A DNA stretch of 52,262 bases from an uncultured Rhodobacterales bacterium. Its GTDB lineage: Bacteria > Pseudomonadota > Alphaproteobacteria > Rhodobacterales > Rhodobacteraceae. Location: positions 1-52,262 of the forward strand of contig CAIQOV010000048.1 of NCBI GenBank assembly GCA_903873585.1. Reading direction: 5' to 3'. The position numbers were made by a program, and so were the translations under genes. Positions 1 through 52,262 of this stretch are shown piece by piece. The notes below the pieces were generated by a model that worked only from the letters and a program-made list of their open reading frames with translations, did not search any database and was not told where the DNA came from. Position 1 is the first letter of the stretch. Each line of letters opens with the position of its first letter.

Positions 1-13
1 CGCACCCTTCGAT

Positions 14-55
14 CCAAACAAAAAGCCCGCTGAAATCAGCGGGCTTTTTGTTTGG
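14..55. terminator. Perfect 20-bp inverted repeat, bidirectional terminator
   Basis: The left arm CCAAACAAAAAGCCCGCTGA (14-33) is exactly complementary to the right arm (36-55), with two bases between them. The GC-rich core is flanked by an A5 tract on one side and a T5 tract on the other, so it can stop transcription in both directions. It lies beyond the end of mcm (minus strand) and would also end whatever gene lies to the left of the window. Confidence 0.85.
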
Positions 56-61
56 ACAAAG

Positions 62-82
62 CTGGGGGGTTACGCCCCCCAG
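62..82 (-). terminator. G6/C6 hairpin downstream of mcm
   Basis: An 8-bp stem (62-69 with 75-82) and a five-base loop lie 34 bases past the mcm stop. On the minus strand it is followed by a short T run and then by the 14-55 terminator. It probably acts with that terminator or protects the 3' end of the mRNA. The sequence alone does not show which. Confidence 0.45.
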
Positions 83-116
83 AGCCTTGCGCAGTCTTTG
101 CACCCCGCTGAAAAGG

Positions 117-2240
117 TTAGCGGGCGGCGCGGATAAGGGCCAAAATCTCGGCTGCGGCTTTGGGGATGTTGGTGCCGGGACCGAAGATGGCTTTGACCCC
201 TTTGGATTTAAGGAAATCGTAATCCTGTGCCGGAATGACACCGCCACAGATGACCAGAATATCGCCCGCGCCTTTGGCGGCAAGCGCTTCGATCAGTTTG
301 GGCGCAAGGGTCATGTGGCCTGCGGCTTGGGAGGAAATGCCGATGACATGCACATCGTTGTCGATGGCGTCTTGCGCCGCTTCTTCGGGGGTTTGGAACA
401 GCGGGCCCATGTCGACGTCAAAGCCCATATCGGCAAAGGCCGTGGCGATAACTTTGGCCCCACGATCATGGCCATCTTGGCCCATTTTGACCACCAGCAT
501 CCGGGGGCGGCGGCCCTCTTCGGCTTCAAAGGCGTTGATGTCGGCTTGAATCGCTTCAAAGCCTGCGTCGCCGTCATAGGCCGCGCCGTAGACACCGGCG
601 AGGGTTTTGACCTCGGCCCTGTGGCGACCAAAGACGTTTTCCATCGCAGTTGAAATCTCGCCCACCGTGGCGCGGGCGCGGGCGGCGACAACGGCGGCGT
701 CAAGCAGGTTGCCATCGGAACGGGCGGCGGCTTCCAAGGCTTGCAGGGCGGCTTGGGCTGCGGCTTCATCACGCGCGGCGCGGGTGGCTTGCAGGCGGGC
801 GATTTGGCTGTCGCGCACGGCGATGTTGTCGATCGACAGGATATCGACCGGCGTATCTGTTTCGGGTTGGTATTTGTTCACGCCCACAATCACATCGGTG
901 CCGCGATCAATCAGCGATTGACGACGCGCAGCGCTTTCTTCGATGCGCAGTTTGGGCATACCCGAGGCCACGGCCTTGGTCATACCGCCAAGGGATTCGA
1001 CTTCTTCGATCAGCTTCCACGCCTCTTCGGCCAACTGCGCTGTCAGCGTTTCGACATAATAGCTGCCCGCCAGCGGGTCGGCCACATGGGTGATGCCGGT
1101 CTCTTCTTGCAAGATCAGCTGCGTGTTGCGCGCAATGCGGGCCGAGGCTTCGGTGGGAAGCGCCATCGCCTCGTCAAACGAATTGGTGTGCAGCGACTGG
1201 GTGCCGCCCAGAACAGCCGACATCGCCTCGTATGCCGTGCGGATCACGTTGTTGTAGGGGTCTTTTTCCTGCAACGACACGCCAGAGGTTTGGCAATGCG
1301 TGCGCAGCATCAGGCTTTCGGGCTTTTGCGCGCCAAATTCCGCCATGATGCGGTGCCACAACAGGCGGGCGGCGCGCAGCTTGGCGGCCTCCATGAAGAA
1401 ATTCATGCCGATGGCGAAGAAGAACGACAGGCGCGGCGCGAAATCGTCAACATTCATACCGCGCGCGAGGGCCGTGCGGACATATTCGCGCCCGTCGGCG
1501 AGGGTGAAGCCCAGTTCCTGCACCAAATTCGCACCGGCTTCCTGCATGTGGTAGCCGGAAATCGAGATCGAGTTGAACTTGGGCATCTCACGGGCAGTAT
1601 AGTCGATAATGTCAGCCACGATCCGCATCGAGGGTTCGGGCGGGTAGATATAGGTGTTGCGCACCATGAATTCTTTGAGAATGTCGTTCTGGATCGTGCC
1701 AGACAGGGCAGCGCGCGACACGCCCTGCTCTTCGCCCGCCACGATGAAATTGGCCAAGATCGGGATCACAGCGCCGTTCATCGTCATCGAAACAGAGACT
1801 TTGTCCAACGGAATCCCGTCGAACAGGATCTTCATATCCTCGACCGAATCTATCGCCACACCGGCCTTGCCCACATCCCCCACCACGCGGGGGTGATCGG
1901 AATCGTAGCCGCGGTGGGTGGCAAGGTCGAAGGCAACCGACACACCTTGTTGGCCAGCAGCCAGCGCCTTGCGGTAAAAGTTGTTCGACTCTTCCGCCGT
2001 AGAGAAGCCCGCATATTGCCGGATCGTCCAAGGACGCCCCGCGTACATCGTGGCCCGTACACCGCGCGTGAAGGGGGCAAGGCCGGGAAAGCCGCCCATA
2101 TGGGGCAAGTTGGCGGTATCCTCGGCTGTGTAAAGCGGCTTGACGGGGATGCCCTCTAGCGTGGCCCAAGTCAGCGTATCGGGCGACTTGCCCTTTAGGT
2201 CTTTGGTGGCGAGGGCGTCCCAGTCAGCGCGGGTGGTCAT
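117..2240 (-). CDS. mcm: Methylmalonyl-CoA mutase (adenosylcobalamin-dependent)
   Basis: This enzyme interconverts (R)-methylmalonyl-CoA and succinyl-CoA, the last step in feeding propionyl-CoA into the TCA cycle. It is 707 residues, the full length of a single-chain mutase. The N-terminal TIM barrel contains [11 protein letters not shown] (near residue 72) and [12 protein letters not shown], the substrate-site Tyr and His regions. The C-terminal B12 domain starts near residue 581 with GQDGHDRG, where His591 is the expected lower ligand to cobalt, followed by a GISSQAAGH stretch and VICGGVIP. The start is supported by an AGGA element about 7 bases upstream. It is the last gene of the pccB-to-mcm minus-strand run and is separated from pccA by an 81-bp gap holding an intergenic repeat. 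No meaB or epimerase gene is present in the window. Confidence 0.97.
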
Positions 2241-2268
2241 GGCGTTGTCCTTGTGGCTAAGGGCGCAC

Positions 2269-2321
2269 CGGGGGCTTTCTGCCCCCGGACCCCCGAGGAT
2301 ATTTGAACAAGAATGAAAGGG
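2269..2321 (+). repeat. Intergenic GGATATTTG repeat, copy A
   Basis: A G/C-rich hairpin (GGGGGC...GCCCCC) is followed by GGACCCCCGAGGATATTTG and then AACAAGAATGAAAGGG. Copies B (26380) and C (28147) share the order hairpin, GGACCCC, GGATATTTG, a variable stretch, ATGAAAGG. It fills the pccA-mcm gap and ends at the pccA stop codon. Its function is unknown to me. Candidates are a REP-like element or a processing site. Confidence 0.7.
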
Positions 2322-4325
2322 TCAGACGAATTCTAGGATTATGTCGTCGACCTTAAGCGAGGCGCCCGGGGCGGCTTTGACCGCTTTGACCACGCCCGCG
2401 CGGGTGGCTTTGAGGATGTTTTCCATCTTCATAGCTTCCACGGTCGCAAGGGTTTGGCCCTCTTGCACCTCATCCCCGACAGCAACGGCCAGCGTCACAA
2501 GCAGGCCGGGCATCGGGCAGAGCAGGTATTTTGATGTATCCGGCGGGGCTTTTTCCAGCATATGCTGCGACAGTTCGGCGGCACGGGGCGAGCGGACCAG
2601 CACCTTAAGATCGGCACCGCGCAGGCGCAGGCGGAAGCCCATGGGGATCTTGCCCACTTTCATCACCAGCGGTTGGCCATCGACCACAAGCCGTGCAAGG
2701 GCTTGGCCCGGTTGCCAATCAGATGTGACGCGCAGATGGGTGTGATCGGCAAAGGTGATGGTGGATCCGTCATGATCGGCGGCGATGCTTAAAGCGATGC
2801 GTTCGCCTTGCAGATCGACCACCCAATCATCGCCCACTTTGCGCTTGTGATTGTCCATCGTGCCAGAAATCCGCGTGCGGCGAATTTCGGCCACACGGTT
2901 CATCGCGGCAGCAGCGGCGGCAACGCGGCGCAGCAGGTCGGGGTCAAGGGTCGCACCTTGGAAGCCATCGGGGTATTCTTCGGCGATAAAGGCCGTTGTG
3001 ATATTGCCTGATGTAAAGCGCGGGTGATCCATCACGGCGGCGACGAAAGGCAGGTTGTGGCCGATGCCTTCGACTTCGAACGTATCCAGCGCGAGACGCA
3101 TTTCCTCTATCGCGGCGGCACGGGTGGGGCCCCATGTGCATAACTTGGCGATCATCGGGTCGTAATACATCGAAATCTCGCCACCTTCGAACACGCCGGT
3201 GTCGTTGCGCACAATCCCGCCGCGTGCGGTTTCGCCCTCGACCGGCGGACGATAACGGGTCAAACGACCGATTGAGGGCAGGAATTTGCGGTAGGGATCT
3301 TCGGCGTAAAGGCGGCTTTCCATCGCCCAGCCGTTGATCTTCACATCCGCCTGCGCAAAGGGCAGCTTTTGCCCATCTGCCACGCGGATCATCTGTTCGA
3401 CCAGATCAATCCCCGTGATCAATTCGGTCACAGGGTGTTCCACCTGCAAACGGGTGTTCATTTCCAGAAAGTAGAAGTTGCGGTTGCCATCGACGATGAA
3501 TTCCACCGTACCAGCCGAGGTGTAGCCCACAGCGCGCGCCAAGGCGCAGGCCTGTTCGCCCATGGCCTTGCGGGTCGCGGCGTCAAGGAAGGGCGAGGGC
3601 GCTTCTTCGATCACTTTTTGATTGCGCCGCTGGATCGAGCATTCGCGTTCGTTCAGATACAGCGTGTTGCCGTGCTTATCGGCCAGAACCTGAATTTCAA
3701 TGTGGCGGGGTTGGGTGACAAACTTTTCAATAAAGATGCGGTCATCGCCAAAGGAGGCCGCAGCCTCGTTCTTGGACGATTGAAAACCTTCGCGCGCCTC
3801 GTCTGCATCCCATGCGATGCGCATACCCTTGCCACCACCGCCAGCCGAGGCTTTGATCATGACCGGATAGCCAATTTCGCCAGAGATTTTCACCGCCTCA
3901 TCCGCATCGGCGATGATACCCATATAGCCCGGCACAGTGGAAACCCCCGCCGCTTGGGCGATTTTCTTTGAGGTGATCTTGTCGCCCATCTGTTCGATGG
4001 CAGATGAGGGCGGGCCGATGAAAACCACGTCTTCGGCTTCCAAAGCCGCCGCAAAGGCGCGGTTTTCTGACAGGAAGCCATAGCCGGGGTGAACGGCTTG
4101 CGCGCCGGTGGCGCGCACCGCTTCCATGATCTTGTCGATGACGATGTAGCTTTGGGCGGCAGGGGCGGGGCCGATGTGATAGGCCTCATCCGCCATTTTC
4201 ACATGCAGTGCACCCCGGTCAGCGTCGGAATAGACGGCCACGGTCTTGATGCCCATCTTGCGGGCGGTCTTGATCACGCGGCAGGCAATCTCGCCGCGAT
4301 TGGCGATCAGGATCTTGGTGAACAT
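2322..4325 (-). CDS. pccA: Propionyl-CoA carboxylase alpha chain (biotin carboxylase + BCCP)
   Basis: PccA carboxylates the biotin carried on its own C-terminal domain with bicarbonate and ATP. PccB then transfers the carboxyl group to propionyl-CoA. The protein opens with MFTKILIANRGEIA, typical of biotin carboxylases. It has the ATP-grasp glycine loop KASAGGGGKGMR near residue 160 and ends in a biotinyl domain with EAMKM, where Lys633 is the biotinylated residue. The 667-residue length fits the family. I chose the second ATG (4325) because a GAAGGA element sits six bases before it but only one base from the upstream ATG at 4331. A related acetyl- or methylcrotonyl-CoA carboxylase is possible from sequence alone, but pccB and mcm next to it make propionyl-CoA the likely substrate. 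Confidence 0.96.
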   Translation of the reverse strand: MFTKILIANRGEIACRVIKTARKMGIKTVAVYSDADRGALHVKMADEAYHIGPAPAAQSYIVIDKIMEAVRATGAQAVHPGYGFLSENRAFAAALEAEDVVFIGPPSSAIEQMGDKITSKKIAQAAGVSTVPGYMGIIADADEAVKISGEIGYPVMIKASAGGGGKGMRIAWDADEAREGFQSSKNEAAASFGDDRIFIEKFVTQPRHIEIQVLADKHGNTLYLNERECSIQRRNQKVIEEAPSPFLDAATRKAMGEQACALARAVGYTSAGTVEFIVDGNRNFYFLEMNTRLQVEHPVTELITGIDLVEQMIRVADGQKLPFAQADVKINGWAMESRLYAEDPYRKFLPSIGRLTRYRPPVEGETARGGIVRNDTGVFEGGEISMYYDPMIAKLCTWGPTRAAAIEEMRLALDTFEVEGIGHNLPFVAAVMDHPRFTSGNITTAFIAEEYPDGFQGATLDPDLLRRVAAAAAAMNRVAEIRRTRISGTMDNHKRKVGDDWVVDLQGERIALSIAADHDGSTITFADHTHLRVTSDWQPGQALARLVVDGQPLVMKVGKIPMGFRLRLRGADLKVLVRSPRAAELSQHMLEKAPPDTSKYLLCPMPGLLVTLAVAVGDEVQEGQTLATVEAMKMENILKATRAGVVKAVKAAPGASLKVDDIILEFV

Positions 4326-4397
4326 GGGCATTCCTTCGCAAGTGGGCCTTCCGCTGACGCGGTGGCAAGACGAGTGTTGAGGCAGGTCGCGCGCATC

Positions 4398-4793
4398 TTA
4401 ATCTTCCCAATCCGCGTCGCCGCCACCCAAGGCATCGGGGGCGTCTTCAGCGAAGACTTCGGGAAAAGACGACCGCGCGCGGGCCGCATCTATTTTGAGC
4501 ATGGCATCGTAAGAGGCGGGGTTGAATGGGTCTTCGGCGGGCACCACCTCGCGGCCAAACAGCCACGACAGGCGGCCCGCATCTAGATTGCCGCGCTCAA
4601 AGGGTTCTTCACCAAAATACTGCCAAAGGGCCGCCATAAAGCCCGCATCGGCCATGCGGTCCACATGTTTGCGATCGCGAAAGCGCTCGCGGTTGGTGAT
4701 TTTTGTCGCACCCTCTTTCATATTGGCGCGCCGGATGACGAATTGAAAATCAGACCCCGGAAGACGCCCAGGAAAGCCACGGTGTTTCAGCAT
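4398..4793 (-). CDS. Uncharacterised protein between pccA and the DUF6497-like gene
   Basis: I do not recognise the 131-residue product. It has no signal peptide or membrane segment. It begins with the GFPGRLPGSDFQFVIRR region, is rich in Arg and Lys in the middle (RERFRDRKHVDR), contains an aromatic stretch MAALWQYFGEEPFERG, and ends in an acidic tail. It lies 72 bp before pccA and 53 bp after the preceding gene on the same strand, so it should be co-transcribed with the carboxylase. A role in assembly or control of PCC is an inference from position only. An internal ATG at 4721 is an alternative start. Neither start has a strong ribosome-binding site. Confidence 0.75.
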   Translation of the reverse strand: MLKHRGFPGRLPGSDFQFVIRRANMKEGATKITNRERFRDRKHVDRMADAGFMAALWQYFGEEPFERGNLDAGRLSWLFGREVVPAEDPFNPASYDAMLKIDAARARSSFPEVFAEDAPDALGGGDADWED

Positions 4794-4846
4794 AGGCCAG
4801 ACTTTCTTAAAGGGGCAGTCTTCTTAAAGAGGGGAACGTGGGGCAT

Positions 4847-5266
4847 TCAGAACATCTCCCATTGACAAGCGCCATCTTCGATCCTGTAGGAATTGAAGAA
4901 TTGCGTCGCTTCGGGATCGTCCTCGCCCAGGGGCACATCGCGGTCAGACAGCGAGATGATTATTTCGGCCGGTTTTGGGTCGTCCTCAGGCAGGTTTTTC
5001 AGCGCAAAGGTGGTGCACAGGTGATCCATATCACTGCCTGCGGTCTCGGCGTCAATGTTGCCCCCATCCCGCGCTATGGCGGGGGCCAAGAAGCGAAAGC
5101 GCAGCGCAGGGCCACTATTGCCCGGCACGTTCGACACCGCTTCCAACAAGGTCACGGCTTGGCCCGAGGGCACATTAATCGCATCGCTCGCCCAAAGGGG
5201 CAGCGGCAGCAAAATACCAAGCAAGGCGGGCCAACGCGGCATGAGGCTCATCTGTAACGGGTGCAT
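4847..5266 (-). CDS. DUF6497-like small secreted protein
   Basis: This is a small protein with an N-terminal hydrophobic stretch (LLGILLPLPLWA) that looks like a signal peptide cleaved before SDAIN, so a periplasmic location is likely. The mature part ends with ATQFFNSYRIEDGACQW and has two Cys that could form a disulfide (in HLCTTF and GACQWEMF). I recall this as a Rhodobacteraceae family now called DUF6497, sometimes mislabelled acetolactate synthase. That assignment is from memory. The start chosen overlaps the pccB stop as TGATG, suggesting translational coupling. Later ATGs at 5251 and 5242 would also keep the signal peptide. An earlier start at 5296 would overlap pccB by 31 bases. Its role beside PCC is unknown. 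Confidence 0.65.
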   Translation of the reverse strand: MHPLQMSLMPRWPALLGILLPLPLWASDAINVPSGQAVTLLEAVSNVPGNSGPALRFRFLAPAIARDGGNIDAETAGSDMDHLCTTFALKNLPEDDPKPAEIIISLSDRDVPLGEDDPEATQFFNSYRIEDGACQWEMF

Positions 5267-6795
5267 CAAAGCGGGATATTGTCGTGTTTTTTCCATGGAT
5301 TGGAAAGTTTCTTGCCCCGCAGCGAGGCAAAGGCCCGCGCCACACGCTTGCGGGTGGATTGCGGGTGGATCACCTCGTCGATGAAGCCTTTTTCGGCGGC
5401 AACAAAGGGGTTGGCAAAGCGGGTTTCATACTCTTTCACGCGGGCCGCGATCTTGTCTTTGTCGCCCAGTTCTGACCGATACAAAATCTCGACCGCCCCC
5501 TTGGCCCCCATCACGGCAATCTCTGCCGTGGGCCAAGCATAGTTGAAATCGCCGCGCAGGTGCTTTGAGGCCATCACATCATAAGCCCCGCCGTAAGCCT
5601 TGCGGGTGATAACGGTCACCTTTGGCACAGTCGCCTCGCCGTAAGCGAACAACAGTTTTGCCCCGTGCTTGATCACCCCGCCCAGTTCCTGCGCCACACC
5701 GGGCAAGAAACCCGGCACATCGACCAAGGTCAGGATCGGAATTTCAAAGGCATCGCAAAACCGCACAAACCGCGCCGCCTTGCGCGAAGCGTCAATGTCC
5801 AAGCACCCCGCCAGAACCATCGGCTGATTGGCCACAACGCCAACCGTCTGGCCTTCCAGCCGCACAAAGCCCGTGATGATATTGGCGGCATAATCGCGCT
5901 GAATTTCAAAGAAATCGCCCTCGTCCGCGATCTTATGGATCAGTTCTTTCATGTCGTAGGGCTGGTTGGGGTTGTCAGGGATCAGCGTATCAAGGCTGCT
6001 TTCGATCCGCGCCGGATCGTCAAAAAACGGGCGAACGGGGGCCTTTTGCCGGTTGTTGAGCGGCAAAAAGTCAAACAAGCGCCGCGCTTCGGCCAGCATT
6101 TCCAAGTCGTTCTCATAGGCCCCATCGGCGACCGAGGATTTCTTGGTATGGGTCGAAGCACCGCCCAACTCTTCGGCAGACACCACTTCATTGGTAACGG
6201 TCTTGACCACATCAGGGCCGGTCACGAACATGTAAGAGCTGTCTTTGACCATAAAGATAAAGTCGGTCATGGCCGGCGAATAAACCGCCCCACCCGCACA
6301 AGGCCCCATGATCAAGCTGATCTGCGGCACCACGCCAGAGGCCATGATGTTGCGCTGAAACACCTCGGCATAGCCCGCCAAGGATGCCACACCTTCTTGA
6401 ATCCGCGCCCCACCGGAATCGTTGATCCCAATCACCGGCGCGCCGTTTTGAATGGCCATATCCATGATCTTGCAGATCTTCTTGGCATGGGTTTCAGAGA
6501 GCGACCCGCCAAAGACCGTGAAATCTTGGCTGAACACATAGACCATGCGCCCGTTGATCGTGCCCCAGCCCGTCACCACGCCGTCACCAGCAGGGCGATC
6601 GGTTTCCATGCCAAAGTCGGTGCAGCGGTGGGCAACGAACATGTCAAACTCTTCGAACGATCCTTCGTCCAGCAACAATTCAACCCGCTCGCGCGCCGTC
6701 AGCTTGCCTTTGCCATGCTGCGCATCAACCCGTCGCTGGCCGCCACCCTCACGGGCGGCTTGGCGGCGCGTTTCAAGTTCAAGCATCACATCCAT
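5266..6795 (-). CDS. pccB: Propionyl-CoA carboxylase beta chain (carboxyltransferase)
   Basis: PccB is the carboxyltransferase of the PCC complex: it moves CO2 from carboxybiotin on PccA to propionyl-CoA to give methylmalonyl-CoA. The 509-residue protein shows both crotonase-fold halves. The N-terminal half has the glycine-rich region [14 protein letters not shown] and the oxyanion loop in [12 protein letters not shown]. The C-terminal half has [12 protein letters not shown] and [15 protein letters not shown], all typical of acyl-CoA carboxylase beta chains. The start at 6795 (MDVMLELE) follows an AAAGGAC element by eight bases. The longer reading to 6900 would bury that element inside the gene. 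It is the first gene of the operon. Confidence 0.96.
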
Positions 6796-6884
6796 GGCAC
6801 GGGTCCTTTGCATTCGTGTCGCCCGTATGACAGGCTTTGTGCGCGCAACATAGATGTGCCGCGCCGCAGCGGAAAGCAAAAATG

Positions 6885-6892
6885 TTGCGCAA
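6885..6892. promoter_or_regulatory. TTGCGCAA palindrome upstream of pccB
   Basis: An 8-bp palindrome lies 90 bp before the pccB start, in the gap shared with the divergent DUF486 gene. ScfR-family regulators such as PccR of Rhodobacter sphaeroides are described as recognising TTTGCAAA-like sites. This site differs in its centre, no pccR gene is in the window, and an 8-bp palindrome can arise by chance. Confidence 0.25.
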
Positions 6893-7003
6893 GGCCGCAA
6901 TAAAATGACTTTTGGCGGCCAAATCGGCGCGGCTAAAGCCCCGCCGCCCCTGCCCTTGGCGCTGTTTATGCGCTAACACTTCAAGAAAATCGTCGAGGGT
7001 CAC

Positions 7004-7354
7004 ATGCCGCGTCTTCCCGTCCCTGTTCTCACTATTTTTCTGCTGATTGCATCGAACGTCTTTATGACCTTCGCTTGGTATGGCCATTTGCGGTTCAAGG
7101 CCGCCCCATTGGTCCTTGTGATCGCTGTCAGTTGGGGAATCGCCTTGTTCGAATATATGCTGCAAGTGCCTGCCAACCGGATCGGCTATGGCTATTTCAG
7201 CGCGGCGCAACTGAAAACCATTCAAGAGGTGATCACCCTGATCACCTTCGCCGTCTTTTCAACCCTTTACCTGAAAGAGCCCATCGGCTGGAACCACGCC
7301 CTAGGCTTTGCCTTCATCGCGCTTGGCGCCTATTTCATCTTTCACAAATGGTAA
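7004..7354 (+). CDS. DUF486 (DMT-like) small integral membrane protein
   Basis: The 116-residue protein consists of four hydrophobic segments. It starts with VPVLTIFLLIASNVFMTFAW and contains the characteristic FEYMLQVPANRIGYG loop and the end FIALGAYFIF. This matches the DUF486 family, related to small drug/metabolite transporters. The substrate is not known. A GAGGG ribosome-binding site precedes the ATG. The stop overlaps the start of the next gene (ATGGTAA), so the two are translationally linked. The gene is divergent from pccB. Confidence 0.88.
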   Translation: MPRLPVPVLTIFLLIASNVFMTFAWYGHLRFKAAPLVLVIAVSWGIALFEYMLQVPANRIGYGYFSAAQLKTIQEVITLITFAVFSTLYLKEPIGWNHALGFAFIALGAYFIFHKW

Positions 7355-8559
7355 GCCCCTTGCCTGCGAGCGTGTTTTTGAACCGCAAAACGCCGCCGCG
7401 TTTGCTGACGCTGACCTTGCTGACGGGCCTTTCGGCGCTGACGTTGAACTTGATGCTGCCCTCGTTGCGGCAGATGGCGCTGTATTTCGGCGTGCCCTAT
7501 GGGCTGATGCAACTGGCTGTGTCGCTGTATCTGGCACTTTCCGCCGTCATTCAAATCTTGATCGGGCCGATCAGCGACCGCTTTGGCCGCAGGCCGGTGG
7601 TGCTGGCGGCTTTGGTGGTGTTTTTGCTGGCCACCCTCGGCACGTTGCTTGCCCCCAATGCCACCATGTTCTTGGCCTTTCGCATGGTGCAAGCGGTGGT
7701 GACGGCGGGCATGGTGCTTAGCCGTGCCGTGGTGCGCGATATGGTCGAAGGGCCGCGCGCCGCGTCGATGATCGGCTATGTCACCATGGGGATGAGCTTG
7801 GTTCCCATGATCGGCCCCGTTCTGGGCGGCACATTGGAAGAGGCGTTTGGCTGGCAATCAACCTTTATCATGCTGCTGGTCTTAGGGCTGGCGGTGACAG
7901 CCCTAACATGGGCCGATATGGGCGAAACCGCCACCACCGCCCAGCGCAGCTTTGCCCAGCAGATCCGCCTGTATCCTGCCCTTTTGGGCGCGGGCCGGTT
8001 TTGGGCCTATTGCGGGGCGGCGAGTTTCGCTTCGGGGTGTTTTTACGCCTTTTTGGGCGGCGCGCCCTATGTTGGGGCCAAGGTGTTTGGCCTGACGCCC
8101 TCGTCCATCGGGCTGGCCTTTGCGCTGCCCGCCATTGGCTATGCGGCGGGCAACTTTATCGCGGGGCGCTTTTCGGTGCGCTTTGGGATGAACCCGATGA
8201 TCGTGGCGGGCACGATGGTTACAACCGGCGGCATGGCGCTTTTGGGGCTGGTGACTTGGGCTGGGCTTTCCAACCCCGCCACATTCTTTGGCGCAATGGT
8301 CGCCTTGGGCGTGGGCAACGGCATGGCGCTGCCCAATGCCAATGCCGGAATGCTTTCGGTACGGCCAGACCTAGCTGGCACGGCATCGGGCCTTGGTGGG
8401 GCGATTGTGATTGGCGGCGGGGCGGCTTTGTCAGCCCTCGCCGTCGCAGCCCTGCCCCCAGGGTCAGGCGAGATGCCATTGATCGCGCTGATGCTGGGCT
8501 GCTCGGTCTTGTCGACCTTGTCAATCGCCCCGCTTTTGCGGCGCGCCAAAGGGTTGTGA
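7348..8559 (+). CDS. MFS efflux transporter, Bcr/CflA type
   Basis: A 403-residue major-facilitator protein with about twelve hydrophobic segments. Motif A appears as GPISDRFGRRPV after helix 2, and a VLSRAVVRDMV stretch after helix 4 resembles the drug:H+ antiporter-1 (Bcr/CflA) pattern, so proton-driven export of a drug or metabolite is likely. The open frame runs upstream to 7075, but that part lies inside the DUF486 gene. The ATG at 7348 overlaps the DUF486 stop and is the only in-frame ATG nearby. The substrate cannot be read from the sequence. Confidence 0.88.
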   Translation: MVSPLPASVFLNRKTPPRLLTLTLLTGLSALTLNLMLPSLRQMALYFGVPYGLMQLAVSLYLALSAVIQILIGPISDRFGRRPVVLAALVVFLLATLGTLLAPNATMFLAFRMVQAVVTAGMVLSRAVVRDMVEGPRAASMIGYVTMGMSLVPMIGPVLGGTLEEAFGWQSTFIMLLVLGLAVTALTWADMGETATTAQRSFAQQIRLYPALLGAGRFWAYCGAASFASGCFYAFLGGAPYVGAKVFGLTPSSIGLAFALPAIGYAAGNFIAGRFSVRFGMNPMIVAGTMVTTGGMALLGLVTWAGLSNPATFFGAMVALGVGNGMALPNANAGMLSVRPDLAGTASGLGGAIVIGGGAALSALAVAALPPGSGEMPLIALMLGCSVLSTLSIAPLLRRAKGL

Positions 8560-8605
8560 ATATGCGAAGTGCGCGATAGAGTATCCAAAAGTTATTGGAT
8601 GAAAA

Positions 8606-9046
8606 ATGAAACTTTACGGCTCAATTCACACAGTCGCTGCGCCTGAAAAAGTGTTGCAGCTTTTGCGCGACCCGATCACCTTGGGCAAAATCGCGCCTGA
8701 TGGGTTTGTTTTCGCTGAACGCAGCGCAGACGCGATCCCTTTCACCTTCCGCCGCAGAATCGGGGTGATCGTGCTTAATCTGGCAGGCCATGTCGCCCTG
8801 CGCGAAATGGCAGGCTTGGCCACAAGCCAAGTCACAATCGAAGCAGATCACCGCATCGGCGGCGGGGTTTCCATCGCGTTGGATGTTACCGCACAGACAG
8901 GCCCCGATGGCACCCAAGCCTTGGCTTGGACGGGCACGATGGAAGCGCGCGGCCTGACCGCGCGCATCGTGAAAGAGCGCGCGGCCGAGGCGGACAAGAT
9001 CGTTAGAAACCTGTTTGAGCGCCTAGCCGAGCAAGCCGCATCCTAG
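8606..9046 (+). CDS. SRPBCC (START/Bet v1-like) protein, CoxG-like
   Basis: The 146-residue protein begins [20 protein letters not shown] and has the pattern of a polyketide-cyclase/CoxG lipid-binding fold: a beta strand, a short helix with [12 protein letters not shown], further strands, and a long C-terminal helix ([22 protein letters not shown]). CoxG proteins recruit molybdenum CO-dehydrogenase-type enzymes to the membrane, but no such oxidase is nearby, so only the fold class is supported. The stop codon overlaps the stop of betA on the other strand by four bases (CTAG). Confidence 0.75.
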
Positions 9047-10698
9047 CGCTGCGCGGTGCGCCAGTTCGGGTTGATCCACGGTTGCTGATTAGACCGCGCC
9101 AGCATGCCTTTGCCCAAGATATGGTCAGCCGCCTTCTCGCCCGTCATGATCGACGGCCCGTTCAGGTTGCCGTTCGTGACCTGCGGGAAGATAGAACTGT
9201 CGACCACGCGCAACCTCTCCACCCCGATGACCCGCAATTCCGGATCAACCACCGCCATCGGATCATCGCGCCGCCCCATGCGCGACGTGCCGCAGGGGTG
9301 ATAAGCGCTTTCCACATGGGCGCGGATGAACGCGTTCAGGTCGTCGTCTGAGTCGACCGCTGTGCCGGGCTGAATTTCGGCTTTGACGAAGGGCTTGAAC
9401 GCCTCTTGCGCAAAAATCTCGCGCGTTAGGCGAATGGCGGTGCGGAAATCTTGCCAATCTGACGGGTCTGACATGTAGTTGAACACAATCTTCGGCGGCG
9501 CCAGCGGGTCAGCCGAACGCAACGTCACCGCCCCGCGCGAGCGTGACCGCATCGGCCCCGTATGCACCTGAAACCCATGCCCGTGGGCCGAGGCTTTGCC
9601 ATCATAGCGCACGGCGATGGGCAGGAAGTGATATTGAATGTCGGGATATTCGATCCCCGCCTTTGACCGGATAAAGCCGCAGCTTTCAAACTGGTTGGAA
9701 GCCCCAAGCCCCTTGCCCGTCAACATCCACTGCGCCCCGATCAACGCCTTGCCCCACAGGTTCCAGTATTTATACAGCGTGATGGGCTGGCTGGCGGCGA
9801 ATTGCAGATACAGTTCCAAATGGTCCTGCAAATTCGCCCCCACACCGGGGCGGTCTGCGACCACAGCTATCCCCATTTCGGCCAGATGGGCCGCGGGGCC
9901 AATGCCAGAGTGCATCAGGAGTTTTGGCGTATTGATCACCGAAGCCGCCACGATCACTTCCCGCGCGGCACGGATCACCTCGACCTTGTCGGCACGTTGC
10001 AGTTCAACACCAACCGCGCGGCCATCTTCGATCACCACTTTGCGCGCCAAGCCGTGATAAAGCTGCACATTGCCCTGTTTGATCGCGGGTTTCAGATAGG
10101 CATTGGCCGCAGACCAGCGCCGCCCTTTCCAGATTGTCGCCTCCATTGCGCCAAAGCCTTCTTGGGCTTCGCCGTTGTAATCTGCGGTGGTGTTGTAACC
10201 CGCTTGACCGCCCGCTTTCACAAAGGCGTCAAACAGCGGGTTGTTGCGCGGGCCACGGGTGATGTGCAGCGGGCCATTGGTGCCGCGAAAATCAGACGGC
10301 GCGCCATCTTCGCCGTGCCAGTTTTCCATCCGTTTGAAATAGGGCAGCACATCGGCGTAAGCCCAACCCTGCGCGCCCATGTCCTCCCATGTGTCATAAT
10401 CGCGGGCATGGCCGCGCACATAGACCATACCGTTGATGCTAGACGATCCGCCCACCACCCGCCCGCGCGGCGTGGCCAAAACCCGTCCGCCCAAATGCGG
10501 TTCAGGTTCAGAATGAAAGCCCCAGTCATAGCGCGGCATGTTCATCGGATACGACAAAGCGGCAGGCATCTGGATCAAAGGGCCCGCATCGGTGCCACCC
10601 GCTTCAATCACAATCACCCGCATACCCGCCTGCCCCAAGCGGTAAGCCAAAGCCGACCCTGCCGAGCCGGAACCGATGATCACATAATCTGCCTGCAT
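9043..10698 (-). CDS. betA: Choline dehydrogenase (GMC oxidoreductase)
   Basis: BetA is an FAD enzyme that oxidises choline to betaine aldehyde, and often on to glycine betaine, for osmoprotection or as a carbon and nitrogen source. The 551 residues match the family. The N-terminal FAD-binding motif is [15 protein letters not shown] followed by a Glu at the end of the next strand. The GMC signature [18 protein letters not shown] follows near residue 85. The C-terminal HPCGTSRMG and [10 protein letters not shown] regions carry the active-site His and Asn. It follows betI by 50 bp on the same strand. No betB lies beside it. A different alcohol as substrate cannot be excluded, but the context of betI and choXWV is strong. 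Confidence 0.94.
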
Positions 10699-10748
10699 TT
10701 GTTAATCGCCCCCTACGGTGCGCCTTTTCTGTCGCTGGGCCAGAGACC

Positions 10749-11345
10749 CTATTTCATGGTTAGACCTGCGGCAGCGCCCAAATGCGCCGCCAGATAATCG
10801 CGCGCCATCGCTGTTGCTGCCGCGCCATCAGGCGCACCGGGGCGCAGCACTTGGCGCAGATACAGCCCGTCGATCAAAGCGCCTAAGCCTTCGGCAATGG
10901 CTTCAGCCCGCGCGCCTGCCAAGGGGCGCAGGCCCACCAGCAGGTTCGATTTCAACCGCCGCTGGTAAACCGCGACCAAGCGCTTGGCCTGCGGCACAGT
11001 CTGGGCCAGAACCCAAAAGTTCAGCCAAGCCCCCACCGCTTCACGACGGAAGTTGGCAGGGCTGAAAGATGCCACCACAATCGCCTCAACCCGCTCTATC
11101 GGCGATTGCGCCACGCACAAAGCGCCGCGCACCTCGGCCCCGTAGATCGTCATAACGTGGCGCATCGCGGCCAGAAACATATCTTCCTTGGACCCAAAGT
11201 AGTGATGCGCCAGCGCACTAGACATGCCCGCACGCTTGGCAATTTGGCTTACCGTCACGTCTAAAGACCCCGTCCGCCCGATCTCGGTGATCGTGGCTTT
11301 GACGAGCGCGTCTTTGCGTATAGGCTCCATCCCAAGCTTCGGCAT
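10749..11345 (-). CDS. betI: Choline-responsive TetR-family repressor BetI
   Basis: BetI represses choline genes and is released by choline. The first residues MPKLGMEPIRKDALVKATI are typical of BetI. The N-terminal TetR helix-turn-helix spans VSQIAKRAGMSSALAHHYFGSKEDMF. The ligand-binding half contains AWLNFWVLA. It is 198 residues, as usual. An AGGA element four bases before the first ATG supports that start. It is divergent from choX and the shared gap holds a BetI-like operator, so it probably controls both betI-betA and choXWV. Confidence 0.94.
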   Translation of the reverse strand: MPKLGMEPIRKDALVKATITEIGRTGSLDVTVSQIAKRAGMSSALAHHYFGSKEDMFLAAMRHVMTIYGAEVRGALCVAQSPIERVEAIVVASFSPANFRREAVGAWLNFWVLAQTVPQAKRLVAVYQRRLKSNLLVGLRPLAGARAEAIAEGLGALIDGLYLRQVLRPGAPDGAAATAMARDYLAAHLGAAAGLTMK

Positions 11346-11399
11346 GCTGTCCTAAAGGGGTGCTGTGAAAAACACTTGCTTTTTGCAGCTAGCTTGAAG

Positions 11400-11419
11400 T
11401 TTATTGACTCGTCAATCAA
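11400..11419. promoter_or_regulatory. BetI-type operator between betI and choX
   Basis: TTTATTGAC (11400-11408), two bases, then GTCAATCAA (11411-11419) form an inverted repeat with eight of nine positions matching. It resembles the TTGATTGA/TCAATCAA arms known for BetI sites. It lies 19 bp before the choX start and 55 bp before betI, well placed to block both divergent promoters. A weak -35-like TTGCTT is at 11376. Confidence 0.7.
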
Positions 11420-11438
11420 CAAAAAACGGGGAGCCCCT

Positions 11439-12374
11439 ATGACCTTCAAATCCACCCTGCTTGCCACCGCCGTGGCATTTGCCTTCACCGGTTCTGCCTT
11501 TGCAGCGGGCTGCGACAAGGTGACATTTTCCGACGTTGGCTGGACAGACATCACCGCCACAACCGCCACAACCAGCCTGATTTTGCAGGCTTTGGGCTAT
11601 GAAACCGAAACGCAGGTTCTGTCGGTTCCGGTGACCTATGAAGGCCTTGCTTCGGGCGATGTCGATGTGTTCTTGGGCAACTGGATGCCCACGATGGCGT
11701 CAAACATCCAACCCTATCTGGATGCCAAAACCGTCGAATCGCTGACCGCCAACTTGGAAGGCGCCAAATACACCTTGGCCACCAACGAAGCTGGCGCGGC
11801 CCTTGGGATTAAAGATTTCGCAGATATTGCAGCCCATGCCGCCGATCTGGATGGCAAGATCTACGGGATCGAAGCTGGCAATGACGGCAACAAGCTGATC
11901 TTGGACATGATCGAAGCCAACGCCTTCGGCCTGAAAGACGCCGCAATCGAACTGGTCGAAAGCTCTGAACAGGGCATGCTGGCCCAAGTTGCCAAAGAAG
12001 ATCAGGCGCAAAAAGCGATCATCTTCTTGGGTTGGGAACCCCACCCGATGAACGCCAACTTCAAGATGACCTACCTGACCGGCGGCGACGATTTCTTTGG
12101 CCCCAATCTGGGCGGCGCGACCGTTTACACCAACACCCGCGCTGGCTATTCGACCGAATGCCCGAACACGGGTAAGCTGTTGTCCAACCTCGTCTTCTCG
12201 CTTGCGATGGAGAATGAGATCATGGGCGCGATCTTGAATGACGGCACCGATCCGGCGGTGGCTGCCAAAACTTGGCTGGCAGCCCACCCCGATGTCATCA
12301 CGCCTTGGCTGGCCGGCGTCACCACCAAAGACGGCGGCGATGCAGTGGCTGCCGTGACCGCAGCGCTGAAGTAA
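11439..12374 (+). CDS. choX: Choline ABC transporter substrate-binding protein
   Basis: The periplasmic choline-binding subunit of the ChoXWV importer. A signal peptide (MTFKSTLLATAVAFAFTGSAFA) precedes the mature part starting AGCDKV. The GWTDITATTATT and DVFLGNWMPTM segments, together with GIEAGNDGNK and WEPHPMN, are characteristic of choline/betaine-binding OpuAC-type proteins, where Trp and Tyr side chains form an aromatic box round the quaternary amine. Length is 311 residues. The start at 11439 has a GGGGAG ribosome-binding site just upstream. The frame is open further up to 11376, but that overlaps the operator. A terminator-like hairpin separates it from choW. Confidence 0.95.
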   Translation: MTFKSTLLATAVAFAFTGSAFAAGCDKVTFSDVGWTDITATTATTSLILQALGYETETQVLSVPVTYEGLASGDVDVFLGNWMPTMASNIQPYLDAKTVESLTANLEGAKYTLATNEAGAALGIKDFADIAAHAADLDGKIYGIEAGNDGNKLILDMIEANAFGLKDAAIELVESSEQGMLAQVAKEDQAQKAIIFLGWEPHPMNANFKMTYLTGGDDFFGPNLGGATVYTNTRAGYSTECPNTGKLLSNLVFSLAMENEIMGAILNDGTDPAVAAKTWLAAHPDVITPWLAGVTTKDGGDAVAAVTAALK

Positions 12375-12380
12375 GCTTCT

Positions 12381-12412
12381 AAGGCCCCAGATCCCCTCTG
12401 GGGCCTTTTTCT
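12381..12412 (+). terminator. Intercistronic terminator-like hairpin, choX/choW
   Basis: AAGGCCCCAG (12381-12390) pairs perfectly with CTGGGGCCTT (12398-12407) round a seven-base loop and is followed by a T run. It lies inside the choXWV operon, so it probably stops part of the transcripts and keeps the binding protein in excess over the permease and ATPase. Confidence 0.75.
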
Positions 12413-12429
12413 TTAAGGGAAAGTCCGGC

Positions 12430-13263
12430 ATGGATTGGCTGACAGCAACAAAGATCCCCGTGGGATCAGGGGCGAATGTGGTGTTCGTCTGGATGAAAAC
12501 CCACATGACGGCCATCTTCGACGCCATATCTTGGGCGCTAGAGGGGCTGATCGCAGGCTTCTTGTGGCTGCTACAAGCGCCCAACCCCTTGGTTTTGATT
12601 GCGGTTTTCGTGGCCCTTGCTTGGGTCTTGCAGCGCAATTGGAAAATCTGCGTCGGTGTGGCGCTGGGGTTCTTGTTTGTGGTCAACCAAGGCTATTGGA
12701 AAGAAACCACCGAAAGCCTGACGCTGATCTTGTCATCTTGTGCAGTCTGCATGGCCATCGGCGTGCCCGTGGGCATCGCCTGCGCCCACAACGCACGGCT
12801 AAACGCCGCGATTTCGCCCATTCTAGACCTGATGCAAACCCTGCCAACCTTTGTCTACCTGATCCCCGCCATCATCTTTTTCGGCATCGGCATGGTCCCC
12901 GGCCTGATTGCCACAGTGATCTTCGTTCTGCCCGCCCCGATCCGCCTGACCGAACTTGGCGTAGCCTCAACCCCCACAGCGCTTTTAGAAGCCGCATCCG
13001 CCTTTGGTGCCACCCCGCGCCAGCGCTTGTGGAAGGTGGAACTGCCTTGGGCCTTGCCGCAGATTATGGTGGGGTTGAACCAAACCATCATGCTGTCGCT
13101 GTCGATGGTGGTGATCGCCTCGATGGTGGGGGCCAACGGCCTTGGCGTGCCGGTGATGCGCGCCCTTGCGTCGGTCAATGCCGCCAAAGGGTTTGAATCG
13201 GGGTTTGTCATCGTCGTGGTGGCCGTCGCCCTGCGCAGCATCTTTCAGCGCGAGGTGAAATGA
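12430..13263 (+). CDS. choW: Choline ABC transporter permease
   Basis: The inner-membrane subunit of ChoXWV, 277 residues with several hydrophobic segments. The BPD-type EAA loop reads EAASAFGATPRQRLWKVELPWALP (near residue 190), which contacts the ATPase. The PTFVYLIPAIIFFGIGMVPG and LNQTIMLSLSMVVIASMVGA stretches match the proline/glycine-betaine (OpuAB/ProW) family. It starts 55 bp after choX and overlaps choV by four bases. Confidence 0.94.
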   Translation: MDWLTATKIPVGSGANVVFVWMKTHMTAIFDAISWALEGLIAGFLWLLQAPNPLVLIAVFVALAWVLQRNWKICVGVALGFLFVVNQGYWKETTESLTLILSSCAVCMAIGVPVGIACAHNARLNAAISPILDLMQTLPTFVYLIPAIIFFGIGMVPGLIATVIFVLPAPIRLTELGVASTPTALLEAASAFGATPRQRLWKVELPWALPQIMVGLNQTIMLSLSMVVIASMVGANGLGVPVMRALASVNAAKGFESGFVIVVVAVALRSIFQREVK

Positions 13264-14288
13264 TGACCGCCGTTGTCTTTGACCGCGTTTCCATCGTCTT
13301 TGGCGACAATCCGCAACTGGCCTTGCCCTTGATGGATCAGGGGTTAAGCCGATCAGATATTCAAACCCAAACCGGCCAGATTTTGGGCGTGCATGACTGT
13401 TCCCTGACCGTGGCCGAGGGTGAGATTCTTGTTCTAATGGGCCTGTCAGGATCAGGCAAATCGACCCTATTGCGCGGCGTGAATGCCTTGAACCCCGTGG
13501 TGCGCGGGGAAGTCTTGGTGTCAGACGGGGCCAAGATGGTGTCTGTCACCAAGGCCGATGCGCCAACCCTGCGCGGCCTGCGCTTGAACCGCATTGCCAT
13601 GGTGTTTCAACAGTTTGGCCTGCTGCCATGGCGCAGCGTGCGCGAGAATGTGGGCCTTGGGCTGGAACTTGCAGGGCTTGATGCCGCCACGCGCAGGCCA
13701 AAGGTTGATGAACAACTGGCCTTGGTGAACCTGACCCAATGGGCCGACCGCAAGGTGGGCGAATTGTCCGGCGGGATGCAGCAGCGCGTGGGGCTGGCGC
13801 GCGCCTTCGCCACCCAAGCGCCGATTTTGCTGATGGATGAACCCTTCTCGGCCCTTGACCCCTTGATCCGCGCGCGCTTGCAAGACGAATTGCTAGACCT
13901 GCAAGCCAAGCTGAAACGCACGATCATTTTCGTCAGCCATGATCTGGACGAGGCGTTCAAACTGGGCAACCGCATCGCCCTAATGGACGGCGGCCGCATC
14001 GTGCAAATCGGCACGGCGCGTGAGATTATCGCCAACCCTGTCAGCGACTATGTGGCTGATTTTGTAGCCCATATGAACCCGTTGGGCGTTCTGACAGCGC
14101 AAGATGTGATGGAGGCCGGTGCCACCGACACCGCCGCCAGCGTGGATGCCCAAGCGCCGGTGAAACAGGTTATGGCGCTGTTGGCCAAAGGGGCTGCGGA
14201 ACTGGCCGTAACGCAAAACGGCGCTTGCATCGGTGTGGTGCGGGCGGCGTCCCTGATGGGACGCCTGATTGATCCGCGCAACGGGTAA
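13260..14288 (+). CDS. choV: Choline ABC transporter ATP-binding protein
   Basis: The ATPase of the choline importer, 342 residues. Walker A is GLSGSGKST (near residue 63), the Q-loop region MVFQQFGLLPW, the signature LSGGMQQRVGLARA and Walker B ILLMDEPFSALDP, followed by the switch His in FVSHDLDEA. The long N-terminal extension before the Walker A and the C-terminal CBS-like regulatory part (from VLTAQDVMEA) are typical of OpuAA/ProV/ChoV. The start ATGATG overlaps the choW stop. It ends three bases from the topA stop on the opposite strand. Confidence 0.94.
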   Translation: MMTAVVFDRVSIVFGDNPQLALPLMDQGLSRSDIQTQTGQILGVHDCSLTVAEGEILVLMGLSGSGKSTLLRGVNALNPVVRGEVLVSDGAKMVSVTKADAPTLRGLRLNRIAMVFQQFGLLPWRSVRENVGLGLELAGLDAATRRPKVDEQLALVNLTQWADRKVGELSGGMQQRVGLARAFATQAPILLMDEPFSALDPLIRARLQDELLDLQAKLKRTIIFVSHDLDEAFKLGNRIALMDGGRIVQIGTAREIIANPVSDYVADFVAHMNPLGVLTAQDVMEAGATDTAASVDAQAPVKQVMALLAKGAAELAVTQNGACIGVVRAASLMGRLIDPRNG

Positions 14289-14291
14289 AGC

Positions 14292-16931
14292 TTAGGTTTC
14301 CACCGCTTTGGCAGCCGGTTTCTTGACAGCGGCTTTCTTGACAGCGGGCTTTTTCGCCGGAGCCTTGGCAGCAGCGGTCTTTGCTGCCGTTTTAGGCTTG
14401 GCCGCAGCCTTCGGTTTAGCGGCGGCCTTGGGGGCCGCCGCTTTGCGCGCAGGCTTCTTGGCTGGCGCTTTGCCCGCCTTTTCCACAATCAGCGCCAAGG
14501 CGTCTTCCAGCGTCAAAGCTTCTGGATCGATCGTCTTGGGGATGGTTGCGTTGATCTTGGCCCATTTGACATAGGGACCATATTTGCCCGGCATAATCGT
14601 AATCGCCCCGCCATCGGGATGCGCGCCCAACTCTTTGAGCGGTGCCGCCACCGCCCCGCGCCCCGGACGACCAGCCAGCTTTTGCGCCAAGACTTCCACA
14701 GCGCGGTTCATGCCGATGGTGAAGACTTCCTCAACATCGGGCAGGTTGGCATAGGTCGAGTTGTGCTTGACGTAAGGCCCAAAGCGGCCAATGGCGGCCT
14801 CAATCGGGGCTGAATCGTCGGGATGCTGGCCCACAAGGCGCGGCAGGTTCAGCAAATCTAACGCGCGTTCCAGCGTTAGGCTTTCGGGCGGCCATGTCTT
14901 GGGCAGGCTGGCGCGCGGCGGCTTGGGTGCTTCGGTCGTCGCCTCACCTTTTTGCACATAGGGGCCAAAACGCCCCGTGCGCAGGCTAATCTCCAGCCCG
15001 TCTTCCAGCCCCAAAACGCGGCCTTCGACCGAGCCGCCCTCTTCATTGCCGGAAATTGCGCGGGTGTAGCGGCAATCGGGATAGCTGCCGCACCCAATAA
15101 ACGCCCCACCAGAGCGCGCGGTTTTCAGGTGCAAACGGCCCTTGCCACAGGTCGGGCAAATGCGCGGATCAGACCCGTCAGCGCGCACGGGGTACAGGTG
15201 CGGCGCTAGAAATTCATCAATCTTTTCCAACACCTCGCCAATCCGCAGATCGGCGGTTTCGGCGATGGCGGCATTGAAATCGCGCCAAAAGCGGGTCAGC
15301 ACATCAGTATAGCTGCGGCTGCCGGCGGATACATCATCAAGCTCGGTTTCCAAGCCAGCGGTGAAGTCGAAATCGACATAGCGGCGGAAGTAATTCGTCA
15401 AAAACGCCGTCACCAACCGCCCTTTATCCTCGGGGATCAGGCGGTTCTTGTCTTTCTTAACATATTCGCGGTCCTGAATCGTCGTGATGACCGAGGCGTA
15501 GGTGGATGGCCGACCAATCCCCAATTCCTCCATCCGCTTGACCAGCGTTGCTTCGGTGTAGCGCGGCAGGGGCTGGGTAAAGTGTTGTTCCGGCGCGATT
15601 TTGCGCTTTTCAACCTTATCGCCCGCGTCAATCTGCGGCAGACGGCCTTCGTCGTCATCCTCGTCATCGCGGCCTTCGTCATAGACCTTCAAAAAGCCGT
15701 CAAACAACACCACCTGCCCATTGGCGCGCAAACCCACCTGCCCATCAGGCGAGGCGATTTCCACCACCGTCCGCTCCATCCGTGCAGCGGACATTTGGCT
15801 GGCGATGGTGCGCTTCCAGATCAGATCGTAAAGCTTGCGCTGATCTGCCTCGATCAAACGCAGCTTGTCGGGCGAGGCCGCCATATCCGTCGGGCGAATA
15901 CATTCATGCGCTTCTTGGGCGTTTTTCGCCTTGTTTTTGTACATCCGCGGGCTGTCAGGCACATAGGCCGCACCAAAGGTGGCCCTGATCACATCGCGGG
16001 CCGCCATGACGGCTTCAGGCGCCATGTCGATGCCGTCGGTGCGCATATAGGTGATATGACCCGCTTCATACAGCCGCTGTGCCGCCGACATACAGGCCTT
16101 GGCCCCCATGCCATATTTGCGGCTGGCTTCTTGTTGCAGGGTCGATGTCATGAAGGGCGCATAGGGGTTGCGGCTGGCCGGCTTCTTATCGGCGGAAACC
16201 ACCTGAAAGGTTCGATTGTTGATAGCAGAAACAGCTAATTCAGCAGCTTCAGCAGTTGGAATATCGAATTTGTCTAACTTCTTGCCGCCCAGCACCACCA
16301 AGCGCGCTTCAAATTCCTGCCCGCGCGGGGTGGAAAGCACGGCAGAGACGGTCCAGAATTCCTGCGCGCGAAAGGCTTCAATCTCCATCTCGCGTTCAAC
16401 AATCAGGCGAAGGCAAACCGATTGCACCCGCCCTGCCGATTTCGCGCCGGGCAGTTTGCGCCACAGAACTGGCGACAGGGTGAAGCCCACCAGATAATCC
16501 AAAGCCCGCCGCGCAAGGTAGGCTTCCACCAGCGGCTGGTCGACTTGGCGCGGATGCGCCATGGCTTCCGTCACGGCAGATTTGGTTATGGCGTTAAAGG
16601 TCACGCGGCTGACCTTTTTCTTGCCCTTGGCGATCACCGATGCCAGCGCTTCGGTCAGGTGCCACGAAATCGCCTCTCCCTCGCGGTCAGGGTCGGTCGC
16701 CAAGATCAGTTCGTCATCGGTTTTCAGCGCATCGGTGATAGCCTTGATATGCTTGCGGCTGTCGGCGGCGACTTCCCATGTCATGGCGAAATTGTCGTCG
16801 GGGTCGACCGAGCCATCCTTGGGCGGCAAGTCGCGCACATGGCCATACGAGGCCAGAACCGTATAGTTGCTGCCCAGATATTTGTTGATCGTCTTGGCTT
16901 TGGCCGGGGATTCGACAACGACAACGGGCAT
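14292..16931 (-). CDS. topA: DNA topoisomerase I (type IA)
   Basis: TopA relaxes negative supercoils by a single-strand break through a 5'-phosphotyrosine. The 879-residue protein begins with the TOPRIM domain (VVVESPAKAKTINKYLG; DPDREGEAISWHL near residue 110). The active-site tyrosine is in ITYMRTDGID, around residue 300. A C-terminal four-cysteine zinc ribbon (CPTCGKGRLHL...GCGSYPDCRYT) is followed by two further glycine-phenylalanine repeats (GRFGPYVQ, GRFGPYVK) and a final Lys/Ala tail of about 60 residues resembling histone H1. The start at 16931 has AAAGGA six bases upstream. The longer frame to 17099 would overlap dprA. Confidence 0.97.
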   Translation of the reverse strand: MPVVVVESPAKAKTINKYLGSNYTVLASYGHVRDLPPKDGSVDPDDNFAMTWEVAADSRKHIKAITDALKTDDELILATDPDREGEAISWHLTEALASVIAKGKKKVSRVTFNAITKSAVTEAMAHPRQVDQPLVEAYLARRALDYLVGFTLSPVLWRKLPGAKSAGRVQSVCLRLIVEREMEIEAFRAQEFWTVSAVLSTPRGQEFEARLVVLGGKKLDKFDIPTAEAAELAVSAINNRTFQVVSADKKPASRNPYAPFMTSTLQQEASRKYGMGAKACMSAAQRLYEAGHITYMRTDGIDMAPEAVMAARDVIRATFGAAYVPDSPRMYKNKAKNAQEAHECIRPTDMAASPDKLRLIEADQRKLYDLIWKRTIASQMSAARMERTVVEIASPDGQVGLRANGQVVLFDGFLKVYDEGRDDEDDDEGRLPQIDAGDKVEKRKIAPEQHFTQPLPRYTEATLVKRMEELGIGRPSTYASVITTIQDREYVKKDKNRLIPEDKGRLVTAFLTNYFRRYVDFDFTAGLETELDDVSAGSRSYTDVLTRFWRDFNAAIAETADLRIGEVLEKIDEFLAPHLYPVRADGSDPRICPTCGKGRLHLKTARSGGAFIGCGSYPDCRYTRAISGNEEGGSVEGRVLGLEDGLEISLRTGRFGPYVQKGEATTEAPKPPRASLPKTWPPESLTLERALDLLNLPRLVGQHPDDSAPIEAAIGRFGPYVKHNSTYANLPDVEEVFTIGMNRAVEVLAQKLAGRPGRGAVAAPLKELGAHPDGGAITIMPGKYGPYVKWAKINATIPKTIDPEALTLEDALALIVEKAGKAPAKKPARKAAAPKAAAKPKAAAKPKTAAKTAAAKAPAKKPAVKKAAVKKPAAKAVET

Positions 16932-17049
16932 GGAATTCCTTTCACTTGCGCCAAAGGCCCCAAAAAACCGGGGTCTGCACAGCGGCGCAAGATGCGAGCG
17001 ATTGGCGCGGAATGTCAACCTGCGCTTTGGCCCAGCGCTTTGGCAATAT

Positions 17050-18174
17050 TCAGCGGCGCGCAACCAACCCGCCAGAGTGGCGTTCAATTTTGCCGTCAAG
17101 CTCTAGCGTAACCAGCTCGCTGGTCAGCGCAGCCGCAGCCACGCCCAAGTCGCGGATCAACTGATCTTCGGCCAAGGGCGATGGGCCAAGCCGTGCCAAG
17201 ATCTGGGCATGCAAGCTGGCCGTGTCGCCCGAAGGGCGGCGGGGCGGAACGGGGCCTGCGGGCGGTTCGCACAGGGCCTGATCGGTGGGGTCTTTGCGCT
17301 GCACCACCTTTGCACCAATGCCCAGCGCGTCGAACAAATCCTGCGGCCCGCGCAGCAATGTGGCACCGTCGCGGATCAGCCGGTTGCACCCTTCGGCGCG
17401 GGCGTCAAACGGGTGGCCTGGCACGGCAAAAACCTCACGCCCTTGTTCAAGCGCTGTCTCTGCCGTGATCAGCGACCCTGACCGCGCCGCCGCTTCCACC
17501 ACCACCACAGCCCGCGCGAGCCCCGAGATGATTCGGTTGCGCTGCGGGAAATGGCGGGTCTGCGGCGGCATTCCGATAGGTTGTTCCGAAATGCGGCACC
17601 CCTGTGCTAAAATATCTGCGGCAAGGTTGGCGTTTTCGGCCGGATAAATCACATCCACCCCACCCGCCTGCACCGCGACTGTGCCAGTCGCCAGCGCAGC
17701 TTCATGCGCCGCCGCATCAATGCCGCGCGCTAGGCCCGAAACCACCACCTGCCCTGCCCCGCCCAAGGCCAAAGCCAGCCTGCGCGCCATGCGCAATCCC
17801 AAAGACGATGCGTTGCGCGCCCCCACCAAGGCCACGGCAGGCCGGTTTAGCCACGACACATCGCCCTGCGCCCACAAAAGCGGTGGCGCATCGGGCAGCG
17901 TCAGCAAAGCTTGCGGATAATCGGCGCCACCAAAGCGCAGCAACCGCGCCTTGGCCGCACGGCCCTGCGCCAATTCGTGGCGCACAACGCCAATCGGGCA
18001 AACCTCATACCCCTCGACCCCTGCGGATTTGGCGATGTCGGGCAGTGCTGCCAAGGCCGCTTCCACACCGCCATGGTCAGCCACAAGCCGGTGAAACGTC
18101 ACAGGCCCGATCCGGCGCGAGCGGATCAGTTGCAGCCAAAGGGCAGGGTCTTCTTGGGCAGGCAGGTAAGACAT
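17050..18174 (-). CDS. dprA: DNA-processing protein DprA
   Basis: DprA binds incoming single-stranded DNA in the cytoplasm and loads RecA during natural transformation. The Rossmann-like core has VALVGARNASSLG, VVSGLARGIDAAAHEAAL, the FPQRNRIISGLA motif and VVEAAARSGSLITAETAL. A short winged-helix C-terminal domain (DQLIRDLGVAAAALTSELVTLELDG) follows. Length is 374 residues. The ATG at 18174 has GGAG five bases before it and is preferred over the GTG at 18192. It lies 118 bp upstream of topA on the same strand, a common pairing in bacteria. The presence of dprA alone does not prove competence. Confidence 0.95.
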   Translation of the reverse strand: MSYLPAQEDPALWLQLIRSRRIGPVTFHRLVADHGGVEAALAALPDIAKSAGVEGYEVCPIGVVRHELAQGRAAKARLLRFGGADYPQALLTLPDAPPLLWAQGDVSWLNRPAVALVGARNASSLGLRMARRLALALGGAGQVVVSGLARGIDAAAHEAALATGTVAVQAGGVDVIYPAENANLAADILAQGCRISEQPIGMPPQTRHFPQRNRIISGLARAVVVVEAAARSGSLITAETALEQGREVFAVPGHPFDARAEGCNRLIRDGATLLRGPQDLFDALGIGAKVVQRKDPTDQALCEPPAGPVPPRRPSGDTASLHAQILARLGPSPLAEDQLIRDLGVAAAALTSELVTLELDGKIERHSGGLVARR

Positions 18175-18358
18175 GAACACTCCGATCCACACCTACCTGC
18201 CGCCCAAGGGCTTAAAGAAGTGTAAACCGCGCCCCGCCCTAAGGCCCCTTTAAAGAAAAAAACTGCGCCGTGGGATTGAAGCCGCCCCCAAACTTCGTGC
18301 AAATAGCGCCAAAGCCGCAGGGGCAGGCCCATTCCCCCGATGCGGTGCATAGGAGAGC

Positions 18359-19639
18359 ATGATGAAGAACGCAGATGTCGCCCTTCGCCGGACTGATTCG
18401 ATTGCCCGTGGCGTGGGTATGCAGACCCAGATCTATGTCGACAAAGCCCTGAACTCTGAAGTTTGGGATATTGAAGGCAACCGCTACATCGACTTTGCCG
18501 CTGGCATCGCCGTGGTCAACACCGGCCACCGCCACCCCAAGGTGATTGAGGCGGTTCACAAGCAATTGGAACGCTTCACCCACACCTGCCACCAAGTGCT
18601 TCCTTACGAAAACTACATCCACTTGGCCGAACGCCTGAACGCGATTGTGCCGGGCGATTTTGACAAGAAGACCGTGTTTGTGACGACGGGCGCTGAAGCG
18701 GTGGAAAATGCGATCAAAGTGGCGCGGTATGCCACAGGTCGCTCTGCCGTTATCGCGTTTGGCGGGGCTTTTCATGGTCGCACGTTCATGGGCATGACCC
18801 TGACGGGCAAGGTTGAACCCTACAAAAAGGGCTTCGGCGCGATGATGCCCGATGTCTACCACGTGCCCTTCCCGCAGGAAGTGCACCACATCTCTACCGC
18901 CGATGCGATGGCGGGGATCACCAAGCTGTTCAAAGCCGATCTTGATCCGGGCCGTGTTGCCGCGATCATCTTTGAACCGGTTCAAGGCGAGGGTGGTTTT
19001 TATCCCGCCCCTGCCGAACTGGTGAAAGCCATCCGCGCTTTGTGCGATGAACATGGCATCGTGATGATTGCCGATGAAGTGCAAACCGGCTTTGCGCGCA
19101 CTGGCACGATGTTTGCCATGGAAGGCTACGGCGTGTCAGCTGACATCACCACCATGGCCAAGGGCTTGGGCGGTGGCTTCCCGATTGCTGCGCTGACCGG
19201 CAAAGCCAGCCTGATGGATGCCGCTAACCCCGGCGGTCTGGGGGGCACCTACGGCGGCAACCCGATCGGCATCGCCGCAGCCCATGCTGTGCTGGATGTG
19301 ATCGAAGAAGAAAAACTGTGCGCGCGCGCCAACGAATTGGGCAGCCGCTTGAAGCAAAAGCTGGAATCGATCCGCTCGACCACGCCAGAGATTTGCGACA
19401 TCCGTGGCCCGGGCTTTATGGTTGCCGTGGAATTTGCCAACCCGTCGAACCACGAACCTGACGCCGGCTTTACCAACCGCGTGAAGAACGAGGCGCAAAA
19501 GCGCGGGCTGATCTTGTTGACCTGCGGTGTCTACGGCAACGTGGTGCGCTTCTTGGCCCCCATCACCATTCCGGACGCGCATTTCACCGAAGCCATGGCG
19601 ATCTTAGAAGACTCGGTCGCGGCCGCGCAAAAGGGCTAA
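18359..19639 (+). CDS. gabT: 4-aminobutyrate aminotransferase
   Basis: A PLP-dependent class-III aminotransferase that converts GABA and 2-oxoglutarate to succinate semialdehyde and glutamate. The 426 residues are typical. FAAGIAVVNTGHRHP and TTGAEAVENAIKVARYATGR (near residue 110) form the cofactor phosphate site. VMIADEVQTGFARTG holds the aspartate that contacts the pyridine nitrogen. Lys268 in MAKGLGGGFP is the Schiff-base lysine. GAGAG precedes ATGATG. It stands alone, divergent from dprA and closed by a strong terminator. No gabD is in the window. Other omega-amino acids could also be substrates. Confidence 0.92.
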   Translation: MMKNADVALRRTDSIARGVGMQTQIYVDKALNSEVWDIEGNRYIDFAAGIAVVNTGHRHPKVIEAVHKQLERFTHTCHQVLPYENYIHLAERLNAIVPGDFDKKTVFVTTGAEAVENAIKVARYATGRSAVIAFGGAFHGRTFMGMTLTGKVEPYKKGFGAMMPDVYHVPFPQEVHHISTADAMAGITKLFKADLDPGRVAAIIFEPVQGEGGFYPAPAELVKAIRALCDEHGIVMIADEVQTGFARTGTMFAMEGYGVSADITTMAKGLGGGFPIAALTGKASLMDAANPGGLGGTYGGNPIGIAAAHAVLDVIEEEKLCARANELGSRLKQKLESIRSTTPEICDIRGPGFMVAVEFANPSNHEPDAGFTNRVKNEAQKRGLILLTCGVYGNVVRFLAPITIPDAHFTEAMAILEDSVAAAQKG

Positions 19640-19703
19640 GCCTGCGCCTTGGGCCAAAGCCGTAGGGCCAGCGCCCCGAAGTGTTTTGACCGAAACGAAG
19701 ACG

Positions 19704-19733
19704 GGGCGGCCCAAACGGGTCGCCCTTTTTTTT
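19704..19733 (+). terminator. Intrinsic terminator of gabT
   Basis: GGGCGGCCC (19704-19712), loop AAAC, GGGTCGCCC (19717-19725), then eight T. One G-T wobble interrupts the nine-pair stem. It is a textbook intrinsic terminator 65 bp after gabT. Confidence 0.9.
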
Positions 19734-19790
19734 GCTTTGCGTGGGTCAGTTTGGCGGCTAAAGCGCAAGGCGGGATAAGGGACACATGGC

Positions 19791-20516
19791 ATGGCGGGGT
19801 CGGGGATAGAACTGCGCGGGGTGGGCTACAGCGTGGCCGGCAAGGCTATTCTGACGGGGATTGACCTTCATCTGACCGAAAGCCGCATCGGGATTGTCGG
19901 GCGCAACGGGTCGGGCAAGACCAGTTTGTTGCGCGTGATGGCGGGGTTGGTAGCGCCCAGCGTTGGCACGGTGACGGTGGCGGGGAAGGATCCTGCGCGC
20001 GACCGCAGGGCGATGTTGGCGCAGGTGGGGATCTTGTTTCAAAACCCCGACCATCAAATTCTGTTTCCCACTGTGGGCGAAGAGTTGGCCTTTGGTCTGA
20101 CCCAGATGGGGCAAAGCGCCAAGGCGGCGCGGATGGCCGCGCGCGCTCTTTTGGCGAACGAGGGCCGCGCCCATTGGGAAAGTGCCGCGACCCACACCCT
20201 TAGCCAAGGGCAGCGCCAGTATCTGTGCCTTTTGGCCATCTTGGCAATGCAGCCCGCAACGCTGCTGCTGGATGAACCCTTTGCAGCGCTCGACCTGCCC
20301 TCGCAGGCGCGGTTGCGGCGCAAGTTGGCGGGGTTAGGCCAGCAGATCATCACCATCAGCCACGACCCTGAAGCTGTGGCAGACTGTGACCGCGTGATCT
20401 GGCTAGAGGGCGGGCGCGTGGCGATGGATGGGCCTGCGGGGCCGGTTCTTGCGGCGTTTACGGGGGAAATGGCGCGGATCGGGGGGCTGGATGCTGACGC
20501 TGACCTCGCCAGTTAG
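19791..20516 (+). CDS. bioM: ECF biotin transporter ATPase BioM
   Basis: The ATP-binding subunit of a BioMNY-type energy-coupling-factor importer for biotin. Walker A is GRNGSGKTS (about residues 37-45), then the Q-loop GILFQNPDHQILFPTVGEE, signature LSQGQRQYLC, Walker B LLLDEPFAALD and the switch His in TISHDPEAV. The NPDHQ segment is typical of ECF A-components. It has 241 residues. Its end overlaps bioN by 26 bases. I looked for the TTATNNATAA-type BioR box upstream and did not find one. Confidence 0.9.
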   Translation: MAGSGIELRGVGYSVAGKAILTGIDLHLTESRIGIVGRNGSGKTSLLRVMAGLVAPSVGTVTVAGKDPARDRRAMLAQVGILFQNPDHQILFPTVGEELAFGLTQMGQSAKAARMAARALLANEGRAHWESAATHTLSQGQRQYLCLLAILAMQPATLLLDEPFAALDLPSQARLRRKLAGLGQQIITISHDPEAVADCDRVIWLEGGRVAMDGPAGPVLAAFTGEMARIGGLDADADLAS

Positions 20517-21087
20517 AACATGGGCGCATGGGGTGCGGGCTTGGGTCAAGCTGGGGGCGCTGTGCCTTTGGACGGTTGCCTTGCTGCGCATCGACGGGGT
20601 TTGGCTGGCAGGGGCCGTAGTGTTGGTCTTGGCCCTTGCCGCCAGCGGCGGGCGGGTGTTTCTTGCCCAATGGCTGGCGATGCTGCGCCCGCTTTGGCCT
20701 TTTGCTGTGCTGATCACCCTGTGGCAGCTTTGGCTGGGCGCGCCCTTGGGGGCTTGGCCCATAATCGCACGGTTGGGGGCGGCTGTCGGGCTGGCCAACG
20801 CTGTGACCATGACCACCGAACTGGCCGAGATCATCACCCTTCTGACCCGCCTTGCCCGCCCCTTGGCACGCCTTGGCCTGAACCCAAAGGTTCTGGGCCT
20901 GTCTGTGGCACTGGTCTTGCGGTTTGTTCCCGTCATGCTGCTGCGCTATGACCAAATAGCGCTAGCCTTTCGCGCCCGCAGCCCGCGCCGCCCGGGCTGG
21001 CGCATTCTGATGCCCGTGCTTTTGGCCGCCCTAGACGATGCCGACCGCGTGGCCGAGGCCTTGCGCGCAAGGGGCGGGGCGGGCTAA
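20491..21087 (+). CDS. bioN: ECF biotin transporter transmembrane subunit BioN
   Basis: The T-component that couples the ATPase to BioY. It has 198 residues with hydrophobic segments from residue 18 onward. Near the end are the two short arginine motifs expected for EcfT coupling helices, ARS in LAFRARSPRR and ARG in EALRARGGAG. The start at 20491 lies inside the end of bioM (26-base overlap), and the reading further upstream has no membrane-protein character. Located between bioM and bioY. Confidence 0.88.
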   Translation: MLTLTSPVRTWAHGVRAWVKLGALCLWTVALLRIDGVWLAGAVVLVLALAASGGRVFLAQWLAMLRPLWPFAVLITLWQLWLGAPLGAWPIIARLGAAVGLANAVTMTTELAEIITLLTRLARPLARLGLNPKVLGLSVALVLRFVPVMLLRYDQIALAFRARSPRRPGWRILMPVLLAALDDADRVAEALRARGGAG

Positions 21088-21116
21088 GTGCGGGTCTGAT
21101 TGAAAGGATCCCACTC

Positions 21117-21659
21117 ATGGAACGCAACCTGACCCATATCGCGCTGTTCGCCGCCCTCATCGCTGTCTTGGGCCTGATCCCCAAGATCGACTTGATTAGC
21201 GGCGTGCCCATCACCGCGCAATCCTTGGGGATCATGCTGTGCGGCACGGTTCTGGGTGCCAAGCGCGGGTTTCTGGCGGTGGTTTTGTTTGTTGTGCTGG
21301 TGGCGGCGGGCCTGCCGCTGCTGTCAGGCGGGCGCGGCGGGATTGGGCTGTTTGTCGGGCCTTCGGCTGGGTATCTGATCGGCTTCCCCTTTGCCGCCTT
21401 TGTGGCAGGGCTGGTGGTAGAGCGTTGGCAGGTGCGGGTTGGGGTTGCTGCCTTTGCGGGGGCCATTTTGGGGGGCATCGTGGTGCTTTATGCCTTTGGC
21501 ATTCCCGGCATGGCGCTGGCACTTGGCAAAACGCTGCCCGAGGCGGCTTTGCTTGCGACCCCATTCTTGGTGGGGGATCTGATCAAAGCCGTGCTGGCCG
21601 CACTGGTCACGCAAACCATCGCCCAAGCCCGTCCGGGCGCTTTGCTGTCGCGCGCCTAA
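21117..21659 (+). CDS. bioY: Biotin transporter S-component BioY
   Basis: The substrate-binding membrane subunit for biotin, 180 residues and about six hydrophobic segments. The GVPITAQSLGIMLCGTVLGAKRG stretch and GGIGLFVGPSAGYLIGFPFAAF are hallmarks of the BioY family. It is third in bioM-bioN-bioY, the order known from Rhodobacter capsulatus. The stop overlaps the stop of the convergent thiolase by four bases. Uptake here would supply biotin for enzymes such as the PCC encoded at the left of the window. Confidence 0.94.
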   Translation: MERNLTHIALFAALIAVLGLIPKIDLISGVPITAQSLGIMLCGTVLGAKRGFLAVVLFVVLVAAGLPLLSGGRGGIGLFVGPSAGYLIGFPFAAFVAGLVVERWQVRVGVAAFAGAILGGIVVLYAFGIPGMALALGKTLPEAALLATPFLVGDLIKAVLAALVTQTIAQARPGALLSRA

Positions 21660-22738
21660 CGCGCGACCACAAGGGCTGTGCCCAAACCGCCCGCAGCCGC
21701 AATGGCCGCAAGGCCGGGGCCTGCGGCAAGGCTGTGAAACAACCTGACCGCTAGGATCGCGCCGGATGCACCGATGGGGTGGCCGCGCGCCAAAGCGCCG
21801 CCCTGCGGGTTGACGATGGCCGGATCGAGGGTTGAGGCTGCGACACAGGCCATCGCTTGGGCGGCGTAGGCCTCCATCACCTCGGCCATGCGCAACGCTG
21901 CGGGGGCAATTTCAGCAGTGCGCAGCGCTTGGGCCATAGCCTCAACCGGGGCAAGGCCCGGTTCAGCGGGGTCCGCGCCGCGCGTGGTGCCAGCCACGAT
22001 GCGCAAAGGGTTTGGGCCTAACGGGCGGTCTGAAACAATCACAAACGCCGCCCCGTCTGCCGCCACGGCCGCATTGGCGGCGGTGATCTCGCCCACCAAG
22101 GCTGGCGCGCGCTTCGCCAAAGCAGGCGTGAGTGGGCGGGTGAAAGCGTCGCAGGATAGGCCTGCAAGCGGCACAATCTCGGCCATCAGGTGGTCGCGCG
22201 CGGCCAGTGCCTTGGCGTGACTGTGCATCGCCCAGTCGTCCATAGCGGCGCGCGAAAGCCCTAACCTTTGCGCCAAGTGCCAAGCCGCCACGTGCAGGTC
22301 AGGGTCACGGTCAGGGAACGGCGAGAAGGCGGGTCGGTCATAGGGCACAGCAGGGCCGCCATCAGGGTCAGTGGCCAAACGCAGCGGGCGGCGAGAGTAG
22401 CTTTCCGCCCCCCCCGCAATCACAATGCGCGCCGCCCCGCTTTGCACCAAGGCCCGCGCCAACAAGATCGCATCCAACCCGCCCACGCATTGCCGGTCTA
22501 TCGACAGGCCCGCCACTCGTTCCGGCAAACCCGCCGCCAAGGCCGCCAATCGCGCAGGGTTGCCGCCGCCACCCAAGGCGTTGGACAAGATCACCTCGTC
22601 CACATCCTGCACACCAAGGCCCGCATCCGCCAAGCAAGCGCGGATCACAGGCGCTGCTAGGTCATGCACCAACATCCGCCGAAAGGCACCGTTCACGGGT
22701 GCCACAGCCGTGCGGCGGGCGGCGATGATCCATGTCAT
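21656..22738 (-). CDS. Thiolase-family protein lacking the second catalytic Cys
   Basis: A 360-residue thiolase-fold protein, shorter than the usual 390. The acylated nucleophile is present as Cys84 in SIDRQCVGGLDA, and the active-site His320 is in ARGHPIGASGA. The C-terminal loop where thiolases have a Cys (pattern LCIGGGMG) reads AIAAAGGLG, with Ala347 (codon GCG) at the Cys position. That Cys normally handles protons in Claisen condensation, so activity may be altered or limited to part of the reaction. It overlaps the acyl-CoA ligase by four bases and converges on bioY. Bacillus subtilis has a comparable set, yhfS (thiolase), yhfT (ligase), yhfU (bioY), under BirA control. The substrate here is unknown. 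Confidence 0.85.
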   Translation of the reverse strand: MTWIIAARRTAVAPVNGAFRRMLVHDLAAPVIRACLADAGLGVQDVDEVILSNALGGGGNPARLAALAAGLPERVAGLSIDRQCVGGLDAILLARALVQSGAARIVIAGGAESYSRRPLRLATDPDGGPAVPYDRPAFSPFPDRDPDLHVAAWHLAQRLGLSRAAMDDWAMHSHAKALAARDHLMAEIVPLAGLSCDAFTRPLTPALAKRAPALVGEITAANAAVAADGAAFVIVSDRPLGPNPLRIVAGTTRGADPAEPGLAPVEAMAQALRTAEIAPAALRMAEVMEAYAAQAMACVAASTLDPAIVNPQGGALARGHPIGASGAILAVRLFHSLAAGPGLAAIAAAGGLGTALVVAR

Positions 22739-23934
22739 GGCAGCCCCTTTCCCAACCGCACCAGATCAGGCTTGCCAGAGGGCAACAGCGCAAAATCATC
22801 GCGCCAGATCAGCGTTTTGGGCGCTTTGAGCGGGCCAAACTGGGCACGCAGGGCCTGAAGGATCCGCTGTTCTTGCGCGGCATCGCCCTTAAGCACCGCC
22901 ACCAAATGCACCCCGCGCAGCCCATCTGGGCGCGGCAGCACGGCGGCTTGGGTCACGCCGGTTTGTGACAAAAGGAATGTTTCGATCTCTTCGGGATACA
23001 CCGCTTGGTCGGCCACTTTCACCATGCGGCTGGCGCGGCCTGCCAAGTACAGTTGGCCGTCTTGCAACGTGCCCATCTCACCCACCGAAAGGAACCCGTC
23101 TTGCCAACGCGCTGATCCGGCGTCGCTGGCATAGCTCTCAAACAGATAGGGGCTTTTCACCCAAACCTCACCTTTCACCACGCGCAGCTCAACGCCGGGG
23201 TAAGCGGCCCCGACGGCATCAGGATGCGTATCAGGCCCCGCAAGCGTGATAAAACTGGCCTCTGCCGCGCCGTAGAATTCATGCACGGCGCAGGCGGGGG
23301 CCATCTGGGCTAGGGATGCGCGCAGGGCGGGGTCGAGTTTTGATCCGCCCACCAAGGCATAGCGCAGATCGGGCAGCGGGGGGCCACCGGAGGCGACCAA
23401 CAGGCGCAATTGGGCGGGCGTGGCGTAAAGCAGGCCAATGTGGCGCGCGGCCAAGGCGGCGCGTTGGCGGTCAGGGCGTAGGTCGGCAAGCAGGTGCAGC
23501 TCTGCGCCAAGGTGCAACGCCTCAACCGCGCCGTAGAGGGCGAGTGAGTGGATCAGCCCGCCCAGAACCGCGACCCGACTGTCAGGGCCAATGCCAAACA
23601 GACCGGCGTTGACCCTAAAGCTGGCGATCCAACTGGCTTGGCTGCGCCGGATGCGGCGCGGGACGCCACTTGACCCGCCGGTCAGGGTTTCAAACACCGG
23701 TTCAGGCCCCGCTTCGGGCGCAGGCCCCGCACCGCCAATGCGAAAGGCGGGCGCACCCAAAGCGGCCAGTGCGGCGCTGGCGGGATGGTCGGCGATCACA
23801 CCCTGTCGCGGTTCCCCCCGCGCCACAGCCATTCCCGCCGCATCAAACAGCCGCGCTTTAGGATGCCACGCAAAGCCCTGTGCGGCAGGGTCGCCGGCCA
23901 CGGGCCTAGCCTTTGGCAAGCGTGCTTGCCACAC
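22735..23934 (-). CDS. Compact AMP-dependent acyl-CoA ligase
   Basis: An adenylate-forming ligase of 399 residues, roughly 100 shorter than usual at the N-terminus. The phosphate loop [12 protein letters not shown] is at residues 84-94, motif A5 reads FYGAAEAS, motif A7/A8 is SVGEMG followed by [11 protein letters not shown], and Lys388 in LPSGKPDLV is the expected catalytic lysine of the C-terminal domain. It should activate a carboxylic acid as acyl-AMP and then acyl-CoA. The start appears to be a GTG at 23934 inside the end of aroQ (29-base overlap), because no ATG occurs before residue 35. Located with a thiolase and opposite bioMNY, it may act on biotin, a biotin precursor or a vitamer. 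That is inference. Confidence 0.85.
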
Positions 23935-24349
23935 GGCGCAGCGCCAGAAGATAGCCTTCGGTTCCGCAGCCAGCGATCACCCCATCCGCCCGTGACGAAA
24001 CGTAGGAGTGATGGCGAAACGCTTCACGCTTGTGGATGTTTGAGATGTGAACCTCGATCACAGGGCCGTCAAAAGCGTTGAGCGCATCAAGGATGGCAAC
24101 CGAGGTGTGCGAATAAGCCCCCGGATTGATGACGATGGCACACCCTTGCAGGCGGGCCTCTTGGATCCAGTCGACCAACTGGCCTTCATGATTGGACTGC
24201 AGCGCTTTGACACTTAGGTGCAAACTGCCCGCCAAATCGGTGCACGCCTGCACCACATCGGCCAAGGTTTCGCGCCCGTAAATCTCGGGCTGGCGCTGAC
24301 CAAGCAGGTTCAGGTTGGGACCATTCAGGATGTAGACGGGCTTGCTCAC
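23906..24349 (-). CDS. aroQ: 3-Dehydroquinate dehydratase, type II
   Basis: AroQ removes water from 3-dehydroquinate in the shikimate pathway. The 147-residue protein has the family signature [21 protein letters not shown] at the N-terminus, with the catalytic Tyr at residue 24. [17 protein letters not shown] and [20 protein letters not shown] carry the substrate-binding residues and the active His. It is the first gene of aroQ - ligase - thiolase and overlaps the ligase. This start follows a hairpin region that separates it from metF. Confidence 0.96.
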
Positions 24350-24391
24350 CAGATTTCTCCGCTCACGTTTATGAACAGAGTAGCGGAAAGG

Positions 24392-24444
24392 CGGCCCTTT
24401 TCACAACCAACAAAAGGGCCGGATCAGGGTGCCCCGATCCGGCC
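24392..24444 (-). terminator. Two mutually exclusive hairpins between metF and aroQ
   Basis: On the minus strand the first hairpin pairs GGCCGGATC (24436-24444 read backward) with its complement at 24417-24425 and is followed by CTTTTG, a metF terminator. A second perfect 10-bp hairpin pairs 24412-24421 with 24392-24401. Both use bases 24417-24421, so only one can form at a time. Confidence 0.6.
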
Positions 24445-24493
24445 TAGGTTACCAGTGCCGCAAAGCGCTGGTCAGGGGTGGCAAAGACGCGCC

Positions 24494-25360
24494 CTAGGCG
24501 ACACGCGAAAGGGCTAGGTCGGGGGCAAGGCCAAGCGCGCGCACGACATCGCGGGTCAGATCGGCGGCGTTGAGGGTGTAAAAGTGCAGGTTTGCGACAC
24601 CTTCGGTAAGCAGGCGTTCGCAAAGGGTGGCGCATTGGGTCAGCGCGAACAACCGCTCGCGTCCGTCACGGGTGGCAGCGGTGAAGCCTTCATCCAGACG
24701 GGTGGGCACGGAGGCACCGCAGCGTTGAGCAAAGCGCTTGGCACCGGCCCAAGATTGGATGGGCAGGATACCGGGGATTATGGGGGCAGTGATGCCCGCC
24801 TTGGTGCAGGCATCGCGAAAGCGCAGGAAGGTGTCGGCCTCAAAGAAGAACTGGGTGATGGCCGAACTTGCCCCTGCGTCAATTTTGCGTTTCAGCCAAT
24901 CGACATCGGCTTGGGCATTGGCCGCATCGGGGTGGCGTTCAGGATAGGCCCCAACGCGCAGGGTGAATTGGCCAGTTTTGGCAAGGGCGGCGATCAGTTC
25001 AACCGTGTTGGCAAAGCCGTCAGGATGCGGGGTGAAACGGCCCGTGCCTTGCGGCGCATCACCGCGCAGCGCGACGATCTGACGCACGCCTGCGGCGGCA
25101 TAGGCTGCGGCGGTGTCAAGCGTTTGCGCGCGGCTTGCCCCCACACAGGTCAGATGGGCTGCGACCTGCACGCCGTGGTTGCGCTGAAGGGTGGCCAGCG
25201 TGTCTTGCGTTTGGCTGCGCGTGCCGCCCCCTGCCCCGTAGGTGACAGAGATGAAGTCGGGCGACAGGGGGGCAAGGGCCGAAACCGCCTCCGACAAACG
25301 TGCCGCGGCCTGTGTGTCTTGCGGCGGGAAGATTTCGAAGGAAACTTGGGCGCGGGGCAT
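24494..25360 (-). CDS. metF: Methylenetetrahydrofolate reductase
   Basis: MetF reduces 5,10-methylene-THF to 5-methyl-THF, the methyl donor for methionine synthase. The 288-residue FAD-binding TIM barrel opens with QVSFEIFPPQD, where the Glu is the catalytic residue of the family. FISVTYGAGGGTR, AHLTCVGAS and ALRGDAP bind FAD and folate, and AITQFFFEADTFLRF and PGILPI follow. It is divergent from metR, with a MetR box in the shared 91-bp gap, which implies activation by MetR with homocysteine. Confidence 0.96.
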   Translation of the reverse strand: MPRAQVSFEIFPPQDTQAAARLSEAVSALAPLSPDFISVTYGAGGGTRSQTQDTLATLQRNHGVQVAAHLTCVGASRAQTLDTAAAYAAAGVRQIVALRGDAPQGTGRFTPHPDGFANTVELIAALAKTGQFTLRVGAYPERHPDAANAQADVDWLKRKIDAGASSAITQFFFEADTFLRFRDACTKAGITAPIIPGILPIQSWAGAKRFAQRCGASVPTRLDEGFTAATRDGRERLFALTQCATLCERLLTEGVANLHFYTLNAADLTRDVVRALGLAPDLALSRVA

Positions 25361-25407
25361 TGGAACTCTCCTATTCGGGTTGCCCTTTTGTCGCAGAACA
25401 GGAATAA

Positions 25408-25420
25408 TGAATCCAATTCA
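25408..25420. promoter_or_regulatory. MetR-binding site TGAATCCAATTCA
   Basis: TGAA, five bases, TTCA is an exact match to the MetR consensus TGAANNNNNTTCA known from enterobacteria, extended to ATGAATCCAATTCAT. It lies 47 bp from the metF start and 31 bp from the metR start, so it can serve activation of metF and autoregulation of metR. Confidence 0.85.
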
Positions 25421-25451
25421 TATTTTTCACGATGATCATGAGGTTCATCGC

Positions 25452-26357
25452 ATGTACCTAGAGCTTCGCCACTTTCGCACCCTGCGCGCCATTCAACAGG
25501 CGGGCGGGCTGGCCCGCGCGGCAGAGATGTTGCACACCACGCAATCGGCCCTGTCGCATCAGGTGGCGGGGCTAGAGGATCAGGTGGGGATGGACCTGTT
25601 TGTCCGCCGCTCTAAACCCTTGCGCCTGTCGGCGGCGGGCATCCGGATGCTGCGGGTGGCCGAGCGCATCCTGCCCGAGATTGCAGCGTTAGAGGACGAG
25701 TTTCGCGCCCTAACCTCGGGCAAAACCGGACGGCTGCACATCGCCATCCAATGCCACGCCTGTTTTGACTGGCTGTTTCCAGTGCTAGACCTGTTTCGCC
25801 ATGCTTGGCCGGAAGTGGACGTCGACATCCGTGCGGGGCTGGCCTTTGACGCCTTTCCCGCACTGCTGCGCGAGGAGGTGGATTTGGTCATCTCGTCTAA
25901 CCCTGAACCCTTGGGCGGGCTGACCTTTCACCCGCTGTTTGATTATCACCCAACCTTTGTGGCCTCTGCCCGCAACCCCTTGGCGGCAAAGGCTGTGATC
26001 GAAGCGGAGGATTTTCGTGACCAAACGCTGATCACCTATCCCGTGGGGCGCGATAAGCTGGACATTTTCACCGAACTTCTGACCCCAGCGCGGGTGGAAC
26101 CGCGCGCGCAACGGGCGGTGGAACTGACGGCGGTGATCTTGATGCTGGTCGGATCAGATCGCGGGGTGGCGGTGCTGCCCGATTGGGTGATCCGCGATGT
26201 GAAAAGCCATGCCGATTACATCACCCGCCCCTTGGGGCCGGGGGTGATCACCAAGCGGCTGTTTGCCGCCACCCGCGACGAAGACGCTGCGCGCCCCTAT
26301 ATGGCGCATTTCCTGCGGCTTGGGCGCAGTGAGCCGGTCAAACTCCAACGGGGATAG
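25452..26357 (+). CDS. metR: LysR-family regulator MetR
   Basis: A 301-residue LysR-type regulator. The N-terminal helix-turn-helix spans RHFRTLRAIQQAGGLARAAEMLHTTQSALSHQVAGLE. The effector domain includes GRLHIAIQCHACFDWLFPVLD, a region typical of MetR. It should sense homocysteine and activate methionine-biosynthesis genes such as metF, which is divergent from it. The ATG at 25452 gives the usual MetR N-terminus. The frame continues upstream into metF, but that extension would remove the shared promoter. The REP-like repeat copy B begins 23 bp after its stop. Confidence 0.93.
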   Translation: MYLELRHFRTLRAIQQAGGLARAAEMLHTTQSALSHQVAGLEDQVGMDLFVRRSKPLRLSAAGIRMLRVAERILPEIAALEDEFRALTSGKTGRLHIAIQCHACFDWLFPVLDLFRHAWPEVDVDIRAGLAFDAFPALLREEVDLVISSNPEPLGGLTFHPLFDYHPTFVASARNPLAAKAVIEAEDFRDQTLITYPVGRDKLDIFTELLTPARVEPRAQRAVELTAVILMLVGSDRGVAVLPDWVIRDVKSHADYITRPLGPGVITKRLFAATRDEDAARPYMAHFLRLGRSEPVKLQRG

Positions 26358-26379
26358 GGTGCGCTTGTGGCCAGCGCCC

Positions 26380-26426
26380 CGGGGCGCTGCCCCGGACCCC
26401 GGGATATTTGGGCACGTATGAAAGGG
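26380..26426 (+). repeat. Intergenic GGATATTTG repeat, copy B
   Basis: CGGGGCGCTGCCCCGG (hairpin), ACCCCGGGATATTTG, a short variable part, then TATGAAAGGGG. The first 31 bases (26380-26410) are identical to copy C, 1.77 kb further on. It sits between metR and the ABC-F gene in the same orientation as copies A and C. Confidence 0.8.
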
Positions 26427-26549
26427 GTTGACGAAAGGGCACGGGGCCGCGACCTTGGCTCTATGAAACACAGTTCGCAAAAGGCGCGCCTTCAAGGCCC
26501 TGTCTCTGCCCTGCGAATGTAGCAGGGCGGAAGTCTTGAGGCAAACTTC

Positions 26550-26600
26550 ATGACCCGCCCCAAGGCGCTGTTGCGCGTGTTTTTCTGGAGCCTGTCATGA
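26550..26600 (+). CDS. Possible 16-residue leader peptide of the ABC-F gene
   Basis: ATG at 26550 opens MTRPKALLRVFFWSLS and the TGA stop (26598-26600) overlaps the ABC-F start as ATGA. A GAGG element lies about nine bases before the ATG. The ribosome-binding site of the ABC-F gene (GGAG) lies inside this small frame, so translation of the leader would pass through it. Two hairpins precede it (26508-26528 with a 7-bp stem and 26530-26549 with a 5-bp stem). Antibiotic-induced ABC-F genes in other bacteria use leader peptides. Whether this one is translated is unknown, and an ATGA overlap can arise by chance. Confidence 0.35.
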   Translation: MTRPKALLRVFFWSLS

Positions 26601-28105
26601 GCGTGCTTGCCGTAAAATCCCTGTCCCTGACCCTTGGTTTACCCTTGTTTTCCGATCTGAGCTTTGCGCTAGAGCCGGGGGATCGTTTGGGTTTGATTGC
26701 TGCGAACGGGCGCGGCAAATCTTCGTTGCTGCGGTGTTTAGCCGGAGAGTTAGAGGCTTCGGCAGGGGATATCACACGGGCGCGCGGCGTGACGCTGTGC
26801 CGTGTCGAGCAAGACGTGCCTGACGCGCTGCGCGCGATCACCCTGCGCGAGGCGGTTGCAGGGGCATTGGCCGATCCCGAGGGCGAGTTCTGGCGCGTTG
26901 ATGTGGCGTTGGACGCGTTAGAGGTGCCAGAGCCGGTGCGCGATCAGGCTTTGGGCGATCTGAGCGGCGGGTGGCAGCGCACAGGGCTTTTGGCGCGCGC
27001 AGCGGTGGTGGAGCCTGACATTTTGCTGCTAGACGAACCGACCAACCATTTGGACCTTTCGCGCATCGGTATCTTGCAGCGCTGGCTAAAGGGCTTGGCG
27101 CGGGATGTTGCGGTGATCGTCGCCAGCCACGACCGCGCCTTTCTAGACGCGGTGACAACGCGCAGCCTATTCTTGCGCGATATGGGGTCACGCGCCTTTG
27201 CGCTGCCCTATGCGCGCGCGAAGGCGTCGTTGATCGAGATGGATGCCGCCCAAGGCCGCCAGTTCGAAAATGACCTCGCCAAGGCCGAACAATTGCGCAA
27301 GCAAGCGGCCAAGCTGAAGAACATCGGCATCAACAACGGATCGGACCTGTTGGTCGTCAAGACAAAGCAACTTAAGGAGCGGGCCGAAAAGATCGAGGCG
27401 CAGGCCAAAGCCGCGTTCAAAGAGGTGTCAGCCGGCGAAATTCGGTTGGCCAATTCCGGCACCCACGCCAAGGCGCTGGTCAGCTTGGCGGATGCGCAGA
27501 TTGCCACACCGGATGGGCGACCCTTGTTTCGCAGCGGTCAGAAGTGGATCGAAAAGGGCGACCGTGTGGTGCTTTTGGGGCGCAACGGGGCGGGCAAGAC
27601 GCAACTGGTGCAGGCCGTGTTGGGGGCGATTACGCGGGGCCATGACCAGATCAAGGTTCCCCCCTCGTTGGTTTTGGGCCATTCTGACCAGACCTTGGCC
27701 CAGTTGCCACCCAAGGCCAAGCCCCATGATCTGGTCGCTGCGTTTAACACCGGCGATGGCCCTGCCCGCAGCCTGCTGGCAGAGGCGGGCATCAGGCTGG
27801 ACATGCAGACCAAACCCTTAGGCCCACTGTCGGGCGGGCAAAAGGCGCGGTTGGCCATGTTGTTGTTGCGACTGGCCAAGCCCAACTTTTACCTGTTGGA
27901 CGAGCCCACCAACCATCTGGACATCGAAGGCCAAGAAGCCCTTGAGGCCGAGCTATTGACCCAAGGGGCCACTTGCTTGCTGGTCAGCCATGATCGCAGC
28001 TTTGTGCGCAATGTGGGCACGCGGTTCTGGCTGATCGACAAGAAGCGGTTGATCGAGGTTGACGACCCAGAAGCGTTTTTCAGCGGGGAAATTGGTACGG
28101 CCTGA
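26597..28105 (+). CDS. ABC-F family ATPase (ribosome-associated)
   Basis: Two tandem ABC domains and no membrane segment, the ABC-F layout. Such proteins bind the ribosomal E site and either relieve stalling or protect against antibiotics. Domain 1 has Walker A ANGRGKSS (about residue 36), signature LSGGWQRTGL and DEPTNHLD. A charged linker of about 80 residues (from YARAKASLIEMDAAQG to KAAFKEVSAGE) forms the likely P-site tRNA interaction motif. Domain 2 has GRNGAGKT, LSGGQKARLAM and DEPTNHLD. Length is 502 residues, a little shorter than Uup or EttA. I cannot say which subgroup it is. A GGAG site precedes the ATG. Confidence 0.9.
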   Translation: MSVLAVKSLSLTLGLPLFSDLSFALEPGDRLGLIAANGRGKSSLLRCLAGELEASAGDITRARGVTLCRVEQDVPDALRAITLREAVAGALADPEGEFWRVDVALDALEVPEPVRDQALGDLSGGWQRTGLLARAAVVEPDILLLDEPTNHLDLSRIGILQRWLKGLARDVAVIVASHDRAFLDAVTTRSLFLRDMGSRAFALPYARAKASLIEMDAAQGRQFENDLAKAEQLRKQAAKLKNIGINNGSDLLVVKTKQLKERAEKIEAQAKAAFKEVSAGEIRLANSGTHAKALVSLADAQIATPDGRPLFRSGQKWIEKGDRVVLLGRNGAGKTQLVQAVLGAITRGHDQIKVPPSLVLGHSDQTLAQLPPKAKPHDLVAAFNTGDGPARSLLAEAGIRLDMQTKPLGPLSGGQKARLAMLLLRLAKPNFYLLDEPTNHLDIEGQEALEAELLTQGATCLLVSHDRSFVRNVGTRFWLIDKKRLIEVDDPEAFFSGEIGTA

Positions 28106-28146
28106 CCAAACCGGCCACGGCTGTGATACGAGCGCGCGCTACGCCA

Positions 28147-28196
28147 CGGGGCGCTGCCCCGGACCCCGGGATATTTGAGCAAGTATGAAAGGGGGG
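28147..28196 (+). repeat. Intergenic GGATATTTG repeat, copy C
   Basis: Same layout and orientation as copy B, with 31 identical bases at the start (28147-28177). It lies between the ABC-F gene and suhB, so copies B and C form direct repeats on either side of the ABC-F gene and its leader. Confidence 0.8.
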
Positions 28197-28298
28197 TGCG
28201 GGGGGGCACATTTGCGCCATGCGACCTTTGGGCCTTTCCTTCATGGGCCGTGCCGTGTATTGCCCAGCCGTTCCATCCATCCCTTTGCGGAGTGCCCC

Positions 28299-29087
28299 AT
28301 GCAAGGCAGTGCCAACCTTAACCTGATGATCAAAGCCGCGCGCAAAGCGGGGCGTGCCTTGGTTAAAGATTTTCGCGAGGTAGAGAACTTGCAAGTGTCG
28401 GCCAAGGGGCCGGGCGATTTTGTGACCAAGGCCGACCGTGAAGCCGAACGGCTGATCAAGGAAGATCTGATGGAAGCCCGCCCGACCTATGGTTGGTTGG
28501 GCGAGGAAACCGGCGCCACGGCGGGGGCTGACCCGACACGGCGCTGGATCGTGGACCCGTTGGACGGCACGACGAACTTTCTGCACGGTCTGCCGCATTG
28601 GGCGGTGTCGATAGCACTGGAACACAAGGGCGAGATCGTGTCGGGTGTGGTTTTTGATGCCGCCAAGGACGAGATGTATTGGGCCGAAAAGGGTGCAGGC
28701 GCGTGGATGAACGAGCGCCGCCTGCGCGTGTCAGGCCGCCGTCAGATGCACGAAGGGCTGTTTGCCACCGGCGTGCCGTTTGGCGCGAAAAAGACCCTGC
28801 CTGCGATGGTTGCCGATCTGGCGCGCCTGATGCCAGGATGTGCCGGTGTGCGGCGCTGGGGGGCGGCTTCGCTGGACTTTGCCTATGTCGCAAGTGGCCG
28901 CTATGACGGCTATTGGGAGCGCGAGTTGCAGCCTTGGGATATGGCCGCAGGCCTGTTGCTGGTGCGCGAGGCGGGCGGCTTTGCCCAAGCCGTGCGCGAG
29001 GGCCAAGACATCTTGGACTCAGGTTCCGTGATCTGCGGCAACGACGGGCTGTTTGACGCCTTTTCCAAGATCATCCGCAACGTCTAA
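28299..29087 (+). CDS. suhB: Inositol-1-monophosphatase family protein SuhB
   Basis: A Mg2+-dependent phosphatase of the inositol monophosphatase superfamily, which hydrolyses inositol phosphate. In enterobacteria SuhB also takes part in rRNA antitermination. The 262 residues include the metal sites GWLGEETGA and WIVDPLDGTTNFLHGLPHW (residues about 85-105) and the later WERELQPWDMAAGLLLVREAGG, which matches the third metal-ligand region. The ATG at 28299 follows a GCGGAG site. A hisN-type relative lies at 48.3 kb, showing the window has two members of the family with different DPxDGT contexts. Confidence 0.92.
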   Translation: MQGSANLNLMIKAARKAGRALVKDFREVENLQVSAKGPGDFVTKADREAERLIKEDLMEARPTYGWLGEETGATAGADPTRRWIVDPLDGTTNFLHGLPHWAVSIALEHKGEIVSGVVFDAAKDEMYWAEKGAGAWMNERRLRVSGRRQMHEGLFATGVPFGAKKTLPAMVADLARLMPGCAGVRRWGAASLDFAYVASGRYDGYWERELQPWDMAAGLLLVREAGGFAQAVREGQDILDSGSVICGNDGLFDAFSKIIRNV

Positions 29088-29210
29088 CGCAGCCCCTTTG
29101 GGCTAGGCGCGCAGGCCCTGTAGTTGGGGTTTTTTTTGGGATGACCTTATCCCTTAAAGGGCGCGCGTCTTAGGATGCGCCGAAGTTTATCCAACAAAAC
29201 CGAGACAAGA

Positions 29211-32200
29211 TTACGCCCCCGCCAACAACTGAGCGTTGCCGCCCGAGGCGGTGGTGTCAATGCAGATATGGCGTTCGAACTGGGCGTGGGCGGCGTCGGG
29301 CGCATCGCAGATCAGCGGCAGGATGGGGCCTGCGCGCTGGGACAGGTGCTGCGCCAAAGTGCGGGCTTGGGCGCTGTCACCCCACCACATCACTGCGCTA
29401 AAGCCTTGCAGGCGGGTGAGGGCGGCTGGGTCTAATCCGGGCGCTTCAACCGCTTGGCCGCCCATAGCGCGGATGCTTTGCGCTTGGGCTTGGGCGGTGG
29501 CGACGCTGGGGCCTAGGCATAGAACGGGCGCGCGGGCGTAGCGGATCAGGCGGTTGGATTCGCCTGTGGGGCCGGGCAGAGTTTCAGCACCAAGTGCTTG
29601 GGATGGCAGCACTTCGCGCAGGGCACTTTGCACCACGTTTTCATCGGTTGTAATATCCTTTGCCCCTGCCACGGGGGGAGGCATTTGCGTGAAGCGCGCC
29701 AGATATTGCGGGCCGCCTGCCTTAGGGCCAGTGCCAGAAAGCCCCTCGCCGCCAAAGGGTTGCGAGCCTACGACCGCGCCGATCTGGTTGCGGTTGACGT
29801 AGATGTTGCCCGCGTGAATCTGCGCCACCAAGCTTTGCACTCGGTCGTCGATGCGCGAATGCAGGCCAAAGGTCAGACCGTAACCTGTGGCGTTGATGTC
29901 TTGCACCACCTTGTCCAACGTCTGCGCAGGGAAGGTGGCCACATGCAGCACGGGGCCGAAAATCTCGTGCGGCATCTGGGCGATGCCCGCCACGCGCAGC
30001 ACGGTGGGGGCGATGTAGGTGCCGGTTTGGGGCGCCGACAGCTCCTTGACCAGCCGCCCTTCGCTGCGGGCTTGGGCGATATAGGCCGAGATGTTGGCCT
30101 GCGCTTGGGCGTCGATCACTGGGCCTATATCGGTGGAAAGTGCCCAAGGGTTGCCCATAGTCAGCGCGTCCATCGCGCCTTGCAGCATGGGCAGGATGGC
30201 GGGGGCAATATCCTCTTGCAGATACAGGCACCGCAGGGCCGAGCAGCGCTGGCCTGCCGATTGGAAGGCCGAGGCCAGTACATCGCGCACCACCTGTTCG
30301 GGCAGGGCGGTGGAATCAACAATCATCGCGTTCAGCCCGCCGGTTTCGGCGATCAGCGGCGCAGAGGGGTCGCCGTGGTCGGCCATATTGCGGCGGATAG
30401 CGAGGGCGGTTTGGGTTGATCCAGTGAAGGCCACGCCTTTGATGCGCGGGTCGCGTGTCAGGGCAGCGCCGATGTCGCCGTCGCCGGTTAGCAGTTGCAA
30501 CGCCGTGGCAGGAACCCCCGCTTGCAACAGCAGGTCAGTGGCTAAGGCAGCGATCAGGGGCGTTTGCGGCGCAGGTTTGGCGATCACCGCGTTGCCTGCG
30601 GCAAGGGCTGCAGCGATTTGGCCGGTGAAGATGGCTAGGGGGAAGTTCCACGGGCTGATGCAGGCAAAGGTGCCACGGGCGGGGGCGGTTAGGGCTTTGG
30701 CCCCATCGGCGTAGTAGCGCAGAAAATCCACCGCCTCGCGCAGTTCGGAAAGGGCGTCAGGCAAAGTCTTGCCCGCTTCGCGCGCCAGAAGGGCGAAGAT
30801 GGGGCCTAGGTTTGCTTCGTAAAGATCCGCCGCGCGGCGCAGGGTTTCGGCGCGTTGGGTGGGTGCGGCGGCCCACGGCTGTGCTGCGCGCAAAGCGGTT
30901 TCAATGTCAGTCAGGCTGGCGGTGACGACATGGCCCGTCAGGCTGCCGTCAGCCGGATTGGCGATACCGATGCGGGCAGCACCTGTGACGGGGCCAGCAA
31001 GGCGGGGGGTCGCCTCAAACACGGTTTGAAGGTGGGGGGTGCGGGCGGCTTGGATGAGCGCAAGGTCAGAGGCATCGGTCAGGTCATAGCCCTGCGCATT
31101 GCGGCGTGGCGCGAACAGGGCGGTGCCTGCGGGGATCTTGGCGTTGACGGCAGGCATGGATTGCAACTGAGTCAAGGGGCAAGCGGCCACTTGGGCGGCG
31201 GGCACTTCGGCGTTGACGATCTGGTGCACGAAGGACGAGTTCGCACCGTTTTCCAGCAAGCGGCGCACAAGATAGGCCAACAGGTCGCGGTGCGCCCCAA
31301 CGGGGGCATAAATGCGGCAGCGGGTGGCGTTTTGGGTCAGCACCAAGTCATGCAACCGCTCGCCCATGCCGTGCAATCGTTGGAATTCGTAAGCCGAGGG
31401 CGGCACGGCGGCTTGGTGTGCCATATGCAGCACGGCGGCAACGGTATGGGCGTTGTGGGTGGCAAATTGCGGATAGATGCGGTCGGTCAGGCTTAAGAGC
31501 TTGCGCGCTTGGGCCAGATAGCTGGCATCGGTGGCTTGTTTGCTGGTGTAGACCGGAAAGGACGACAGGCCCAAGATCTGGGCGCGCTTGATCTCGGCAT
31601 CCCAATACGCGCCTTTGACCAAACGGATCATGATCTTGCGATCCAACCGCACAGCGAGATCGTGCAACCAGTCGATCACGGCCCCTGCCCTGCGCCCGTA
31701 AGCCTGCACGACCACGCCGAACCCGTCCCACCCTTTCAGGCTGGGGTCGGAGAGGGTGGCCTCGATCACCTCTAGCGACAAAGACAACCGATCCGCTTCT
31801 TCGGCGTCGATGTTCAACCCAAGGCCCGCAGCGCGCGCCAGACCGGCGAGGGCACGCAGGCGGGGCACCAATTCATCCAGCACTTGGGCGCGTTTGGCAA
31901 CCTCGTAGCGCGGATGCAGGGCGGATAGTTTGACCGAAATGCCCGGATTGGTGCGGATATCGCCGCTTGTTGCGGCCCGCGCGATAGAGGTGATGGCTTG
32001 GGAATAAGACAGGTGGTAGCGGCGGGCGTCAGCTTCGGTGCGCGCCGCTTCGCCCAGCATATCGTAGCTGTAGGTGTAACCGCTGGATTCCAGATCCTTG
32101 GCGCGGATCATCGCGGCGTCAATCGTCTCACCCAGAACAAAGGTGCTGCCCATTTCCTTCATCGCGCGCGTCACAGCGCTGCGGATCACCGGTTCGCCCA

Positions 32201-32636
32201 AACGGCGCAGCGCTGCGCGCAGGTGGCCCACAACGCCCGGCTCGCGCTCTTCCAGCACCTTGCCGGTCAGCATAAGCGCCCAAGTTGAAGCATTCACAAG
32301 GCTAGAGGCCGAGCGCCCAAGGTGGCGGCCCCAATCGGCGGGGGCGATCTTGTCTTCGATCAGCGCATCCATCGTGGGCGCATCGGGCACACGCAGCAGC
32401 GCTTCGGCCAGACACATCAGCGCGATACCTTCGTCGGTCGACAGGCCATATTCGGCGAGGAACACTTCCATCAAGCCGGGCTTGGCGGACCCGCGAATTC
32501 GGGTGACCAGATCAGCGCCGTGGGCCGAGATGGTGGCGCGCGCTGCGGGGTCAAGGGCGGCTGTCGTCAGGTTTTGGGCGATAAGCTGTGCCTCGTCGGC
32601 CAAGGTATCATGTTGGATGCTGTCCCAAGGTGTCAT
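29211..32636 (-). CDS. putA: Bifunctional proline dehydrogenase / P5C dehydrogenase PutA
   Basis: PutA oxidises proline to pyrroline-5-carboxylate with FAD, then to glutamate with NAD+, channelling the intermediate. It is 1141 residues without the N-terminal ribbon-helix-helix of enterobacterial PutA, so it should not repress transcription itself. The proline dehydrogenase part has LNIDAEEADRLSLSLEV and, near its end, RLLENGANSSFVHQIVN. The aldehyde dehydrogenase part starts near residue 530, with FTGSTQTAL, ETGGLNAMIVDSTALP and Cys798 in SAGQRCSALR as the nucleophile. A GGGGAAG site precedes the ATG. It is divergent from an Lrp-type gene, the usual regulator of putA in alphaproteobacteria. 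Confidence 0.97.
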   Translation of the reverse strand: MTPWDSIQHDTLADEAQLIAQNLTTAALDPAARATISAHGADLVTRIRGSAKPGLMEVFLAEYGLSTDEGIALMCLAEALLRVPDAPTMDALIEDKIAPADWGRHLGRSASSLVNASTWALMLTGKVLEEREPGVVGHLRAALRRLGEPVIRSAVTRAMKEMGSTFVLGETIDAAMIRAKDLESSGYTYSYDMLGEAARTEADARRYHLSYSQAITSIARAATSGDIRTNPGISVKLSALHPRYEVAKRAQVLDELVPRLRALAGLARAAGLGLNIDAEEADRLSLSLEVIEATLSDPSLKGWDGFGVVVQAYGRRAGAVIDWLHDLAVRLDRKIMIRLVKGAYWDAEIKRAQILGLSSFPVYTSKQATDASYLAQARKLLSLTDRIYPQFATHNAHTVAAVLHMAHQAAVPPSAYEFQRLHGMGERLHDLVLTQNATRCRIYAPVGAHRDLLAYLVRRLLENGANSSFVHQIVNAEVPAAQVAACPLTQLQSMPAVNAKIPAGTALFAPRRNAQGYDLTDASDLALIQAARTPHLQTVFEATPRLAGPVTGAARIGIANPADGSLTGHVVTASLTDIETALRAAQPWAAAPTQRAETLRRAADLYEANLGPIFALLAREAGKTLPDALSELREAVDFLRYYADGAKALTAPARGTFACISPWNFPLAIFTGQIAAALAAGNAVIAKPAPQTPLIAALATDLLLQAGVPATALQLLTGDGDIGAALTRDPRIKGVAFTGSTQTALAIRRNMADHGDPSAPLIAETGGLNAMIVDSTALPEQVVRDVLASAFQSAGQRCSALRCLYLQEDIAPAILPMLQGAMDALTMGNPWALSTDIGPVIDAQAQANISAYIAQARSEGRLVKELSAPQTGTYIAPTVLRVAGIAQMPHEIFGPVLHVATFPAQTLDKVVQDINATGYGLTFGLHSRIDDRVQSLVAQIHAGNIYVNRNQIGAVVGSQPFGGEGLSGTGPKAGGPQYLARFTQMPPPVAGAKDITTDENVVQSALREVLPSQALGAETLPGPTGESNRLIRYARAPVLCLGPSVATAQAQAQSIRAMGGQAVEAPGLDPAALTRLQGFSAVMWWGDSAQARTLAQHLSQRAGPILPLICDAPDAAHAQFERHICIDTTASGGNAQLLAGA

Positions 32637-32741
32637 CAGGCTTCCCCTTTGCTTTGGGGCAGTTTATCAGGAACTGCACTTGGCTTTGCCCTGCAAATGG
32701 GGGGCTTTGCAGGCGATTGACCTGAAAATGTGGAGTATATC

Positions 32742-33197
32742 ATGCCGATTGACCCGCTAGACGCCTTCGATCAGGCCATCCTGTCGGTGCTGGAAGCCGA
32801 TGGGCGCATCAGTGCCACGGCCCTAGCGGCCAAAATTGGCCTGTCAAAATCGCCCACACAAGCGCGGATCAAGCGGCTTGAGGGTTTGGGCGTGATCAGG
32901 GGCTATAGCGCGCGGCTAGACCGTGTGAAGACGGGCCAAGCCCATGTCGCCTTTGTGGAAGTGCGCCTGTCTGACACGCGCGAGGCGGCATTGCAGGCGT
33001 TCAACCGCGCTGTACTGAAAGTGGCCGAAGTGGAAGAGTGCCACATGATCGCCAGCCGGTTTGACTATTTGCTCAAGGTGCGCACAGCCGACATTCAGGC
33101 CTATCGGCGCGTTCTGGCCGAGCAAATCTCTGCCCTGCCCCATGTGGCGGGCACATCGACTTATGTGGCGATGGAGGCGGTGCGGGAGGGCAGCTAA
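32742..33197 (+). CDS. putR: Lrp/AsnC-family regulator, likely PutR
   Basis: A 151-residue Lrp-type protein: the helix-turn-helix spans SATALAAKIGLSKSPTQARIKRLEGLGVI and the RAM effector domain follows from GQAHVAFVEVRL to the end. In Rhodobacter and Agrobacterium PutR activates the adjacent putA in response to proline. The divergent arrangement with a 105-bp gap fits. The ATG at 32742 has GGAG six bases upstream and is preferred over a GTG at 32730. Confidence 0.9.
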   Translation: MPIDPLDAFDQAILSVLEADGRISATALAAKIGLSKSPTQARIKRLEGLGVIRGYSARLDRVKTGQAHVAFVEVRLSDTREAALQAFNRAVLKVAEVEECHMIASRFDYLLKVRTADIQAYRRVLAEQISALPHVAGTSTYVAMEAVREGS

Positions 33198-33211
33198 GCC
33201 CCCCTTTGCGC

Positions 33212-33337
33212 TTATTCCTTGGGCTTGTTCACGTTCAGCCCGCCCTTAGAGCTGGCAACCGCGATAGAGGTCGTGGCCTTAGCCGCCTCTTTCTTGGGTT
33301 TTTTGACTTCTTTGCGTTTGTTCATGCCCTTGGCCAT
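33212..33337 (-). CDS. Small basic protein of 41 residues
   Basis: The frame starts MAKGMNKRKEVKKPKKEAAK, continues with a Thr/Ser/Ala-rich part and ends GLNVNKPKE. A strong AGGAG site lies seven bases before the ATG, which marks it as a real gene although it is short. About a third of the first 20 residues are Lys or Arg, suggesting contact with nucleic acid or the ribosome. I recall similar small MAKG...RSNKEAKKPKK proteins in Rhodobacteraceae, all of unknown function. It stands convergent to putR and downstream of the ROK operon. Confidence 0.7.
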   Translation of the reverse strand: MAKGMNKRKEVKKPKKEAAKATTSIAVASSKGGLNVNKPKE

Positions 33338-33427
33338 GTCATTCTCCTGCTGGCGCGACTGCGCTGTGATGGGGTCAGTGTAGACCTTTGCCGCGCGCGG
33401 GGGAATTCCCGATTTTTCTGCGAAAAA

Positions 33428-34369
33428 TCAGATGCGTGCCGCTAAGTCGGGGTGAAACACCAAAGCAGCTGCCCCAATCAGGCTAGAGGTGGTGCCCAAC
33501 TGCGCGCGGTGCAGGGCGACACCGTCGAAGCCCGGCTTCAGGTGGGTGGCAAGGGTGTGTTCGATCACTGGGGAGAGTTGGTCAAAGGCTTGGCTCATCC
33601 CGCCGCCCAAGATAATCGCTTGGGGGGATAAAATGTGGATCAGGCTGGCGCAGCCGATGCCTAAGAGTGTGGCTTCATCATGCACCAAGCTTTGGGCAAG
33701 GCTGTCGCCCTGCGCTGCTGCGTCATAAACAGCGCGAGCGTCTAAGGTGCGGCCATGCAGGGCCGAGGCGGGGGTTTGGGCGGCACGCGCACTGGCACGC
33801 TCGGCGAGGGCCGGACCTGCGCCCCAATCTTCAAAGCACGGCATAGCAGCCCCCGCATAGCGCGGCCAATCGCGGTGAAAGAACATATGCCCCAAATGCC
33901 CCGCCATACCGCGCCGCCCGCGCAGGGGCTTGCCATCTGCGATGATGCCGCCGCCGATACCGGTTGAGATGGTGATATAAACAAAGTCGCTATAGGCGCG
34001 CCCTGCCCCGTGGCACAGTTCGGCCACAGCGCCCGCGATGCCGTCATTTTCCACCTGCACCGGCATGGAAAGCTTGTGCGAAAGGGTGTCGCGCAGCGGG
34101 AAATCTTCAAACCCTTTGAGGGTTTGTACGCCAAAGACCCGACCTGTGATCGTATCCAGCGGGCCGGGGGCGCAGATGGCAGCCCCTTTCACCGGCGTGC
34201 CAGAAAGCACCTGCGCGCAAAGGTCGGCAATCTGGTCAAGCACCACCGCTGGCCCCGCCATCGCCTGTGTAGCTATGGCCTGTTGGGTGACGATCTGGCC
34301 CAAAGCATCCACCAGACCCACCCTGATCTGGGTGCCGCCAAGGTCAATCGCCAGCGCCAGATCGGCCAT
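33428..34369 (-). CDS. ROK-family sugar kinase
   Basis: A 313-residue ROK kinase. The ATP site DLGGTQIRVG is near residue 8, the sugar-binding ENDGIAGAVAEL near residue 107 and the second glycine loop ISTGIGGGII near residue 133. The zinc motif of the family (CxCGxxGC followed by LE) is mostly lost: only one Cys remains in MPCFEDW, after GHLGHMFFHRD. It starts at the TAATG overlap with the rpe-like gene. The alternative ATG at 34387 lies inside that gene. Phosphorylation of a hexose or amino sugar is likely, but the substrate is not known. It is the last gene of the seven-gene operon. Confidence 0.88.
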   Translation of the reverse strand: MADLALAIDLGGTQIRVGLVDALGQIVTQQAIATQAMAGPAVVLDQIADLCAQVLSGTPVKGAAICAPGPLDTITGRVFGVQTLKGFEDFPLRDTLSHKLSMPVQVENDGIAGAVAELCHGAGRAYSDFVYITISTGIGGGIIADGKPLRGRRGMAGHLGHMFFHRDWPRYAGAAMPCFEDWGAGPALAERASARAAQTPASALHGRTLDARAVYDAAAQGDSLAQSLVHDEATLLGIGCASLIHILSPQAIILGGGMSQAFDQLSPVIEHTLATHLKPGFDGVALHRAQLGTTSSLIGAAALVFHPDLAARI

Positions 34370-35067
34370 TACAGCGCTGCCAGCCAAGCCATGCGCGCGC
34401 CAAGGTCAGGCGCGTTGAAGGCAAGCGAGCCTAGAACCACCGTTTGCGCGCCTTCGGCCCGCATACGAGGCACAGTGTGTTCGCGAATGCCGCCGTCTGC
34501 CGCCAAGATCACCTGTGGGGCCTTGGCATCCAGCAAGGCGCGGGCTTCGGCCAGACGCAGATAGGTCGTCTCATCCGGTTGCACGCCTTTGATGCCGATG
34601 GGGGTGGATACCAGCGTCAGCATCGCCACATGATCCAACCAAGCCTCGGCCTGTGCCACTGGCGTTTCCAGTTGCAGCACCAGCCCCGCCTTTAGCCCCA
34701 GTTCCGCAATCCGCGCGAAGGCTTCGCGCAGAATGGCAGGATCAGTCTCGGCGTGGATCGAGATTAAATCCGCCCCCGCTTCAGCGAACTGCTCAATCTG
34801 TGACAGCAACACCGCCCCTGTTACCATCAAATGCACGTGCATCGGTTTGGCAGTTGCCTTGCGCAGATTGGCGATCTGATCGGGGAAGAACAGCAAGGCG
34901 GCGGTGAAATGCCCATCCGACACGTCGATATGCAGCATATCAACATGCGGCTCTACCCGCGCCAAATCGGTGCGCAAAGCGCCCAAATCGGCGCTCCACA
35001 CCGAGAATTCGGCGATCAGGCGGGTTTTGGGCAGGCTTTGCAGCCAATTTGCGTCAGGTCGTGCCAT
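34369..35067 (-). CDS. Ribulose-phosphate 3-epimerase-like protein
   Basis: A 232-residue TIM barrel related to Rpe. The metal ligands of Rpe are kept: MLHIDVSDGHF, HVHLMV and AADGGI. The first strand, usually PSILSADF, reads EFSVWSADLG, so the substrate loop differs from the housekeeping enzyme. SLAFNAPDL replaces the usual phosphate-binding end GSAIF. It could be an epimerase for ribulose 5-phosphate or for another keto-sugar phosphate such as allulose 6-phosphate or erythrulose 4-phosphate. It is 37 bp after tal and overlaps the kinase. Confidence 0.82.
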   Translation of the reverse strand: MARPDANWLQSLPKTRLIAEFSVWSADLGALRTDLARVEPHVDMLHIDVSDGHFTAALLFFPDQIANLRKATAKPMHVHLMVTGAVLLSQIEQFAEAGADLISIHAETDPAILREAFARIAELGLKAGLVLQLETPVAQAEAWLDHVAMLTLVSTPIGIKGVQPDETTYLRLAEARALLDAKAPQVILAADGGIREHTVPRMRAEGAQTVVLGSLAFNAPDLGARMAWLAAL

Positions 35068-35104
35068 GGGTCGTGCCTTCGGGTTAGCGCCAAGGGGCGT
35101 GGGG

Positions 35105-36040
35105 TTACAGTTTCGCTGCGACCAAAGCTTCCAGCTTCATCGCGTCGATGTGGAAGTTGCGAATGCCTTCGGCCAGCTTTTCGGTGGCCATGGCGTCTTC
35201 GTTATGGGCCCAGCGGAAATCAGCCTCTGACGTATGCGCCGCCGTACCCGTGACCGCCCCTGCGGTTAGCTTGCGCGCAAGCACACCTTCGTCGGCGGCA
35301 AGCTTTGCGATCAGGTCAGGCGAGATCGTCAGCCGGTCGCAGCCGGCCAGCGCTTCAATCTGGCCGGGGTTGCGGAAAGACGCGCCCATCACCACGGTGG
35401 CGATGCCGTGCGACTTGTAGTGGTCATAGATGCGGCGGACCGACAGAACGCCGGGGTCTTCCTCGGCCGTGTAGGTCTGGCCCGTGGCTTTGGAAAACCA
35501 ATCTGTGATCCGGCCCACGAAGGGCGAGATCAAGAACACCCCCGCATCGGCACAGGCCTTGGCTTGCGCCATGGAAAACAGCAGGGTCAGGTTGCACTGG
35601 ATGCCTTCGCGTTCCAGCACGCGGGCGGCTTGGATGCCTTCCCATGTGGCGGCGAGTTTGATCAAGATGCGGTCAGCGCCGACGCCAAGCTTGGCGTAAG
35701 CCTCAATCAAAGCGCGGGCCTTGGCGATTGAGGCGTCTTTGTCAAACGACAGGCGGGCGTCAACTTCGGTTGACACGCGGCCCGGCACGATGGCGGCAAG
35801 TTCTGCGCCCAAGCCCACGGTCAGGTTTTGCACAATCGCCGCCACAGCGTTGCTTTGGCCTTTCAGGCGCGCCACGGTTTGGGTGAATTTGTCCTGCATC
35901 GCGGGGCTTTGCATGGCTTTGAGCACCAGCGAGGGGTTGGTGGTGCAGTCTTGCGGGGCCAAGCGGCGCACGGCGTCAAGGTCGCCAGTATCGGCGACGA
36001 CAACGGTCATGGCGCTAAGTTGGTCAAGTTTGCTGGTCAT
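35105..36040 (-). CDS. tal: Transaldolase
   Basis: A class-I aldolase-type transaldolase of 311 residues that moves a dihydroxyacetone unit between sugar phosphates through a Schiff base. DCTTNPSLVLKAM starts the barrel, VSTEVDARLSFD follows, and the catalytic Lys lies in RILIKLAATWEG. CNLTLLFSMAQAKACADAGVFLISPFVGRI and VMGASFRNPGQI complete the TalB-like pattern. The start has AAAGGAC eight bases upstream and overlaps the ROK repressor stop by four bases. Its place in a catabolic operon, not with transketolase, suggests a dedicated role. Confidence 0.93.
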   Translation of the reverse strand: MTSKLDQLSAMTVVVADTGDLDAVRRLAPQDCTTNPSLVLKAMQSPAMQDKFTQTVARLKGQSNAVAAIVQNLTVGLGAELAAIVPGRVSTEVDARLSFDKDASIAKARALIEAYAKLGVGADRILIKLAATWEGIQAARVLEREGIQCNLTLLFSMAQAKACADAGVFLISPFVGRITDWFSKATGQTYTAEEDPGVLSVRRIYDHYKSHGIATVVMGASFRNPGQIEALAGCDRLTISPDLIAKLAADEGVLARKLTAGAVTGTAAHTSEADFRWAHNEDAMATEKLAEGIRNFHIDAMKLEALVAAKL

Positions 36041-37272
36041 GAAGCGGTCCTTTGGCGAAGTTCGCGGGAAGCGGGGATGGCCTTGTTTGGCACGGCAGGC
36101 GCTGTTGGGAAAGGGGGTGCGGTTGGGCTGATAAGCGGGGCTTGCCCCAAGTCGGGCAAGGCAAACATCCGCGCACGCAGGCGGGCAGCAGCCCCGATGG
36201 CCGCCCCTTCACGTCCATAGCGCGCAAGGTGCAGGCTGGGGGCGGCGTGGCCTTGCAGCATCAGAGTTGCAAGGTGCCGTGTGACTTTATCGGCCACGGT
36301 GGGGTAAAGTTCTGACAGCGGGCCGCCCAGCACAATGCGGGCGGGGTCTAAAAGGTGGGCGGCGTTGGCAAGGCCAATCGCCAAAGCCTCGGCCCACAGA
36401 TCAAGGGCGGCTTGGGTTTGCGGGGTCTGGGCGGTGGCGAGCAGGTCAGCCACGCCCTGTGCGACCGACCAGCCCGCGCGCATGGCGGCGGGAAAGCCTG
36501 CGGCCCCTGCCATGGTTTCCAAAGCGCCTGCCTTACCCCGAACAGACACAATCATATGCCCCAATTCACCCGCAAACCCATGCGCGCCGCTGATCATGCG
36601 GCCTTCATCCAGATAGGCGGAACCGACACCTTCGGCCAAAAGCACCATCAGCAGGCTGTCGGGTTCGGGGTCGGCGGCACGCTCGGCGCTGGCGAAGGCG
36701 AAGGCGTCATTGCACACGTCGATCTGCCATGCAGCAGGGGCGGCGGCGTGCAGCGCGGCTTGCAGGGCAAAGTTGCGCCATCCCAAAAGGGGCGCGTTGA
36801 CGACTTGGCCTTGTCGGCCGACCAAGCCGGGGATGGCAACGCCAAGGCCCGTCAGGCGGGCGGGGTCTGTTTGGGCGGCGAGGGTCTGCGCCACAGACAG
36901 AATGCGCGGCACCATGGCTTGCGGGTCGTGGAAGGCTTCGCCCGTGGGGCTGGCGTGGCGTGCGACAACTTGCATATTCAGGTCCAACAGCACGCCAGAA
37001 ATGGCGCGGGTGTCGATCTCAACCCCGATAAACAGCGCGCCTTGCGGGTTTAAGTGCAGCGCCACGCCGGGGCGACCGATGCGGTCGGGCGTGGGGGTGG
37101 GCGTTTCCAGAACCAACCCTGCCGCTGTCAACTCGCCCACCGCATGGCCGATGGTGGCGCGGGTGACGCCCAGCGCGCGCGCCATATCGGCACGGCTTAA
37201 GCGCTGCCCGCCTTGCAGCAAGCGCAGGCAATGGCGTGCATTCATGCGGCGTAACAGGCGGGTGGTGTTCAC
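36037..37272 (-). CDS. ROK-family transcriptional repressor (NagC/XylR type)
   Basis: A 411-residue protein. An N-terminal winged helix-turn-helix (LSRADMARALGVTRATIGHAVGELTAAGLV, about residues 25-54) is joined to a ROK sugar-binding domain with FIGVEIDTRAISGVLLD, LAEGVGSAYLDEG and FAGELGHMIV. The zinc motif after GELGHM has no cysteines (SVRGKAGALE where CxCGxxGCLE is usual). It is embedded in the operon, with four-base overlaps to both neighbours, so it probably regulates the operon and itself. The C-terminal 40 residues are Pro/Ala-rich. The inducer is unknown. Confidence 0.88.
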   Translation of the reverse strand: MNTTRLLRRMNARHCLRLLQGGQRLSRADMARALGVTRATIGHAVGELTAAGLVLETPTPTPDRIGRPGVALHLNPQGALFIGVEIDTRAISGVLLDLNMQVVARHASPTGEAFHDPQAMVPRILSVAQTLAAQTDPARLTGLGVAIPGLVGRQGQVVNAPLLGWRNFALQAALHAAAPAAWQIDVCNDAFAFASAERAADPEPDSLLMVLLAEGVGSAYLDEGRMISGAHGFAGELGHMIVSVRGKAGALETMAGAAGFPAAMRAGWSVAQGVADLLATAQTPQTQAALDLWAEALAIGLANAAHLLDPARIVLGGPLSELYPTVADKVTRHLATLMLQGHAAPSLHLARYGREGAAIGAAARLRARMFALPDLGQAPLISPTAPPFPTAPAVPNKAIPASRELRQRTAS

Positions 37273-38066
37273 GCCTGCGCCTTTAAAAACTGCGCAAGGG
37301 CTTGGCGGAATGCGGCCACATGGGCGGGCTTGTCGCGGCCCTTGGCGGGCAGGTCGGTGAGGGTGGCATGGGGGACTAGGGCTGCGAGGTCTGCGCCGTA
37401 AGCGGCGGGGTGCACATAGTCTTGCCCCGTGGTCAGCACCAGTGTGGGCTGCGTCAGGGCGGCGATTTGTGCGCGCGTTACGCCCGGCCCATCAAGCGGA
37501 ATGCTTTGTAGCAGGGCCACCGTGGTATCAGGGCGCGGGCGGGTGAAAAAGCTTGCGAGCGAGGCGGCGTTGTCAGGCGAGGCAAGGCTTAGGTCGCGGT
37601 AGACCTTGCCCGATTGAAACAACGCCCGCCCGATTTCGCCGTGACGGGCCAGTTGGCGGGCGACCTCGGCATAAGATTGCATCGTTTCGGGGGCGGCTTG
37701 GTCAACCCAAGCGGGGCGCGCCAAGATCAGCGCCTTGACGCGCTGCGGATGCGTCACCGCCAGCCGCAAGGCGATGGCAGCCCCCAGCGAAATACCACCC
37801 ATTGCCACGCTTTGCAGGCCCAGATGGTCCATCAGCGCCAAGACATCTTGGCCAAACTGCGCGATAGACAGGCGGGCGGGGTCGCCAAGGTCTGACCGCT
37901 CATGCCCGCGACATAGCAGGGTGATGCGGGTAAATCCTTCGGGAAAGACCTCGGCCGGTTGGGCAGCGGTGGCACCTAGGCCGTGCTGCCATATGACAGC
38001 GGGGCCTTGCCCTGCGATGTCGTAGGCAAGGCGGCAACCGTCGGGGGTTTGGAAACTGTGCGTCAT
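37269..38066 (-). CDS. Alpha/beta hydrolase
   Basis: A 265-residue alpha/beta-hydrolase-fold protein. The oxyanion strand is VIWQHGLGAT, the nucleophile Ser is in GGISLGAAIA (near residue 97), and Asp in the TGQDYVHPA region and a C-terminal His (KPAHVAAF) are candidates to complete the triad. The ATG at 38066 overlaps the isomerase stop by four bases and is preferred over 38075. It could remove an acyl group or open a lactone made by the dehydrogenase in the operon. The substrate is not visible from sequence. Confidence 0.85.
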   Translation of the reverse strand: MTHSFQTPDGCRLAYDIAGQGPAVIWQHGLGATAAQPAEVFPEGFTRITLLCRGHERSDLGDPARLSIAQFGQDVLALMDHLGLQSVAMGGISLGAAIALRLAVTHPQRVKALILARPAWVDQAAPETMQSYAEVARQLARHGEIGRALFQSGKVYRDLSLASPDNAASLASFFTRPRPDTTVALLQSIPLDGPGVTRAQIAALTQPTLVLTTGQDYVHPAAYGADLAALVPHATLTDLPAKGRDKPAHVAAFRQALAQFLKAQA

Positions 38067-38884
38067 AGCGCGCAAAGCTCTTGCAGCACGCGGGCGGCGC
38101 GGGGGGCTTGCGCGGGGTCAAACCCGTGGCCAATCAGGGGGCCTGTGTAGCCCGCTTGGCGAAGGCCAGCGACAAAGGCGGGTAGGTTGATGATGCCATC
38201 ACCGGGGGCCACAACGCGGCCAGTGGCATCGTGGTCTTTGGCATGGGCCAGCAGAAGGTCAGCCCCCAAAAGGTCGAAGGCTTGATCTAGAATCTTTTGC
38301 TGATGCACCGCCTGTTCGGGCGCAATCAGGTTGGCGGCATCCAGCACAATGCCCAAATGCGGCGCTTGCAACTGATCTAAGATCCGGCGGGCGGCGGGGG
38401 CATCGCAGATCACGTTGGCAGGTTCAGGTTCAATCCCCAAGCGCAGGCCATAGAACGCGGCGCGGTCCAAAGCGTGCGACAACTCGTCTGCCATATCGGC
38501 CCAAGCGGCGGCAGAGGTGTTTTGCGGATGATGCGCCCACATATTGCCCGCATCGCGAGAGCCTGTGCACAGCGTGACAATCGGCGCGCCGAGCGTTTGG
38601 GCCGCTTGCAGCACCAGTTCAAACCGTTCGCCCATTTGGGCGCGATAGGCGGCGTCAGGGTGGGCCATGTTCCACGTCCCCGACAGAGCGCTGATCACAA
38701 CCCCCGCCGCAGCCGCCTGATCGCGCACGGCCTGCAAACCCTTGGGGGCGGTTTCGGGCAAGGGTTGCAGGCCCAGATTGGAAAGGTTGAACTGCACCGC
38801 GCCAAAGCCATCAGCCTTTACAGCGGCAAAGGTCGCTTCAGCCGTCGTCAGCGGATAGGTGCGCGAAAATATGGCGGGCGTCAT
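38063..38884 (-). CDS. Sugar phosphate isomerase/epimerase-like TIM barrel
   Basis: A 273-residue AP-endonuclease-2-type TIM barrel. Metal-site candidates are the Glu in GLRLGIEPEP, the Asp in GIVLDAANL and the His in LLLAHAKDHD. The last ligand, usually a Glu, falls in GPLIGHGFD and looks like a His. Such proteins (IolE, Hyi, xylose-isomerase-like) rearrange sugars or dehydrate inositols. It overlaps the dehydrogenase and hydrolase genes by four bases each, so all three should be made together. Confidence 0.85.
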   Translation of the reverse strand: MTPAIFSRTYPLTTAEATFAAVKADGFGAVQFNLSNLGLQPLPETAPKGLQAVRDQAAAAGVVISALSGTWNMAHPDAAYRAQMGERFELVLQAAQTLGAPIVTLCTGSRDAGNMWAHHPQNTSAAAWADMADELSHALDRAAFYGLRLGIEPEPANVICDAPAARRILDQLQAPHLGIVLDAANLIAPEQAVHQQKILDQAFDLLGADLLLAHAKDHDATGRVVAPGDGIINLPAFVAGLRQAGYTGPLIGHGFDPAQAPRAARVLQELCAL

Positions 38885-39963
38885 ACCGGCCCCGTGGCAT
38901 CGGCCAGCTTCACCGGCTGCCCCGTTTCGGCAGAGCGCATCACCGCCACCATGGCGCGCACCGATTCCAGCCCGTCAACGATCGACGCCCCTGTCATCGG
39001 CGCGCCCTTTAAGATCACATCGCCGAAGCCTTCCAGCTGGCGGCGGTAGAAATGCCCATCCGCCCCCAGCACGCGGTGGGTTGAGGCGTCAGCCTCGCGG
39101 AAAATATCCACCTCGGATGCGCGGTAATACCACGGGTTCAGGATATTCGCCTTGATCGAGCCGTTCTGGCCGTAGATCTGAAAGCCCTCGTGCCAATCCA
39201 TCCGCACGGCCAAGGTCAGGTCCAAATGGCCCAAGGCGCGGTTTTCAAATTCAACATCAATGAACCACGACATGGCCCCGTATTTCTCACGGTGGCGGGC
39301 GTGGACCTCGACAATCGGGCCAGACAGGTAGCGGGCAAGGTCCAAAAGATGGCAGCCGTGGGCCAGCATATTGTAGCGGCGCAGGTTGGCTTTGGGGTTC
39401 TCAGACGGCTTGATCGCTCGCGACCCTGTGCGCGGCACGGGTTGGATCGCATCGGTGTTGGTATAACGTGCAGTGGAATCGCAATACCACGCCTTTAAAG
39501 CCAAAATCTCGCCCATCTCATCGGTCAGAAAGTCTTTGGCCGACTGGATGCCCGGATCAAAGCGCAGCATATGGCCGACTTGCAACGTCTTACCCGTGGC
39601 ATCGACAACCTTTTGCAATTCCAGCACTTCTTCGACCGACAGGCCGATGGGCTTTTCGCAAAACACATGCTTGCCCGCCTGCAAAGCGCGGATCGCGGCG
39701 GGGACGTGGAAGGCGTCAGAGGTGGCGATGATGACGGCCTCTACCGTGTCATCAGCCAGCATCGCGTCATAGTCCAGATAGATGGCGGCGGCGTCATAGA
39801 AAGCGCCAAAACGGTTGGCCAAGCCTTCATCAGCATCGCAAACGGCGCGCAATTCGGTGTTGCGGGCCTTTTGCACCGATTCCAGATGGCCGAATTGCGA
39901 GATGGGGCCACAGCCCAAGATCCCCACCCCAAGCAGGCGCTGTTCTTTCTTGATGGCCATCAT
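38881..39963 (-). CDS. Gfo/Idh/MocA-family oxidoreductase
   Basis: The first gene of the operon, 360 residues. The Rossmann motif GVGILGCGPIS is near residue 12, the characteristic CEKPIGLS (catalytic Lys) near residue 100, and the substrate-site NMLAHGCHLLDLARYL near residue 195. The family oxidises sugars, inositols or their derivatives with NAD(P). An AGGAGGAC site precedes ATGATG. The frame stays open far upstream to 40302, but that would run into the divergent phosphomannomutase. The substrate is unknown. Confidence 0.9.
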   Translation of the reverse strand: MMAIKKEQRLLGVGILGCGPISQFGHLESVQKARNTELRAVCDADEGLANRFGAFYDAAAIYLDYDAMLADDTVEAVIIATSDAFHVPAAIRALQAGKHVFCEKPIGLSVEEVLELQKVVDATGKTLQVGHMLRFDPGIQSAKDFLTDEMGEILALKAWYCDSTARYTNTDAIQPVPRTGSRAIKPSENPKANLRRYNMLAHGCHLLDLARYLSGPIVEVHARHREKYGAMSWFIDVEFENRALGHLDLTLAVRMDWHEGFQIYGQNGSIKANILNPWYYRASEVDIFREADASTHRVLGADGHFYRRQLEGFGDVILKGAPMTGASIVDGLESVRAMVAVMRSAETGQPVKLADATGPV

Positions 39964-39987
39964 GTCCTCCTGTGATGTAGTTTGTTT

Positions 39988-40005
39988 ACGAATGATACGA
40001 ATTCG
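39988..40005. promoter_or_regulatory. Candidate operator between the dehydrogenase and phosphomannomutase genes
   Basis: Two direct ACGAAT repeats (39988-39993 and 39997-40002), the second lying within a CGAATTCG palindrome (39998-40005), occupy the 112-bp divergent gap. They lie 25 to 42 bp before the operon start. The ROK repressor in the operon is the obvious candidate to bind here. This is inferred from position only. Confidence 0.4.
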
Positions 40006-40075
40006 CGTCAAGGCTTTGTCGCTTGCGAAATCACCGCATGGGCCGCATGATTTGCGCAGAACGAAAGGCTTTGAC

Positions 40076-41443
40076 ATGACCCTGACCTGCTTCACCTCAT
40101 ACGACATTCGGGGCCGCTTGGGCGTTGATCTGGATGCGGGCATTGCCTTTCGCATCGGGCGCGGCTTTGCGCGGGCCTTGGGGGCCAAGGTGGTGGCGGT
40201 GGGGCGCGATTGTCGGGCTTCATCGTTGGACCTAGCCGAAGCGGTGACAGCGGCGCTGCTGGCGGAAGGCGTGCAGGTGCTGGATCTGGGGCTGTCGGGC
40301 ACGGAAGAGATGTATCACGCCACATCGCATTTCGGGGCGGATGGCGGGATTGTTGTCACCGCCTCGCACAATCCGATTGATTACAATGGCATGAAGATGG
40401 TGCGCAAAGGGTCTGCGCCGTTGGATGGGGCGACGGGGCTTTCGGCCATCCGCGCCTTGGCAGAGGCGGATGATTTTGGTCCAACGCAAGGCGGCGGTGA
40501 GCGGGTCAATGTGGCGGTGGAAGCGCGGGCGGCCTATGTGAAAACGGTGCTGTCCTTCGTTGACATCGCAGCCCTGCGCCCGCTGACGGTGCTGGTCAAT
40601 GCAGGCAACGGCACGGCGGGGCCGACCTTTGATGCGCTGGCCGAAGGGTTAGCACAGCGCGGCTCGCCCCTGCGCTTTGTGCGGATGCACCATGCACCGG
40701 ATGGAAGCTTTCCCAATGGCATCCCCAATCCTTTGCTGCTGGAGAACCGCCCCGTGACGGCGGCGGCGGTTCTGGCAAATGGGGCCGACCTTGGCGTGGC
40801 GTGGGACGGCGACTTTGACCGGTGCTTTTTCTTTGACCACACCGGCGCGTTTGTGGATGGTGAATACATCGTGGGTCTGCTGGCTGCGGTTTTCTTGGAG
40901 AAAGAACAAGGGGCGCGGATTGTTCACGACCCGCGCGTGGTGTGGAACACGCAAGACATAGTTGCCGCCCAAGGTGGCGTCGCCTTGCAATCGCGCACGG
41001 GCCACGCCTTTGTCAAACAGGTGATGCGCGACACGGGAGCGGTCTATGGCGGCGAAATGTCAGCCCACCACTATTTCCGCGACTTCGCCTATTGCGATTC
41101 TGGCATGATCCCGTTCTTGCTGATCTGCGAGCTGATCAGCCGCCAAGGCGCTTTGGCCGATCTTGTCGCAGGGCGCAAAGCGGCGTTTCCTTCTTCTGGG
41201 GAGATCAACTTTCGCCTTAAGACCCCCACGGTGGCCCTCGCCCGCGTGCGCGAGATGTTCGAACCCTTGGCCGAAACAGTCGATGAAACCGACGGGTTCA
41301 GCCTGTCCTTTGGCGATTGGCGCATGAACCTGCGGTCATCAAATACCGAACCCTTGGTGCGGCTGAACATTGAATCGCGCGGGGATGCAGACCTGTTGCC
41401 GCAAAAGCTGGCGCTGATTTCGAAGGTGTTGCTGGAAGAGTGA
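40076..41443 (+). CDS. Phosphomannomutase / phosphoglucomutase
   Basis: A 455-residue alpha-D-phosphohexomutase. The N-terminal CFTSYDIRGRLG is typical, the phosphoserine is in VVTASHNPIDYNGMK (near residue 100), the metal loop GDFDRCFFFD near residue 245, the sugar loop YGGEMSAHHYFRDF near residue 325 and the phosphate loop SSNTEPLVRLNIES near the end. It interconverts 1- and 6-phosphates of mannose or glucose for polysaccharide or sugar-nucleotide synthesis. The ATG follows GAAAGGCTTTGAC. It is divergent from the MocA-type operon and may share its control. Its end is 14 bp from the convergent hydroxylase gene. Confidence 0.9.
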   Translation: MTLTCFTSYDIRGRLGVDLDAGIAFRIGRGFARALGAKVVAVGRDCRASSLDLAEAVTAALLAEGVQVLDLGLSGTEEMYHATSHFGADGGIVVTASHNPIDYNGMKMVRKGSAPLDGATGLSAIRALAEADDFGPTQGGGERVNVAVEARAAYVKTVLSFVDIAALRPLTVLVNAGNGTAGPTFDALAEGLAQRGSPLRFVRMHHAPDGSFPNGIPNPLLLENRPVTAAAVLANGADLGVAWDGDFDRCFFFDHTGAFVDGEYIVGLLAAVFLEKEQGARIVHDPRVVWNTQDIVAAQGGVALQSRTGHAFVKQVMRDTGAVYGGEMSAHHYFRDFAYCDSGMIPFLLICELISRQGALADLVAGRKAAFPSSGEINFRLKTPTVALARVREMFEPLAETVDETDGFSLSFGDWRMNLRSSNTEPLVRLNIESRGDADLLPQKLALISKVLLEE

Positions 41444-41457
41444 CCTGCAAAAGCCCG

Positions 41458-42456
41458 TCAGGTGCGATTCATTCGCGCCACGCGCCGTTTGAACCGCGCG
41501 TCCATCTGCGCCTCTGCTTCAGGCGTTCCATCGTGCCAAGTGCCAAACAACTTGTCCAATGGCATCAGGCCATCTCCGTAGTTCACCTCAAAATACTTGT
41601 GGTGCAGATAGTGGGAATAGGCGTGGGTATCAAAACCGCCCTGCCCCACCTCGATCTTATCAAAACCGATGTGGCCCACCATCGCCCCGAAGCCCGCAAA
41701 ATGCATCTGGTATAGCGCCAAGATAGGGTTTGACGGGATGATCAGGTGCAACAGCACCGAAGAAAAATACAAGATATGCTCAACCGGATGCATCGCCAGC
41801 GACGAAAACGGTGACGGGTTGACCGAGTTGTGGTGCACCGAATGCACCCATTTATACAGAAACGGCGTGTGGATCAGGCGGTGCACACAGAAAAAATGCA
41901 GTTCGTGCCAGATCGGCAGCACAAAACCTAAAGCAAGCAGGTACCACAAATTGCCGCTAAAACTGACCCACTGCACATACCCATTGGCAAAGGCCCAAAA
42001 GACCCCGACTTGATAGGCCGTCCAGATGGGCACGCCAAAGCCAAAACACCAAACCAGACTGTCCAGAGACTGGCGTTTGAAAAAGAACACATCGCTTTTG
42101 GTGTCATCGGGGAACCTGGCGTTGTATTTGAAACGCGTGCCCTGACGCCGCCGGATGTAAAGGCGCGCCTCAAAGACAGCGTAGAACACAAAAATCGCGG
42201 ACATGTTCAGGGCCAACAGGCGTAAGACCCATCCCAAAGCCAGATGCTGCATCGTGGCGAAATCTGGCATCAAAAAGTGCCAAAACACCACAGCAGAGGC
42301 CATGAAGAGAACGTTCCATGGCAACAGATAGCCCGGCAGCCATTTCAAAATCTTGATAGGGCGAGGCGGAAATGTGAACAGAGGCGAGATTTGAAGCGCG
42401 CGCGAAGGCGCCCAATCGCCGCGCTTATTGCGCGTGCCGTGTTGCAGATCGTCCAT
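41458..42456 (-). CDS. Sterol desaturase / fatty acid hydroxylase family membrane protein
   Basis: A 332-residue di-iron membrane oxygenase. Histidine boxes are HELHFFCVHRLIH (near residue 185), HSVHHN, and HYLHHKYFEVNYG near the C-terminus, spaced as in the family. Several hydrophobic segments lie between residues 40 and 110 and again near 150-180. Members hydroxylate or desaturate carotenoids, sterols or membrane fatty acids. The true substrate is unknown. An AGGAGG site precedes the ATG. It is transcribed alone on the minus strand between the phosphomannomutase and the tRNA. Confidence 0.9.
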   Translation of the reverse strand: MDDLQHGTRNKRGDWAPSRALQISPLFTFPPRPIKILKWLPGYLLPWNVLFMASAVVFWHFLMPDFATMQHLALGWVLRLLALNMSAIFVFYAVFEARLYIRRRQGTRFKYNARFPDDTKSDVFFFKRQSLDSLVWCFGFGVPIWTAYQVGVFWAFANGYVQWVSFSGNLWYLLALGFVLPIWHELHFFCVHRLIHTPFLYKWVHSVHHNSVNPSPFSSLAMHPVEHILYFSSVLLHLIIPSNPILALYQMHFAGFGAMVGHIGFDKIEVGQGGFDTHAYSHYLHHKYFEVNYGDGLMPLDKLFGTWHDGTPEAEAQMDARFKRRVARMNRT

Positions 42457-42578
42457 AAGTGCCTCCTGCCGATGCAGGGGAACGATAGCTTAGGCTTGTT
42501 GGTTTGGCTATTGGGAAGGGCTGCGATCATCATCAGCGCGCCCGAAACAGGCATTACCTAGTCATTCCCCGATTTTCT

Positions 42579-42664
42579 TGGTGCCCGCGGCCGGACTTGA
42601 ACCGGCACGGCCGTTCGGCCTAGAGATTTTAAGTCTCCTGTGTCTACCATTTCACCACGCGGGC
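42579..42664 (-). tRNA. tRNA-Leu, anticodon UAA
   Basis: The minus strand folds as a class-II tRNA. The acceptor stem is GCCCGCG with CGCGGGC, the anticodon stem-loop GAGACTTAAAATCTC presents TAA, a variable arm GGCCGAACGGCC follows, and the T-arm is CCGGTTCAAGTCCGG. The CCA end is encoded at 42579-42581. The long variable arm and the anticodon both indicate leucine. Confidence 0.97.
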
Positions 42665-42802
42665 GGCTTTGGGTACACTATCCGAAGCCATGGGGTGGGG
42701 TAAAGGCTTGGCAAACACCTTCGCGCAAATCTGCTGCAACGCGGCATTGACTAACGCGGCGCGGCGCGGTTTGGTGCTGCCGAGAGTTTGCGGGAGGGTA
42801 AG

Positions 42803-43507
42803 ATGAATAAGGAATATGCCAGTGCGTCAGCCGCGCTGGAGGGATTGTTGTTTGATGGCATGACCATCGCCAGCGGCGGGTTTGGTCTGTGTGGCATCCC
42901 CGAACTGTTGATTGAGGCCATTAAGAATGCGGGCACCAAAGACCTGACCATCGCGTCTAACAACGCAGGGGTTGATGGCTTTGGCTTGGGCGTTTTGCTT
43001 GCCACCCGTCAGGTCAAAAAGATGATCTCGTCCTACGTGGGCGAAAACGCCGAATTCATGCGCCAGTATCTAAGCGGAGAGCTGGAACTGGAATTCACCC
43101 CGCAAGGCACTTTGGCAGAGCGTTTGCGCGCAGGGGGCGCTGGCATCCCCGGATTTTACACCAAAACCGGTGTGGGCACGGTGATCGCCGAGGGCAAAGA
43201 GCATAAGGATTTCAACGGCCAGACCTATATTCTGGAACGTGGTATCGTGGCGGATTTGTCGATTGTGAAAGCGTGGAAGGCTGACCCGTCAGGCAACCTT
43301 GTCTTTCGCAAAACCGCGCGCAACTTTAACCCGCCTGCGGCTACGGCTGGTAAAATCTGCGTGGCAGAGGTCGAAGAGATCGTGCCGCTGGGCAGCCTTG
43401 ACCCCGACCTGATCCACCTGCCGGGCATTTATGTGCACCGCCTGATCACAGGCCCGCACGAAAAGCGCATCGAAAACCGCACCACGCGCAAGAAGGAAAC
43501 ACTCTGA
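42803..43507 (+). CDS. scoA: 3-oxoacid CoA-transferase subunit A
   Basis: The alpha subunit of succinyl-CoA:3-oxoacid CoA-transferase, which activates acetoacetate with CoA from succinyl-CoA, 234 residues. The glycine-rich [20 protein letters not shown] is near the start, followed by the [12 protein letters not shown] and [13 protein letters not shown] stretches. A GGGAGGG site precedes the ATG at 42803. Its stop overlaps the scoB start as TGATG. It could also be a 3-oxoadipate CoA-transferase. No aromatic-ring genes are nearby, so acetoacetate is more likely. Confidence 0.93.
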
Positions 43508-44151
43508 TGGCTGACGCGATCAAAGGCTGGGACCGCAATCAAATCGCCGCTCGTGCTGCGCTGGAACTGCGCGATGGCACTTATGTCAACCTTGGCATCG
43601 GCATTCCGACGCTGGTGTCAAACTACATCCCCGCAGGCGTCAACGTGACGCTGCAATCAGAAAACGGCATGCTGGGCATGGGCCCCTTTCCGGTTGAGGG
43701 CGACGAAGACCCCGATCTGATCAATGCCGGCAAGCAAACCATCACCGAACTGCCGCAAACCGCTTATTTCGACTCTGCCCAGTCGTTCGCCATGATCCGT
43801 GGTGGCAAAATTGCCATGGCGATCTTGGGCGCGATGGAGGTGAGCGAGGCGGGCGATTTGGCCAACTGGATGATCCCGGGCAAACTGGTCAAGGGCATGG
43901 GCGGCGCTATGGACCTTGTGGCAGGCGTGGGCCGCGTGGTGGTGGTGATGGACCACACCTCTAAGCACGGGGAATCCAAGGTGCTGCGTGAATGCACCTT
44001 GCCCTTGACCGGCAAAGCCGTGGTCAACCGCATCATCACCAATCTGGGCGTGCTGGATGTGGTGGCTGGTGGGTTGAAGATTGTCGAATTGGCCGACGGT
44101 GTAAGCGAAGCCGATCTGCGCGCCGCAACCGAGGCGCGGATCGTAGGCTAA
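43507..44151 (+). CDS. scoB: 3-oxoacid CoA-transferase subunit B
   Basis: The beta subunit, 214 residues. [14 protein letters not shown] is the first conserved block and Glu52 in [12 protein letters not shown] is the catalytic residue that forms the glutamyl-CoA thioester. [24 protein letters not shown] follows. Translation is coupled to scoA by a one-base overlap. A terminator follows 56 bp after its stop. Confidence 0.94.
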
Positions 44152-44207
44152 CCGCAAAGGGTTGAGCGCGAAGGCATTTCAGCACCTTTGCGAAAAAAAT
44201 AGCGAAA

Positions 44208-44240
44208 AAGGCCAAGCTCCCGCGGCTTGGCCTTAGTTTT
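44208..44240 (+). terminator. Intrinsic terminator of scoAB
   Basis: AAGGCCAAGC (44208-44217) pairs perfectly with GCTTGGCCTT (44225-44234) round a seven-base loop, then AGTTTT. It closes the CoA-transferase operon. Confidence 0.85.
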
Positions 44241-44333
44241 GCCGCAAATCAAACTTATCATTTTCTTGCATTTCTAAAACCGCAACCAAAAGGGCCTTAT
44301 CTCGACCGTCGTTTGTCAAAAAGGATTGGCTTT

Positions 44334-44528
44334 ATGAAAACAACATTCCTGAGCAAAGCCGCAAGCAAAGCGAACACTCGCATCGATTGGGTGGTTATCG
44401 CCGCCTTTGCTTTGGGCGTGGGGGTGATCTTGCTCACCTCGGTAGGGGGGCTGCTGAACGGCTTGACCTTTCAGCTTTGGGGTGAGGTTGGCAGCCATAT
44501 CACCGGCGCCACACAGCAAAACCCCTAA
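44334..44528 (+). CDS. Small single-pass membrane protein, Flp-pilin-like
   Basis: A 64-residue product starting MKTTFLSKAASKANTRIDW, then one hydrophobic helix (VVIAAFALGVGVILLTSVGGLL) and a short polar C-terminus. The layout of a short basic head, DWVV and a single helix is like small Flp-type pilin or TadE-like proteins of Rhodobacteraceae, but the Gly-Glu processing site of true Flp pilins is not evident. AAAGGA precedes the ATG. The frame can be read from 44313 as well. It stands alone, with no tad/cpa genes in the window. Confidence 0.65.
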   Translation: MKTTFLSKAASKANTRIDWVVIAAFALGVGVILLTSVGGLLNGLTFQLWGEVGSHITGATQQNP

Positions 44529-44537
44529 GCCGCGGTT

Positions 44538-45083
44538 TTACGCAAACCAGCGCGGGCCGTGTTCGGTTACGACCAGATCCAGCTTTTGGTCGAACGCATC
44601 TATGGGCACTTCGTCAACCTCTTGCGCCCCAAAGGCGAAGCCTATGGCCAAGACCGGCCCCTTGGCACGCAAGCCTTGCAGCGTGCGGTCGTAAAAGCCC
44701 CCGCCATAGCCCAAGCGAAAGCCCCGCGCGTCAAAGGCCAAAAGCGGCACGATCACCACTTGGGGGGTCACCCAAGCGCCTTCAGCGGGGATCAGCGCGC
44801 CGAAGTCTCCAGCCACCATCGCCACACCGGGGGCCCATTCGCGAAACTTCAAGGGCGTCGCTGCGGCCATTATCACCGGCACGCCAACCAAGCCCTGATG
44901 GGCAGCCATGGCGGGCAGCGGGTCAATCTCGGTGCGCATGGGCATATAGCCCGCCAAGGCTTTGCCCTGATGGGCGCTTAACACATCAGCCAAAATCTCA
45001 GCCGCCTGGCCCTGCCCTGCGGAAAAGGCCACCTTGCGCCGCGCGAAGGCCGCTGTGCGGGCGGCTGCTTTTGGATCGCTCAT
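44538..45083 (-). CDS. fau: 5-Formyltetrahydrofolate cyclo-ligase
   Basis: The enzyme (also called MTHFS or YgfA) uses ATP to turn 5-formyl-THF into 5,10-methenyl-THF, 181 residues. The N-terminal basic ARRKVAF, the central Mg-ATP site VPLLAFDARGFRLGYGGGFYDRTL (residues about 125-148) and the C-terminal end are typical. The ATG at 45083 has GGGGGAAAG upstream. The open frame extends to 45548 but enters the divergent guaD gene. In many bacteria the gene follows 6S RNA. Confidence 0.92.
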   Translation of the reverse strand: MSDPKAAARTAAFARRKVAFSAGQGQAAEILADVLSAHQGKALAGYMPMRTEIDPLPAMAAHQGLVGVPVIMAAATPLKFREWAPGVAMVAGDFGALIPAEGAWVTPQVVIVPLLAFDARGFRLGYGGGFYDRTLQGLRAKGPVLAIGFAFGAQEVDEVPIDAFDQKLDLVVTEHGPRWFA

Positions 45084-45134
45084 GTCACTTTCCCCCGAAT
45101 TTACGGGCCAAATACACCAAATGCCCCGCCCTGT

Positions 45135-45250
45135 CCGCCCCATAATGGCACGCGCCCTTTGGCATTGGGGCGGCTTGGCGTTAAGCTGTTTCTGCCAAAG
45201 GCTTGCGAAAGGGAAATTTACCCCTGCCGCGAAAGCCTTTACCCTTTGGC
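45135..45250. ncRNA. Structured fau-guaD spacer, possible leader or 6S-like RNA
   Basis: A hairpin with 8-bp arms (CCGCCCCA 45135-45142 and TGGGGCGG 45166-45173) is followed by an elongated imperfect hairpin at 45194-45250 with outer stem GCCAAAG/CTTTGGC, inner GGCTT/AAGCC and a GGG/CCC tip. It ends 19 bp before guaD. On the minus strand it would be upstream of fau, the usual place of 6S RNA. I could not match a 6S or purine-riboswitch consensus, so the class is open. Confidence 0.3.
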
Positions 45251-45269
45251 TCAAAGAAGAAGGTGACCT

Positions 45270-46541
45270 ATGGCTGATCTTTTGCTGGGGCAGGTTTTGT
45301 CCTTTGACGGCGACCCTTTTGTGCAAGGGGAAAAGGCCGCGCGGGTCAGCGAGGCCGTCTTGGTCGACGCGGGCCGCATTTGTGCCGTGGGCACCGCCGC
45401 AAACTTGCGCGCCGCCCACCCCCAAGCGCGGGTGACAGATTATGGCAAGGCCCTGATCTCGGCCGGATTTGTCGACGCCCATGTGCATTACCCGCAAACG
45501 GCGATCATCGCATCGTGGGGCAAGCGGTTGATTGATTGGCTGAACCAATACACCTTCCCCGAAGAGATGCGCTTTGCCGACCCCGCCTATGCCGTCGAAG
45601 TCGCCGCGCGCTACTTCGATCTGGCCTTAGCCCACGGCACGACGTCGATGTGTTCTTATGCCACGATCCATCCCGCTTCGGTCGATGCCTTCTTTGATCA
45701 GGCGCAAGCACGGGGATTGCGGGCCTTTGCGGGTAAGACCTGCATGGACCGCAACGCGCCCGAAGGGCTGCGCGATACGGCGCAAAGCGCTTATGACGAC
45801 AGCAAGGCGCTGTTGACCAAGTGGCACGGGAAAGACCGGCTGTCTTACGTCATCACCCCGCGCTTTTCGCCGACCTCTACGCCCGAACAACTCGCCGCCA
45901 TGGGGGCCTTGTGGCGCGAACATCCCGATTGCCTGATGCAAACCCACCTGTCTGAACAGACCGATGAGATTGCTTGGGTCAAAGACCTGTTCCCCCAATC
46001 GCGCGATTATCTGGATACCTACGAAGCCCAAGGCTTGCTGCGCGAAGGCGCGGTTTACGGCCACGCCATCCACCTGACCGCCCGCGAAAAGGCGCGGCTG
46101 GCCGAGGCGGGGGCGAGTGTGGTGCATTGCCCGACATCAAACACCTTCATTGGGTCGGGTCTGTTTGACATGGGGCTGACGCAAAGCCTGCGCGTGGGGC
46201 TGGCGACTGACACCGGCGGCGGATCGTCGTTTTCTATGCTGCGCACAATGGCTGCGGCTTACGAAGTCGCCCAGTTGCGCGGCCAAGCGCTGCATCCTGC
46301 CCAACTTTGGTGGCTGGCAACCCAAGGATCAGCGCGCGCGCTGCGGGCAGAACATCAGATCGGCAACATCGCCGTGGGGCACGAGGCTGATTTGATCGTG
46401 GTCAACCTCGCCTCGACCCCTGCCATCGAACAGGCGACACGGCGGGCCGAGGATATTTGGCAGGCGATTTTCCCCACGATCATGCTGGGCGATGACCGCG
46501 CCATTCAGGCGGTTTGGATATCAGGAAGCCTCGTCCTCTAG
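45270..46541 (+). CDS. guaD: Guanine deaminase
   Basis: A 423-residue amidohydrolase that converts guanine to xanthine and ammonia. The metal motif DAHVHYPQT (near residue 70) is followed by WLNQYTFPEE, a guanine-deaminase feature, then TSMCSYATIHPAS, MQTHLSEQTDEI (His and Glu at the active site), HCPTSNTFIGSG and the metal Asp in ATDTGGGSSFS. It is divergent from fau behind a structured leader. Its end overlaps the convergent RraB-like gene by 21 bases. It forms a purine-deamination pair with the 8-oxoguanine deaminase nearby. Confidence 0.95.
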   Translation: MADLLLGQVLSFDGDPFVQGEKAARVSEAVLVDAGRICAVGTAANLRAAHPQARVTDYGKALISAGFVDAHVHYPQTAIIASWGKRLIDWLNQYTFPEEMRFADPAYAVEVAARYFDLALAHGTTSMCSYATIHPASVDAFFDQAQARGLRAFAGKTCMDRNAPEGLRDTAQSAYDDSKALLTKWHGKDRLSYVITPRFSPTSTPEQLAAMGALWREHPDCLMQTHLSEQTDEIAWVKDLFPQSRDYLDTYEAQGLLREGAVYGHAIHLTAREKARLAEAGASVVHCPTSNTFIGSGLFDMGLTQSLRVGLATDTGGGSSFSMLRTMAAAYEVAQLRGQALHPAQLWWLATQGSARALRAEHQIGNIAVGHEADLIVVNLASTPAIEQATRRAEDIWQAIFPTIMLGDDRAIQAVWISGSLVL

Positions 46542-46853
46542 CCCCAGATCCCAGCCATCGGGGTAAAAGTCATAAGCCAGCGCCACTTCGGTTGCGACAC
46601 GCTCATGCGTCCAGATCGCTTCGGGGGTCACGGGAATCGGGCCAACCTTGGCCACCACCAGATCGTCATCGCGGGTGCACCGATACCCCTTGGCGGTCAG
46701 CGCCTTCATCACGGCGCCGTAGTTGGCGTCATGCTCTTCGGGGTAGAACAGAAAATCAACTTCCGCCCGTTCGGGCAGCTTTTTCATGCCCTTGGGCATA
46801 TCCCGAAAGGTGTTGAAAGTCTCACGGCGTTGGGCGTCGAAATTATGGCTCAT
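46521..46853 (-). CDS. RraB-like (ribonuclease E inhibitor family) protein
   Basis: A 110-residue acidic protein. The layout of a helix, VDFLFYPEEHDANYGAVMKALTAKGY, and the end FYPDGWDLGLEDEAS resembles RraB, whose C-terminus contains YDGWGTYFE. RraB-like proteins of gammaproteobacteria bind RNase E and reduce its activity. In alphaproteobacteria the function is untested. It overlaps the end of guaD on the other strand and starts 12 bp from the end of the 8-oxoguanine deaminase gene, so it is likely co-transcribed with it. Confidence 0.65.
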   Translation of the reverse strand: MSHNFDAQRRETFNTFRDMPKGMKKLPERAEVDFLFYPEEHDANYGAVMKALTAKGYRCTRDDDLVVAKVGPIPVTPEAIWTHERVATEVALAYDFYPDGWDLGLEDEAS

Positions 46854-46865
46854 GGTGGCGGCCTA

Positions 46866-48200
46866 TCACGCCATCAACCGGCGGGCCAGATGGTTTTGGC
46901 GTTCGACCACGCGGGGCAGGTCGATGGTCAGCATTTGCCCGTCGCCCACCACTTGGCGGCCTTCGACAAACAGATCGCGCACGCGGGTGGGGCCTGCCAA
47001 CAAAAGCGCTGCCGGATCCCACGATCCGGCACTTTCCACGCCCGACACATCCCAAATTGCCACATCGCCGCGCTTGCCCACGGCGAGCGCGCCGCAATCA
47101 GGCCGACCCAGAACCTGCGCGCCGCCTAGGGTGGCGATTTCCAGCGCCTCGCGCGCGCTCATGGCATCGGCACCAAGCGATACGCGTTGCAACAGCATCG
47201 TCTGGCGCGCCTCGGCGATCAGGTTGCCTGCGTCATTGCTGGCCGACCCGTCAACGCCCAACCCCACCTTCACCCCCGCATCGCGCAGGGCACGCACGGG
47301 GGCGATGCCTGACCCCAGCCTGCAATTGGAACAGGGGCAATGGGCGATGCCAGTTCGGGTGCGCGCAAACAGATCAATCTCGGCGGCATCGAGTTTCACA
47401 CAATGGGCGTGCCAGACGTCATCGCCTGTCCAGCCAAGATCTTGGGCGTATTGCCCCGGACGGCAGCCGAATTTGGCCAAGGAATAGGCAATATCCTCGT
47501 CATTCTCGGCCAAATGAGTGTGCAGCATCACGCCTTTGTCGCGCGCCAAAAGGGCCGCATTGCGCATCAGATCGCGGCTTACGGAAAAGGGCGAGCAGGG
47601 CGCAAGACCTACGCGCAGCATAGACCCTTCGGCGCTGTCATGGTGGGCATCGACCACGCGGATCATGTCTTCCAGAATGGCCGTTTCGCGTTCCACCAAA
47701 CTATCCGGCGGCAAGCCACCGTCACTTTCGCCAATGCTCATCGCCCCCCGCGTAGGGTGAAAGCGCAGACCCACGTCAGAGGCGGCGGCGATGGTGTCAT
47801 CCAACCGCGACCCATTGGGGAACAGGTACAGGTGATCTGACGTCAGCGTGCAGCCCGACAGCGCCAGTTCCGCCAAGCCCACTTGGGTCGAGGTGAACAT
47901 CTCTTCCGGCCCAAAGCGCGCCCAGATCGGATACAGCGTTTTCAGCCAACCAAACAGCAGCGCATCTTGCCCGCCCGGCACAGCACGGGTCAGGGTTTGG
48001 TACAGGTGATGGTGCGTGTTCACCAAGCCGGGTGTCACCACACAGCCCTTGGCCTGCACCACGCGGCCTGTGGTGGTTAGCCCCTGCCCCACAGCGGCCA
48101 CAACGCCACCGCGCAGCAAAACATCCGCGCCGTGCAATTCGCGCCGTGTCGCATCCATCGTCAGGATGGTGTCGGCGTTCTGGATCAAGATTTCAGACAT
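46866..48200 (-). CDS. 8-Oxoguanine deaminase
   Basis: A 444-residue amidohydrolase. The first metal motif is LVNTHHHLYQTLTR near residue 62, the next metal/substrate segment HTHLAENDEDIAYS near residue 228, and HCPCSNCRLGSGIAPVRALRDAG with GLGVDGSASND near residue 315. That last pattern, with the SNCRLGSGI loop, is the hallmark of 8-oxoguanine deaminases (previously annotated as hydroxyatrazine hydrolases). It would turn the oxidised base into urate, detoxifying or salvaging it. An AAAGGG site four to five bases before the ATG lies next to a leader hairpin. An atrazine-like substrate is the alternative. Confidence 0.9.
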   Translation of the reverse strand: MSEILIQNADTILTMDATRRELHGADVLLRGGVVAAVGQGLTTTGRVVQAKGCVVTPGLVNTHHHLYQTLTRAVPGGQDALLFGWLKTLYPIWARFGPEEMFTSTQVGLAELALSGCTLTSDHLYLFPNGSRLDDTIAAASDVGLRFHPTRGAMSIGESDGGLPPDSLVERETAILEDMIRVVDAHHDSAEGSMLRVGLAPCSPFSVSRDLMRNAALLARDKGVMLHTHLAENDEDIAYSLAKFGCRPGQYAQDLGWTGDDVWHAHCVKLDAAEIDLFARTRTGIAHCPCSNCRLGSGIAPVRALRDAGVKVGLGVDGSASNDAGNLIAEARQTMLLQRVSLGADAMSAREALEIATLGGAQVLGRPDCGALAVGKRGDVAIWDVSGVESAGSWDPAALLLAGPTRVRDLFVEGRQVVGDGQMLTIDLPRVVERQNHLARRLMA

Positions 48201-48205
48201 AAGAC

Positions 48206-48267
48206 CCTTTCACCCCCTTCGGTGCTGGGTCCACGGCGCGACAGAAGGGGAAAGGACTCGCGCCGTG
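48206..48267 (-). promoter_or_regulatory. Leader hairpin able to mask the 8-oxoguanine deaminase RBS
   Basis: On the minus strand CACGGCGCGA pairs perfectly over 10 bp with TCGCGCCGTG (48258-48267 and 48232-48241) round a 16-base pyrimidine-rich loop. The loop bases CCCCTTC and CCTTT are complementary to GAAGGGG (48214-48220) and to the ribosome-binding AAAGG (48206-48210). It lies between hisN and the deaminase gene and has no T run, so it is not a simple terminator. Confidence 0.45.
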
Positions 48268-48281
48268 TGCCTTTGGCAAAA

Positions 48282-49082
48282 CTAGGCGTTCAAGATGGCC
48301 AAAGCCTGCGCATGAATCTCGCGGTTGGCGGCGGCCAGAACATGGCCGCCCATCGGGCACGGGTTGCCCTGCCAGTCGGTAACAATGCCACCCGCGGCTT
48401 CGATCACGGCGATGGGGCCTTGCACGTCATAGGCCAAAAGCCCCGCTTCAATCACAAGATCAATCTGCCCCGCAGCGATCAGGCCATAAGCGTAGCAATC
48501 TGTGCCATAGCGGGTCAGGCGGGCTTGGGCCTTCACACGGTTAAAGGCAGCGCCGTCTTCGGGCGTGCCCACTTCGGGAAAGGTGGTGAACAAGATGGCC
48601 TCTGACAGCGGACGCGGGGCGCGGGTTTTCAATTGGCGCAACCCCATCGGCCCGCGCAGATCGGCGCGGCCAAGGCCACCTGCGAATCGCTCGCCAATAT
48701 AGGGCTGGTCGATCAACCCGTAGACGGGGCCGTTTTCATCCGACACAGCAATCAACACCCCCCAAGTCGGCGTGCCCGACAGATAGCTGCGCGTGCCGTC
48801 AATCGGGTCTAGCACCCATGTCAGCCCCGAGGTGCCTGCAGTTGTGCCAAATTCTTCGCCCAAAATGCCATCATGCGGGCGGCGTAGGGCCAAAATCTCG
48901 CGCATCATTTGTTCCGAAAGGTGATCGGCCACCGTCACCGGATCGAATCGGTCGATCTCTTTGTTATTGGCCGATAGCCCATCGACGCGGAAATGCTGCA
49001 AAGTGGCAAAGCGCGCGGCGTCAGCCAGCGCATCGGCAACTTCTATCAACTCTGCGGCCAGTTCTTTGCTGATCTGCACCAT
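48282..49082 (-). CDS. hisN: Histidinol-phosphatase (inositol monophosphatase family)
   Basis: HisN dephosphorylates histidinol phosphate to histidinol in histidine synthesis, 266 residues. Metal sites are GILGEEFGTT (near residue 70) and WVLDPIDGTRSYLSGTPTWG (near residue 90), then YDVQGPIAVIEAAGG. The DPIDGTRSYLSG variant separates it from SuhB (DPLDGTTNF) and is typical of HisN. The start at 49082 (MVQISKE) has GGGGGA upstream. A longer start at 49094 is possible. No other his gene is in the window. Confidence 0.88.
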   Translation of the reverse strand: MVQISKELAAELIEVADALADAARFATLQHFRVDGLSANNKEIDRFDPVTVADHLSEQMMREILALRRPHDGILGEEFGTTAGTSGLTWVLDPIDGTRSYLSGTPTWGVLIAVSDENGPVYGLIDQPYIGERFAGGLGRADLRGPMGLRQLKTRAPRPLSEAILFTTFPEVGTPEDGAAFNRVKAQARLTRYGTDCYAYGLIAAGQIDLVIEAGLLAYDVQGPIAVIEAAGGIVTDWQGNPCPMGGHVLAAANREIHAQALAILNA

Positions 49083-49130
49083 CGCATCCCCCATCTGATG
49101 CCTTGGCGCTACAGATGGGCGCGCTTTGGG

Positions 49131-49481
49131 TCAAGCCACGTCTGACAAAACCTTGGCCAGATCGAACAACCGCCGCCGCTGCGCTTCGGGAATGGCGAAG
49201 TAAGAGCGCACCAGTTCAGCGGCTTCCTTATCGGCAATCACATCGGCTGGGGCAGGCTTGGCCCCGTCGATCCCGTCAAAGAAAAAGCTGATCGAAACGC
49301 CCAAAGTTTCGGCGATGTCCCACAGCCGAGAGGCCGAAACCCGGTTCATGCCGGTTTCGTATTTTTGCACCTGCTGGAACTTTATCCCAACCTTTTCGGC
49401 CAGTTGCTGCTGGGTCATGCCCACCATCCACCGCTGGTGCCGGATACGCTTGCCCACATGGGCGTCAACTGAATGCTTCAT
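49131..49481 (-). CDS. XRE-family regulator, PraR/PhrR-like
   Basis: A 116-residue protein. A lambda-repressor-type helix-turn-helix (HVGKRIRHQRWMVGMTQQQLAEKVGIKFQQVQKYETGMNRVSASRL) is followed by a short C-terminal helix pair. This layout matches the PraR/PhrR regulators of rhizobia, which control quorum sensing and stress responses. The ATG at 49481 has GGAG six bases upstream, within a longer frame to 49493. It is upstream of hisN by 48 bp. A CTTG/CAAG inverted repeat (49508-49520) and AGAATATTCT (49555-49564) in the AT-rich gap are candidate autoregulatory sites. Confidence 0.88.
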   Translation of the reverse strand: MKHSVDAHVGKRIRHQRWMVGMTQQQLAEKVGIKFQQVQKYETGMNRVSASRLWDIAETLGVSISFFFDGIDGAKPAPADVIADKEAAELVRSYFAIPEAQRRRLFDLAKVLSDVA

Positions 49482-49493
49482 CGCGCTCTCCAT

Positions 49494-50073
49494 TGCGCGC
49501 GGATGGTCTTGGTGATCAAGAAAGATCCGCGCTAAATTTTTGTTTTTAAAGAAAAGAATATTCTATTCGAAAGGTGGTAAGGGAGAACAGAGCCTACGGG
49601 GCGTGTTCTTGCTCACCCCCCAAGGAACCCTGTCGCGGTGGCCACGGCCTGTCAAAATCAGGGCCTTGAACGTCATTTTCAATCTTGCACGTGATGTGGA
49701 TAAAGCTTGCATTTGGCGCCTAATCGTCTGGCTGAAGTTGTGGAATGTTTTGTTTTTTATAAGTTTTCTTGCAAAGGGTTAGGACTGGATAGGTCTTAGT
49801 GAACCTCTTTGGGTAGATACTCCAAAAGCGGTGCACCATTCGTAATAACTTTTTATCAGTCGGTCAACAACTTTTGGAACCCCTACCCATGCCTTTGCTG
49901 CGGAAAAAGACAGGCTGCTGCTTTAACATCAGGTGACAAGATTGGGCGGCACAGCGCCATTTACGGTTTACCCGCAAATCGGCAGGGAAAACCTTGAACT
50001 TGCGCTCCACAATGCCGATATTCACCTCAAGAGGTCGGCAAACGTCCGGCCCGCCACAAGAACGGAGGCTTTG
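49494..50073. other. AT-rich intergenic gap without a convincing gene
   Basis: About 580 bp between the XRE gene and the Bax-inhibitor gene. The left half is far richer in A and T than the rest of the window (T5 and A4 runs, GTTTTGTTTTTTATAAG). Two open frames (80 residues from 49540 and 62 from 49809) lack a good ribosome-binding site and look random. I see the XRE-side palindromes, a possible promoter at 49994-50022 and no clear RNA gene. It probably carries the promoters of both neighbours. Confidence 0.5.
49994..50022 (+). promoter_or_regulatory. Candidate sigma-70 promoter of the Bax-inhibitor gene
   Basis: TTGAAC (49994-49999), 17 bases, GATATT (50017-50022). It lies 52 bp before the start at 50074. 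The -10 matches four of six positions. The match is only moderate. Confidence 0.35.
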
Positions 50074-50808
50074 ATGGCTCAATTTCAGACAAGACCCTAT
50101 GGCGAAACCGCTGGCCTTGCCATTGACGCAGGCCTGCGCGCGCATATGAACAGCGTTTACACCACCATGTCAGTTGGCATGTTGGTGACAGCGGGCGTCA
50201 GCTGGGCCGTGGGCACCAGCCCTGCGCTGCTGATGTCGTTCATCAACCCGACAAACGGGCATTTGAACATTCTGGGCTGGGTGATCACCTTCCTGCCCTT
50301 GGTGATGGTCATGGCGTTCAGTGCTGCCTTGCCGCGCTTGTCGGTCGGCGCGGCCCAACTGTTCTTTTACGTTTACGCCGCCGCCATGGGACTGTCGCTG
50401 TCGTTCATCTTCGCGATCTACACGGGTGCCTCGATCTTCACGACCTTCTTGGCCACCGCCGCATCTTTCGCGGGGCTTAGCTTGTATGGCTACACCACCA
50501 AGAAGAACCTGTCGGGGATGGGCTCGTTCCTGATGATGGGGTTGGTTGGCATCATGGTTGCGATGATCGTCAACATCTTCGTCGGCTCATCGGCCTTGCA
50601 ATTCGCGATCTCTGTCATCGGCGTGCTGATCTTTGCAGGCCTGACCGTCTATGACACGCAGGCGATCAAGGGCGAGTATGTCGCCAATGCGCGCGCTGGC
50701 AATGAAGAGTGGATGGCCAAGTCGGCAATCATGGGCGCGCTGCGGCTGTATCTAGACTTTATCAACATGTTCACCTTCCTGTTGCAGTTCATGGGCGACC
50801 GCCGCTGA
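50074..50808 (+). CDS. Bax inhibitor-1 / YccA-family membrane protein
   Basis: A 244-residue membrane protein of the BI-1 family with seven hydrophobic segments. YAAAMGLSLSFIF, the KKNLSGMGSFLMMGL turn, VLIFAGLTVYDTQAIK (near residue 200) and a conserved C-terminal ALRLYLDFINMFTFLLQF are family features. In bacteria it is linked to membrane protease FtsH (YccA) or calcium leak. The function here is not known. GGAGG precedes the ATG by five bases. A strong terminator follows. Confidence 0.93.
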   Translation: MAQFQTRPYGETAGLAIDAGLRAHMNSVYTTMSVGMLVTAGVSWAVGTSPALLMSFINPTNGHLNILGWVITFLPLVMVMAFSAALPRLSVGAAQLFFYVYAAAMGLSLSFIFAIYTGASIFTTFLATAASFAGLSLYGYTTKKNLSGMGSFLMMGLVGIMVAMIVNIFVGSSALQFAISVIGVLIFAGLTVYDTQAIKGEYVANARAGNEEWMAKSAIMGALRLYLDFINMFTFLLQFMGDRR

Positions 50809-50833
50809 ACCAAGCGCAAGGCAAGTATACGGG

Positions 50834-50859
50834 GGGCCAGAGGAAACTCTGGCCCTTTT
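50834..50859 (+). terminator. Intrinsic terminator of the Bax-inhibitor gene
   Basis: GGGCCAGAG (50834-50842), GAAA tetraloop, CTCTGGCCC (50847-50855), then TTTT. A perfect nine-pair stem. Confidence 0.9.
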
Positions 50860-50868
50860 GCTTTGGCG

Positions 50869-51561
50869 TTAGACCACCGCCCCAAACAGATGCCCCACCA
50901 GCGCTGTCACAGCCATCGCCACAGCGCCCCAGAACGTCACCCTGACCACGCCGCGCACCATGGGCGCACCGCCTGCCTTGGCCCCGACAGCGCCCAGTAG
51001 GGCCAGAAACCCCAGCGAGATCACCGTGACCCACAGGCTGATCGCCGCCTCCGGCACCAAGAAAGCCGCAGCCATCGGCATCGCCGCCCCAACAGCAAAG
51101 CTAAGGGCCGAGGCCGCTGCCGCAACCAAGGGCTTGGCTTCGGAATGCTGCGAAAAGCCCAACTCGTCGCGCAAATGGGCTGCCAGCGGGTCTTTGGCGT
51201 GCAAAGCGGTGGCGACTTGCAGCGCCAGATCCGCCGACAGGCCACGATCTTCGTAAATACCTGCCAAGGCGCGCAGCTCTTCTTGCGGATCAGCCTCAAT
51301 CTCGGCGCGTTCGCGGGCGGTGTCGGCTTTTTCGGTGTCGGCTTGCGAAGATACCGACACATATTCCCCCGCCGCCATCGACAAGGCCCCCGCCGCAAGG
51401 CCCGCCATGCCCGCCAGCATCACGCCTGACCTGTCAGACGCCGCAGCAACCCCCACGATCAGTGAGGCGGTCGACACGATCCCGTCATTGGCCCCCAGCA
51501 CAGCGGCACGCAACCAGCCCACGCGGGCGACGTAATGTTCTTCGTAATGATTGCGTTCCAT
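50869..51561 (-). CDS. VIT/CCC1-family iron or manganese transporter
   Basis: A 230-residue membrane protein. N-terminal VGWLRAAVLGANDGIVSTASLIVGVAAA and AAGALSMAAGEYVSVSSQADTEKAD are VIT-family hallmarks, followed by a charged middle part with many Glu and Asp (EKADTARERAEIEADPQEELRAL) that resembles the cytosolic metal-binding region of VIT1, and three C-terminal hydrophobic segments. It should export Fe2+ or Mn2+ from the cytoplasm. No ferritin-like domain is fused. It is convergent with the Bax-inhibitor gene. Confidence 0.9.
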   Translation of the reverse strand: MERNHYEEHYVARVGWLRAAVLGANDGIVSTASLIVGVAAASDRSGVMLAGMAGLAAGALSMAAGEYVSVSSQADTEKADTARERAEIEADPQEELRALAGIYEDRGLSADLALQVATALHAKDPLAAHLRDELGFSQHSEAKPLVAAAASALSFAVGAAMPMAAAFLVPEAAISLWVTVISLGFLALLGAVGAKAGGAPMVRGVVRVTFWGAVAMAVTALVGHLFGAVV

Positions 51562-51637
51562 GGGGGCTCCTAAGGGGAATTTTCTGACCCTACCCTAACC
51601 CAGAAGTGCTTGAACTGACAGGGATAGCGCGCAAACG

Positions 51638-51666
51638 AAAAAGCCGCGCGAAACGCACGGCTTTTT
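51638..51666 (-). terminator. Terminator downstream of rpmG
   Basis: AAAAAGCCG (51638-51646) and CGGCTTTTT (51658-51666) are perfect complements with an 11-base spacer that itself can extend the stem. On the minus strand it ends in T5, 24 bp past rpmG. Confidence 0.8.
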
Positions 51667-51690
51667 GGGTCTTACATGTCTGGCGCGATC

Positions 51691-51858
51691 TTACTTGATC
51701 TTGCCTTCCTTGTATTCCACATGTTCCCGCTTCACGGGATCGTACTTATTGACCGTCATCTTTTCGGTCATGGTACGGGCATTCTTCTTGGTCACATAGA
51801 AGTGCCCGGTGCCAGCCGTCGAGTTCAGACGGATCTTGATCGTCGCCGGTTTGGCCAT
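51691..51858 (-). CDS. rpmG: 50S ribosomal protein L33
   Basis: A 55-residue protein, [18 protein letters not shown] followed by [15 protein letters not shown] and [18 protein letters not shown]. This is the L33 sequence type of alphaproteobacteria, with no cysteine pair (the zinc-free form). An AGGAGAG site lies upstream. It stands between rnpB and the VIT gene, transcribed in the same direction as both. Confidence 0.95.
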
Positions 51859-51964
51859 AGTCGTCTCTCCTGCATCAAAGGGCTAGGCCCTTCGCAAATC
51901 CTTGAAGCCCGCCTTTTACCCATCGGGGCGGCAGAGTCAACGGCATCTGGCCATTGTAACAGGA

Positions 51965-52262
51965 AAAATGCGCGGATGGCCTGTAAGCCGGATTCTGTCC
52001 AAGGCTTTCGCCTCTGGATGACCATTCCTCTGCCGCACCTGTTACCAGGGCGGTCAAGCTGCCAACCCGGGCCTAAGGGCTGAAGCGTCCCCGCGGAGGT
52101 CTCCGGCATCGCTTGCGCGATGGCACTCCGGACCTTTCCGCACAAGGCCCCTATTCGGCATTGCTCCGGGTGGGGCTTGCCATACCGTCCCGGTTGCCCG
52201 GTCCGTGGTGGGCTCTTACCCCACCGTTTCACCCTCACCTTGGCTTTGCGTTCAGCTAGGCC
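51965..52262 (-). ncRNA. rnpB: RNase P RNA, 3' part (truncated by the window end)
   Basis: On the minus strand the sequence contains GGGTGAAACGGTGGGGTAAG, GCAACCGGG, a GTAACAGGTGCGGCAGAGG region and the 3' end ACAGAATCCGGCTTACAGGCC, all conserved elements of bacterial type-A RNase P RNA. About 300 bases are present; the 5' end, including the P1 and 5' P4 strands, lies past position 52262. The exact 3' end (near 51965-51976) is approximate. It precedes rpmG. Confidence 0.93.

What the first reader, a model, noticed from the sequence alone, without database searches (positions are those of the whole stretch)
19791..24349. BioMNY importer facing an acyl-CoA ligase and thiolase: possible biotin or vitamer side-chain metabolism
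bioM-bioN-bioY runs into a minus-strand aroQ - acyl-CoA ligase - thiolase unit, with the bioY and thiolase stop codons overlapping by four bases. Bacillus subtilis has bioY-like yhfU with ligase yhfT and thiolase yhfS in one BirA-controlled operon, so the same three functions have come together in two distant phyla in different arrangements. A ligase plus a thiolase could shorten or build the valeryl side chain of biotin, or make a pimeloyl-type precursor from an acyl-CoA. No bioF, bioA, bioD or bioB is in the window. The functional proposal is inference; the gene order is seen.
Basis: partly seen in the sequence, partly recalled or inferred. Interest (0 to 1): 0.72.

Follow-up and report, generated by a model that had tools for sequence, protein, structure and literature searches.

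The report
Biotin importer with vitamin-remodelling enzymes
Beside a bacterial biotin importer sit two enzyme genes that turn out to travel with that importer across several bacterial phyla, and they look like a small unrecognised pathway for activating and probably rebuilding an imported form of the vitamin.

Summary
The genes are as described: bioM-bioN-bioY meets a minus-strand aroQ-ligase-thiolase unit, with bioY and thiolase overlapping by 4 bp. The biotin link is real. Among 292 genomes of the window's order, 62 carry the ligase-thiolase pair; bioY is linked in 39 of 53 (window clade) and 9 of 9 (second clade). Of 80 loci found by ligase alone, 77 have bioY beside it. In Bacillales, 40 of 40 YhfT-like loci read bioY-ligase-thiolase, against 0 of 20 lower-ranked paralogues, and 33 of 40 have a BirA-like operator (0.9 expected). 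It looks like one co-inherited module, not two independent assemblies.

Three points redirect the interpretation. The "thiolase" lacks the second catalytic cysteine in 175 of 175 members assessed. In Bacillales, 19 of 39 parsed loci add a dehydratase and/or FabG-like reductase. The window's genome lacks bioB, as do 58 of the 62, so a pimeloyl-precursor role is unlikely there.

Best reading (confidence 0.38): the ligase activates a BioY-imported acid, most likely a side-chain-shortened biotin such as bisnorbiotin, and the thiolase relative adds two carbons. Linkage is shown; substrate and direction are inferred. Against it: B. subtilis YhfU is reported to import pantothenate.

The parts
19791..20516 (+). 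bioM, ATPase of the biotin ECF importer
   Evidence: PF00005 85.8 bits, nearest NCBIfam ECF_ATPase_1, below its cut-off
20491..21087 (+). bioN, EcfT-type transmembrane subunit (ORF open from 20428; start at 20491 fits relatives)
   Evidence: PF02361 27.5 bits, cut-off 25; start by comparison with relatives
21117..21659 (+). bioY, S component; the only BioY found in this genome
   Evidence: PF02632 125 bits; one match in G000; 4dve E 4e-19
21656..22738 (-). thiolase-family enzyme, YhfS relative: Cys84 and His320 kept; Asn of NEAF is Met288; second catalytic Cys replaced by Ala347
   Evidence: PF00108+PF02803; TIGR01930 239.6 bits (cut-off 240.55) and NF005212 228.6 bits (cut-off 498); residues; AlphaFold pLDDT 95
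22735..23934 (-). AMP-forming acyl ligase, YhfT relative, lacking most of the N-terminal subdomain (start 23934 or 23901)
   Evidence: PF00501+PF13193; best NCBIfam NF005797 171 bits, below cut-off 518; A10 Lys388 and A5 Glu225 kept; first 75 residues pLDDT<50
23906..24349 (-). aroQ, type II 3-dehydroquinate dehydratase; a neighbour in some Rhodobacterales only, not counted as part of the module
   Evidence: PF01220 and TIGR01088 over cut-off; no aroQ match beside most of the 60 Rhodobacterales loci

Best explanation
The ligase and thiolase are a dedicated enzyme module for the acid brought in by the neighbouring BioMNY importer. SHOWN: the three genes travel together in Alphaproteobacteria, Betaproteobacteria, Bacillota, one actinomycete and one cyanobacterium; in Bacillales most operons carry a BirA-like operator, so they should be on when biotin is scarce; the thiolase family has lost the cysteine that serves as acid/base in ordinary thiolases; dehydratase, FabG-like reductase and thioesterase genes join the module in some lineages. 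INFERRED: the ligase adenylates the imported acid and loads it on CoA or ACP; the thiolase relative works as a condensing enzyme that adds two carbons, probably from a malonyl thioester as ketoacyl synthases do; ketoreduction, dehydration, enoyl reduction and release follow, by operon-encoded or general fatty-acid enzymes. The most likely cargo is a biotin with a shortened side chain, such as bisnorbiotin, which would be rebuilt to biotin. Step probabilities: module acts on BioY cargo about 0.8; direction is elongation about 0.5; cargo is bisnorbiotin-like about 0.35.
For: Linkage: 48 of 62 Rhodobacterales loci (39 of 53 and 9 of 9); 77 of 80 ligase-found loci with bioY within 6 kb and 74 of 80 with the thiolase downstream; 40 of 40 Bacillales loci against 0 of 20 lower-ranked paralogues. 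All 62 pair-bearing genomes have a BioY, against 211 of 230 others. Co-inheritance: distance correlations 0.77-0.80 over 133 loci, at most 0.06 in 200 permutations. Regulation: BirA-like sites in 33 of 40 upstream stretches, 0.9 expected, 1 of 20 controls. Catalysis: 175 of 175 assessable members lack the second Cys (134, 41); two ordinary thiolases from Rhodobacterales genomes, G000's own included, and one paralogue keep it. Extra enzymes: MaoC/FAS1-dehydratase and/or FabG-like SDR directly after the thiolase in 19 of 39 parsed Bacillales loci; 4HBT-type thioesterase relatives in L098, L100, L101, L105 (L098 passes TIGR00051, L101 has no NCBIfam hit at 1e-15) and in L096; MDR-family proteins that could be enoyl reductases near L098, L101, L105 and L113, L114, L125 and beside the ligase in 10 Rhodobacterales loci, all by eye except L101. 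Acyl-CoA dehydrogenase motifs occur in 2 proteins over the parsed loci, 4.0 and 7.6 kb from the ligase (motifs recalled). Auxotrophy: 58 of 62 module genomes in the order lack bioB, so the substrate must already hold the ring there. Bisnorbiotin occurs naturally: 13-23% of biotin in human urine (PMC9106636, passages).
Against: No call tests a substrate. In B. subtilis the module's S component YhfU is reported, by mutant growth, to import pantothenate (PanU; PMC11487621, passages). B. subtilis YhfT is described in a review on surfactin as giving acyl-AMP but no CoA thioester (PMC10988940, passages). 14 of 53 clade A pairs are not beside bioY in the stretch fetched (L068 is cut by a contig end, L044 has 3 kb to one). 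6 of 80 loci have importer and ligase but no thiolase. MaoC and SDR enzymes also serve beta-oxidation. One module locus, L096 (no thiolase), has a 212-residue protein with a weak acyl-CoA dehydrogenase match just over the Pfam cut-off (23.0 against 22.4 bits), 2.6 kb past its second ligase. No enoyl reductase was shown: the MDR proteins are generic, L101 scoring 72.7 against a cut-off of 296.8 for its best NCBIfam model. The window's own clade has Met where ordinary thiolases have Asn and a shortened ligase, so its chemistry could be lost or different. The window has no BirA-like site with up to 3 mismatches and no BioR-type site beyond chance, so its regulation is unknown. 25 of 50 named genomes with the module can probably make biotin (bioB).
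Confidence: 0.38

Rival explanations
1. Beta-oxidative direction: the module shortens the side chain of an imported biotin-like acid, for carbon, for disposal, or to trim longer vitamers.
For: Ligase, hydratase, SDR and thiolase are also the parts of a beta-oxidation spiral. The closest folds of the thiolase are PhaA-type enzymes. A weak acyl-CoA dehydrogenase match lies near L096.
Against: BirA-like operators predict expression when biotin is scarce. The Cys that ordinary thiolases use as acid/base is missing in 175 of 175. Acyl-CoA dehydrogenase motifs in only 2 proteins of the parsed loci, 4.0 and 7.6 kb away.
Confidence: 0.17
2. Pimeloyl precursor: the ligase activates glutarate or a similar diacid and the thiolase relative extends it to a C7 acid for BioF.
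For: Same two-carbon extension as BioZ of other Alphaproteobacteria (PMC11089781, passages). 25 of 50 named genomes with the module have bioB.
Against: 58 of 62 module genomes of the order, the window's included, lack bioB, as do 25 of 50 named ones. The partner is the importer, not the bio operon. The bioF search was uninformative: all 292 genomes match below the cut-off, none above.
Confidence: 0.09
3. The module's S component does not carry biotin but another acid, such as pantothenate, and the enzymes act on that or on a related CoA precursor.
For: YhfU of B. subtilis is reported as a pantothenate importer although repressed by BirA (PMC11487621, passages).
Against: The window genome has panC, one BioY and no bioB, so its BioY is the best candidate for the biotin it must import; other importer families were not searched. 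By hand count over, in 42 of the 62 module genomes the linked BioY is the only one and bioB is absent. BirA-like control in Bacillales fits a biotin substrate.
Confidence: 0.17
4. No carbon-carbon chemistry: the ligase traps or loads imported biotin as adenylate or thioester and the thiolase relative only moves the acyl group to another carrier or amine.
For: Loss of the acid/base Cys leaves acyl transfer possible (recalled); ligase-only operons exist (6 of 80); nearest folds of the ligase include amide bond synthetases; YhfT reported to stop at acyl-AMP and load ACP (PMC10988940, passages).
Against: MaoC and/or FabG-like genes joined to the module in 19 of 39 parsed Bacillales loci suggest 3-oxo and 3-hydroxy acyl intermediates.
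Confidence: 0.14

Closest known systems
yhfUTS operon of Bacillus subtilis (BioY-like, ligase, thiolase; BirA-controlled)
   Same: Same three families; BirA-like operators before the same gene order in Bacillales relatives
   Different: Window genes face each other, the importer has its own bioMN, the ligase lacks most of the N-terminal subdomain, the thiolase has Met for the NEAF Asn, no BirA-like site. The identity with B. subtilis genes rests on NCBIfam models whose link to YhfT/YhfS I recall; no B. subtilis sequence was fetched
BioMNY importer of Rhodobacter capsulatus (recalled)
   Same: Same subunits and order bioM-bioN-bioY
   Different: Enzymes attached here; I did not fetch the R. capsulatus locus
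Biosynthetic thiolases (PhaA 4o99, Z. ramigera thiolase)
   Same: Fold, TM 0.94 to 4o99; nucleophile Cys and GHP His
   Different: Second catalytic Cys absent, NEAF Asn replaced by Met in the window
Ketoacyl synthases FabB/FabF and BioZ (active sites recalled)
   Same: Cys plus His without an acid/base Cys; 28 of 134 members, the Burkholderiales type, have Cys-His-His
   Different: Sequence family is thiolase, not KAS; decarboxylating activity not tested
BioW pimeloyl-CoA synthetase
   Same: Activates an acid for biotin
   Different: BioW has another fold (PMC11089781, passages and reference titles); this ligase is an ANL enzyme

Membership tests
yhfUTS-type module | BioY, YhfT-family ligase and YhfS-family thiolase as neighbours | tested here: met
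   best NCBIfam hit NF005797 for the ligase, NF005212 second-best for the thiolase
yhfUTS-type module | NCBIfam equivalog cut-offs for NF005797 and NF005212 | tested here: not met
   171 of 518 and 228.6 of 498 bits: related, not the same equivalog
yhfUTS-type module | co-directional order bioY-ligase-thiolase | tested here: not met
   window is tail-to-tail; elsewhere bioY is upstream on the same strand in 76 of 80
yhfUTS-type module | BirA operator | tested here: not met
   no site with up to 3 mismatches in the window; present in 33 of 40 Bacillales relatives; alphaproteobacterial BirA has lost its DNA-binding domain (PMC5343134, passages)
Thiolase (acetyl-CoA acyltransferase) | nucleophile Cys and GHP His | tested here: met
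   Cys84, His320
Thiolase (acetyl-CoA acyltransferase) | second catalytic Cys in CxG motif | tested here: not met
   Ala347 in window; 0 of 175 assessable members have it
Thiolase (acetyl-CoA acyltransferase) | TIGR01930 cut-off | tested here: not met
   239.6 bits against 240.55, a near miss; relatives in L090 and L098-L102 pass it
ANL acyl ligase | A3, A5, A8 and A10 catalytic motif residues | tested here: met
   Thr85, Glu225, Arg300, Lys388 kept in 36 of 36; the A7 Asp is Glu286 in one of the 36, the window
ANL acyl ligase | complete N-terminal domain | tested here: not met
   399 aa against about 490 in most relatives
Biotin ECF importer BioMNY | S, T and A subunits adjacent | tested here: met
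Biotin ECF importer BioMNY | biotin transport | not testable with these tools
   sole BioY in a genome without bioB is indirect support
Beta-oxidation operon | acyl-CoA dehydrogenase beside the module | tested here: inconclusive
   motif scan: 2 hits, 4.0 and 7.6 kb off (motifs recalled); one weak Pfam match near L096

The most novel reading that the evidence does not exclude
Bacteria of several phyla recycle the beta-oxidation waste of biotin: they import shortened biotins through BioY, activate them, and rebuild the valeryl side chain with a thiolase that has lost its acid/base cysteine and become a one-way condensing enzyme. This would be a vitamin salvage pathway not recognised before, open to biotin auxotrophs.
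Probability: 0.28. Interest if true: 0.87.

Novelty: new variant of a known kind. Interest (0 to 1): 0.71.

Why it matters
The yhfUTS genes have been known for years as a BirA target; I found no agreed role for the ligase-thiolase pair in the papers held. The wide linkage, the shared loss of one catalytic cysteine and the extra dehydratase, reductase and thioesterase genes turn a loose gene-neighbour remark into a defined pathway hypothesis with a small set of substrates to test. If it rebuilds biotin from shortened forms, it changes which bacteria count as strict biotin auxotrophs and adds a route to vitamin exchange in seawater, soil and hosts.

Tried and rejected
bioF as a marker of prototrophy: every one of 292 genomes matches TIGR00858 below the cut-off and none above, so it says nothing. 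BioR sites: 3 of 60 Rhodobacterales loci have a box with one mismatch or fewer, and the window has none beyond chance. BirA-like sites in the window: none with up to 3 mismatches. No regulator is proposed for the window. aroQ as part of the module: rejected, it is a neighbour in only some Rhodobacterales. Replacement of the thiolase in the six thiolase-less loci: nothing consistent follows the ligase in L127, L143, L157 and L185; the gene calls in L121 and L122 were unreliable. Nitroreductase-family gene: recurrent (21 of 80 loci, 20 of them Betaproteobacteria; 15 Rhodobacterales loci) but with no role I can defend. Papers: searches found no described function for the linked pair; all papers used were seen as search listings and passages, none in whole; subscription papers are mostly not held, so an earlier description may exist (Rodionov 2002 and Hebbeln 2007 are recalled, not read).

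Dropped or limited: of 138 thiolase sequences, four were set aside (L102 and L174 mis-cut, L141 truncated, L085_5 an ordinary paralogue; L102 reads Ala). L187 was meant as a control and was cut wrongly. One search used 50 of the 80 loci, chosen by me. The 20 paralogue loci are 20 of the next 21 by score (G348:C64 not fetched). L201 could not be parsed, hence 39. Loci of G196 and G226 were not fetched; their linkage is read from coordinates. The tree holds 133 module thiolases, among them 29 of the 53 clade A ones.
Full report
OBSERVATION. bioM, bioN and bioY run on the plus strand from 19791 to 21659. The thiolase (21656-22738), ligase (22735-23934) and aroQ (23906-24349) are on the minus strand. 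The bioY stop (TAA, 21657-21659) and the thiolase stop (TAG, 21658-21656) make a 4-base overlap. The closest NCBIfam model for the ligase is NF005797 (171 bits, cut-off 518). For the thiolase it is TIGR01930 (239.6, just under its cut-off of 240.55), then NF005212 (228.6, cut-off 498). I recall NF005797 and NF005212 as the models of Bacillus YhfT and YhfS; no B. subtilis sequence was fetched. NF005797 passes its cut-off in 1 of 14 control genomes, which the tool does not name.

LINKAGE IN THE WINDOW'S ORDER. A ligase search over 292 genomes gave 68 genomes at E<=1e-20. They split by score into 53 genomes at 166 bits or more (clade A, window included), 9 genomes at 95-125 bits that also hold a matching thiolase (clade B), and 6 others. 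The thiolase search returns the same 53 and 9, next to the ligase each time. BioY occurs in 273 of 292 genomes: in 62 of 62 with the pair and 211 of 230 without. In stretches of up to 18 kb, bioY is present in 39 of 53 clade A loci (counted). It is present in 9 of 9 clade B loci (7 fetched, 2 by coordinates). Of the 14 clade A loci without it, L068 ends at a contig end and L044 has 3 kb to one. Clade A is mostly tail-to-tail, like the window; clade B and G185 read bioMNY-ligase-thiolase on one strand.

LINKAGE BEYOND THE ORDER. Named plasmids show the same block in Azospirillum sp. B510, Sinorhizobium sp. K101, Microvirga sp. VF16, Paracoccus aminovorans, P. yeei (bioY without bioMN) and the actinomycete Streptantibioticus cattleyicolor, which adds a thioesterase relative in front; two Rhizobium plasmids have thioesterase-ligase-thiolase without bioY. 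These eight were picked by me from the hits. Of these, 77 of 80 have bioY within 6 kb, 76 of 80 upstream on the same strand, and 74 of 80 have the thiolase downstream. The groups, by my reading of record titles, are 37 Alphaproteobacteria, 28 Betaproteobacteria, 14 Bacillota and 1 cyanobacterium. In a sample of 199 genomes of the order of a Neobacillus (called Bacillales here), 45 have a YhfT-like ligase at 244 bits or more; 40 loci were fetched and 40 of 40 read bioY-ligase-thiolase, and the other five, already held, do too. Of the next 21 matches by score 20 were fetched: 0 of 20 have bioY and 1 of 20 the thiolase.

CONTROL AND DESCENT. Upstream of bioY in Bacillales, a BirA-like palindrome with up to 3 mismatches is found in 33 of 40 stretches (0.9 expected from resampled sequence), in 9 of 13 named Bacillota (0.38 expected) and in 1 of 20 control paralogues. 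The window has none. This agrees with the published binding of BirA at yhfUTS (PMC4016012, passages) and at the S. aureus yhfS-yhfT promoter (PMC6391492, passages; PMC7235819, passages). Distances between ligases, thiolases and BioYs of 133 loci correlate at 0.77-0.80, with at most 0.06 in 200 permutations. A thiolase tree joins the clade A members held to Microvirga-type alphaproteobacterial modules (support 1.0, with low support inside), and clade B to Sinorhizobium, Bacillota and the cyanobacterium (0.97). I read this as one module, passed between lineages, whose facing form in the window is derived; part of the shared signal may be plain species descent.

WHAT THE ENZYMES LOOK LIKE. The thiolase model is confident (pLDDT 95) and closest to PhaA-type thiolases. 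Ordinary thiolases use a nucleophile Cys, an Asn (NEAF), a His (GHP) and a second Cys (CxG). In this family the nucleophile and the His are kept, and the second Cys is Ala or Gly in 134 of 134 assessable sequences and Gly in 41 of 41 further Bacillales ones. Two ordinary thiolases, one from the window's own genome, and a paralogue keep it. The Asn is Met in 79, His in 28 and Asn in 27 of the 134. That the second Cys is the acid/base, that acyl transfer survives its loss, and that ketoacyl synthases work without it are recalled from the thiolase literature, not tested. The ligase keeps catalytic motif residues, with Glu for the A7 Asp, but its first 75 residues are not modelled with confidence, and it is about 90 residues shorter than most relatives.

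FURTHER GENES IN THE MODULE. In Bacillales, 19 of 39 parsed loci have a dehydratase (FAS1_DH_region, MaoC, or both) and/or a FabG-like SDR directly after the thiolase (found by BLAST with eight reference proteins, seven of which were placed by Pfam). Five alphaproteobacterial loci have a MaoC-like protein there (Pfam on L106). A thioesterase relative joins in two Rhizobium, one Sinorhizobium and one Streptantibioticus plasmid and in G192. MDR-family proteins lie near several modules and could be enoyl reductases, but none is placed firmly. Acyl-CoA dehydrogenase motifs were seen in 2 proteins over the parsed loci, 4.0 and 7.6 kb off. L096 also has a weak acyl-CoA dehydrogenase match and a weak ketoacyl synthase III C-terminal match, both just over the Pfam cut-offs.

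WHAT THE SUBSTRATE COULD BE. bioB is found in 62 of 292 genomes of the order: in 4 of 62 with the pair and 58 of 230 without (Fisher p 0.0008, not corrected for kinship). The window's genome lacks it. In named genomes outside, 25 of 50 have it. So the module does not need biotin synthesis, which speaks against a pimeloyl role. The window's genome has one BioY and panC; by hand count over, in 42 of 62 module genomes the linked BioY is the only one and bioB is absent. A biotin with a shortened side chain fits an importer of biotin, an activating ligase, a two-carbon condensing step, reduction, dehydration and release, under control by biotin. Bisnorbiotin is a natural candidate (PMC9106636, passages).

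RESULTS AGAINST. A 2024 genetic study names the module's S component in B. subtilis PanU, a pantothenate importer, while noting BirA repression (PMC11487621, passages). A review states that with YhfT only acyl adenylates, and no CoA thioesters, are seen in surfactin assembly, the acyl group passing to ACP (PMC10988940, passages). Neither fits a simple biotin-CoA route, though ACP loading would suit a ketoacyl-synthase-like step. 14 of 53 clade A pairs stand apart from bioY. Six of 80 loci lack the thiolase. Half of the named genomes tested have bioB. The direction of the pathway rests on regulation, a missing residue and company kept, not on an assay.

VERDICT. The finding is real and its association claim is well supported. 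The functional claim is narrowed to a BioY-cargo module that probably extends, rather than shortens, an acyl chain; the substrate is open.

Noticed in passing
L060, L062, L066, L072, L085, L104 and others, beside the thiolase: A nitroreductase-family gene (PF00881) recurs near the module in 15 Rhodobacterales loci and in 20 of 28 Betaproteobacteria loci; not beside the module in the window. Role unexplained.
   Followed up: partly
L096 (G192), 3907-13955: bioMNY followed by two YhfT-like ligases, a 4HBT thioesterase, an MFS transporter and an SDR, with no thiolase found but weak matches to a ketoacyl synthase III C-terminal domain and an acyl-CoA dehydrogenase.
   Followed up: partly
L085, 10786-13080: A predicted protein that resembles a TonB-dependent receptor (by eye) lies just beyond the module of G185; an outer-membrane step for vitamer uptake could be looked for.
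   Followed up: no
window 22735-23934: The window's ligase and clade A relatives seen here lack roughly 90 N-terminal residues of the ANL fold; whether they still adenylate is unknown.
   Followed up: partly
L121, L122, L127, L143, L157, L185: Importer plus ligase without a thiolase: the ligase may act alone on BioY cargo.
   Followed up: partly
L063, L064, L067, L069: In one genus (g15) the ligase-thiolase pair sits away from bioY, behind a predicted membrane protein (266-300 aa) and an ABC ATPase-like gene that look like a metal importer, by eye.
   Followed up: no
L047, L049, L050, L051, L053, L054, L057, L058, L068, L073: An MDR (quinone oxidoreductase-like, by eye) gene lies divergent to the ligase in these Rhodobacterales loci; a possible enoyl reductase.
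   Followed up: partly
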